This document shows positions 1 to 35,461 of a DNA stretch of 35,461 nucleotides, piece by piece (within the stretch, counting starts at the first letter, position 1; the number at the start of each line of letters is the position of its first letter). The translations under genes and the position numbers were made by a program. This DNA comes from a virus, in the IMG/VR virus record IMGVR_UViG_3300035698_028134, positions 1 to 35,461 of that record; one strand, written 5' to 3'. The notes under the pieces are model-generated. The model did not search any database. It was not told the origin of the DNA and saw only the letters and a list, made by a program, of their open reading frames with translations.

Positions 1-147
1 ATTCTTTTATAAATTCCTCAGACAACTTCTGATTACAACTAATCCATGTCCAATCAACTTTATTCTCAAATTCTTTTATAAATTCCTCAGACAACTTCTG
101 ATTACAACTAATCCCTGTCCAATCAACTTTATTCTCAAATTCTTTTA
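1..147. repeat. 69-bp in-frame tandem repeat
   Basis: Two 69-bp units (1-69 and 70-138) are followed by the first 9 bases of a third (139-147). The two full units differ at only one base that I can see (a in ccatgtc against c in ccctgtc), so the duplication is recent or kept homogeneous. The period is a multiple of three and encodes 23 residues on the minus strand. The array may continue beyond the left edge. Confidence 0.95.
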
Positions 148-211
148 CGGAACAATTTAACTTTAATTTCTCAATTAATTGTTCAATTTCTTTTTTTAAT
201 AATTTTGTCAT
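1..211 (-). CDS. 23-residue repeat protein, 3' end off the window
   Basis: An ATG at 211 opens a frame that runs uninterrupted off the left edge (70 codons visible). A lysine/glutamate-rich N-terminus (about 22 residues) is followed by 23-residue repeats with the core VDWTxISCNQKLSEEFI; position x changes from Gly to Trp between the two copies through one base. Repeats of this DW..IS..Q.LSE.FI type are, from memory, common in large DNA viruses and phages, with no settled function. They probably form short helical repeats; I do not assign a role. The gene follows RNase HI on the same strand with a 52-bp gap. Confidence 0.65.
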   Translation of the reverse strand, partial: MTKLLKKEIEQLIEKLKLNCSVKEFENKVDWTGISCNQKLSEEFIKEFENKVDWTWISCNQKLSEEFIKE

Positions 212-263
212 AATATCAATATTAATTTTTACAAAAATAAACTAAAATATAATAAGAAACAAT

Positions 264-713
264 TTAAATTAGTAAACTTGTAATTTGTTTCTTAGCTTTT
301 TGATCTACATATCTTATTTCAGGATGACTTCTTGGTATCCTGACCATCTCAATTCCTGTTTCCGAAACAAGATTATATAATATAAACCACAGCTCCTGAT
401 TTTTCACCAGTTGCTTATCATAATTGACCCATCCATTTTTCAGCCACTTATCAACCCAGCCCTCATTTATTCCATTGGCCATATAAGCACAATCTGTAAA
501 CAATACACATTTTCCTAGCGTTAGTGCCTGTGGTATTTTTTTAAATGACCTGAGCGCCTCTATTGCAGCTTTCAGCTCCATTTGGTTGTTTGTAGTATTC
601 TCTTGTTTTCCAGAATTCTCTGTAATTTTTACCTTATCTTCAAAAACTGAAAACCCCCAACCGCCAACATGAGTCTTTTGGTTACATGCACCATCTGTAT
701 ACATCTCAATCAT
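264..713 (-). CDS. rnhA: Ribonuclease HI
   Basis: A 149-residue protein with the RNase HI catalytic layout: D7 in TDGAC, E46 in QMELKAAIEAL, D74 in LFTDCAYMANGI, then H130 and D137 (YVDQKAK) near the C-terminus, matching the DEDD active site plus catalytic-loop histidine. It cleaves RNA in RNA:DNA hybrids; in a phage the likely job is removing Okazaki primers, which fits its place beside a replicative polymerase. The start ATG (713) lies inside the end of the nucleotidase gene (8-base overlap, ATGATTGA), suggesting translational coupling. A second in-frame ATG at 704 would trim three residues. The gene is complete and no key residue is missing. Confidence 0.93.
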   Translation of the reverse strand: MIEMYTDGACNQKTHVGGWGFSVFEDKVKITENSGKQENTTNNQMELKAAIEALRSFKKIPQALTLGKCVLFTDCAYMANGINEGWVDKWLKNGWVNYDKQLVKNQELWFILYNLVSETGIEMVRIPRSHPEIRYVDQKAKKQITSLLI

Positions 714-1227
714 TATCTAAAAATTTAATAATATCACCGTCCAAATGTCTTTTTAAATTATATTCCTCATCTAAATATGAAATAACACTGACCCATCCAG
801 GGAATTTTTCAGAACCAAAATGTATATGTTCCCATTCAGGTTCAAATAAACCCGTGTGAACATTATCATCTATAAGGAAATCTCCCCTCACTACAGTTTT
901 ATCTGGAGCTAACATTAATTTTTTGCACATATCTATACCAAGATACTTCTCAACCCACACTCTCTTCTCTGTGTAATTAAGGGGGTTTCTGAATGATGGT
1001 CTTGTCAATAAAAAAACATTGAAATATTTATTAAGAAATCGCATTGCCTCTATTGCACCATAAATTGGTTCTAAATTTTCAAAAAATTTATATTGAGCCT
1101 GAGGATAGGCCTGTTCTGGGTATAGAGATATTGCTTCCCTGTATGCCTTGTAATAATTAGCAACGACACCATCCATGTCTACATAAATTGTTGCTTCTTT
1201 ATCAAAATACTCTTTTAAATCCTGCAT
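706..1227 (-). CDS. HAD-family 5'(3')-deoxyribonucleotidase-like protein
   Basis: Starting at the ATG at 1227 gives 173 residues. HAD motif I is VDMDGVVANY (about residues 16-25), with the nucleophile and acid aspartates; motif II is LLTRPS; the later lysine and acidic pair lie in DKTVVRGDFLIDDN. This order is typical of the NT5C cytosolic deoxyribonucleotidase family, which dephosphorylates nucleoside monophosphates, so it may adjust nucleotide pools during replication. The frame stays open upstream to 1335, but that part overlaps the dnaE 3' end and does not look like HAD sequence. The chosen start overlaps dnaE by 26 bases. The exact substrate cannot be read from sequence. Confidence 0.8.
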   Translation of the reverse strand: MQDLKEYFDKEATIYVDMDGVVANYYKAYREAISLYPEQAYPQAQYKFFENLEPIYGAIEAMRFLNKYFNVFLLTRPSFRNPLNYTEKRVWVEKYLGIDMCKKLMLAPDKTVVRGDFLIDDNVHTGLFEPEWEHIHFGSEKFPGWVSVISYLDEEYNLKRHLDGDIIKFLDND

Positions 1228-2272
1228 TTTTTTTAAAATTTGTAAATCCTTTTTCACTTTTAACAAAACTCGAAACATAAACTCCACCCTTTTCAAGATG
1301 GGGTCTAATTTTCTGATACATTCCACCAAATACACGAAGTCTCATGGTGTTTATACCATCCCCCACTTTCAATTCAGCATATTTACTTCCCTGATTCCTG
1401 CCACTAGAAACTGTCATTTCTCTTACTGATTCCAAGACAAAAAAGTAATAGTCATCATTATCAAAGTTTATTATACTCTCGATAACTCTTTTTGCCTTTT
1501 TTGCTAACATTTCTTTTATGCTTGCCATTTCCTTGATCTTCTCCAAATTAAACCCAGAAACCTCTACAAATTCCATCTGTATCTGTTTCTCAGTAGTTGT
1601 ATGATGTTGTGAAGTATCCAACTTTGATATCAGAGATTCATCATTCATATCAAAGAGTGCCATTTGACCCTGTGAACTTTTCTTCTTTTTCTTTTTATTT
1701 CGTAGTTCAACAAGGTACTCTCTAGACTCTGACCAGTCATCAAATACACCTGCTTTTATACAAGCCTCATATGATGTTTTATTAAACTTAGAGAGGGGGA
1801 GATCAAAAAATTCTAATAAATTTACTACATCAAATGTTTTATTAATTTTTTCTAATTCACTCATCAGTTCGGCATATGCTTTGTCTCCAAAACCACTTAT
1901 GGCAGAAAATCCCATAGAGACTTCTTTTTCTCCTGTCATGGTCCATTTCCAACCTGATTTTCTGGAGGGGGGTTTAATTTCTATTCCTTTTGAAATTGCG
2001 GATGAAATTGTCCCCGTTACCCATTTCTCTTCCTTTTCCTTTCCACCACTTGTTTTTGGATGATTCAAAAGAGAAGCATAAAATTCAGTTGGATAATAAT
2101 GTTTTAAATATAAAGTTTGAGCAGCTAAGTATGAATATGAAAGTGAATGACTGTTTGAAACACATATATCATTTGCGTAATAATTATGAAATTTTGAATC
2201 TATCTCTAAATCGTAAGTCTCAATCTCTCCTATTTCTTGTAATTCTATTATTTCTTCAAACTCTTCAAACAT
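1202..2272 (-). CDS. dnaE: DNA polymerase III alpha, fragment 3 of 3 (C-intein B + C-terminal extein)
   Basis: Residues 1-40 are a C-terminal split-intein half ending ICVSN, followed by +1 Ser and an extein starting SHSLSYSYLAAQTLYLK. The extein continues the DnaE motif GYSFNK-SHS, the equivalent of GFNKSHSAAY in bacterial alpha subunits. It holds the end of the fingers region, a helix-hairpin-helix part, a beta-clamp-binding-like pentapeptide QMALF (residues 203-207, after a lysine run) and a C-terminal OB-fold-like segment. The extein is 316 residues. The ATG at 2272 lies within the 3' end of the preceding endonuclease gene (25-base overlap). It works only after trans-splicing to fragment 2. 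Confidence 0.93.
   Translation of the reverse strand: MFEEFEEIIELQEIGEIETYDLEIDSKFHNYYANDICVSNSHSLSYSYLAAQTLYLKHYYPTEFYASLLNHPKTSGGKEKEEKWVTGTISSAISKGIEIKPPSRKSGWKWTMTGEKEVSMGFSAISGFGDKAYAELMSELEKINKTFDVVNLLEFFDLPLSKFNKTSYEACIKAGVFDDWSESREYLVELRNKKKKKKSSQGQMALFDMNDESLISKLDTSQHHTTTEKQIQMEFVEVSGFNLEKIKEMASIKEMLAKKAKRVIESIINFDNDDYYFFVLESVREMTVSSGRNQGSKYAELKVGDGINTMRLRVFGGMYQKIRPHLEKGGVYVSSFVKSEKGFTNFKKNAGFKRVF
2153..2272 (-). other. Split intein B, C-terminal half (40 aa)
   Basis: This stretch encodes the intein C-half that opens DnaE fragment 3. It contains a block F-like segment (YDLEIDSKFHNYYA) and the C-terminal ICVSN; the last residue is the catalytic Asn, the usual penultimate His is Ser, and the +1 extein residue is Ser. 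It is strongly acidic: I count 12 Asp/Glu against one Lys. Its partner is the basic N-half at 3248-3529. Confidence 0.92.
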
Positions 2273-3198
2273 TTTTTAATATTTTCAATATTATTAATTA
2301 TATCATATTCCCACAATTCAATTAACTTATATTCATTTTTATCCTCTACAAACTTACGCTTTCTTTTATCCCTTTCAAAATTATTTTTTTGCATTTTATT
2401 TTTTGGAATTGCATGACGAGTTTTTGGATTGCAATGAAAATAATCTCCTTGAACCTCTATTAAATAATTTTCCATTTTAAAATCAAATACAAAATTTCCA
2501 TATCTAAATTCTTCTTGAAAAAACTTATCTTTTTCTCCAAAAATTTCCTCTAATACTTCTCTTGTTTTTCTATGTGGTAAACTATTTGTTTGAGGAAAAC
2601 AGCCTTTCTTAAAACGTAAAATTGTTTTTTCTCTCATTATTTGTTTTGATTCTTCAGAATGCTTACACCCCGTATGACCATGAATTTTCCTAATACTAGC
2701 GCTCTCAGACATTTTTTTCAATGTATACTCTGAAAACTCCATACCCTTTCTATCCTCAGATATTTTTTTAACTATATCATTAGTTTCTTTTGTCAAACCA
2801 TCATTCCAAGCTTTTAATCCATACATAGGATTTCTTTTTCCCTTTCGATCAACTTTCATTTTTTCAACATGATTTTTAAAATCATCATTATTTTCTGAGA
2901 TATGTTTTGTCATTTTTTCCCAACTGCAAGAACTACTATATTTTCCAAATAATATAGAGCCCGCAAGTTTATAGCTAACCAAATCATTTGTTACTGGACA
3001 TCTTGGAATATCATAAAATTCATCTAAAATTTCTAATATATTTTTATTATATTTTTTCTTATAATAAAAGTCTGCTATTTGTGAATTATAGTAACTTTTT
3101 CTTTTTATTGTTTTTTTAAGCTCTTCCTTTATTTTTGACATAGGAATTTCTTTTTTAGTAATGATATCTTTTTTAAAGTCAATTTTTATTTTTTTCAT
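2248..3198 (-). CDS. Vsr-like homing endonuclease between dnaE fragments 2 and 3
   Basis: A 316-residue free-standing endonuclease. The middle carries NUMOD3-like DNA-binding motifs (KGKRNPMYGLKAWNDG, residues about 118-133). The C-terminal quarter has the Vsr-like nuclease pattern FVFDFKMENYLIEVQGDYFHCN followed by a basic helix and KLIELWEYDI, as in the EDxHD homing endonucleases. It sits exactly in the gap between the N- and C-halves of split intein B, so its likely target is the uninterrupted dnaE of related phages. Its stop (2248) lies inside the next dnaE fragment, so the C-intein may be translationally coupled to it. The ATG at 3198 directly abuts a hairpin. Confidence 0.87.
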   Translation of the reverse strand: MKKIKIDFKKDIITKKEIPMSKIKEELKKTIKRKSYYNSQIADFYYKKKYNKNILEILDEFYDIPRCPVTNDLVSYKLAGSILFGKYSSSCSWEKMTKHISENNDDFKNHVEKMKVDRKGKRNPMYGLKAWNDGLTKETNDIVKKISEDRKGMEFSEYTLKKMSESASIRKIHGHTGCKHSEESKQIMREKTILRFKKGCFPQTNSLPHRKTREVLEEIFGEKDKFFQEEFRYGNFVFDFKMENYLIEVQGDYFHCNPKTRHAIPKNKMQKNNFERDKRKRKFVEDKNEYKLIELWEYDIINNIENIKKCLKSLKK

Positions 3199-3234
3199 AT
3201 TTCACTCTTTAGTTTGTAATAAATAGAGTGAAAT
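3199..3234 (-). promoter_or_regulatory. Start-adjacent hairpin with the late-promoter-like motif at its loop
   Basis: On the coding strand a perfect 10-bp stem (ATTTCACTCT / AGAGTGAAAT) ends at the base before the endonuclease ATG. The 16-base loop plus the end of the 5' arm contain CTATTTATTA (3217-3226), a variant of the CTATTTATAA motif. A read-through transcript could fold and hide the start; a transcript starting downstream of the motif would lack the 5' arm. Confidence 0.65.
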
Positions 3235-3244
3235 TTATTAAAAC

Positions 3245-4852
3245 TTACTTTATTTTAATTTTTAATTTATTTTTAATAATTTCTTCTAAAGTTTTCATAC
3301 CAAATTCAGTCATAATTTTATGATCTTTTATGCATTCTAATATTTTTCCTGATTTTGTTTTTATTTTAAAAATTTTCTTTTTACCATTTTTATGAATATC
3401 CTTTACAACATTAAACTCATCTTTTTTAGTTATTGGATTAAATCCTAGAATTTTTTCTCCTATATTTACATCTAACATACTAATTTCTCCTCTATTCTCC
3501 GTTATAATTTTATGATTTTTGCTTAAACATTTATTAAATGAATATCCCAAATACTTAATTAACCATTCTTTTATTTTATTGAGATCAAATTCATTAAATC
3601 CATTATTTAAAGCACCCGTCGTAAACATTCCCCAGTATTTCTGGAAATCTCTATACTTCTTACTATATTTTTCTTTATCTGTTAAAATATCACCATTTAA
3701 TTCTTTTTCAATCATCTTCCCAGCTTTGTCCATAGCTCTTCGTAGCATATCACCATCTCCAAGACTCATACCGCCAATTTCTTTGCCTATAAACATAAGT
3801 TGCTCCTGAAAAATTAAAACCCCCTTAGATTCTCTTAAAATGGGTTCTAGAGCAATATGAGCATATTCTATGTTGTCAGGTTCAAATTTATTTTTTACAT
3901 ATTCCTCGTGAGCCTTGATTCCCATAGGACCTGGACGATAAAGAGCATTTGCAGCAACAAGTTCTGTAAAGTCCTCTGTTTGCATGTTTCTTATCAACCC
4001 ATTCATTCCAGGACTCTCAAACTGAAATATACCTTGATTCATTCCGAGTCTAAGTTCTGCATATAAATTTGGGTCACTTAAATCTACATAATCAATTTTT
4101 TCTTGTATATTAATCCCTTTAGTTTTCTTGATGAGTTTTACGGCATCCTTTATTACATTTAACGTTTCAAGTTTAAGGCGATCAAGTTTTAATATTCCAA
4201 GAGTTGATAAATCCTTTCCTGATTTGTCAGACTCCTGAAAAGCTGTTACAATACTTTTTTGTTTTGGGATTATGTTTGTGGGAATATGCTCCCAACAAGC
4301 TGAGGGGGTTATTACAACTCCAGCTGCATGTTGCCCAATTCCTCTTATTTGCCCTTGTAGCTTAAGTGTTTGTTTTAAAATAAGTTCATTGTCTGGACTA
4401 GTCAACCAATTTCTTACTTTATCTGAACATTCTGCACTTTGCGGATAATCCCTAAACCAGGTTGCCAGGTTATAATCTACTTTTAACCAATCTGGCATCT
4501 CATTAGTTACCATTGATACACCTGATTCATAACTTGTATCCCCACCATAAGCCCTTACAACATCTTTTAAACATCCTTTTTCACTAAATGTAGAAAAAGT
4601 TGAGACTGCCAAAATTCTCTCTTTACCATATTTTTGAATTAAAAAATCGTTTGTTATATGGTCAGTGTCTTTTTCAAAATCTATGTCAAGATCAGGAGGT
4701 GAATTGTGAACTAAAATGCTGATTTCTAAGTTATTACAAGAATTAGTTTTATTAGCTCTAGCAAAAAATAAATTATCCTTATCAAAAGATAAATCATAAA
4801 CCATTCCTTTTTCCTTTATTTTTTTTATTTTTTTTATCTTAGAAATTTTCAT
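3245..4852 (-). CDS. dnaE: DNA polymerase III alpha, fragment 2 of 3 (C-intein A + palm/thumb/fingers + N-intein B)
   Basis: Residues 1-50 are C-intein A (ending LVHN), followed by +1 Ser and extein SPPDLDIDFEKD, the PDxDxDF catalytic motif with two metal-binding aspartates. The third catalytic Asp is in GILKLDRLKLETLNVI. Further DnaE landmarks are GQIRGIGQHAAGVVI, GIFQFESPGM, ALYRPGPM and VLIFQEQLM. The 391-residue extein ends IKYLGYSFNK, where N-intein B (94 aa, starting CLSKNHKIIT) takes over to the stop. The fragment therefore carries an intein half at each end and must be joined twice. Its start overlaps the preceding endonuclease gene by 14 bases. Confidence 0.94.
   Translation of the reverse strand: MKISKIKKIKKIKEKGMVYDLSFDKDNLFFARANKTNSCNNLEISILVHNSPPDLDIDFEKDTDHITNDFLIQKYGKERILAVSTFSTFSEKGCLKDVVRAYGGDTSYESGVSMVTNEMPDWLKVDYNLATWFRDYPQSAECSDKVRNWLTSPDNELILKQTLKLQGQIRGIGQHAAGVVITPSACWEHIPTNIIPKQKSIVTAFQESDKSGKDLSTLGILKLDRLKLETLNVIKDAVKLIKKTKGINIQEKIDYVDLSDPNLYAELRLGMNQGIFQFESPGMNGLIRNMQTEDFTELVAANALYRPGPMGIKAHEEYVKNKFEPDNIEYAHIALEPILRESKGVLIFQEQLMFIGKEIGGMSLGDGDMLRRAMDKAGKMIEKELNGDILTDKEKYSKKYRDFQKYWGMFTTGALNNGFNEFDLNKIKEWLIKYLGYSFNKCLSKNHKIITENRGEISMLDVNIGEKILGFNPITKKDEFNVVKDIHKNGKKKIFKIKTKSGKILECIKDHKIMTEFGMKTLEEIIKNKLKIKIK
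3248..3529 (-). other. Split intein B, N-terminal half (94 aa)
   Basis: It begins with the nucleophile Cys (TGT at 3527-3529), directly after extein GYSFNK. A block A-like segment (CLSKNHKIITENRGE) and a block B-like segment (LECIKDHKIM, with the histidine) are visible. It ends at a normal stop codon. It is strongly basic: I count 23 Lys/Arg against 12 Asp/Glu, with the tail KNKLKIKIK. The matching C-half is acidic. Confidence 0.92.
4703..4852 (-). other. Split intein A, C-terminal half (50 aa)
   Basis: It opens DnaE fragment 2 with a lysine-rich head (MKISKIKKIKKIKEKG), then a block F-like stretch (VYDLSFDKDNLFFA) and the C-terminal ILVHN with canonical His-Asn; the +1 extein residue is Ser. 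I count 11 Lys/Arg against 5 Asp/Glu. It pairs with the acidic N-half at 5956-6237. Confidence 0.93.
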
Positions 4853-5918
4853 TTTTTAATTCTTCTTTAATAAAACTTAAGACAACCTCTTTATTTTCTT
4901 TCCAATCTTTTTCCCAAATCTCTATCAACTTACAATTTAATATATTGATTATTTCATTTTTTCTTTTTAAATCTTCTTTCCAAATTTCTTTAGCACTCTT
5001 GTTTTTATTTTTATGATAAAAATTATGATCATAAATTTCTGAATTACAATGCCAATAATCTCCCATTACTTCTATTACTAAATTATATTTTTCATTATAA
5101 TAATCTAATTTATAAAACCTTTTATCGTCCACTGGAACTACCTTTTGTCCTTTTTTAGATGTTTTATAATAAGCATGCTTTTCTTCTAAAATATTATTTA
5201 CCTCATTTACTATTTCTGTTTCTAATTTTGAACTTTCATTAAAATTTGAATTTAATTTATATACATTATCAAGCTGCCATTCATAATCAAAAAATAAATT
5301 TTCAACTCCATATTTATTAAACATAGTTGTGGTAACCGCAGAATAATGACCTCCTCTACATAAAAACCAATCATGCCCATATCTTTCTTTTATTGTATTA
5401 GATATTTTTTCCTTAATTTTTTTGCACTGTATAGGAGAAGTTAGCCCAGATGTTCCTAATGATTTATTTAATGAAAATTCATATTTTTCCCTATATTCTT
5501 TAGTGTTATAATAAAAAGATTTATATTCTTTTTCATCTATTAAATATGCATTTGTAAAAAACTTTAAACCCGTTCTGGTTGGATGTAAGCTTTGTATGTC
5601 TACTCTATCATAAAACTTATTATATATTTCAACACTAGATTGAGTTAAAGAAAACAATCCATTTTCTGTTTTTAATTTTACAATTTTTCTCCCACTGTGT
5701 TTTGTATATATAACATCTTTTATTTTTCCTTTTTCTTCTTTGTTTACAAAACACTTTTTGCCTTTTAAATTTTCTAAAGAAACATTTAATTCTAATTTAT
5801 ATGGCCACTTCTCTTTTTCTTTTAAAGTTGACTTTTTAAAATCAAAAAACTCTCTTAAAACTTTATCAAGTTCTTTTTTGTTTTCAAATTTTCTTTTTAA
5901 TAAATCTTCTTTTTTCAT
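4839..5918 (-). CDS. Vsr-like homing endonuclease between dnaE fragments 1 and 2
   Basis: A 359-residue protein from the ATG at 5918; a TTG two codons earlier is a weaker alternative. The C-terminal third has the Vsr-like signature YNLVIEVMGDYWHCN, then a long basic helix and LIEIWEKDW, the EDxHD homing endonuclease layout also seen in the 2248-3198 gene. The rest is Lys/Glu-rich with a possible KGKIKDV-type DNA-binding segment and is otherwise unassigned. It occupies the gap of split intein A, so it probably cuts intact dnaE at the catalytic PDxDxDF site. Its 3' end overlaps the next dnaE fragment by 14 bases. Confidence 0.85.
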   Translation of the reverse strand: MKKEDLLKRKFENKKELDKVLREFFDFKKSTLKEKEKWPYKLELNVSLENLKGKKCFVNKEEKGKIKDVIYTKHSGRKIVKLKTENGLFSLTQSSVEIYNKFYDRVDIQSLHPTRTGLKFFTNAYLIDEKEYKSFYYNTKEYREKYEFSLNKSLGTSGLTSPIQCKKIKEKISNTIKERYGHDWFLCRGGHYSAVTTTMFNKYGVENLFFDYEWQLDNVYKLNSNFNESSKLETEIVNEVNNILEEKHAYYKTSKKGQKVVPVDDKRFYKLDYYNEKYNLVIEVMGDYWHCNSEIYDHNFYHKNKNKSAKEIWKEDLKRKNEIINILNCKLIEIWEKDWKENKEVVLSFIKEELKNENF

Positions 5919-5923
5919 ACACA

Positions 5924-5969
5924 ATCTTTATCTATAAATATAGAAAAAAACTTTAAAAAGTATAAAGAT
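5924..5969 (-). promoter_or_regulatory. Hairpin upstream of endonuclease start, late-promoter-like motif in the loop
   Basis: On the coding strand ATCTTTAT (5969-5962, inside the last codons of dnaE fragment 1) pairs with ATAAAGAT (5931-5924), five bases before the ATG. The roughly 30-base loop contains CTATATTTATAG, including the TATTTATA motif (motif copy at 5932-5941). It has the same topology as the hairpin at 3199-3234, with unrelated stem sequence. Confidence 0.55.
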
Positions 5970-7611
5970 AATCTGTTTCTTTCAAATCTTTAATTTCTAT
6001 TTCTATTCTTTTATTATTTCTTAAAACTGGAACAGTGTGCTCTCCTGTCAATTTAATTATAGCTCCATTTTCAGTTTCTACTTCATAAACAATCTCATCT
6101 TTCTTCAGCTCTCTTTCATGTTTTTGGACTAAATTCCCCAAACCATGTTCTGTTTGCACAAAATCTCCTACCTCAACATTAACTATATTTTTATAACTTC
6201 CATTTTTCATTAAAACTTCACAATCACTTGTTAAACAATTTCTTGTTGGATTAAGAAATCTTTCGAAATATAAATTATGTAAAACTGGGTCTATTTTTGT
6301 TATGTCAAGACACCAAGTTAATAGACAACCACAGGCAGACCCCCTTCCTGGCCCAACGTCATGGCCCTTTGATCTATAATCTTTGATTATTTCCCAGTTA
6401 ACCATAAAATAGTCAAGCATTTTCTTATCATCAATAACTTTCAGTTCATATTCCAGCCGATTTACATATTCTGCAATCTTTACCTCAGTTATTTCTACTA
6501 TTTTATTTTCTTTGTACCTATTTAACTTTTGCTTTAGTTTGGCAAAAGCAAGTTTTGTAATAATTTCTTTTGTGTCCTTTGTTTTAAAATATCCAGAAAC
6601 ATCTTCTGTAACCTCATATCTTGGATATTTTTCTTTTCCTATTTCAAATTCAAAATTACATTTATCAACAATTTTTAATGTATTCTTTAAACAAAAATCA
6701 ACAAAGTCTTCTTGGTAATTAAATTTAAATTGTGTATTAAATCTATGGAAATCTAATGAGTTTGAATAGAATAAACTTCTAACATGGAGTTTAAAACTTT
6801 TACCAACTACACTTTTATAATTTATAGCAATAAGAACATCTTGTAGTTCTGCGTCTTCTGGGTAAGCATAGTGCACATCACTTGTTATTATTGGCATTAC
6901 ACTATGCTTATTTGACATTTGAATTAACCAATCATTATATTTCTTTTGAATTTCTAATTCATTTAATTGCAACTCAACTGCGAAATTTTCCCCAAACTCT
7001 TTTTTATATCTTAGAAAAAGTTTCTCAGCCTTATCATATTCATTTTCTAAAACAAATTTTGCAAATGAACTTCCAACACACGCAGTACAAATAAACAACC
7101 CCTCTTTATGTTCAAAAAGCCATTTTGTCTTAATTCTACCTCTTTCATAAAAACCTTCTGAATATGATAAATAAAGCAATTTATTTAAGTTTTCATATCC
7201 TTTTTGGTTCATTGCAAATACAATGAGGTGAGAATTTTTTCCCTCCTCCTTTTGAAATTCTTTTTCTCCTATGTTATCATTTATATAGAGTTCTGAACCA
7301 ATAAGCGGTTTGATACCTGCCTCTTTGCACTTCTGAAAAAATTCAAAAGTTCCCGACATTGTACCATGATCTGTTATTGCTATTGCTGGATGACCATACT
7401 CTTTCGCAAGTTTGATGTAATTATCTATATCACCACAACCATCAAGTATACTATGAAATGTATGAAGATGAAGGTGGGCCATTGGAAAACCAACATCCTT
7501 TTCTTCTCTTTTTATTTCTTTATGAATTACAACACCATCCTCCGTTGCAGTCCTAGCTGTATTTTTCTTTATAACTAGTCTGTCTAGATTTATTTTTTCA
7601 GGTTCATTCAT
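5953..7611 (-). CDS. dnaE: DNA polymerase III alpha, fragment 1 of 3 (PHP + start of palm + N-intein A)
   Basis: A 552-residue protein. After an N-terminal extension of about 43 residues comes a PHP domain with apparently intact metal ligands: HLHLHT (46-51), ITDHGT (D81, H82) and a later SDVHYAYPED. This is unlike the degenerate PHP of E. coli DnaE and may provide proofreading. The palm begins at VGPGRGSACG; extein 1 ends FERFLNPTRN at residue 458, where N-intein A starts. A bacterial alpha subunit would continue straight into PDxDxDF. The gene follows a terminator, so it probably has its own promoter, which I could not identify; no TATTTATA motif is present upstream, unlike the virion genes. 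Confidence 0.95.
   Translation of the reverse strand: MNEPEKINLDRLVIKKNTARTATEDGVVIHKEIKREEKDVGFPMAHLHLHTFHSILDGCGDIDNYIKLAKEYGHPAIAITDHGTMSGTFEFFQKCKEAGIKPLIGSELYINDNIGEKEFQKEEGKNSHLIVFAMNQKGYENLNKLLYLSYSEGFYERGRIKTKWLFEHKEGLFICTACVGSSFAKFVLENEYDKAEKLFLRYKKEFGENFAVELQLNELEIQKKYNDWLIQMSNKHSVMPIITSDVHYAYPEDAELQDVLIAINYKSVVGKSFKLHVRSLFYSNSLDFHRFNTQFKFNYQEDFVDFCLKNTLKIVDKCNFEFEIGKEKYPRYEVTEDVSGYFKTKDTKEIITKLAFAKLKQKLNRYKENKIVEITEVKIAEYVNRLEYELKVIDDKKMLDYFMVNWEIIKDYRSKGHDVGPGRGSACGCLLTWCLDITKIDPVLHNLYFERFLNPTRNCLTSDCEVLMKNGSYKNIVNVEVGDFVQTEHGLGNLVQKHERELKKDEIVYEVETENGAIIKLTGEHTVPVLRNNKRIEIEIKDLKETDYLYTF
5956..6237 (-). other. Split intein A, N-terminal half (94 aa)
   Basis: It starts with Cys (TGT at 6235-6237) straight after extein LNPTRN. 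Block A is CLTSDCEVLMKNGSYK; block B is IKLTGEHTVPV with the TxxH histidine. It ends at a stop codon after 94 residues. I count 18 Asp/Glu against 12 Lys/Arg (net acidic). Splicing to the half at 4703-4852 restores LNPTRN-SPPDLDIDF. Confidence 0.94.
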
Positions 7612-7636
7612 AATGCGAAATTACAAAAAAAAACAT

Positions 7637-7665
7637 TAAAAAAAAAGTCGGGATTATAAAATCCC
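7637..7665 (-). terminator. Rho-independent terminator after the portal/small-gene unit
   Basis: On the minus strand GGGATT-TTAT-AATCCC, with possible extra flanking pairs, is followed by a run of about nine T (complement of 7638-7646). It lies between the small gene (stop 7673) and dnaE fragment 1 (start 7611), separating late morphogenesis genes from the polymerase unit. Confidence 0.85.
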
Positions 7666-7672
7666 AACATTT

Positions 7673-7888
7673 CTATGAATAATCGCTTCTATAATCTTGC
7701 CGTTGCTTTTTTATAGAAGACTTTAAAGCTACCCCTTTTTTCTGAATTTCAAAACTTTTATTCCTAGCTTTTATGCCATGAAATCGTTTTTTACCTTTTG
7801 AAAGATATTCAAATAAATCCTCTCTGAATTCTTGACACAATTTTTTATATTCCTTCCAGGTTTCTAAATTATTATAGTCGTCATTCAT
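7673..7888 (-). CDS. Small basic protein of unknown function
   Basis: A 71-residue protein starting at the ATG at 7888 (a GTG one codon earlier is possible). The start lies within the last codons of the portal gene, 8-base overlap, so translation is probably coupled. An acidic/aromatic N-terminus (NDDYNNLETWKEYKKLCQEF) leads into a Lys/Arg-rich C-terminal half ending QRQDYRSDYS; it looks mostly helical. No family recognised. In T4, gene 20 is followed by small prohead core genes, so a capsid-assembly role is possible from position only. A strong terminator follows. Confidence 0.6.
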   Translation of the reverse strand: MNDDYNNLETWKEYKKLCQEFREDLFEYLSKGKKRFHGIKARNKSFEIQKKGVALKSSIKKQRQDYRSDYS

Positions 7889-10800
7889 CACCTTTCTCCT
7901 CTATAAGCTTATCTATTCCAGCAAATAAATCACTAGTTTTCTGCAGCATAGATTCATTGTTTTCGAGAAGATTCTTCTTTACAACCTCGGCCTCTTTTTC
8001 CATTTTTTCAACAGTAGTGTCAATACCCTCAAGTTTTAGCTGCATTTTTCTCATCAACCTCTTTGTATCTCCTTTTAGTTTATTGCTACCTTTTATTATC
8101 ATACTTTCCCTCTTTGTTTGAACACTTTCATTTTCTTCAAGCAAGTTATCAATTAAAAAGTCGATCTTTTTATCGTTTTCTTTTAGGACTTTTTTGTTTT
8201 CAGCTAATTCCTCTCCTTCTGGGGGTACTTCCTCTGGGGCACCATCTTCTTCACCAGGAACTTCTCCCCCCATATCCATTCCGCCACCAATATCACTGAA
8301 GCCTCCGCCTCCGCCGCCACCCATGTCGCCTGCGCCTTCTTCACCTCCGCCTTCCATGCCTTGAGCAGCCACCCGTGCAGCGGCCTCAGGGTCTTCAAAC
8401 CTTTTGTCGATTTCATCAAATAATCCAATTTTCTTATAAGTCTCAACTGCACTTTCAATTTCTGCAAATAATTTCTTCTCAACTTTCTTTTGTTTAAGAA
8501 TATGTTTTATTTCATGCTTTGAAAAACCAAGTATATTTTCCATGGCCCAGGTATATGATGTTGGTGATGTCGCCTCTGCACTGAAAAATTCTTTAAAAAC
8601 CTCAAGTCTCGACTTCATAGTTTCGAGCTTAAGAAGTTCTTGTTGTGTTGATGGATTTGTCAGTGTGAGTTTAAAATTATCCATTGCATCTTCAAATCCA
8701 AGGAAGTATAAATGAACATTTGCTATTCTTCTAAGTTCAAGAAGAATTGCCTCTTGGATTGAATTAATTGTACGTGAAAATCTAAGGTCAGTTTGTGACA
8801 ATGTACTTCCACCTGGAAGAGCCTCTGCAAAATTCAAATATGTCTTAGGAACCTGAATCGCTGCAAATAACTTATTTTGAAGATATTCTATATCTTGAAT
8901 ATCTCCTAAATTACTGTTTTTCAGGAAGTTACCAGCTTTTGTAGCAAAAGTATGGTAATTATGATACAACTCATTTCCGTCTACTGTTATAGTTCCAGTG
9001 TCTTGAATTTCTCCTTTTTCAATACTAACAATTTTATGATTATAAAATTTATCTACTTCTTTTTTATTTACCTTTTCAATATAATATCTCCAAGCTCTAA
9101 CATTTTTATAACCTAATTTACTAGCGGTAATTTTACACCACTCTCTATAATTTTTAAATCCATGTTTTTTTAACATTTTATCTAAATGATTACGAGTAAA
9201 TTCAACTAGATTAGTCAAAGAACTTCTGATATCCTTATTACTGTCTCTAAATTCTGTCAAAAATTCCTCGGAATTATTTAGTTCATATAATGCTAAGTCT
9301 GCCCTACCAGTTTTTTTAAACATATCAAAAAACATATCATATAAAGTACTTGTAAAATTAATTGTTTGTTCTTTGCTAAATACTTTTTCTTTGTGTCCCT
9401 TAGTTTTCCATTGTTTTTTTGCTATTTCACTTTGCCTTTTTTTATTTTCAGGGGTATTTTTAACAATTTTTAAAGTTTTGCTAGTTTTTTCATAAAATGC
9501 TTTTTTATATTCCTCATTTTCCATTAACTTCTGAAGACTATTATTAGCTCCATTTAAATTTTCTGTTGATTGTTTTGCTCTAGTTTCTTTTTCTTCTAAA
9601 GTGAGGTTTGTTATATAATTGTTAATCCCATTTCGAATTTTTTCTTTATTTAATTCTGCTTTTTCTGGCGTTGACCATAATTCATATCTATGATATCTAT
9701 AATGATCTTTAGAATTCATTAAAAATAAATTATTTGGTAAATTATTAAAACGATCATTATCCATATGGTGAATTGTATTCATTTCTTTTTCCTTATAAAC
9801 ACCCTCAAAAGTATAATATTGTTCTTTGTTATTTTTTTTAATAAAACTATTAACCATTCTATGAGTAAAAACCCATTCTTGTTTTTCAGAATCCCATACA
9901 CGTTCATATGGTTTTGCATATTTTTTATCTAAAATTTTTTCAGTATCACGATAAAATGGCATTAAACTATCGCCAACCACTAAATTTTGAGCTTCAACAA
10001 ATCCCTTTGTTCTATGTACCCACTTATGATCAGGAGTTGTAATTAATTCTTCTCCATTATCTAATGTTATCTTTAATGTCTCAGCATTTTCTCTTGTTTT
10101 TCCTGCCCATGTTATCGTACCTGGAACTACTTTACCAGTATTTGGGTCACAAGAATATACCCATAAGTTTCTATTGCCACTATCCCATTCAGATATAATT
10201 TCACTAAGCTCTAGTGTTCTACCATCTAGTAAGGGTATTTTAGTATCTAATGCAATACATGCACCTGGTAATGTTTCAATCTTAGATGACTTATCACCCC
10301 TTATCGGGATATAGTAATCTTCTGTAACGTTTTTCGGGTCAAATTTATAATTTATATTTCCAGTTCTTTGATCAACAATAGGTTGTTTCTTAAGTGTTTG
10401 TTGTACTTTTGAGACATATGTCTTAACATCTGCATCAGGCAAATTTCCAACTTCAATATAGAATATTCTTCTTTCAGGTGCCCTTGTTATACGATAAACA
10501 AGCATAGCATCCTCGGCCAACTGTAATTGCTTCCACAGTTTTCTTGCAGGGTCAAGCATTGAATTATGCACTACAATACCATTTGCATAAAAATTGTGAT
10601 TCTCATTTTCAACATATATATCAAATGTTTCTGCCTCATCCTCTTGCTTTTCTATTGCTATTAAAGGGGTGATAATAAAATTATCTTCCATTCTTTTTTT
10701 GATATCATGTTTTTTTATCTGTTTTATTTCTGAATCATAAAAATAAATATAATAACTCTTTTTAGTTTTAAATTCTTTACCCCAAATTTCAGTTGTACCC

Positions 10801-13772
10801 CTATCTCTACTGCAAATTTTTCCAACTTTTATACCAAGTCTTTGAAGTAAAATTTTAACATCTTTAATTAAATATTCATTTGCCAATTCTAATGAATATC
10901 TTACGCAATTCCATTTATCTATATTTGTAGAGCCATCTGCATCAATTAAACCATCAATTAAAGCTTTTTGAATATTTTTAGACGCAGTAAAAATCCATTT
11001 TGGTAACCTTTTACTATAAACATTTCCTATAAAACCATTATTTTGTAAAATCTCAGATAACATTTTTGAGTTAACTTTTGCCTGAGAAAATTCTAACAAA
11101 CCTTTTTTATTTTTTGGTCTTACAAATCTAATTTGTTTTCCAGAAAATTTTTCTAATAAATTAATATATTTTTTATTAATCTCGTCATCAACTCCTAATG
11201 CTATATCAACAGAATTATTATTTATCCATCCGTCTCCAAGTAAAAAACCAAATAATCTTGCAAAATCTTCATCAACATATTCTGGAATAAGATCAATATT
11301 ATTTCTATATCCATTAAAATTTTTAGTATCAGTAAATTCTTTATTAATTTTTATATCACTATTTGTAGAAACATTCTTATCAACAACTAATAATTCATTA
11401 ATATTTAGGTCACATACATTTTTATAGCTAAATTTTTCATTATTATAAACTAAAATTTTATGTTCTTTAGATGCCTCTAACTCATGATTTTTTGTTCTTA
11501 ATTTATAAATCTCTTTTTTTCCAGAACATACAACATCTAACACTTTAGTTTTTTCTTTTTTTTGTGTTTCTAAATTAAAAGAATAAATAAAATCTCCCTT
11601 TTGAATATCTTTTATAAATTTAACCCCATCATCCGTTTCAATATAAGTATCATATTTTAAACATCTTCCATAAGGCAATTTCTTTGTATCTTCAAGTAAT
11701 CTAAAATGGGCGATTTGCCATTCTTCAAAATAATCACCAGTTGTTTCCCATCTAAAACGAACAGAACTTGTAGTTCCATCATATCCCTCTTCTCTGTGAG
11801 TTTCTTCCACAGGCAAAGTTTGAAAATCGTAAATTCCAACATCTTTATCAATAACAAGATAAACCATGTAGTCTCCAAATTTTACTAAATCTCTTATCCA
11901 AAGACGAAGATTAAATTCCACCTGAAGAACATTTCTAAATACATCTTCAAGTACTTGCTTAACTCTGTCATTTTCTGAATAAATATCCAATATATTACCT
12001 GTCTCGCCTCTTGTCAAACAATTGTGAGAAATTACTCCTGTACCATTTGATGTTAAAACAGCAAAATTATGAAATTCTCCAACATTAACAAGATCATAAG
12101 TTCTATGTTTTCCATCAAACTCTATTCTTTTAATTTTATGATTTGCTGTTTGTAATAAACCTTCTAAATTTTTGTATCTACTTCTTTTTAAAACAGTTTT
12201 TATTGTGTTTATAGAAATTTCCTCGTCCTCACAAAAATATTTTAAACTCTTATATTTTTTATTTATAAATTTTTGTTTTACATTTTCTAATAAAAATTCA
12301 GAAGAATTATATTGCTTAACAAATTCTTTCCATGTTTTAAAGCCATTGTTATTTAAACAAATTTTAATTTCAGTAAAAGTCCAATTTAATTCATCTGTAA
12401 TTAAAGACATTGAAGTTTGTGTTTCTAAAATTATTCTTCCTAAATATTTTTCACAAACATTTTTAATCAGATTTATATCTAAGTAATCAAAATCTTCTTT
12501 TCTTCTTTTATTTAATAATTTTATTAAATTTCTAAATCCAATTTCTTTATAGGATTTTGATTTATTTAAAATTCTACGTTTTGTTTTTAATAACCGACAA
12601 ACATCATGGATATCAAAAGAACTTTTAAAAGCATTTATTATTTCTTCTTTTGAAAATTCTCTATTAATATTTTTTAAAAATCTTCCATTTTTTTCACCCT
12701 CAATCTTACACCCTTTATTATACATAGGGTTTTTTTCACCAGGATATCCAAATTCTTTTTTTAATTCTTCTTTTGAATAATTTTTATATTTTTTTCTTTG
12801 TCTTTTAGAAATTTTTTCAACCCTATCTTTTCTCCATTCTTCATTACTCCAATAAGGACCATTTTTACTATTTGTTTCTGAAAATATTCTTTTCATTTTA
12901 TCAGAAAATTCTTTATTTTCCCAAAGTTTTTGAATATGTTCTTGATGATATCTTTGGTGTTCAAAAAATTCCATCATTTTTAAATTAGAAGAATTATTAT
13001 TTTTTTTATTAAAATCTTTATGGTGAACTACTCCTTTTTCTTTTGGCCACATATTTCTCTTAACTATTCGATGAGTATACTCCCATTTTCCATTTTCCAA
13101 TAACATTTCATAACCTTTTATTCTATCTTTTTCATCTGAAATTTTAGTATAAAATGGTTCAATTGACATTTCCTTTTTTAGTTCACAAGTTTTAACATAT
13201 TCATTTGTACCTTTTTTAAGCCACAAATGATTTGATGTAGCCTCAATATAAGAATCATCATCAAAAACAATTTTATATACATCTTGTTCACCTTTATAAA
13301 TTACTTTTTCACATATAGCTGGTTCGTATATTTGTTTCTCTGTGTTAAATGAATAAACTTCAAAATTTTTATAATTTTGTTGATATAATTCTTCTATGGT
13401 TTTCTTTTCTCCAGATAGTAAAGGTATTGATACTGAATGTTTTATGCACTCATCTCTAACTATGTTGAGCGCTGTTGCTATCTCTGGAGAATTATCCATA
13501 GCTCTAAAATCTTGATAAGCTGAAATTCTATCAGTATCAAAATAAACAGTTCTTGTATATAAGTCATGAGATATCTTATGAACCTGCCAATCAAGAAAAT
13601 CTTGTTGCATATTTTCTACACCAACCGTCGGGTCCAACTGGGGCATACCCTGCCCTGGCCCAGCGGTACCACCTGCAATACTTGGATTAGGTGCTCTTCT
13701 ATTTCCTTTAATAGCGTTTAATACGCCTGAAAATACACTTTGAGGGTCATTTTGTTGTTTATTATCTGCCAT
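7881..13772 (-). CDS. Portal vertex protein (T4 gp20-like) with three inteins
   Basis: A 1963-residue precursor; removing three inteins leaves about 672 residues. T4 gp20-like extein landmarks are IAHFRLLEDTKKLPYGR, joined to SMLDPARKLWKQLQLAEDAM, then YRITRAPERRIFYIEVGNLP and SNLGDIQDIEYLQNKLF. The portal forms the dodecameric ring at the capsid vertex through which DNA is packaged and to which the tail docks. Beyond the gp20-like core lie a Gly/Glu-rich linker (about residues 1805-1855) and a coiled-coil-like tail (about 1860-1963) ending EEKGDE. A weak motif copy (TATATTTAGT) precedes the start. Intein DNA is visibly more AT-rich than extein DNA. Confidence 0.94.
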   Translation of the reverse strand: MADNKQQNDPQSVFSGVLNAIKGNRRAPNPSIAGGTAGPGQGMPQLDPTVGVENMQQDFLDWQVHKISHDLYTRTVYFDTDRISAYQDFRAMDNSPEIATALNIVRDECIKHSVSIPLLSGEKKTIEELYQQNYKNFEVYSFNTEKQIYEPAICEKVIYKGEQDVYKIVFDDDSYIEATSNHLWLKKGTNEYVKTCELKKEMSIEPFYTKISDEKDRIKGYEMLLENGKWEYTHRIVKRNMWPKEKGVVHHKDFNKKNNNSSNLKMMEFFEHQRYHQEHIQKLWENKEFSDKMKRIFSETNSKNGPYWSNEEWRKDRVEKISKRQRKKYKNYSKEELKKEFGYPGEKNPMYNKGCKIEGEKNGRFLKNINREFSKEEIINAFKSSFDIHDVCRLLKTKRRILNKSKSYKEIGFRNLIKLLNKRRKEDFDYLDINLIKNVCEKYLGRIILETQTSMSLITDELNWTFTEIKICLNNNGFKTWKEFVKQYNSSEFLLENVKQKFINKKYKSLKYFCEDEEISINTIKTVLKRSRYKNLEGLLQTANHKIKRIEFDGKHRTYDLVNVGEFHNFAVLTSNGTGVISHNCLTRGETGNILDIYSENDRVKQVLEDVFRNVLQVEFNLRLWIRDLVKFGDYMVYLVIDKDVGIYDFQTLPVEETHREEGYDGTTSSVRFRWETTGDYFEEWQIAHFRLLEDTKKLPYGRCLKYDTYIETDDGVKFIKDIQKGDFIYSFNLETQKKEKTKVLDVVCSGKKEIYKLRTKNHELEASKEHKILVYNNEKFSYKNVCDLNINELLVVDKNVSTNSDIKINKEFTDTKNFNGYRNNIDLIPEYVDEDFARLFGFLLGDGWINNNSVDIALGVDDEINKKYINLLEKFSGKQIRFVRPKNKKGLLEFSQAKVNSKMLSEILQNNGFIGNVYSKRLPKWIFTASKNIQKALIDGLIDADGSTNIDKWNCVRYSLELANEYLIKDVKILLQRLGIKVGKICSRDRGTTEIWGKEFKTKKSYYIYFYDSEIKQIKKHDIKKRMEDNFIITPLIAIEKQEDEAETFDIYVENENHNFYANGIVVHNSMLDPARKLWKQLQLAEDAMLVYRITRAPERRIFYIEVGNLPDADVKTYVSKVQQTLKKQPIVDQRTGNINYKFDPKNVTEDYYIPIRGDKSSKIETLPGACIALDTKIPLLDGRTLELSEIISEWDSGNRNLWVYSCDPNTGKVVPGTITWAGKTRENAETLKITLDNGEELITTPDHKWVHRTKGFVEAQNLVVGDSLMPFYRDTEKILDKKYAKPYERVWDSEKQEWVFTHRMVNSFIKKNNKEQYYTFEGVYKEKEMNTIHHMDNDRFNNLPNNLFLMNSKDHYRYHRYELWSTPEKAELNKEKIRNGINNYITNLTLEEKETRAKQSTENLNGANNSLQKLMENEEYKKAFYEKTSKTLKIVKNTPENKKRQSEIAKKQWKTKGHKEKVFSKEQTINFTSTLYDMFFDMFKKTGRADLALYELNNSEEFLTEFRDSNKDIRSSLTNLVEFTRNHLDKMLKKHGFKNYREWCKITASKLGYKNVRAWRYYIEKVNKKEVDKFYNHKIVSIEKGEIQDTGTITVDGNELYHNYHTFATKAGNFLKNSNLGDIQDIEYLQNKLFAAIQVPKTYLNFAEALPGGSTLSQTDLRFSRTINSIQEAILLELRRIANVHLYFLGFEDAMDNFKLTLTNPSTQQELLKLETMKSRLEVFKEFFSAEATSPTSYTWAMENILGFSKHEIKHILKQKKVEKKLFAEIESAVETYKKIGLFDEIDKRFEDPEAAARVAAQGMEGGGEEGAGDMGGGGGGGFSDIGGGMDMGGEVPGEEDGAPEEVPPEGEELAENKKVLKENDKKIDFLIDNLLEENESVQTKRESMIIKGSNKLKGDTKRLMRKMQLKLEGIDTTVEKMEKEAEVVKKNLLENNESMLQKTSDLFAGIDKLIEEKGDE
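8916..10259 (-). other. Portal intein 3 (HNH, 448 aa)
   Basis: Residues 1172-1619 of the precursor. It starts CIALDTKIPLLDG after extein KIETLPGA and ends NFLKN before SNLGDIQD, so the +1 residue is Ser and the penultimate position is Lys instead of His. The central domain has an HNH pattern (IHHMDNDRFNNLPNNLFLM, then HYRYHRYE). The C-terminal half has repeated GF/GYKNxRxW modules that may contact DNA. The block B-like segment is LITTPDHKWV. Confidence 0.9.
10563..11663 (-). other. Portal intein 2 (LAGLIDADG, 367 aa)
   Basis: Residues 704-1070. It starts CLKYDTYIETDDG after extein LPYGR and ends GIVVHN before SMLDPARK (+1 Ser), giving the gp20 motif LPYGR-SMLDPARK. Two LAGLIDADG helices are seen, FGFLLGDGWI (about 841-850) and ALIDGLIDADGS (about 937-948), each with its acidic residue, so the nuclease looks intact. 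Block B is LEASKEHKIL. Confidence 0.95.
12021..13448 (-). other. Portal intein 1 (HNH, 476 aa)
   Basis: Residues 109-584. It starts at Cys in CIKHSVSIPLLSG, right after extein ALNIVRDE, and ends GVISHN before CLTRGETGN (+1 Cys). Its N-terminus lines up with portal intein 3 (both IPLL(S/D)G), implying a shared ancestor. It has an HNH domain (VVHHKDFNKKNNNSSNLKMM) and a block B-like segment IEATSNHLWL. The block A start is less typical than in the other inteins. Confidence 0.85.
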
Positions 13773-13785
13773 ATCTTTTGTTTTT

Positions 13786-13795
13786 ACTAAATATA
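13786..13795 (-). promoter_or_regulatory. Weak late-promoter-like motif before portal gene
   Basis: The coding strand reads TATATTTAGT, 13 bases before the portal ATG. It matches the TATTTATA motif in TATTTA only. It sits in the 48-bp gap after the terminase stop. Confidence 0.35.
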
Positions 13796-13820
13796 TTAAA
13801 ATTTAAAATAAATTAAATAG

Positions 13821-16800
13821 TTATCCCATTAACCACCCAATGTCATCATCCTCATCCTCAAATGAGGTTTCTGTAAACAACATAACATTGTCTGCCGCAT
13901 CTTTAGCATTTCTATCAAAAGGAACGCTAGGCTCATCAGAGTTGCTGTAGGCTATGGCATCTATCATACTTCTAAATAAATCTTGAGTTGCCGAGGCATT
14001 TTCATAATCAGTATCCCGTATAAATAAACCAATTGCCAGACTAAGTATTAAGTCATCATTAAATCCCTTCTCTGCTTGAGGTTTTCCACCGATATTTACA
14101 AAGTTTCTTAATTCTGCTAGTGTTTTATCACAATATAATTTAAGAGAACCATCTCTAAGGTTTATACTAAGATTGTTGATTATAAGAGGTCTTGTTTTTT
14201 TATTTGTTTGAAAACCTGGTATATCTTGATTTGTTTTAATTTTATAATCATAAGGCCTAGCAAAAATATCAGCAACTGATTTACAAAAGTGCATTCTTTT
14301 ATAATCCATCTTTCTGTTAAGATCAAGAGTGGTTGCTATTCCATGGTTATTTGCCTCTATTGCCAGATAGGCATAATTATAAATCCTTCCAATTCTATTT
14401 ATTAAAATAGCAAACAGATCGGGGGGGATTTTATCTTGATATACCCCTACCACCTCAAGTTCATCAATATCAATGATATGAAGTGTTGAATAGTCAGTTC
14501 CACTTCCGCTTGCAACATCACCACCTATTATATACTTGTGACCTTTTACAGGTCTCTTAAAAATTTTAAAGGCTGTCTCATGCATCACAAATTCTTCCCC
14601 TGGACCATTTCTAACATCAAAATATACAGCATTCTTTATAATCTCCCTATACTCATCGGTAAGCAGTCTTTGTTCATATTTTCTTATGAGATCACTTTCT
14701 ATGGCTAATCTTTTTGAACCCTCGAATGAAAGGTCGAGTTCCTGAGCAATTGATACAGGGTCATTATGTAATCTTTTACACTCACCATCATACCAGGGGC
14801 TCCAATAATATTTCTCACCATTTATCCTTGTTCTTACCTCCATACCCTCAGATGCAAATGGATTTTGAGTCCAATGAACTTCTGATGTTATAAATTGAGC
14901 CTTTTCTCCGTCTGTCTTTGATTGAACCCATGTTTTGTGATATAGATTACCTGTACCATTAGGCGTTTGATGTCCTAAAACACCATTATATACTACGGAG
15001 TGTGCCCAAAAATCATTTTTATTATTAGGTAAAGAAAAATCATATGTTTCTTTTTCATCAAATTCAATTTTATTTATTTTATTCCATTTTAAATTTTTAT
15101 TTAAAATTTTATTACATATTAAAATATTTTTATCAGATAAATTTTCTTTACATAATTCATATATTCTTAAAAATAATTTTCTACTAATGTGTTTTGTCTT
15201 ATATTCTGTCTTTAAATTTGTTATGCCGTTAACAAAAACTCCATTTTTTTTAAAATAAGAAGTATTATGGCCGCTTTCTTTAATTATATCTTTTATAATA
15301 TTAAGAGAAAATGGGACAATATCATTTGCACTGCTTCTATTTAAATTATATTTTTCTAATATTTTTTTATTATTTTGTTTTCTTTTAAAATTAAACCCCA
15401 CTTTATCATAAAATATTTTAGAGAATTCGGCATTTGCAGAAATTCTAAAATTCAAAGTCTCTTTTTTTACTTTTTTTGTTGGTTTGGTCCATACCTCATA
15501 ATAATCAGTTAAAATCCCAAAATTTAACAATAACATTTTAATTTGTTTTATTAATTTTTTAGAATTCATACCAATACCAATGTATCCTTTATCTTTTCTT
15601 GAATACCCGTCACCATCAAAAATTCCCCTTAAAAGATGTATTATGTTTTCTCTAGACATTTCAAGTAATCTACTTGGTATTTCTTTTTGTTTGGCTTTTT
15701 TTGTAATATCAAATCCTATATATTCTAAAAATTCTATAAAATTTTTTGACCCTATAGAATAATGTAAACCATCATGACAAGAATAGGAAAGGTTATTAGA
15801 AGTTATAGCTTTAGAAACATCATCACCACAAGTTATAGTTACACTCCCACCTATAAAATCACCTTTCTTATTTTTCTTTTTATATACACTTCCCTCTGAA
15901 ATATATAATCCCAAAAGATATGCTATTTCTTTTGTAATTTTTTTAGGAGAAAATTTATTTATAATTTTAGAAGAATTAGTTGGTTTAAAATCTTTAACAT
16001 TATCATTTTTTCCCCACAATTCTTGACCATATTGAATAGATATATAATCATCTTTTTCAAGATCGCCTAATTTATGCCAATCATATTTTCCATTCTTACA
16101 CGCCCATAATTTATGTGTTAATGTACCCTCTATATCTCCATTTGTAGAAAATATTCTTTTTGTTTTGTGATATCCATTATTAAAAAACAATTCACCCTCT
16201 CTACATTTATCTTTTCCTAAAACTTTATATTTTCCTATTTCATATCCTCCTTTTTTTTCTGGTTTTATAAAATTTTTAATTTGTTTTATTCCATTGTTTG
16301 TAAAGACAAATGTATCTTCTGGAACACATGAAATCATTATACACTTACCTTGGGTCATTGAAAGAGCTGTACCAGCTGCTAACCAAATTGCATCAATATC
16401 TTTTATAAATGCAGTTTCATCAAGAACCAACATTGTTGGAGAATCTCCACGACCAGCATTTGGACTACTTGCTTTTGCTTCAGCATATGAATTATTTGAG
16501 AATTGTATTTTCTTTTGATTTTCTGTTGTTATTTCATCAGGTTGTAGCCACTCAGGCGTATGATGTACAAATTGCTTAACGGTTTCTAAAAACCTAACAG
16601 CACCAGCACCATCATTTGCAATGATAAGCACCTTCTGATCGAAACGGAACATTATAGTCCATGCGACATAACCAGCTGTAATTACACTTAATCCAGTATT
16701 ATGAGTTAATAACCCATTTATAAGAAAATTTTCATTTTTTTCTACCGATATGTCATAACATTTTCTTTTAATGGTTTTTTCTATTTTTTTAATAACTGAA

Positions 16801-17939
16801 TTATTTTTTACATTATGTTTATGATTATCGCATATCTCATGATGTTCCTCGGTTATTTTTTGAAATATCCCTATTTGTTTAATAAATTTAGATACGCTTT
16901 TTGAATGTGTTATTCTTAATTTAAAAAACCTATTCTTTTGCAATTTCATATTCTTTACCTCATAAATATTGCATTTAATTCCGAAATTTTTAAGAATAAA
17001 TTTAATTTGTTCAAGAAATTTATTACTTGGAGAGGCTATTCCCAGTTCCATCCTCTTATTTTCATTTTTCTTTAAAATACTAACCCAACCATCACCAGCA
17101 AACATTCTATTTATTAATAAAGAAGAAGAATTTTTATCCCAACTAAATACTTCTTTTGGTAATAATTTATTTTCTGTTTTTTTATTTGCTATATTTTTAC
17201 CCTCACACCATTCCATTAAAGAATTTTTAGTGTTTACCCCATGTTTTTGATGCGGATAATAATCAAATCCATTTAATTTCGGAGATTTTCTTATTTTCAA
17301 TTTAGGAAATAATTTGATTGAACTTTCTTCGAATTCTTCTAAATATTTTATATTATTATTTGTAAATTTAACTTGTTTATTTGTACATCCATCAGTAATT
17401 AAATAAGCTAAAAGTTTAATCTCATCTTGGTTGGCATTAATATTCCCAAATCCTATATTGGTATCTAAAATTTCATCTCCTTTTATTAAATCCTTGGCTT
17501 TTACCCACTCTTTATCTTTTACATAAAAAGGATGGTTTTCACCAACCTCAAAATTTCTTGTATCTTGCAATTTAAATTTTACGCATTGTCGTTCCCCACT
17601 GTACCACGCATCATAAATTGTATCTATTTCATTTTCTTTTGTTTTTAAATTATAAGAAAAAACTTTATCTCCAATCTCAAACTCTTGTATTGTTTTTGGA
17701 CCATCTGGTGTGTCAACATATGTGTCTTCTGGCAAACATTGTCTTGACTTTAGGATTATATTGTTTTGATTTTTGTGAAAACTTTTGATGCTATCCTCCT
17801 GATACGGAAAACATGTCATCGGCATTATCATTCGTTTTTGTGCGTTGAATACATGACCATATGTGTTTAAAAAATAAACTGGGTCTACTGCACACCTTAA
17901 CCATTCTTCTTGCTGTTTTGCTAAACTAATATCAACCAT
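13821..17939 (-). CDS. Terminase large subunit (T4 gp17-like) with two inteins
   Basis: A 1372-residue precursor; about 571 residues after splicing. The ATPase domain has a Walker A-like loop rebuilt as ILKSRQ-TGLSVI (lysine before SRQ rather than GKT, a form seen in other phage terminases), Walker B MLVLDETAFI (about 503-512) and coupling motif MIS-TPNGTG. The RNase H-fold nuclease has D1141 (IGGDVASGSGTDYS), E1195 (LAIEANNHG) and D1295/D1296 (FNDDLILSLAIG). It pumps DNA into the prohead through the portal and cuts concatemers. Its ATG shares one base with the preceding stop (TAATG), so translation is probably coupled. No small terminase is seen here. Confidence 0.95.
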   Translation of the reverse strand: MVDISLAKQQEEWLRCAVDPVYFLNTYGHVFNAQKRMIMPMTCFPYQEDSIKSFHKNQNNIILKSRQCLPEDTYVDTPDGPKTIQEFEIGDKVFSYNLKTKENEIDTIYDAWYSGERQCVKFKLQDTRNFEVGENHPFYVKDKEWVKAKDLIKGDEILDTNIGFGNINANQDEIKLLAYLITDGCTNKQVKFTNNNIKYLEEFEESSIKLFPKLKIRKSPKLNGFDYYPHQKHGVNTKNSLMEWCEGKNIANKKTENKLLPKEVFSWDKNSSSLLINRMFAGDGWVSILKKNENKRMELGIASPSNKFLEQIKFILKNFGIKCNIYEVKNMKLQKNRFFKLRITHSKSVSKFIKQIGIFQKITEEHHEICDNHKHNVKNNSVIKKIEKTIKRKCYDISVEKNENFLINGLLTHNTGLSVITAGYVAWTIMFRFDQKVLIIANDGAGAVRFLETVKQFVHHTPEWLQPDEITTENQKKIQFSNNSYAEAKASSPNAGRGDSPTMLVLDETAFIKDIDAIWLAAGTALSMTQGKCIMISCVPEDTFVFTNNGIKQIKNFIKPEKKGGYEIGKYKVLGKDKCREGELFFNNGYHKTKRIFSTNGDIEGTLTHKLWACKNGKYDWHKLGDLEKDDYISIQYGQELWGKNDNVKDFKPTNSSKIINKFSPKKITKEIAYLLGLYISEGSVYKKKNKKGDFIGGSVTITCGDDVSKAITSNNLSYSCHDGLHYSIGSKNFIEFLEYIGFDITKKAKQKEIPSRLLEMSRENIIHLLRGIFDGDGYSRKDKGYIGIGMNSKKLIKQIKMLLLNFGILTDYYEVWTKPTKKVKKETLNFRISANAEFSKIFYDKVGFNFKRKQNNKKILEKYNLNRSSANDIVPFSLNIIKDIIKESGHNTSYFKKNGVFVNGITNLKTEYKTKHISRKLFLRIYELCKENLSDKNILICNKILNKNLKWNKINKIEFDEKETYDFSLPNNKNDFWAHSVVYNGVLGHQTPNGTGNLYHKTWVQSKTDGEKAQFITSEVHWTQNPFASEGMEVRTRINGEKYYWSPWYDGECKRLHNDPVSIAQELDLSFEGSKRLAIESDLIRKYEQRLLTDEYREIIKNAVYFDVRNGPGEEFVMHETAFKIFKRPVKGHKYIIGGDVASGSGTDYSTLHIIDIDELEVVGVYQDKIPPDLFAILINRIGRIYNYAYLAIEANNHGIATTLDLNRKMDYKRMHFCKSVADIFARPYDYKIKTNQDIPGFQTNKKTRPLIINNLSINLRDGSLKLYCDKTLAELRNFVNIGGKPQAEKGFNDDLILSLAIGLFIRDTDYENASATQDLFRSMIDAIAYSNSDEPSVPFDRNAKDAADNVMLFTETSFEDEDDDIGWLMG
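14967..16328 (-). other. Terminase intein 2 (LAGLIDADG, 454 aa)
   Basis: Residues 538-991, inserted in the ATPase coupling motif between KCIMIS and TPNGTGN. It starts CVPEDTFVFTNNG and ends GVLGHQ, so the terminal residue is Gln rather than Asn, with +1 Thr. LAGLIDADG helices are YLLGLYISEGS and LLRGIFDGDGYS. A block F-like stretch is ETYDFSLPNNKNDFWA. C-terminal Gln is a known, less common intein variant. Confidence 0.92.
16698..17738 (-). other. Terminase intein 1 (LAGLIDADG, 347 aa)
   Basis: Residues 68-414, inserted in the ATP-binding loop between ILKSRQ and TGLSVI. It starts CLPEDTYVDTPDG and ends LLTHN, with +1 Thr. LAGLIDADG-like helices are LLAYLITDGCT and LINRMFAGDGWVS. Block B is FEVGENHPFYV and block F is CYDISVEKNENFLI. 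All splice-junction residues are canonical. Confidence 0.95.
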
Positions 17940-18256
17940 TATATTCCTACATAAACTATAGCATCTACATCAACATCTTCAACTATCCTGTAATTATCAG
18001 AAACATAAATCACATTTGTTACAGCATTTTTAACAGTTAATTGATATGTTCCATAAGTATCCGCAGACCAATTTGCTGTAAAAATACCGTAAGTAGCATC
18101 TTGTAATTCATAAGTAACAGTAGTCCCCGTGGTAACTTCACCATCAAGAGTAACTATTGTTCCCGCACTAAAATTTGGGGCTAATACTGGGTTATTAAGT
18201 CTATCAACAGATGTAATAGTTTCATAAATAGTTTGACCTGTATCTAATGTTGTCAT
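17939..18256 (-). CDS. Small virion-like beta-sandwich protein, unknown
   Basis: A 105-residue protein rich in Thr, Val and Tyr, with no signal peptide or membrane segment. The alternating hydrophobic pattern (GTTVTYELQDATYGIFTANW, then GTYQLTVKN) suggests an immunoglobulin-like or BppU-like beta-sandwich, as in many phage baseplate and fibre accessories. It precedes the terminase gene with a one-base stop/start overlap (TAATG) and has its own motif copy 12 bases upstream of the ATG. I do not recognise a family; a structural role is inferred from composition and neighbours. Confidence 0.6.
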   Translation of the reverse strand: MTTLDTGQTIYETITSVDRLNNPVLAPNFSAGTIVTLDGEVTTGTTVTYELQDATYGIFTANWSADTYGTYQLTVKNAVTNVIYVSDNYRIVEDVDVDAIVYVGI

Positions 18257-18268
18257 GCTTATATTTTC

Positions 18269-18278
18269 TTATAAATAT
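18269..18278 (-). promoter_or_regulatory. Late-promoter-like motif
   Basis: Coding strand ATATTTATAA, 12 bases before the ATG of the 105-residue protein. It overlaps the stop codon of the phospholipase gene. Confidence 0.6.
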
Positions 18279-19210
18279 TTAAAATTTTTTAAACCTTGAT
18301 CAAACTTGTTTATCCTGACTTTAACAGAAGTATCTTCTCTCTCTGCATATTCATATCCCTCATTCCACCATTTTAGCATTTGCGCTTTGTCAAATTTCAT
18401 TGCCTCTTCAATATTTGGAGTAAGATTATGTGGTGTATAACGAATTCTTAATTTAACATCTTTTATGGTTGCATTTAACACAGGAAGATTAATATTATAG
18501 TCAGATACTTGTCTATCCATCATCTCCAATGTCCTTAAGGCAACTCCCAACATTCCTTTTTTTGGTTTCCATGGTACCATTTCATTATTCTCTGGCCTCA
18601 ATACAATCACATCAATCTCATCTGCACCATCATCTATGGCCTGTTGAATTGGTACATGTTGAAGCACACCCCCATCTAGATAAAAATCTCCACCTATCTC
18701 AACCAACCCACATGCAACTGGAACACTTGTTGATGCCCATGTATATTTTAAATACTCTTCATATGATAAATCTAAATTACTTCCATATTCTGATCTACCA
18801 AGTGAGTAGTTCGAAATGCAAGGGGTTAATTTTTTCCCAGCTTTTATTAAAAGATCATATTCTTTTTCAGTAAACATCTCTTGTAATCTTTTATGCAGAT
18901 TTCCAGTTTCTCCAATAGAATTTTTGTTAAGAATTAATCTTTTAATCACATTTAACAACTTTATATTACCTTTTTTATTAAATGGATTTACAGACCATAT
19001 TGCATCATTGTCCAATTCTGTATATCCTTTTTTCAACTTCTCCATTTCATGAAGAGCTGTCAAAGTTATTACCATGGAACCTGTGCTAGTTCCATAATAA
19101 GAGTCCCAATCATAACCTTGCTCTTCTACCTTGTATTGAAGGAATCCTCCAGCCCAGGCTCCCTTGGACCCTCCGCCACTTACTACTAATGATCTTTTAA
19201 TATTTTTCAT
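18269..19210 (-). CDS. Patatin-like phospholipase
   Basis: A 313-residue protein with all patatin landmarks: oxyanion loop SGGGSKGAW (11-19), nucleophile elbow GTSTGS with S42, and catalytic Asp in YLDGGVLQHVP (D179). The Ser-Asp dyad is therefore intact and lipid acyl hydrolase activity is likely. There is no signal peptide. It lies between a virion-like protein and the terminase unit, with a 15-bp gap from the upstream gene. It could act on host membranes, for example in lysis or envelope modification, or be carried in the particle; sequence cannot decide. Bacterial and jumbo-phage patatin homologues are known, so acquisition from a bacterium is plausible. Confidence 0.9.
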   Translation of the reverse strand: MKNIKRSLVVSGGGSKGAWAGGFLQYKVEEQGYDWDSYYGTSTGSMVITLTALHEMEKLKKGYTELDNDAIWSVNPFNKKGNIKLLNVIKRLILNKNSIGETGNLHKRLQEMFTEKEYDLLIKAGKKLTPCISNYSLGRSEYGSNLDLSYEEYLKYTWASTSVPVACGLVEIGGDFYLDGGVLQHVPIQQAIDDGADEIDVIVLRPENNEMVPWKPKKGMLGVALRTLEMMDRQVSDYNINLPVLNATIKDVKLRIRYTPHNLTPNIEEAMKFDKAQMLKWWNEGYEYAEREDTSVKVRINKFDQGLKNFKYL

Positions 19211-19225
19211 TTTTTTTCATTATTT

Positions 19226-19849
19226 TTATTCAATTATTCCAATGTGTTTTGTTTCATCAGCAATTTCTTTACTATATTTAATATTTGCTATTTTAGTGTT
19301 AGCATACTGAGTCACCACTATATTATTACTAGTGGGATAATCAGTATCGGTAAATGGATTTGAGCCACCATCAGCACTTATTAAAACCCAATCATTACCA
19401 AAAGCACCACCTTTAATATAAACAGTAAATTCACCATCAGTTGTTCTGGTTATTTTAAATGAATACCAAGTTTCATTAGATATATAACCATTGGCACTCA
19501 ACATTGGTGTTCCAACACTAGAACCAGTTTTTCGCATCCAAACCTCATTGTTTGCACCAACATAAAGTAGAAAACTACTATTTAAAAGTCCAGATAATAC
19601 ACCATCAGAAATAAATGCAAAATATAATCTGGTAGATAATGAATAATTATAAAAATCAAATTCCCATGTACCATAAGCAAGATTGATTGGGGTTGAAACA
19701 TGACCACTAGAATCACATTGTAAATATTGTGAATCATTATTTAAACCCCCATTATCACCATAACTCCATGCACCACTTTGTTCTGTAAAATTATCACCTT
19801 TCAATGGTACATTATAATATACATCGCTATTTTGTAATCTTATATTCAT
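19226..19849 (-). CDS. Jelly-roll (LamG/concanavalin-like) virion protein
   Basis: A 207-residue protein. The order of aromatic beta-strands (YGTWEFDFYNYS, LYFAFISDG, NEVWMRKTG, TWYSFKITRTTDGEFTVYIK) is typical of LamG/concanavalin-like sugar- or ligand-binding jelly rolls. No signal peptide. Only three bases separate it from the upstream 465-residue gene, so they are co-transcribed. Such domains in phages usually sit in fibres, baseplate decorations or capsid decorations. The specific role is unknown. Confidence 0.6.
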   Translation of the reverse strand: MNIRLQNSDVYYNVPLKGDNFTEQSGAWSYGDNGGLNNDSQYLQCDSSGHVSTPINLAYGTWEFDFYNYSLSTRLYFAFISDGVLSGLLNSSFLLYVGANNEVWMRKTGSSVGTPMLSANGYISNETWYSFKITRTTDGEFTVYIKGGAFGNDWVLISADGGSNPFTDTDYPTSNNIVVTQYANTKIANIKYSKEIADETKHIGIIE

Positions 19850-19852
19850 AAT

Positions 19853-21250
19853 TTATTCATATATTACTGTAATATTAGCAGCCCCTGTTGTCACAACATA
19901 TAATCCAACACTGAAATCCAACCCAAATTCAAGAGTTGATACTGCAAGGTCAATATCTGCTATTAATGTTCCTCCAGCATCTATGCCATCATATATTTTA
20001 CAATTACCAGCTGTGTCGAGCACTACAAGTCTATGCAATGTTCCTGCACCATATTTAAGAACGCCTGCTGTACTTCCCTCAAGATATTTATACGCTGTTG
20101 CTGTGAATAATTCCCCCATCCTAAATATAGATGTATTCAATAATTCTATTCCACTATTTGCAACTGAACCTGCATTATTGTTTTCTAATCGTATTGGTAA
20201 TTCTAATGTTTTCGTAAGACTTGATGTTGTAATTGTTATATTGTGAAGTAATTTGTTGGAAAGATAATATCTAACACCAGCTGTTGCATATTCTATCTGT
20301 ATTTGATTGAAATTTAAACCAGGTGTAACATTCTTACCATATTCTCCATTAAACGAACCAGTTTCAACAATTGTATCAACTCCATCTTTTCTAACACCAA
20401 CACCAAAGGTTACTCCAGAAAATTGAAAGAAAAATCCATTATCATCATCATAAGCACCAATTCTTCTTAGATTATCTGCTATTGGGGCAGTTGTTATTCG
20501 TGATACACCTCTAAATATATTGGCAGAACCTGGCACAAATCTCGCTCTTCTAACACTATCCAATTGTGCTGTTCCATTGGCATCTGTTGATGTTTTTAAT
20601 AATGCATCACCATCAAAAGTTACAGAACCACCATTTGTAAGTCCAGTTAACCAAAAATTTGTATCATAATAAGAATTATTAAATGTTGTTCCAACCAACC
20701 TATATACTGGGGTTGTAGATAGTTCACCCTGTCTACTTATAACTGCGTGTCTATCATTTTGATCAGTTATATGACATTCAGATTTTAACCTTCCATCATC
20801 AGATAAACTGCGAGGGAGTACTTCAACCATAGGACACAATGCCATCTGTGATCTAAAATATGTTGTTGCTGATATACCATCATTACAAACTCTAGCTCTT
20901 ACATAACTATTTAAAGCCTGTGTAGTCCATCCATTACCACCAAATGACTCTATATAGTTATATTCGTCTGTGAGGTCCCAATTTGTACCATCGGGGGACT
21001 GATCAATGTATACTGTACAGTTTTGATCTGCCTTCAATGAAAATTGTAATCCAACAACCCCAAGTGTTGAGGTTGATGTGCCAGACCATGTACCACCAGA
21101 CAAAATATTGGCTGTTGAACTATTGTTAGCATCTGCGATTACATTTTGTTGTGAGTATACACCAAGGTTATAATTACCTTCAATATCAGTAATAGTGTTA
21201 ATTGTATTGCCAGATGTGTCTCTGAGAACTGTTGTTGGAAAATAACTCAT
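19853..21250 (-). CDS. Large beta-rich virion/tail protein
   Basis: A 465-residue protein with an N-terminal domain of phage type (QFSLKADQNCTVYIDQSPDG, then WTTQALNSYVRARVCNDG) that resembles host-interaction or baseplate beta domains, followed by a middle jelly-roll-like region (FFFQFSGVTFGVGVRKDG, GVRYYLSNKLLHNI) and a C-terminal strand-rich segment (KYGAGTLHRLVVLDTAGN). No enzymatic motif. A motif copy lies 12 bases upstream of the ATG. It is probably part of the adsorption apparatus; I do not recognise a named family. Confidence 0.65.
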   Translation of the reverse strand: MSYFPTTVLRDTSGNTINTITDIEGNYNLGVYSQQNVIADANNSSTANILSGGTWSGTSTSTLGVVGLQFSLKADQNCTVYIDQSPDGTNWDLTDEYNYIESFGGNGWTTQALNSYVRARVCNDGISATTYFRSQMALCPMVEVLPRSLSDDGRLKSECHITDQNDRHAVISRQGELSTTPVYRLVGTTFNNSYYDTNFWLTGLTNGGSVTFDGDALLKTSTDANGTAQLDSVRRARFVPGSANIFRGVSRITTAPIADNLRRIGAYDDDNGFFFQFSGVTFGVGVRKDGVDTIVETGSFNGEYGKNVTPGLNFNQIQIEYATAGVRYYLSNKLLHNITITTSSLTKTLELPIRLENNNAGSVANSGIELLNTSIFRMGELFTATAYKYLEGSTAGVLKYGAGTLHRLVVLDTAGNCKIYDGIDAGGTLIADIDLAVSTLEFGLDFSVGLYVVTTGAANITVIYE

Positions 21251-21262
21251 AATTTCTTTTAT

Positions 21263-21272
21263 TTATAAATAT
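21263..21272 (-). promoter_or_regulatory. Late-promoter-like motif
   Basis: Coding strand ATATTTATAA, 12 bases before the ATG of the 465-residue virion protein, in a 30-bp intergenic gap. Confidence 0.6.
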
Positions 21273-21280
21273 TATATTTT

Positions 21281-22549
21281 TTATTTTATATACCAATCAC
21301 TCACACCATCTGAAAATACAGAAATTGAACTTCCACTGTAAAATCTTGTTGAATCAGTGGTAAACTCAAAATTATCACCACCACTAGGTGCAACATAAAC
21401 AGGGTTTGTATCATCTTTAATTTTTATTAAATAATCCACACCACTATAATCAGCTGCCGTTGGTAAGGTTGCTGTAACACCAGATATTGATGCATCAACT
21501 ATTACATAATACATTGTACTGTCAATGGTTGTATCACCAGTTACTGTTGTAACCGCTTTACTTTGATTGCCCATTGCCGCTGTTGAAAATGGTAACCTAA
21601 TTATAACAGAACCATTATATTCATAAGCGTAATTTGCACCAATATATTTATCACCAATTGACATTCCAGAATATGACCCACCATACGTATCACCAGTCCA
21701 ATTTCCATCAGTTGTGATATTATCAATCACATCAAAATCTACAATATATTTTCCAATAACTTGTGTTGTTGCAGTTAATTGACCATCACTGGTAACTTCA
21801 ACCATTCTTGTAATTCCTGTGGTTCCTGATAATAAATTAACAAAAATATTATCATTAAATGTTACAACAGTTTCTACATCAACCTGATAACTGCTGAAAT
21901 CTATCATTGTGGTTGCACTATTCTTGATTGAACCCGTTAAATATAAGTCAGCCCAATTTAACGAACTGCTACCTAAATTATATACATTATCATTTATTGG
22001 TAAAACAGTATGGGTTGAAAACGTGGCGCTGTTACCTAGCCAAATCCAATCATTACTTACAATCCCACCTAATACTGAACCATCGTAATATATACCAGTA
22101 GAACTATCACCTATTCCATAATTAACATCATTTGTAGCGCCACTTATTGTTGAAATAAATCTTTCGCCACTAATTGTTGTTGCAGAAATAATAGGGGCAT
22201 TAAATTGTCCTATCATTGTATCACCAGTGATATTTACATATCTACCATCATTACCTGATTGAGTTGTAAATATACTGCTCAAATCGGTTGAACCCGAGAT
22301 AATTGTTGTTGCAGATATTGTTGTTGCCAAAATAGGTCCTGTCAATGTTCCTCCACTTAATCCCAAATAGGATTCACTTCCAATTTCAAATACATTTGAG
22401 CCGTCGTATGACCAAAGTTTTTTATCTGTTGTATTTAATGCAAATTCACCTTGTCGAATGAAGGTTGACTCGTTTCCTGTTGTTCCTGTTGGAATTCTAC
22501 CACCTACAGCAGTTTTTTTAGGGATTATTCGTACTGGTTTTGTGCTCAT
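21281..22549 (-). CDS. Tail fibre-like protein
   Basis: A 422-residue protein. The N-terminal segment (FIRQGEFALNTTDKKLWSYD) is the common phage fibre 'receives-input' type sequence, followed by modules LGLSGGTLTGPI and SATTIISGSTDLSSIFTT. The latter is shared with the fibre at 28238-29722 (SADTIISGSTNLYDIF). The C-terminus is Ser/Gly/Asp-rich with FYSGSSISVFSDGVSDWYIK. Probable trimeric fibre or fibre adaptor. The 69-base leader after the motif copy at 22619-22628 contains two small hairpins. Confidence 0.72.
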   Translation of the reverse strand: MSTKPVRIIPKKTAVGGRIPTGTTGNESTFIRQGEFALNTTDKKLWSYDGSNVFEIGSESYLGLSGGTLTGPILATTISATTIISGSTDLSSIFTTQSGNDGRYVNITGDTMIGQFNAPIISATTISGERFISTISGATNDVNYGIGDSSTGIYYDGSVLGGIVSNDWIWLGNSATFSTHTVLPINDNVYNLGSSSLNWADLYLTGSIKNSATTMIDFSSYQVDVETVVTFNDNIFVNLLSGTTGITRMVEVTSDGQLTATTQVIGKYIVDFDVIDNITTDGNWTGDTYGGSYSGMSIGDKYIGANYAYEYNGSVIIRLPFSTAAMGNQSKAVTTVTGDTTIDSTMYYVIVDASISGVTATLPTAADYSGVDYLIKIKDDTNPVYVAPSGGDNFEFTTDSTRFYSGSSISVFSDGVSDWYIK

Positions 22550-22618
22550 AATATCTTGAAATTATTGAATTTCTATGTTTGATCTACAAAGATCATAATA
22601 TAAAAACTATAGAGTTTT

Positions 22619-22628
22619 TTATAAATAG
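22619..22628 (-). promoter_or_regulatory. Late-promoter-like motif
   Basis: Coding strand CTATTTATAA, an exact copy of the consensus, 69 bases before the ATG of the fibre-like gene. This leader is longer than elsewhere and holds AAAACT/AGTTTT and GATCT-type small inverted repeats. Confidence 0.6.
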
Positions 22629-22678
22629 AAAAAAGAAAGATAAATTAATTGATAATCTGAATATTTTACGATTTATTC

Positions 22679-22717
22679 CCAATAAAGCCAACGGCTAAAA
22701 AACGTTGGCTTTATTGG
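22679..22717. terminator. Perfect 15-bp inverted repeat, probable bidirectional terminator
   Basis: CCAATAAAGCCAACG and its exact complement CGTTGGCTTTATTGG enclose a 9-base loop. The T-tracts after the stem are weak on both sides (TTTATAA on the plus strand), so termination is inferred. It lies between the fibre gene promoter and the endonuclease 3' end, where both transcription directions could meet. Confidence 0.6.
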
Positions 22718-22743
22718 TTTATAATACAAAAATATAAATGATA

Positions 22744-22878
22744 ATGACAAAAACAGTAGTTGTTGAACCTTTTGTCAATTTGAGCCGTAAAACCACTGTA
22801 TTTATATTAGGGATAGCCGACTTATTTAGAGATGTTTTGAGCCGCTATGTGGATTTTTTCACCTTATTTAATACTTAA
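22744..22878 (+). CDS. Possible 44-residue small protein
   Basis: An ATG at 22744 opens a 44-codon frame ending in TAA at 22878, overlapping the endonuclease 3' end on the other strand by 15 bases. The translation contains a hydrophobic stretch TTVFILGIADLFRDVL and ends DFFTLFNT. The DNA is less AT-skewed than nearby spacers and the upstream sequence has GTTTATAATAC. There is no family match I can name and no supporting ribosome-binding signal. It could be chance. Confidence 0.3.
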   Translation: MTKTVVVEPFVNLSRKTTVFILGIADLFRDVLSRYVDFFTLFNT

Positions 22879-24561
22879 TTTAAATTTTAAAGTACCACAA
22901 TCCCATATCCTATCATATCCTACTTCAACTGCAAGTTCTTTTGCTGTTTTTGATTTATCTCCATTATATAATTCTAAAAGTTTATGTTTTGCCAAGGAAA
23001 ACCTATGCTTTCTATTGGCGTAGTTTTTTACATCTATATAAAAAAAGCTTGGTGGTGTTTTTTCAATAAATTCAAATCCTGATTTTTGATAAACTGTATC
23101 TTCTGAAACTAATCCGCCCCAACGACAATCTGCATATGTTATTATATTTTGGAGTTCATATTTTTTTATAAAATGAGAAAGAAGTTTTTGAAATCCACCG
23201 ATCACATTTACATTAATTTTTGAACAAAATCTATTAAGTTCTAAACTACCTTTTTCGTCTTTTCCCCCCAGAGCAACTCTTTTTTTAGAAAATGTCATAA
23301 TAGAAACCAATTCCTCACCCTCAAATAAACCTATCCTAATTTTATCAACAGAATTACCTTGTATATGATTTTCTTCTAAAAATTCTTTTTTTGTTTTATT
23401 ATCAACCTCTTTTATTACACACTTCCTGGCATAAACCTTTTCTTTTGTTTTTCCTAATTTATTTAATATCCTGCTTTTAACTATTTCTTTTTTAAACATC
23501 CATTCATCCTCAAAAATATGTATTAATTTAACATCTTTTCTATGACAAAGTTGAGTTTTGTTTAAATGATATTTTTTATCTTTTCCTCCGCCCGTTTCGG
23601 AGTGCCAATAATTACCGTTCAATTCAAGTGCTAATTTGTGAGATTTTATATAAAAATCTACTTCAAAAGGTTTTATAAGTTGTCTATCATTTTCTCTAAA
23701 AATAATTTCATTATTACTTAAAAACTCCCTCATTTCTTTTTGAAGAATTGAATTTGAGTTATCAATCGGGTAACAATTTCTACAAATAATTTTTTGGTTT
23801 TTCAAAGTTGCTCCAAATTTACTTCCACAAATTTTACATTCAACCTCATACATTATATATTTAACTGACCCATTTTTACCCTTATTTCTCATTTTTGTAT
23901 AATTATCTAGATCAAATTTCACATTACTACTGTCTAGAGCTTTTTCTAATTTCTTTATTTTTTTTTCATAAGCTTTCTTTTTATGCTTATCCGAAGAGAA
24001 AAAATATTCAACATCATATAATTCCATATTAGCTTTTTTTTGAGCTTCCACACACTTATCAATATTTACTGTATATTCCTTTTCATATTTTTCTAAATTT
24101 GTTTTTCTAAGCTTATCCATTGACTTTTTTGTTTGAAGGTGGTGTTTTGTCCCAAACTTTTTAAAAATTGTTTCATTTGCTTTTTTCCTATTATTAAAAT
24201 TTTTATCTCCGTATTTTTCCTCTTTTGTTATTTCAGCTTGCTTTCTATTGTTAAAATTTTTATCTCCGTATTTTTCCTCTTTTGTTATTTCAGCTTGCTT
24301 TCTATTGTTAAAATTTTCATTTCCATGTCTCTCCTTCTTTGTTTTTCTTACTTTATCCATGTGCCCGTCTATTTTTGAAGGATGATCTACTCCGTATTTT
24401 TTTTGTAATGCTTTTTTTGATTTATTTATTCTATCGTCCTTATGAATTTTTTGGTAAATTTTTAAACACTCCGCAGAACAATTTAGTTTTTCTTTATGCC
24501 TTCCTGGAGCAAATTCAACACCACAAGTTGCGCATTTTTTTGTAAAAAATTTTTTTCCCAT
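22864..24561 (-). CDS. Homing endonuclease: zinc finger, tandem repeats, Vsr-like nuclease, extra C-terminal domain
   Basis: 565 residues from the ATG at 24561 (a TTG two codons upstream is a weaker option). Order: a C4 zinc-finger-like head (CATCGVEF...CSAEC), a run of KYGxxNFNNRKQAEITKEE repeats, a second cysteine cluster (CKICGSKF...CRNC), then a Vsr-like nuclease core (FEVDFYIKSHKLALELNGNY) in which the Asp of the two dnaE-gap enzymes is replaced by Asn, ending LIHIFEDEW. A C-terminal domain (EENHIQGN, LELNRFC, NVIGGFQKLLSHF, ITYADCRWGG) resembles the acetyltransferase-like tail of phage Hef-type endonucleases. It stands alone beside the tail tube gene. Confidence 0.82.
   Translation of the reverse strand: MGKKFFTKKCATCGVEFAPGRHKEKLNCSAECLKIYQKIHKDDRINKSKKALQKKYGVDHPSKIDGHMDKVRKTKKERHGNENFNNRKQAEITKEEKYGDKNFNNRKQAEITKEEKYGDKNFNNRKKANETIFKKFGTKHHLQTKKSMDKLRKTNLEKYEKEYTVNIDKCVEAQKKANMELYDVEYFFSSDKHKKKAYEKKIKKLEKALDSSNVKFDLDNYTKMRNKGKNGSVKYIMYEVECKICGSKFGATLKNQKIICRNCYPIDNSNSILQKEMREFLSNNEIIFRENDRQLIKPFEVDFYIKSHKLALELNGNYWHSETGGGKDKKYHLNKTQLCHRKDVKLIHIFEDEWMFKKEIVKSRILNKLGKTKEKVYARKCVIKEVDNKTKKEFLEENHIQGNSVDKIRIGLFEGEELVSIMTFSKKRVALGGKDEKGSLELNRFCSKINVNVIGGFQKLLSHFIKKYELQNIITYADCRWGGLVSEDTVYQKSGFEFIEKTPPSFFYIDVKNYANRKHRFSLAKHKLLELYNGDKSKTAKELAVEVGYDRIWDCGTLKFKLSIK
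24189..24359. repeat. 57-bp tandem repeat inside the endonuclease gene
   Basis: Units at 24189-24245 and 24246-24302 are nearly identical; a third (24303-24359) is diverged. Each encodes 19 residues around NFNNRKQAEITKEEK. This indicates recent duplication of a DNA-binding repeat within the homing endonuclease. Confidence 0.85.
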
Positions 24562-24580
24562 AATCAATGTAGTAATATTT

Positions 24581-24590
24581 TTATAAATAT
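24581..24590 (-). promoter_or_regulatory. Late-promoter-like motif for the endonuclease
   Basis: Coding strand ATATTTATAA within GCTATATTTATAAAAATATT, 19 bases before the ATG at 24561. The site is part of a small stem (ATATTT/AAATAT). Confidence 0.5.
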
Positions 24591-24655
24591 AGCAAAAAAA
24601 AAATTAAATCTGCAAAATAAAAAAATTTTTATTTTTTATTAAAAAAATTTTCTTC

Positions 24656-24665
24656 CTATTTATAA
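24656..24665 (+). promoter_or_regulatory. Late-promoter-like motif for the tail tube gene
   Basis: Plus strand CTATTTATAA, 22 bases before the tail tube ATG. Together with the minus-strand copy at 24581-24590 it makes a divergent promoter pair separated by an A/T-only tract. Confidence 0.65.
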
Positions 24666-24687
24666 TAAACTTAAAAAATATTTTAAT

Positions 24688-25176
24688 ATGGCTGATATGT
24701 TTCGTCCAGTTCCAATCGAACAGGAACCAAAAAGAAAAAACAGATTTGTTTTAGAGTTTCCAACTGAATTAGGTATTGAATCTTATTTAGTACAAACATC
24801 TGGAAAACCATCTCTTAATATCAATAAAACAGAAATTCCATATATGAATACATCAACATTCGTTGCTGGTCGTTCTATATGGCAAACTCTTGAAGTGAAA
24901 TTTATTGATGTTATTGGACCATCCACTACTCAAAAAATAATGGAATGGGTAAGATTACATTTTGAATCTGCTACAGGTCGTATGGGTTATGCAATTGGTT
25001 ACAAGAAAAATCTTGTACTCAAAGCTCTTGACCCAACGGGAGTAGAAGTTGAAAAATGGACCCTTATAGGTTGTCAGATTGAATCTGCTGCATTCGATGA
25101 TTTCGATTACAGTGCTGATGATGTTGCTATGGTAACAATCACAATTCAACCTGATAGATGTCTATTGGACGCTTAA
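24688..25176 (+). CDS. Tail tube protein (T4 gp19-like)
   Basis: A 162-residue protein, the usual size for a myovirus tube subunit (T4 gp19, 163 residues). Matching features are an N-terminal RPVPIEQEPKRKNRFVLEF strand, the central pattern GKPSLNINKTEIPYMNTST followed by VAGRSIWQTLEVKFID, and a C-terminal DFDYSADDVAMVTITIQPD. It polymerises as hexameric rings inside the contracted sheath and conducts DNA. Unusually, it lies on the opposite strand from sheath, terminase and portal. The leader has a consensus motif copy and no Shine-Dalgarno; an efficient terminator follows. Confidence 0.9.
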   Translation: MADMFRPVPIEQEPKRKNRFVLEFPTELGIESYLVQTSGKPSLNINKTEIPYMNTSTFVAGRSIWQTLEVKFIDVIGPSTTQKIMEWVRLHFESATGRMGYAIGYKKNLVLKALDPTGVEVEKWTLIGCQIESAAFDDFDYSADDVAMVTITIQPDRCLLDA

Positions 25177-25198
25177 AGAACTAGAATATATTCAAAAC

Positions 25199-25230
25199 TC
25201 TGGGTATATTACTATGCCCAGAATTTTTTT
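25199..25230 (+). terminator. Rho-independent terminator after tail tube gene
   Basis: TCTGGG and CCCAGA frame a 12-base loop and are followed by A and seven T. It isolates the highly expressed tube gene; a TATTTATA motif for the next gene begins three bases later. Confidence 0.85.
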
Positions 25231-25231
25231 A

Positions 25232-25241
25232 TTATTTATAC
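25232..25241 (+). promoter_or_regulatory. Late-promoter-like motif with almost no leader
   Basis: TTATTTATAC, followed by only two bases and then the ATG at 25244. If this is a -10-type element, the transcript would start at or after the ATG or the real start is downstream, so this copy decides against the longer open frame that begins at 25214. Confidence 0.5.
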
Positions 25242-25243
25242 TT

Positions 25244-25615
25244 ATGGAATACATTAGACTATATAGACGATTTTATAAAATTGAGTCATCTCAACTTTCA
25301 GATTCATATAGTTTAATAACCCCAGAAATTTTAAGTGTTAAATCTTATTTGAAAGATACATCTACATTAATAGAAACTGTTTCACTAATTACAGAAGAAT
25401 CCTCAGGTGTTTTTTATGCTGACTTAGATTTATCTTTTTATTCTGTTGATAATTCTTATGATCTTATATGGCAGGTAATATATGTCCCAACTACACCAAC
25501 AAAAAACTTAAAAACTAGTTTTAAATTTTATTATCTAAAAAATGAGCCTGTTTATATAAGTAATGTAGAATTAGATGTTGTAAATAGAGCTATAGAGGTT
25601 GAAATAATATATTAA
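25244..25615 (+). CDS. Small virion-associated-like protein, unknown
   Basis: 123 residues from the ATG at 25244. An in-frame ATG at 25214 would put its first codons inside the terminator and promoter motif, so I reject it. The sequence has alternating beta pattern (TSTLIETVSLITEESSGVFY, YDLIWQVIYVP) resembling the neighbouring BppU-like and 105-residue proteins, with no signal peptide or catalytic motif. It is followed after four bases by the next gene, so both form one transcript. The function is not recognised; a baseplate or fibre accessory is the best guess. Confidence 0.65.
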   Translation: MEYIRLYRRFYKIESSQLSDSYSLITPEILSVKSYLKDTSTLIETVSLITEESSGVFYADLDLSFYSVDNSYDLIWQVIYVPTTPTKNLKTSFKFYYLKNEPVYISNVELDVVNRAIEVEIIY

Positions 25616-25619
25616 TAAA

Positions 25620-25976
25620 ATGGCAAAGACACAGATTTTTAAAATAAAAAGAAATGATACTCTCCCCCTGCTACAAATTATAGTTAAGGGCAGAGGAAAT
25701 CTAAATGAAAAAATTCCTTATAGCTTAGAGGGTACCACCATTACATTTTCTATGAAGGATGATTGTAATAACTTAAAAGTTTATGAGCAATCTGCTACAA
25801 CAATTTGTGCTTCTGGTGGAACTGTTCAATATGAATGGCAAAGTGGCGACACAGATGAATCAGGTAAATATGTTGGAGAATTTAAAATAATTCATGCAAG
25901 CGGAAGAATACTATCTCTCCCACAACAAGGTGGAATTCCAATAGAAATTTATGACGATATAAACAGCTTCGATTAA
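25620..25976 (+). CDS. BppU N-terminal-like baseplate protein
   Basis: A 118-residue protein with the pattern of the BppU N-terminal beta-sandwich found at the base of receptor-binding complexes: KIKRNDTLPLLQIIVKG at the start, TTITFSMKDD, then GGTVQYEWQSGDTDESGKY and GEFKIIHASGRILSLP. That domain normally anchors fibres or receptor-binding proteins to the baseplate. Here it is a stand-alone domain. It lies four bases after the previous gene and in the same orientation as the tail tube. The assignment rests on motif spacing alone. Confidence 0.65.
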   Translation: MAKTQIFKIKRNDTLPLLQIIVKGRGNLNEKIPYSLEGTTITFSMKDDCNNLKVYEQSATTICASGGTVQYEWQSGDTDESGKYVGEFKIIHASGRILSLPQQGGIPIEIYDDINSFD

Positions 25977-26002
25977 TCCTAGCATGGTTTTTGTTTTATT
26001 TA

Positions 26003-26866
26003 ATGAAAACTGCTATGAAAAAATTTCTACTAACAACATTTATCGTATTATTGGCATTATTTGCTTTTCCACAAAATTATTATGATTATGACTATCCTGA
26101 TTATTCTTCCCGAATAAAAAGATTTCATCATAGTTATCACTACACTAGCTATTATTGTCCAAGTATAACCTGGGAATTTGATAGATTTTCTATTACTTGG
26201 ACACAAGGTTGGACACATCGTCCAAGTTATTACTATTATTACGGGTATTACCCATATTATTCATGGGGAAACAACCAGTATAATCACTACTATAGTGGAT
26301 ATTATAGTAACCATTATTACAGTAACCATTATTACAGTAACCATCATTACGATAATTGGTGGTATAAAAATGCTACAACATATGCCTCCAATAATTCAAA
26401 TACACATTATGGAAGAGATAATTCTATGATAACAAATGGAAGTAGGGGAGAAAGACCATCTCGCACTAATGGTGGAGGTAAAACCTATACACGTCCAACG
26501 GCAACCAGGAAACCAGTAACAACTTACACACGTCCAACAGCAACCAGGAAACCAGTGACAACTTACACACGTCCAACGGCAACCAGGAAACCAACTTCAA
26601 CTTATACCAGGCCAACAACCACTAGAAGACCAACATCAACTTATACAAGGCCGACAACAACAAGAAAACCAGCATCAACTCACACAAGACCGTCAAGTAG
26701 TAAACCATCAAGTTCATATACCAGACCGTCAAGCAGCAGTAGAAGTAATAATAGTTATACCAAACCAAGTTCAAGTACAAGATCATCATCTTATTCACGT
26801 CCTTCAAGCTCTTCGAGTTCCAGTAGCAGAAGTAGTAGAAGTAGCAGTAGTTCAGGGAGGAGGTAA
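26003..26866 (+). CDS. Secreted Tyr-rich / Thr-Arg-Pro repeat protein
   Basis: 287 residues from the ATG at 26003; the ATG at 26015 (MKKFLLTTFIVLLALFAF) gives an equally good signal peptide, and the longer frame needs a TTG start. After the signal come a Tyr/His/Trp-rich region with NHYYS repeats, a 13-residue repeat TYTRPTATRKPVT in five or six drifting copies, and a Ser/Arg-rich tail ending SSSSGRR. No cysteine or catalytic pattern is visible. The composition resembles secreted proteins of Bacteroidota, so host origin is likely. Possible roles are envelope modification or surface exclusion; none is shown by sequence. Confidence 0.7.
   Translation: MKTAMKKFLLTTFIVLLALFAFPQNYYDYDYPDYSSRIKRFHHSYHYTSYYCPSITWEFDRFSITWTQGWTHRPSYYYYYGYYPYYSWGNNQYNHYYSGYYSNHYYSNHYYSNHHYDNWWYKNATTYASNNSNTHYGRDNSMITNGSRGERPSRTNGGGKTYTRPTATRKPVTTYTRPTATRKPVTTYTRPTATRKPTSTYTRPTTTRRPTSTYTRPTTTRKPASTHTRPSSSKPSSSYTRPSSSSRSNNSYTKPSSSTRSSSYSRPSSSSSSSSRSSRSSSSSGRR
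26484..26700. repeat. 39-bp tandem repeats encoding TYTRPTATRKPVT
   Basis: Successive 39-bp units, the first three nearly identical and later ones drifting, encode 13 residues each. A smaller 15-bp repeat (agtaaccattattac, three copies) lies near 26307-26350 in the same gene. Confidence 0.85.
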
Positions 26867-26867
26867 T

Positions 26868-26895
26868 AAAAAAGGGGAGAATTTTATTTCTCCTC
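26868..26895 (-). terminator. Terminator overlapping the GIY-YIG stop codon
   Basis: Minus strand GAGGAGAA-ATAAAA-TTCTCCCC (six Watson-Crick pairs plus a wobble) followed by six T. It sits in the 17-bp convergent gap between the secreted-protein gene and the endonuclease gene. Confidence 0.7.
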
Positions 26896-27669
26896 ATATT
26901 TCCAAACAAATCCTCCCGAAGATTTTAATTTCCCATTAGCAGCAGAGGATACATTGCCAATATTAAACCCATCCTTAAGAATTTCATGTAAAAACTCATA
27001 TCTCTTAATAAATTTTCCTTTTTTATCAAATCTCAAAATAGACCTTCTTGTAGCTGATGGTTTTCCATACATAGGGTTTTTCTCTCCCCTCTGTCTATCT
27101 CCTTTACCATATGCTGGATTCTTATCGCCCATGTTTAATTTTCTAAGCTTTTCTTTCGTTTCTTCTTTAACTATTTTCCCCTCGTGAGATTTGCTAAGTT
27201 TTTCTCTCATTTTTTTAGATTTTTCAATCCCATATAATTCTTCCCAAGATTTACCTTTTTTACTTTTTGATGAATTTGCTTTTTGATTTTCAGTCCAATG
27301 ATTTCCATAATTAGGATTATTTTTTCCAGAATTGCTTTTGCTTATTTTTTTTCTAACATAATCATTATGATCATTCGTTAAAGGGTCTTTTAAATTATAT
27401 GTATTATTACTATTTATTCCACCATAATTATCAATCCAATATTTTTCTCTTAAATTCATTAATAACACGTCTTCAACCTCTTCTAAAATATTATACTCAA
27501 AATTATCTTTTCCATATTTTTCAAAAGATTTTTGTAAATACACATTGTGGTGTTCTCCCTTTTTTATCTTATATAAATGTTCTCTATATCTTGTGTTTAA
27601 ATTTTTTGCCTGACCAACATAAACTTTATTATTAATCGTGTTTATTATTTTGTAAATTCCAGATTTCAT
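26884..27669 (-). CDS. GIY-YIG homing endonuclease
   Basis: A 261-residue protein. The N-terminal GIY-YIG nuclease has SGIYKIIN (4-10), VYVGQA (YVG in place of YIG) and the conserved Arg in NTRYREH, plus DNFEYNILEEVED. NUMOD3-like DNA-binding motifs follow (GKNNPNYG, GDKNPAYG, GEKNPMYG), then a NUMOD1-like end (SILRFDKKGKF...GNVSSAANGKLKSSGG). This modular order is typical of free-standing phage homing endonucleases. It flanks the plus-strand block on its right side. The leader has a motif copy and then a strong hairpin with a U-tract before the ATG, which may limit expression. Confidence 0.92.
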   Translation of the reverse strand: MKSGIYKIINTINNKVYVGQAKNLNTRYREHLYKIKKGEHHNVYLQKSFEKYGKDNFEYNILEEVEDVLLMNLREKYWIDNYGGINSNNTYNLKDPLTNDHNDYVRKKISKSNSGKNNPNYGNHWTENQKANSSKSKKGKSWEELYGIEKSKKMREKLSKSHEGKIVKEETKEKLRKLNMGDKNPAYGKGDRQRGEKNPMYGKPSATRRSILRFDKKGKFIKRYEFLHEILKDGFNIGNVSSAANGKLKSSGGFVWKYEEK

Positions 27670-27685
27670 AATATTAATTTTTAAA

Positions 27686-27712
27686 TAAAAAAAACAGAGA
27701 TCACTCTCTGTT
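27686..27712 (-). terminator. Hairpin plus U-tract in the endonuclease leader
   Basis: Minus strand AACAGAGA-GTGA-TCTCTGTT followed by at least six T. It lies just downstream of the TATTTATA motif and about 17 bases before the ATG. It can act as terminator for upstream transcripts or as an attenuator of its own gene. Confidence 0.75.
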
Positions 27713-27721
27713 TATAAATAT
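27712..27721 (-). promoter_or_regulatory. Late-promoter-like motif before GIY-YIG gene
   Basis: Coding strand ATATTTATAA, directly abutting the 5' arm of the leader hairpin. Confidence 0.5.
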
Positions 27722-27753
27722 GTAAAAAAAATTAAAATTCTCCTCGGCTAACG

Positions 27754-28237
27754 CTAGAAATCGCCACCATATAAAATATCTTGTTCTAGCAGCACCCTTA
27801 ATCCATTTGGACTTCCAACCGTTCCTGTTTCCTGTACTCTTATTTCATAAAGATTAGTTGTAAAACTACGCTCAGACAAAGTAGCGCCCGTTCCCCTAAT
27901 ATCCCAGAAGACATCTGTTCCCTGAGTACCAGAACCATCTTGAACCTCAAATCCAGAACCAAGAGATGTTACAATTGTGCTTGCTGTTGGATTAAAATTA
28001 AGAGTAATGAGATTATCCTCAATATATAATTGTTCAGTGTGAGCTGAAAATGCTGGAAAAGAGTGTGAGACTTCCATGCACCACAAGATCACCAACACAA
28101 GCAACACCAAAAGTTCCTCCATAGCCTATAATAGTTCCGCCTGAACCTACTGTTAAAGAACCATCGGTTGCTGTGGCTATATTAGGCGCTGTGAAGACAT
28201 TTGTACTATCTGAGTACTCAAAACCTGTCTCACGAGA
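27754..28237 (-). pseudogene. Broken 3' end of the tail fibre gene
   Basis: Directly after the fibre stop (TAA 28238-28240) the same frame stays open to 28034 and reads as fibre sequence: SRETGFEYSDSTNVFTAPNI, then DGSLTVGSGGT and GDLVVHGSLTL. Around 28040-28060 the fibre-like reading moves to another frame, SAHTEQLYIEDNLITLNFNP through VLLEQDILYGGDF, ending at 27754. So one in-frame stop and one frameshift separate it from the fibre body. An ATG at 28122 opens a frame with a hydrophobic start, but its first 25 or so residues are out-of-frame artefact. Sequencing error, recent decay or recoding are all possible. Confidence 0.75.
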
Positions 28238-29722
28238 TTAAGAACCGTCAGAGTGTATATAAACTACTTGAGAGGGGGTTAGATTAGTTACAAATGTATC
28301 GGCACTTATAGTTCCTGCACTAAATGAGGGATTATTATCCAATAGCGCAATTGTTCCAGATGCATCAGGAAAATGCCACGATCTATCATCAGTTGTATTT
28401 GATGCATCTAATGTACCTGATGTACCTGTTTCTGCTTTTAAAGTTAGTGCAGGTGAGTTAGTTTCAAAAATATCTGAAACTGATATCCAAATATCATCAC
28501 CAGTATTAAATATTACGCCACCGTCACTATATATGTATAATTGAGAATTGTCAAAATGAATATAATTATCGGCATTATTAAATTCAACTTTATTAGTTCC
28601 CGACATTAAAATAGCACCAAACACTTCTCCTCCAGACAATGGAAGATAGTTTCCAATATTTTCAGTAGTTGCAAAGATATCATAAAGATTTGTACTTCCT
28701 GATATCATCGTAGAAGCACTTAAATTTCCATTAAATATAGAATTCCCGTCAACATAAAACTTATCCGTACCTAAAAAAGCAATATCGTTACCAATATAAA
28801 CATTTCCATTATTAAGCCTATGCATGGATGTGCTAGAATCTATAATATACCCAGGTAAACTGTAAACGCCTGAATAGTCTCCAATGCCAATCTCTAGGTC
28901 TAAATTTAATAAGTTTCCCTGAAAAATAAAAATGTCCTCACCATCAGAGTCTCTATATGTAGCTATATCATCACTTGAAGCCTGTACTGCAAATTTAAAA
29001 GAAGAACTTCCTGGTGCATTTATATTTAACTTAGTTGCAGATGTAGCCCCCAACTCAGTTACGCCAGATACTGCCAATGTATCTAAAGTAGCAGCTGATA
29101 TATTTACAGTCGGGCTATTAGCCGTTCCTGCTGTATATGTATTTAAACCATTTTGTACATAAGTTTTATTTAAATCAGAACCTTGTACTTGAAAGATATC
29201 ATAAAGATTTGTTGTTCCAGATATTATCGTGTCCGCAGAAAGTGTTCCGAGATCGGTTGCTCCTGACACAACAAGCGTATCAAATGTAGCAGCTGAGATA
29301 TTTACTGTTGGCAAATCTGATGTGCCACCCGTATATATATTTATCCCTGGTTGGACTCTTGTGTGAACGCTGTCTGAACCAATTGTTTGAAAAATATTAT
29401 AGAGATTCGTACTTCCAGAAATAATTGTATCCGCAGAAAGGATTCTAAGATCAGTTACACCAGATACAATCAGTGTATCCAGAGTTGCTGCTGAGATGTT
29501 TACAGTTGGAAATTGTGAAGTTCCCCCAGTATAAGTATTAAGACCTGGTTGAACATGTGAGTGCTGATCTGATACTGTTGTTACAAATATATCATAGAGA
29601 TTTGCAGAACCACTAAAAAAGGTGGATGCACTTAACCCAGCACTAAAGTTTGTCTCCCCTGTAACCGTTCCACCACTTAAATTTAAATAAACATCAGGAA
29701 ATGGTATTATATAATAACTCAT
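28238..29722 (-). CDS. Tail fibre protein with 66-residue repeats
   Basis: A 494-residue protein (more if the broken 3' part is counted). The N-terminus (YLNLSGGTVTGETNFSAGLS) is fibre-like. Three 66-residue repeats (about residues 31-228) carry VQPGLNTYTGGTS, PTVNISAATLDTL and SADTIISGSTNLYDIF. A middle domain (VYIGNDIAFLGTDKFYVDGN) and the late LPLSGGEVFGAILMSGTNKVEF and WHFPDASGTIALL are typical of long fibres and adhesins. It ends at VVYIHSDGS, an abrupt end for a fibre, with homologous sequence continuing beyond the stop. The start has an exact consensus motif 15 bases upstream. Confidence 0.8.
   Translation of the reverse strand: MSYYIIPFPDVYLNLSGGTVTGETNFSAGLSASTFFSGSANLYDIFVTTVSDQHSHVQPGLNTYTGGTSQFPTVNISAATLDTLIVSGVTDLRILSADTIISGSTNLYNIFQTIGSDSVHTRVQPGINIYTGGTSDLPTVNISAATFDTLVVSGATDLGTLSADTIISGTTNLYDIFQVQGSDLNKTYVQNGLNTYTAGTANSPTVNISAATLDTLAVSGVTELGATSATKLNINAPGSSSFKFAVQASSDDIATYRDSDGEDIFIFQGNLLNLDLEIGIGDYSGVYSLPGYIIDSSTSMHRLNNGNVYIGNDIAFLGTDKFYVDGNSIFNGNLSASTMISGSTNLYDIFATTENIGNYLPLSGGEVFGAILMSGTNKVEFNNADNYIHFDNSQLYIYSDGGVIFNTGDDIWISVSDIFETNSPALTLKAETGTSGTLDASNTTDDRSWHFPDASGTIALLDNNPSFSAGTISADTFVTNLTPSQVVYIHSDGS
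29039..29632. repeat. Three 198-bp in-frame repeats in the fibre gene
   Basis: VQPGLNTYTGG, VQPGINIYTGG and VQNGLNTYTAG recur at residues 57, 123 and 189, a 66-residue (198-bp) period. The units are similar but clearly diverged at the DNA level. Confidence 0.85.
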
Positions 29723-29737
29723 TCAGATAAATCTTTT

Positions 29738-29747
29738 TTATAAATAG
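29738..29747 (-). promoter_or_regulatory. Late-promoter-like motif before fibre gene
   Basis: Coding strand CTATTTATAA, exact consensus, 15 bases before the ATG. Confidence 0.65.
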
Positions 29748-29793
29748 TTTTATTTTCTTAACATGTGAGAATTTATTTATAAATTTTGTTATT

Positions 29794-30849
29794 TTATAAA
29801 ATACCCTCAGCAAATAAATTTACCTCTTGTTTAGAAAACAATATTTTTATTTTATCTCCTGAATTAATTACAGATTTCCATTTGGTTTTATTTATATCCT
29901 CTAACCTTTTGTCTTTTCCATTTTTATTATATGTCCACCCAGATTTTATCTCAATATTAAAATCTTTATAAAAAAAATCCGTATGATAAACATGATCTTT
30001 ATCTTCAAAAACATAATTATAACTTTTTCCACTTTTTACATTATTAAGTTCTCTTATTTCCTCCATTTTTTCTAAAAAATGTTTTTCATAAGTTCCCTGA
30101 TATGATAAATCTGTATCTTTGTATTGTTTTATTTTAAATTGAGCTTTATAATGTTTTTGAAATAAATCATAATCCTTTAAATGATGAGAAACACCAAAAT
30201 TTTTCATTGAAGTTTCTTTCTTTTTGTTTTTTATATCTTCATTTTGAGAAGCATTCTCTACGCCAAACCTTTCTTTTATTGTTTCTGTTCTTTTTTCTTT
30301 AAATTCTTCTACTTGAGAAACGTTTTCCACATTATATTTTTCTAAATTTGTCTTTTTTTGTTTATCTAAAAATTCTGGTAATTGTAAATGATGTTCAACA
30401 CCTAATTTCTCTATTGTAGTTCTTTTTCTTCTTTTAGCTAATTCTTTATAATAATCATCGCCATAATTTTTTTTAATTGTTTTTACTTGCTGTTCTTTGT
30501 TGTTATAATTTTCGTTTCCATATTTTTTTAGCTTAGTTTTTTTTGATTTTTCTTTTATGTTTTTTAATTGAAATACATTGTCAACTCCAAATTTTTCTTT
30601 TACAGCTTTTTTTGATTCACTTATTCTATATTCAATGTTTTCTGATAAAGCTGCCCATTTTTTTCTACAATCCCCAGAGCACAACTTTTTTTTATCTTTT
30701 TTTCTTACTTCAAATTCTTTTTTACAATAAAGGCAAATTCTAGTTTCTCTACTATTAATTTTTTTTAACTCATCAGCACATTTTCTGCAACAAGTTTTCA
30801 TTCCATGTTTTGGGTTTTCTTTTCCACATTTTAGACAATTAGTTTTCAT
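29794..30849 (-). CDS. Homing endonuclease-like protein with zinc fingers and KFGVxN repeats
   Basis: 351 residues from the ATG at 30849. The frame is open to an ATG at 30924, but that start lies in the sheath terminator. Two CxxC pairs (CLKCGKENP...CCRKC and CLYCKKEF...CSGDC) are followed by repeats of the EKFGVDNVFQ / KKYGNENYNN / ERFGVENASQ type, shared with the 22864-24561 enzyme. The C-terminal nuclease-like core is HTDFFYKDFNIEIKSGWTY, a D...ExK arrangement of the PD-(D/E)xK kind. It is likely a free-standing homing endonuclease between fibre and sheath genes. Only a weak upstream promoter candidate (TATATCTATAAC) is seen. Confidence 0.72.
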   Translation of the reverse strand: MKTNCLKCGKENPKHGMKTCCRKCADELKKINSRETRICLYCKKEFEVRKKDKKKLCSGDCRKKWAALSENIEYRISESKKAVKEKFGVDNVFQLKNIKEKSKKTKLKKYGNENYNNKEQQVKTIKKNYGDDYYKELAKRRKRTTIEKLGVEHHLQLPEFLDKQKKTNLEKYNVENVSQVEEFKEKRTETIKERFGVENASQNEDIKNKKKETSMKNFGVSHHLKDYDLFQKHYKAQFKIKQYKDTDLSYQGTYEKHFLEKMEEIRELNNVKSGKSYNYVFEDKDHVYHTDFFYKDFNIEIKSGWTYNKNGKDKRLEDINKTKWKSVINSGDKIKILFSKQEVNLFAEGIL

Positions 30850-30901
30850 TTTAGTCCAATAGGTATCAGTTATAGATATACAAAAATTTTTTAAAATAAA
30901 C

Positions 30902-30937
30902 AAAAAAAGAGGAAAAATTTTCATTCATCCTCTTTTT
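30902..30937 (-). terminator. Terminator after tail sheath gene
   Basis: Ten-base stem AAAAAGAGGA / TCCTCTTTTT with a 14-base loop, followed by further T on the minus strand. It ends the sheath transcript and separates it from the endonuclease gene. Confidence 0.88.
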
Positions 30938-30969
30938 AAACTTGTAATTGTTTGATTATCAGCTAGTTA

Positions 30970-33669
30970 TCAAAAATCTTCGAAGCTGGCCCCAGTTGGC
31001 AAAACTTGAAAAATTAGGTCTATAAATTCCGCACTTCTTGTCGGCTTCAATTGAATTTTACCAATCAACATATTGCGATCAATTGTATCATCTGTATTGT
31101 TTGAGTCATCCATAACAACATTAAATGCTGTCAAACCTCTTTGGTTTTGGATTTGTAACAAGATAGGTTCAACTCTTGATAAAAATTGATCACGCAACGT
31201 TTGATCGTTTTGTTCAAATAATAATGTTAAAGATGCCGCTGAGATCAATCTTCTAACTTGAAGTAACAATCTTCTGATATTAATTCTATCAAGTGCAGAT
31301 TGTCTAATTTGAAGAGTTTTCTGTCCGAAGATACTAATACCTTGTTGTACAAAATATGCAATAGGATTAATTCTACCTTGATATAATGTATCTCTATTGT
31401 CTTTGCTAAGTTTGATATCAGTTTTAACAACACTTGTTCCTGCAAGACCTCTATTAAGACCAGCTGGAGCAAACCAAGGTGCTGCAATATTATCAGTAAA
31501 TGCCATAGCTTTAACTGCTAACAATGTAGGAGCTTGATAAGTGTATTTTCCAGAAATTGAATCCTCAATTTGAATCCAAGGCCAGTAAGTACAAGCATAA
31601 TTTGAATCAATTCCAGTATTTTCAAGTAAATTAGCTGCCTCCTCTGGAGTACCTTTTGCTAATGATGTAGTAATTCTTGGAGAATCTATAATATAAAGAG
31701 AATCCGTTCTATCCTCCATCTTCTCAAGAGCATATTTTATGATTGACTCATTGTTGTTATAATCAACACCAGGAGTAGCAAATAAATTAATATCAACTTC
31801 TTCTGGGTTTGTGAATGTGTCAATGGCAGTCTTAAATGATGCTACATTAGTAGCAAACTCAGTAGTAAACCTTGCACTAGGAGTTTCAAAATAATCATAT
31901 TTATCAAATCCATCAAATCCACCATAAGGCACAACTGTAAACTTAAGCTGTGCTCTATCTACAACATCAATACCTGACTTAAGATAATCTGCCAATGAAG
32001 CTTTGTCACCACTTGTAAATGCTGAACTCGCTGCGTTTTCCATGTGGAACCCAAGAGTTTCAGTTGTTGCAGAAGTTGCATAACCTCCTTTATATTGAAA
32101 TAAATCAGACTCAAGAGTTTGCACAGAACTTAAAACTGAAACTTGAGATGATGTTAAACTAGAATATCCTAATTCAGAAAGACCAAGATAAGTTTTAAAT
32201 ATTGAGTCTCCTGATAAGTATAAAGTTTTATAATAAAGATTTGGAGCTTTTGCATTAGTAGATGTTGCATCACCTCTCAATACATAACCTTCAAAACCTG
32301 CAGGAACTGCATCATCAGGATATAATCCATTTAATTCAATCATTACAAATGAAGATTTCCTTGGATACTCTTCGTCATATGTTCCGATAGCTTTTCCAAT
32401 AAAATTAGACTGCGTATCATCCATTGTAAGATTTGAGAATGTCTCAAGTGCAGTTGCATTAGCAGAAGCATCAGTATCACCAAATCTTCTTACAACAAGT
32501 GTAAATGTTTTGTTTACAATATCTATATTTTGAATTGAGATTTTTACCTCTGTATTTGAAGCATCTCCATCAGAAATAGTATGAACCTTGAATAATCTTC
32601 TTACTTCTCCACCAACAACTCTTGAAACAAGCCAAGGAGTTATTGCATTTGTGTAAGTATTTTCAAAATCTGTATAATCATCAGTATTCTTATAAGTAAG
32701 CCCTGACATTATACCTGTGATATATGAATCAGATGACGCTTGTCTTGTAAAATGTGGATAAATTCTTTCAACATATAAATTTTGAGCTCCAGTTATTACT
32801 TTAGGAGATTTTCCAAGTAATTTAACTATATAATTATCATTTGTTTCATCAAGAGATATTATATAACTACTGGCTGACCAAGGACTTCCAGTTCCACCAC
32901 TAAGCGTAAATGTTCCAGTAGGAGTAGTGGTGTTACCACCAAAATCATTAACTGAAGTTGTAATTGTCACATCAGTCTGAGCTGAAAAATAATATGCCCC
33001 CGTAGACGAGTTTTTCTTACTTCTAAGAACTGCCAAGGTAGAACCTGATTCTGAACCTTTTGATTCAACAGCAAAAGTTACTGCACTAGTGAAATCTGAA
33101 ACATTTGTAGAATCTCCCCCAGTAACCGTCCATATAGAACCTGAAAAAGGTGTTGCAGCAAGCCCTGTAACCATTTGTGCCATTGTAATTGCTGAACTTA
33201 CAGCAATATCAACACTAATGTTATCAGCCGTAGCCGCAGATACAGCTCCATCCACCATTCCAGTAGTTGCAGTTATCACAAGTGTTCCAGTAGTTTCAGC
33301 GGTATAATTAGAAACTGAAAATGTTGCCCCACTTTCTATAAATGAACCACCATAACTTGCAGCAGAATTTGCTACGATTAGCCATGCAGGAGAATTTACA
33401 AAACCCTCTTCTCCCAACACTCTTGTTATGGTTAATTCATCAGATTGTGCCAAAAATGAATTTGCTACATATGTTAGCGGATAATCAGGATGAGTCCCAC
33501 CAAATCTCAGATTGAATTCTTCAGTGCTACTTACTTTTATAGCTTCAAAAGCTGGACCTTTTTTGGTTACACCCACTAACCCTAATCTTGTTATACCTAT
33601 TCTGGACGCAAATACACTGAAATCCTGTTCCTTTGTAAAAACACCTGGGGATACGAAAATTGTTGCCAT
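30970..33669 (-). CDS. Tail sheath protein (T4 gp18-like)
   Basis: An 899-residue protein, longer than T4 gp18 (659). The N-terminus (FVSPGVFTKEQDFS...RIGITRLGLVGVTKKGPAFE) is the classical sheath start. The C-terminal third (GLNRGLAGTSVVKTDIKLS, INPIAYFVQQGISIFGQKTL, NIRRLLLQVRRLI, LTAFNVVMDDSNNTDD) is the conserved sheath domain that forms the contractile mesh. The extra length lies in a Thr/Ser/Gly-rich insertion (about residues 120-270) likely exposed on the sheath surface. Sheath contraction drives the tube through the envelope. The consensus motif is 34 bases upstream of the ATG and a terminator follows, so it is a monocistronic, highly expressed unit. Confidence 0.93.
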   Translation of the reverse strand: MATIFVSPGVFTKEQDFSVFASRIGITRLGLVGVTKKGPAFEAIKVSSTEEFNLRFGGTHPDYPLTYVANSFLAQSDELTITRVLGEEGFVNSPAWLIVANSAASYGGSFIESGATFSVSNYTAETTGTLVITATTGMVDGAVSAATADNISVDIAVSSAITMAQMVTGLAATPFSGSIWTVTGGDSTNVSDFTSAVTFAVESKGSESGSTLAVLRSKKNSSTGAYYFSAQTDVTITTSVNDFGGNTTTPTGTFTLSGGTGSPWSASSYIISLDETNDNYIVKLLGKSPKVITGAQNLYVERIYPHFTRQASSDSYITGIMSGLTYKNTDDYTDFENTYTNAITPWLVSRVVGGEVRRLFKVHTISDGDASNTEVKISIQNIDIVNKTFTLVVRRFGDTDASANATALETFSNLTMDDTQSNFIGKAIGTYDEEYPRKSSFVMIELNGLYPDDAVPAGFEGYVLRGDATSTNAKAPNLYYKTLYLSGDSIFKTYLGLSELGYSSLTSSQVSVLSSVQTLESDLFQYKGGYATSATTETLGFHMENAASSAFTSGDKASLADYLKSGIDVVDRAQLKFTVVPYGGFDGFDKYDYFETPSARFTTEFATNVASFKTAIDTFTNPEEVDINLFATPGVDYNNNESIIKYALEKMEDRTDSLYIIDSPRITTSLAKGTPEEAANLLENTGIDSNYACTYWPWIQIEDSISGKYTYQAPTLLAVKAMAFTDNIAAPWFAPAGLNRGLAGTSVVKTDIKLSKDNRDTLYQGRINPIAYFVQQGISIFGQKTLQIRQSALDRINIRRLLLQVRRLISAASLTLLFEQNDQTLRDQFLSRVEPILLQIQNQRGLTAFNVVMDDSNNTDDTIDRNMLIGKIQLKPTRSAEFIDLIFQVLPTGASFEDF

Positions 33670-33703
33670 ATTATTTCTTTTATTTGATTTTAATTCTATT
33701 TTA

Positions 33704-33713
33704 TTATAAATAG
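33704..33713 (-). promoter_or_regulatory. Late-promoter-like motif before sheath gene
   Basis: Coding strand CTATTTATAA, exact consensus, 34 bases before the ATG. Confidence 0.65.
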
Positions 33714-33734
33714 AGAAAAAAAGATGAAATCATT

Positions 33735-34445
33735 TTATTTCTCTGTAATTTTAATGGAAATTTTGGTTATTGTATTAACTTTCTCAAATTTAGTAGCGTC
33801 TATCAACTTTCCATGTATAGTTATTGGAACCACAACTTGAAAAATTCTCTCTTGTGTTATATCCTCAGTTGTATTCTCTTCTGTGGGTTCACCAATAATG
33901 CTGGGTACATCATAACCATTCACTTTCAAATATCTCTGATCATCTGCATACCCGTCTCTCAAAATAGTTTCATAAAAATCGTCTACATGCTGAAGGTAAT
34001 GTGTAACAAATCTTAACTCATATGAAACATCTACATACACAGGTTGCGGAACTTTCCAAATATCAAATCCCTTTAAAGTTCCATCAAACTTAGGAGTCTT
34101 CACAAATCTAAATTTTCTTTTTTGTGGAATAGTAAATCTCATTGGAGCAGTTCCTCTTTTAACACCAAGTCTATAAAGAGTCATAAAAGGGCGAGTGACT
34201 TCCTCTCCCTGCTCATTCCTCATATCACCCCAATTCATCTTTCTCTCTGCCCACAATTCTTGCATCACATGAATAATTGGAACCTTTTTTATCATTCCAC
34301 TCTCTATAGGAACACTAAGATTTAAACTTAAAAGAGAATCTCGTAATGCCAACCCCATATCATCCAATGCAATCTCTTGGGGTAAATAGTTAAAATTTTC
34401 AAATTGTTTATCAAGGTTTCTTCCTACGTTATCAGTGGTAGACAT
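33735..34445 (-). CDS. Tail terminator / sheath stabiliser (T4 gp15-like)
   Basis: A 236-residue protein. T4 gp15 features seem present: an early KKVPIIHVMQELWAE strand, a central TLYRLGVKRGTAPMRF, a conserved-looking YVDVSYELRFVTHYLQHVDD helix/strand region (compare YELSIFTRYEDD in gp15), and a late RIFQVVVPITIHGKL. gp15 caps the tail tube and sheath and joins the neck. In T4 gene 15 also lies upstream of the sheath gene, with genes 16 and 17 between them; here it is directly upstream of the sheath with a 65-bp gap. The assignment is by motif resemblance and position, not by a search; a neck (gp14-like) role is the alternative. Confidence 0.6.
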   Translation of the reverse strand: MSTTDNVGRNLDKQFENFNYLPQEIALDDMGLALRDSLLSLNLSVPIESGMIKKVPIIHVMQELWAERKMNWGDMRNEQGEEVTRPFMTLYRLGVKRGTAPMRFTIPQKRKFRFVKTPKFDGTLKGFDIWKVPQPVYVDVSYELRFVTHYLQHVDDFYETILRDGYADDQRYLKVNGYDVPSIIGEPTEENTTEDITQERIFQVVVPITIHGKLIDATKFEKVNTITKISIKITEK

Positions 34446-34454
34446 AAGTTTTTT

Positions 34455-34464
34455 TTATAAATAG
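34455..34464 (-). promoter_or_regulatory. Late-promoter-like motif before gp15-like gene
   Basis: Coding strand CTATTTATAA, exact consensus, nine bases before the ATG. Confidence 0.65.
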
Positions 34465-34838
34465 TCTAAAATAATTTGATTTATATACTTAAATTTTATA
34501 CTTTTGCATTACTCTTTTTCGCATAAAACTCTGTTTTCTTCTGGGTGTTGGTTTCAGAATTATGTGTTTTCACGCTGAATATGCATGACATATTTGGAGA
34601 AAAAATAACAAAAAACCCCTCTACCATATTTATTAATACATTAATAATAGATATGTAAACCGAAAGGTTTAACTCTTTTTTTGAAAGATAATTAAATAAC
34701 TGTAAATCAGTTAATTGAATAATTATAAATCAAATGAGGGGGGTAAGGGGGGTGTTGAAGTTTTTGATTATTTTTCTCCTAAATTGCAATAACATAGAAT
34801 ATAACAAAGTATACTTTAAGTACTAAAAGTTTTTTAAT
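34465..34838. other. Non-coding region with hairpins and G-runs
   Basis: No convincing gene. A 43-codon minus-strand frame (34496-34627) starts MVEGFF and ends KSNAKV; I cannot support it as real. Hairpins are TAAACC-GAAA-GGTTTA with a T-run (34655-34686) and TAACTG/CAGTTA (about 34697-34713). Two G6 runs on the plus strand, GGGGGGTAAGGGGGG (34738-34752), stand out in this AT-rich DNA. It separates divergently transcribed gene groups, so it may hold early promoters or a replication or recombination site. Confidence 0.6.
34655..34686 (+). terminator. GNRA-loop hairpin with T-run
   Basis: TAAACC-GAAA-GGTTTA followed by ACTC and seven T. It has a terminator shape on the plus strand, but no plus-strand gene lies upstream within the window, so a short untranslated RNA would be the transcript that ends here. 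Confidence 0.55.
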
Positions 34839-34848
34839 ATATTTATAA
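34839..34848 (+). promoter_or_regulatory. Late-promoter-like motif
   Basis: Plus strand ATATTTATAA, nine bases before the ATG at 34858. Confidence 0.55.
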
Positions 34849-34857
34849 ATAAATCTA

Positions 34858-35328
34858 ATGTCAGAAACTTATTACCATAAGAACAAGGAAATCATTAAAC
34901 TTAAACGTAAAAAGTATTATCAGAAAAATAAGGAAGTAATAAATATAAAAAGAACTCAATGGAGGAAAGATAATCCTGAAAAAATAAAAGAGCATTGGGA
35001 AAGTTATAGAAAAAATAATATAGAGAAAATTAAAGAAAGACAAGAAAAAAATAGAGATATAAAAAATTTAAAACAAAGAGAAAAGTATCAGGAAAATAAA
35101 GATAAATATCAAAAAAAAGAATATATAGAAAAAAGAAGAGAGCGTAGAAGAAAGTATTATGCTAATAATAAAGAAAAAATAATTGAATCTAATAGGAAAT
35201 ATAAAGCAAACAAGAAAAAAACTGACTTCCTCTTTAAACTCACAATAAAGATCAGGAAGACAATATCAAAATCACTGAAGAATGAGGGTTCGCCAACAGT
35301 TAATAAAAACCTAGACAATCTTATGTAA
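34858..35328 (+). CDS. Truncated HNH-endonuclease-family protein (repeat region only)
   Basis: A 156-residue, extremely Lys/Glu/Tyr-rich protein made of repeats like KKYYQKNKEVINIKR, RKNNIEKIKERQEK and RKYYANNKEKIIESN, then LFKLTIKIRKTISKSLKN. In phage and bacterial HNH proteins of this type, that segment normally leads into a LLGCS-like stretch and a C-terminal HNH (IDHI) domain. Here the frame stops (NKNLDNLM) before any HNH residues, and the next 79 bases contain none. So it is likely a remnant, or a stand-alone DNA-binding helix protein. A TATTTATA motif precedes the ATG. Confidence 0.65.
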   Translation: MSETYYHKNKEIIKLKRKKYYQKNKEVINIKRTQWRKDNPEKIKEHWESYRKNNIEKIKERQEKNRDIKNLKQREKYQENKDKYQKKEYIEKRRERRRKYYANNKEKIIESNRKYKANKKKTDFLFKLTIKIRKTISKSLKNEGSPTVNKNLDNLM

Positions 35329-35393
35329 AGTCACATAAAACTATATATTTGAAAAATATTTTCACAAAAAAGAAACTTTTATAAAATTTTAAC

Positions 35394-35403
35394 GTATTTA
35401 TAA
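35394..35403 (+). promoter_or_regulatory. Late-promoter-like motif
   Basis: Plus strand GTATTTATAA, four bases before the ATG at 35408. Confidence 0.55.
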
Positions 35404-35407
35404 GTAT

Positions 35408-35461
35408 ATGAGTAAATTTGAAAATAAGCCAGTAAGAATTAATATCCTAGTTGATATTGAA
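35408..35461 (+). CDS. Start of an unidentified gene, cut by the window edge
   Basis: An ATG at 35408 opens 18 codons that run off the right edge (MSKFENKPVRINILVDIE). The motif copy directly upstream supports a real start. Too short to identify. Confidence 0.5.
   Translation, partial: MSKFENKPVRINILVDIE

What the first reader, a model, noticed from the sequence alone, without database searches (positions are those of the whole stretch)
1202..7611. Replicative polymerase gene split into three by two split inteins, each break holding a homing endonuclease
The order on the minus strand is DnaE-N + N-intein A, Vsr-like endonuclease, C-intein A + DnaE-middle + N-intein B, Vsr-like endonuclease, C-intein B + DnaE-C. 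Junctions are exact: LNPTRN|Cys ... His-Asn|SPPDLDIDF and GYSFNK|Cys ... Ser-Asn|SHSLSY. Exteins sum to 458+391+316 = 1165 residues, close to E. coli DnaE (1160). The breaks fall in the catalytic PDxDxDF motif and in the FNKSHS motif a few residues from the classic cyanobacterial split-DnaE site. 'Fractured genes' with split inteins and Vsr-like endonucleases are known from ocean metagenomes (Dassa et al. 2009, Nucleic Acids Res.). A single polymerase broken twice this way, needing two ordered trans-splicing events, seems new to me.
Basis: partly seen in the sequence, partly recalled or inferred. Interest (0 to 1): 0.93.

Follow-up and report, generated by a model that had tools for sequence, protein, structure and literature searches.

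The report
Phage polymerase spliced from three genes
A virus of bacteria carries the gene for its DNA-copying enzyme in three separate pieces, each break flanked by the two halves of a different self-splicing protein tag and holding a DNA-cutting gene, so the finished enzyme must apparently be glued together from three (in one relative, four) separately made proteins, which I have not found described in nature before.

Summary
On the minus strand dnaE is broken twice: DnaE-N + N-intein A (7611-5953), nuclease E1, C-intein A + DnaE-M + N-intein B (4852-3245), nuclease E2, C-intein B + DnaE-C (2272-1202). The joined exteins (1165 aa) give one unbroken DnaE profile match (732.6 bits) and align across both junctions with intact dnaE of related phages L003 (77% identical) and L004 (56%). 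This is a "fractured gene" (known kind) broken twice.

Relatives extend it. An unrelated contig group (L090) has the same double split. L128 is split at three sites into four polypeptides, with decayed nucleases but intact intein halves. Others are singly split, carry intein B in cis, or are empty. On the extein tree the sites change at least 10 (A), 6 (B) and 5 (C) times. Intein halves are under purifying selection. A and B have opposite charge polarity, plausibly helping to avoid cross-splicing.

Splicing is inferred, not shown; the window's intein B lacks the usual block-B Thr. No natural double or triple trans-spliced protein was found in the searchable literature, but the key 2009 paper was unavailable. 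Verdict: new variant of a known kind.

The parts
6238..7611 (-). DnaE N-extein, 458 aa (PHP domain, start of polymerase core)
   Evidence: Pfam PHP 6.4e-44, DNA_pol3_alpha 2.3e-27; PRK06826 profile 6-394
5956..6237 (-). N-intein A, 94 aa, Cys1, TGEH (TxxH) motif; stop codon 5953-5955
   Evidence: Intein_splicing 8.4e-9, TIGR01445; net charge -6
4839..5918 (-). E1, 359-aa Vsr-like (EDxHD-type) homing endonuclease, own start and stop; its end overlaps the C-intein A start by 14 nt
   Evidence: 10 homologues in the same position; fold search Vsr 1vsr/1cw0 prob 0.95-0.96, no E below 0.001; phrog_3339 homing endonuclease 4.9e-5
4703..4852 (-). C-intein A, 50 aa, ends His-Asn
   Evidence: 46-60% identical to C-inteins A of L090, L084 and L128
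3530..4702 (-). DnaE middle extein, 391 aa, begins SPPDLDIDF (catalytic PDxDxDF), fingers domain
   Evidence: DNA_pol3_finger 1.3e-42; 81% identical to L003
3248..3529 (-). N-intein B, 94 aa, Cys1; block-B motif is IKDH, not TxxH; stop 3245-3247
   Evidence: TIGR01445 1.0e-4; net charge +11; gp41-1 intein 2.5e-8 for joined N+C
2248..3198 (-). E2, 316-aa Vsr-like (EDxHD-type) endonuclease with a weak NUMOD3 match; its end overlaps the C-intein B start by 25 nt
   Evidence: 58% identical to L005 and 51% to L090 copies at the same site; fold search best hit I-Bth0305I 3r3p, prob 1.00, TM 0.70 by target, E 0.01
2153..2272 (-). C-intein B, 40 aa, ends Ser-Asn
   Evidence: TIGR01443 0.014, 15.6 bits at cut-off; 80% identical to L005 C-intein B
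1205..2152 (-). DnaE C-extein, 316 aa, begins SHSLSY (HHH and OB regions); stop 1202-1204
   Evidence: HHH_6 2.6e-9; PRK05673 profile 751-1046

Best explanation
The phage DnaE gene has been invaded at two sites by two unrelated, site-specific 'fractured' insertions. Each is a split intein (about 94 + 40-50 aa) whose homing-endonuclease position is occupied by a free-standing Vsr-like endonuclease gene. Three DnaE pieces are translated separately from one operon-like cluster. N-intein A pairs with C-intein A and N-intein B with C-intein B. Each pair performs class-1 trans-splicing (Cys1, Ser+1, C-terminal Asn), yielding one 1165-aa polymerase. E1 and E2 would cut intein-less dnaE alleles at or near the empty sites and so spread the inserts by homing. 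Because the middle piece has C-intein at its front and N-intein at its end (the geometry used to make cyclic proteins), A and B must not cross-react. Their low identity and opposite charge polarity (N/C: A -6/+6, B +11/-11) are a plausible reason they do not. Shown: architecture, exact empty sites, recurrence, purifying selection, nuclease loss with intein retention. Inferred: splicing, orthogonality, homing activity.
For: Exact empty sites in L003/L004 and a single joined DnaE match. Same double split in the L090 group (exteins 45-56% identical) with E1- and E2-type nucleases in the same places. Triple split in L128/L179. Intein B occurs uninterrupted in cis in L027, L029 and L030 (131-133 aa), confirming that the two window halves are parts of one intein. 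Distant DnaEs L298/L299 (26-28% identity) carry a split intein and an E2 homologue at site B. Window sister L003 (78%) is empty, and the sites change at least 10/6/5 times on the extein tree. dN/dS of intein halves is mostly 0.05-0.16; N-intein A is 0.06-0.07 in comparisons involving L128, whose nucleases are decayed. L193 lost E1 by a 1011-bp deletion yet keeps both intein A halves. L020 vs L021: 6 differences in 9167 bp, 4 of them in the last 10 bp before the B insert, as co-conversion would give. Charge polarity. No intron family in the locus. No second DnaE in the 141-kb, 95-kb and 92-kb relatives' contigs.
Against: No splicing or nuclease assay exists. The window's N-intein B has Ile in place of the block-B Thr (IKDH; the relatives examined in its group have TLDH, TQDH, TEDH or TMDH), which may slow splicing or be a sequencing error. 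In L128, A and C share polarity, so charge cannot be the only pairing code. C-intein A of L128 evolves faster (dN/dS 0.43-0.69). Fold matches of the nucleases have weak E-values and model confidence is moderate to low. The L020 co-conversion signal could be an assembly chimera, because that contig ends inside the insert.
Confidence: 0.86

Rival explanations
1. The three DnaE pieces work as a non-covalent complex and the intein halves are inert remnants, as with the nrdA gene of phage Aeh1, which is split by mobE and functional without splicing.
For: Precedent for functional unspliced split phage enzymes (PMC3653736). The window's intein B lacks the usual block-B Thr.
Against: Nucleophiles, junction residues and fold of both inteins are retained in independent lineages; intein halves are under purifying selection even where nucleases have decayed; break A lies inside the catalytic PDxDxDF region, an unlikely place for a non-covalent break; the second piece of L128 carries only 34 extein residues between two inteins and would hardly act alone.
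Confidence: 0.07
2. dnaE is a decaying pseudogene that accumulates selfish insertions because replication is done by another polymerase.
For: A DNA_pol_A-type protein is present in some relatives' contigs, including L128's; many homing nucleases crowd the window.
Against: All three exteins are open and aligned end to end with intact DnaE; dN/dS of the middle extein against L003 is 0.12; catalytic Asp motif kept; doubly split L092/L194 contigs show no pol A or pol B match.
Confidence: 0.04
3. The inserts are removed as RNA introns rather than at the protein level.
For: Phage genes with free-standing homing nucleases often carry group I introns (PMC12363816).
Against: No Rfam intron family in the window or in the 6.7-kb locus at E up to 1; both inserts encode intein N and C halves in frame with the exteins; intein B exists in cis in relatives.
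Confidence: 0.01
4. Assembly artefact or frameshift errors in an ordinary gene with contiguous inteins.
For: Single contigs of metagenomic origin; L206 shows an apparent in-frame stop without an intein.
Against: The same split architectures occur in contigs from several different metagenomes; the nucleases have their own starts and stops overlapping the C-intein start.
Confidence: 0.02

Closest known systems
'Fractured genes' with split inteins and Vsr-like (EDxHD) endonucleases (Dassa et al. 2009, doi 10.1093/nar/gkp095; not held in the library, recalled)
   Same: Split intein halves on separate ORFs with a free-standing Vsr-like nuclease gene between them, in a phage replication gene.
   Different: Here one gene is broken at two sites (three in L128) by different split inteins; as I recall, the reported cases have one break per gene.
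Cyanobacterial split DnaE intein (Ssp/Npu DnaE)
   Same: Split DnaE at almost the same place; site B lies three residues downstream (FNK|SHS); canonical N/C split.
   Different: Phage DnaE, no close relationship (28% N, 26% C identity for B), nuclease still present, charge polarity of B reversed (Npu -11/+3), a second break at the catalytic motif.
gp41-1 split intein of cyanophage-like helicase
   Same: Closest phage-type solved structure for both inteins.
   Different: Different host gene and insertion sites.
I-Bth0305I / Vsr nuclease fold (3r3p, 1vsr, 1cw0)
   Same: C-terminal nuclease domain of E1 and E2.
   Different: Long unmatched N-terminal parts; no sequence-level match to solved structures.
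Split nrdA of Aeromonas phage Aeh1 (mobE)
   Same: Phage enzyme gene broken by a homing nuclease gene.
   Different: No intein there; works unspliced (PMC3653736).
Engineered three-segment protein trans-splicing (e.g. PMC12707363; dystrophin PMC11271493)
   Same: Three polypeptides joined by two orthogonal split inteins.
   Different: Engineered; here it is natural and mobile.

Membership tests
Fractured gene with split intein and Vsr-like endonuclease | N-extein+N-intein and C-intein+C-extein on separate ORFs | tested here: met
   Both breaks
Fractured gene with split intein and Vsr-like endonuclease | Free-standing Vsr-like/EDxHD endonuclease ORF between the halves | tested here: met
   E1 and E2 share a catalytic domain (hhalign 97.2%) resembling Vsr / I-Bth0305I (moderate support)
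Fractured gene with split intein and Vsr-like endonuclease | Intact homologues with empty insertion site | tested here: met
   L003, L004 and many others
Fractured gene with split intein and Vsr-like endonuclease | Trans-splicing activity | not testable with these tools
   needs co-expression
Fractured gene with split intein and Vsr-like endonuclease | Endonuclease cuts the empty allele and drives homing | tested here: inconclusive
   Indirect: patchy distribution, co-conversion-like SNP cluster in L020; chimera not excluded
Class 1 intein | Cys/Ser at position 1, C-terminal Asn, nucleophile at +1 | tested here: met
   Cys1, Asn, Ser+1 for both
Class 1 intein | Block B TxxH | tested here: inconclusive
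   A: TGEH, met; B: IKDH in the window, though relatives have TxxH
DnaE-type DNA polymerase III alpha | PHP, NTPase/palm, fingers, HHH regions in one colinear profile match | tested here: met
   PRK05673 7-1045/1146, below the equivalog cut-off of 1002 bits but above the TIGR00594 superfamily cut-off
Cyanobacterial split DnaE intein | Insertion at AEY|CFNKSHS and close sequence relation | tested here: not met
   Site three residues downstream; 26-28% identity

The most novel reading that the evidence does not exclude
A clade of phages builds its DnaE polymerase from up to four separately translated polypeptides by up to three independent, orthogonal trans-splicing reactions. The state arises repeatedly by homing, persists after the endonucleases decay, and its mispairing (including cyclisation of the middle piece) is avoided in part by opposite charge polarity of inteins A and B: the first natural multi-part trans-spliced proteins.
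Probability: 0.6. Interest if true: 0.87.

Novelty: new variant of a known kind. Interest (0 to 1): 0.78.

Why it matters
If the splicing works as inferred, these are the first natural proteins I know of that are assembled from three or four polypeptides by protein splicing. They supply naturally co-evolved orthogonal split-intein sets, as wanted for multi-fragment protein assembly. The same gene family shows the whole path (empty, cis intein, split with nuclease, split without nuclease, multiple splits), so the open question of how inteins become split, and why split genes are not re-joined, becomes directly testable. It also makes a replicative polymerase dependent on several selfish elements at once.

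Tried and rejected
RNA introns: none in Rfam at gathering or E up to 1. A closely related host or prophage copy: the genome-contig scan found only bacterial DnaE at about 30% identity, dominated by actinobacteria because of the patterns used. Named phages: E1 matches only the C-terminal quarter in Prevotella Lak phages, E2 and N-intein B match none; the weak Lak match of N-intein A turned out to be a split intein in a helicase-like gene, not DnaE. Rossellomorea phage phiT1 has dnaE in two annotated ORFs, but no intein is visible. Sequence search of the nuclease profiles against solved structures gave nothing credible; only fold search helped. L206 scored as 'split' at site A but is only a stop without an intein. 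Literature: no natural double split found in 10 searches; Dassa 2009 and Aranko 2014 are not held.
Full report
What is there. On the minus strand five ORFs lie head to tail between 7611 and 1202: DnaE-N with a 94-aa N-intein, a 359-aa nuclease E1, a 50-aa C-intein + 391-aa DnaE middle + 94-aa N-intein, a 316-aa nuclease E2, and a 40-aa C-intein + 316-aa DnaE-C. E1's end overlaps the C-intein A start by 14 nt, and E2's end overlaps the C-intein B start by 25 nt. Removing insert A (6237-4703, 1535 nt) and insert B (3529-2153, 1377 nt) joins the exteins to 1165 aa. These match the DnaE profile PRK05673 in one stretch with 732.6 bits and align with no gap at either junction to intact DnaE of two phage contigs, L003 (77%) and L004 (56%), which read NPTRN-SPP / FNK-SHA and NPTRS-GMP / FNK-SHA.

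What the inserts are. The intein halves have Cys1, a C-terminal Asn and Ser+1. Pfam/NCBIfam intein models match the N halves, and the joined halves match solved inteins, best among phage-type inteins gp41-1. Intein B is found uninterrupted, in cis, at the identical place in L027, L029 and L030 (131-133 aa), which shows independently that the window's two B halves are parts of one intein. E1 and E2 differ in their N-terminal parts but share a C-terminal domain (hhalign probability 97.2) whose predicted folds best resemble Vsr (E1, probability 0.95-0.96) and the homing endonuclease I-Bth0305I (E2, probability 1.00); E-values are weak and the E2 model is of low confidence. No intron family is present.

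Relatives. Of 53 non-redundant DnaEs of this clade (from 87 loci), 35 show no insert at any site that could be read. Eleven lineages are split at site A, each with an E1-type nuclease or its remnant. Site B is split in the window, L005, L090 and L128, with L020 and L193 open at the contig end but bearing N-intein B, and is in cis in L027, L029 and L030. A third site C (GxxRG|SAAG) is split in L013, L168, L021, L020 and L128 and in cis in L029. The L090 group (seven near-identical contigs) repeats the window's double split with both nuclease types. L128 (the same record as L179) is split at all three sites into four polypeptides. Its second piece has only 34 extein residues between two intein halves, and its nucleases are truncated or frameshifted. 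Far DnaEs L298 and L299 (26-28% identity) also carry a split intein with an E2 homologue at site B.

Mobility and selection. The window's sister L003 (78% identical exteins) is empty at all three sites, and the multi-split lineages sit in separate parts of the extein tree; the fewest changes are 10 (A), 6 (B) and 5 (C). This count cannot tell gain from loss. L020 and L021 differ at 6 of 9167 positions, and four of these are in the last 10 bases before L020's B insert, as co-conversion in homing would leave; an assembly chimera is not excluded because L020 ends inside the insert. L193 is nearly identical to the L090 group but lacks 1011 bp with E1, and keeps both halves of intein A. Intein halves are under purifying selection, dN/dS mostly 0.05-0.16, with dS often near saturation. 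N-intein A stays at 0.06-0.07 in comparisons involving L128, although its nucleases are decayed; its C-intein A is looser (0.43-0.69).

Mechanism. The simplest reading is two independent trans-splicing reactions that give one polymerase. No order is imposed by the sequence. The middle piece (C-intein A at the front, N-intein B at the end) has the layout used to make cyclic proteins, so A-B cross-reaction would cyclise it, and N-intein A with C-intein B would delete the catalytic core. The two inteins are only 21% (N) and 24% (C) identical and have opposite net charges: A -6/+6, B +11/-11; L090 A -8/+2, B +7/-10; L128 A -10/+4, B +2/-10. Opposite polarity is thus a plausible pairing code. It is not the only one, since C has the same polarity as A in L128, and it predates the double split, since cis copies of B already have a strongly negative C half.

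Caveats. Nothing here demonstrates splicing or cleavage. The window's N-intein B reads IKDH where the relatives of the group read TxDH; this may be a defect, a tolerated change or a base error. Some relatives' contigs also encode a DNA polymerase A family protein, so DnaE may not be the only polymerase; no second DnaE was found in three large relatives' contigs, which may be incomplete.

Known or new. Split inteins with an intervening Vsr-like nuclease ('fractured genes', Dassa et al. 2009) are a known kind; that paper was not readable here and is cited from memory. Split phage polymerases interrupted by endonucleases have been noted in Jug phages (PMC12363816), and split but unspliced enzymes in Aeh1 (PMC3653736). 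Multi-fragment trans-splicing is a laboratory design (PMC12707363; PMC11271493). No report of one natural protein made by two or three trans-splicing events was found in ten full-text searches. I therefore rate it a new variant of a known kind.

Noticed in passing
window 7881-17939 (-): Portal (1963 aa) and terminase large subunit (1372 aa) are inflated by further contiguous inteins, apparently three and two, with HNH and LAGLIDADG nucleases; the 35-kb window thus holds about seven inteins.
   Followed up: partly
window 22864-24567, 26884-27669 and 29794-30924 (-): Free-standing nuclease genes: two DUF7487-type (one with an EDxHD-like region) and one GIY-YIG/NUMOD3.
   Followed up: partly
L128 3300-8430: Four-piece DnaE with a 165-aa second piece whose extein is only 34 residues.
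   Followed up: yes
L020 9449-9673 and L128 6932-7156: A shared 74-aa ORF of unknown function follows N-intein B in both, ahead of or in place of E2.
   Followed up: no
L010 4886-6748: A 620-aa ORF of unidentified function sits beside the E1 homologue inside the site-A break.
   Followed up: no
L293 (Prevotella phage Lak-B4) 6239-9551: A helicase-like gene is broken by a split intein with a middle ORF; the pieces are fully open only if TAG is read as a residue.
   Followed up: partly
L013 6728-7789 and L168 6764-7810: Site C is split around a third, different nuclease family (34% identical to each other).
   Followed up: partly
L206 near 8001-8300: Site A is empty, but the DnaE frame shows a stop about 100 codons downstream: nonsense mutation or base error.
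   Followed up: no
L010, L020, L022, L029, L083, L084, L088, L090: Relatives carry an apparent N-terminal DnaQ-like exonuclease domain fused to DnaE; the window and L003 lack it.
   Followed up: no
window 1-138: Two tandem 69-nt copies inside the ORF at the contig start (99% identical).
   Followed up: no
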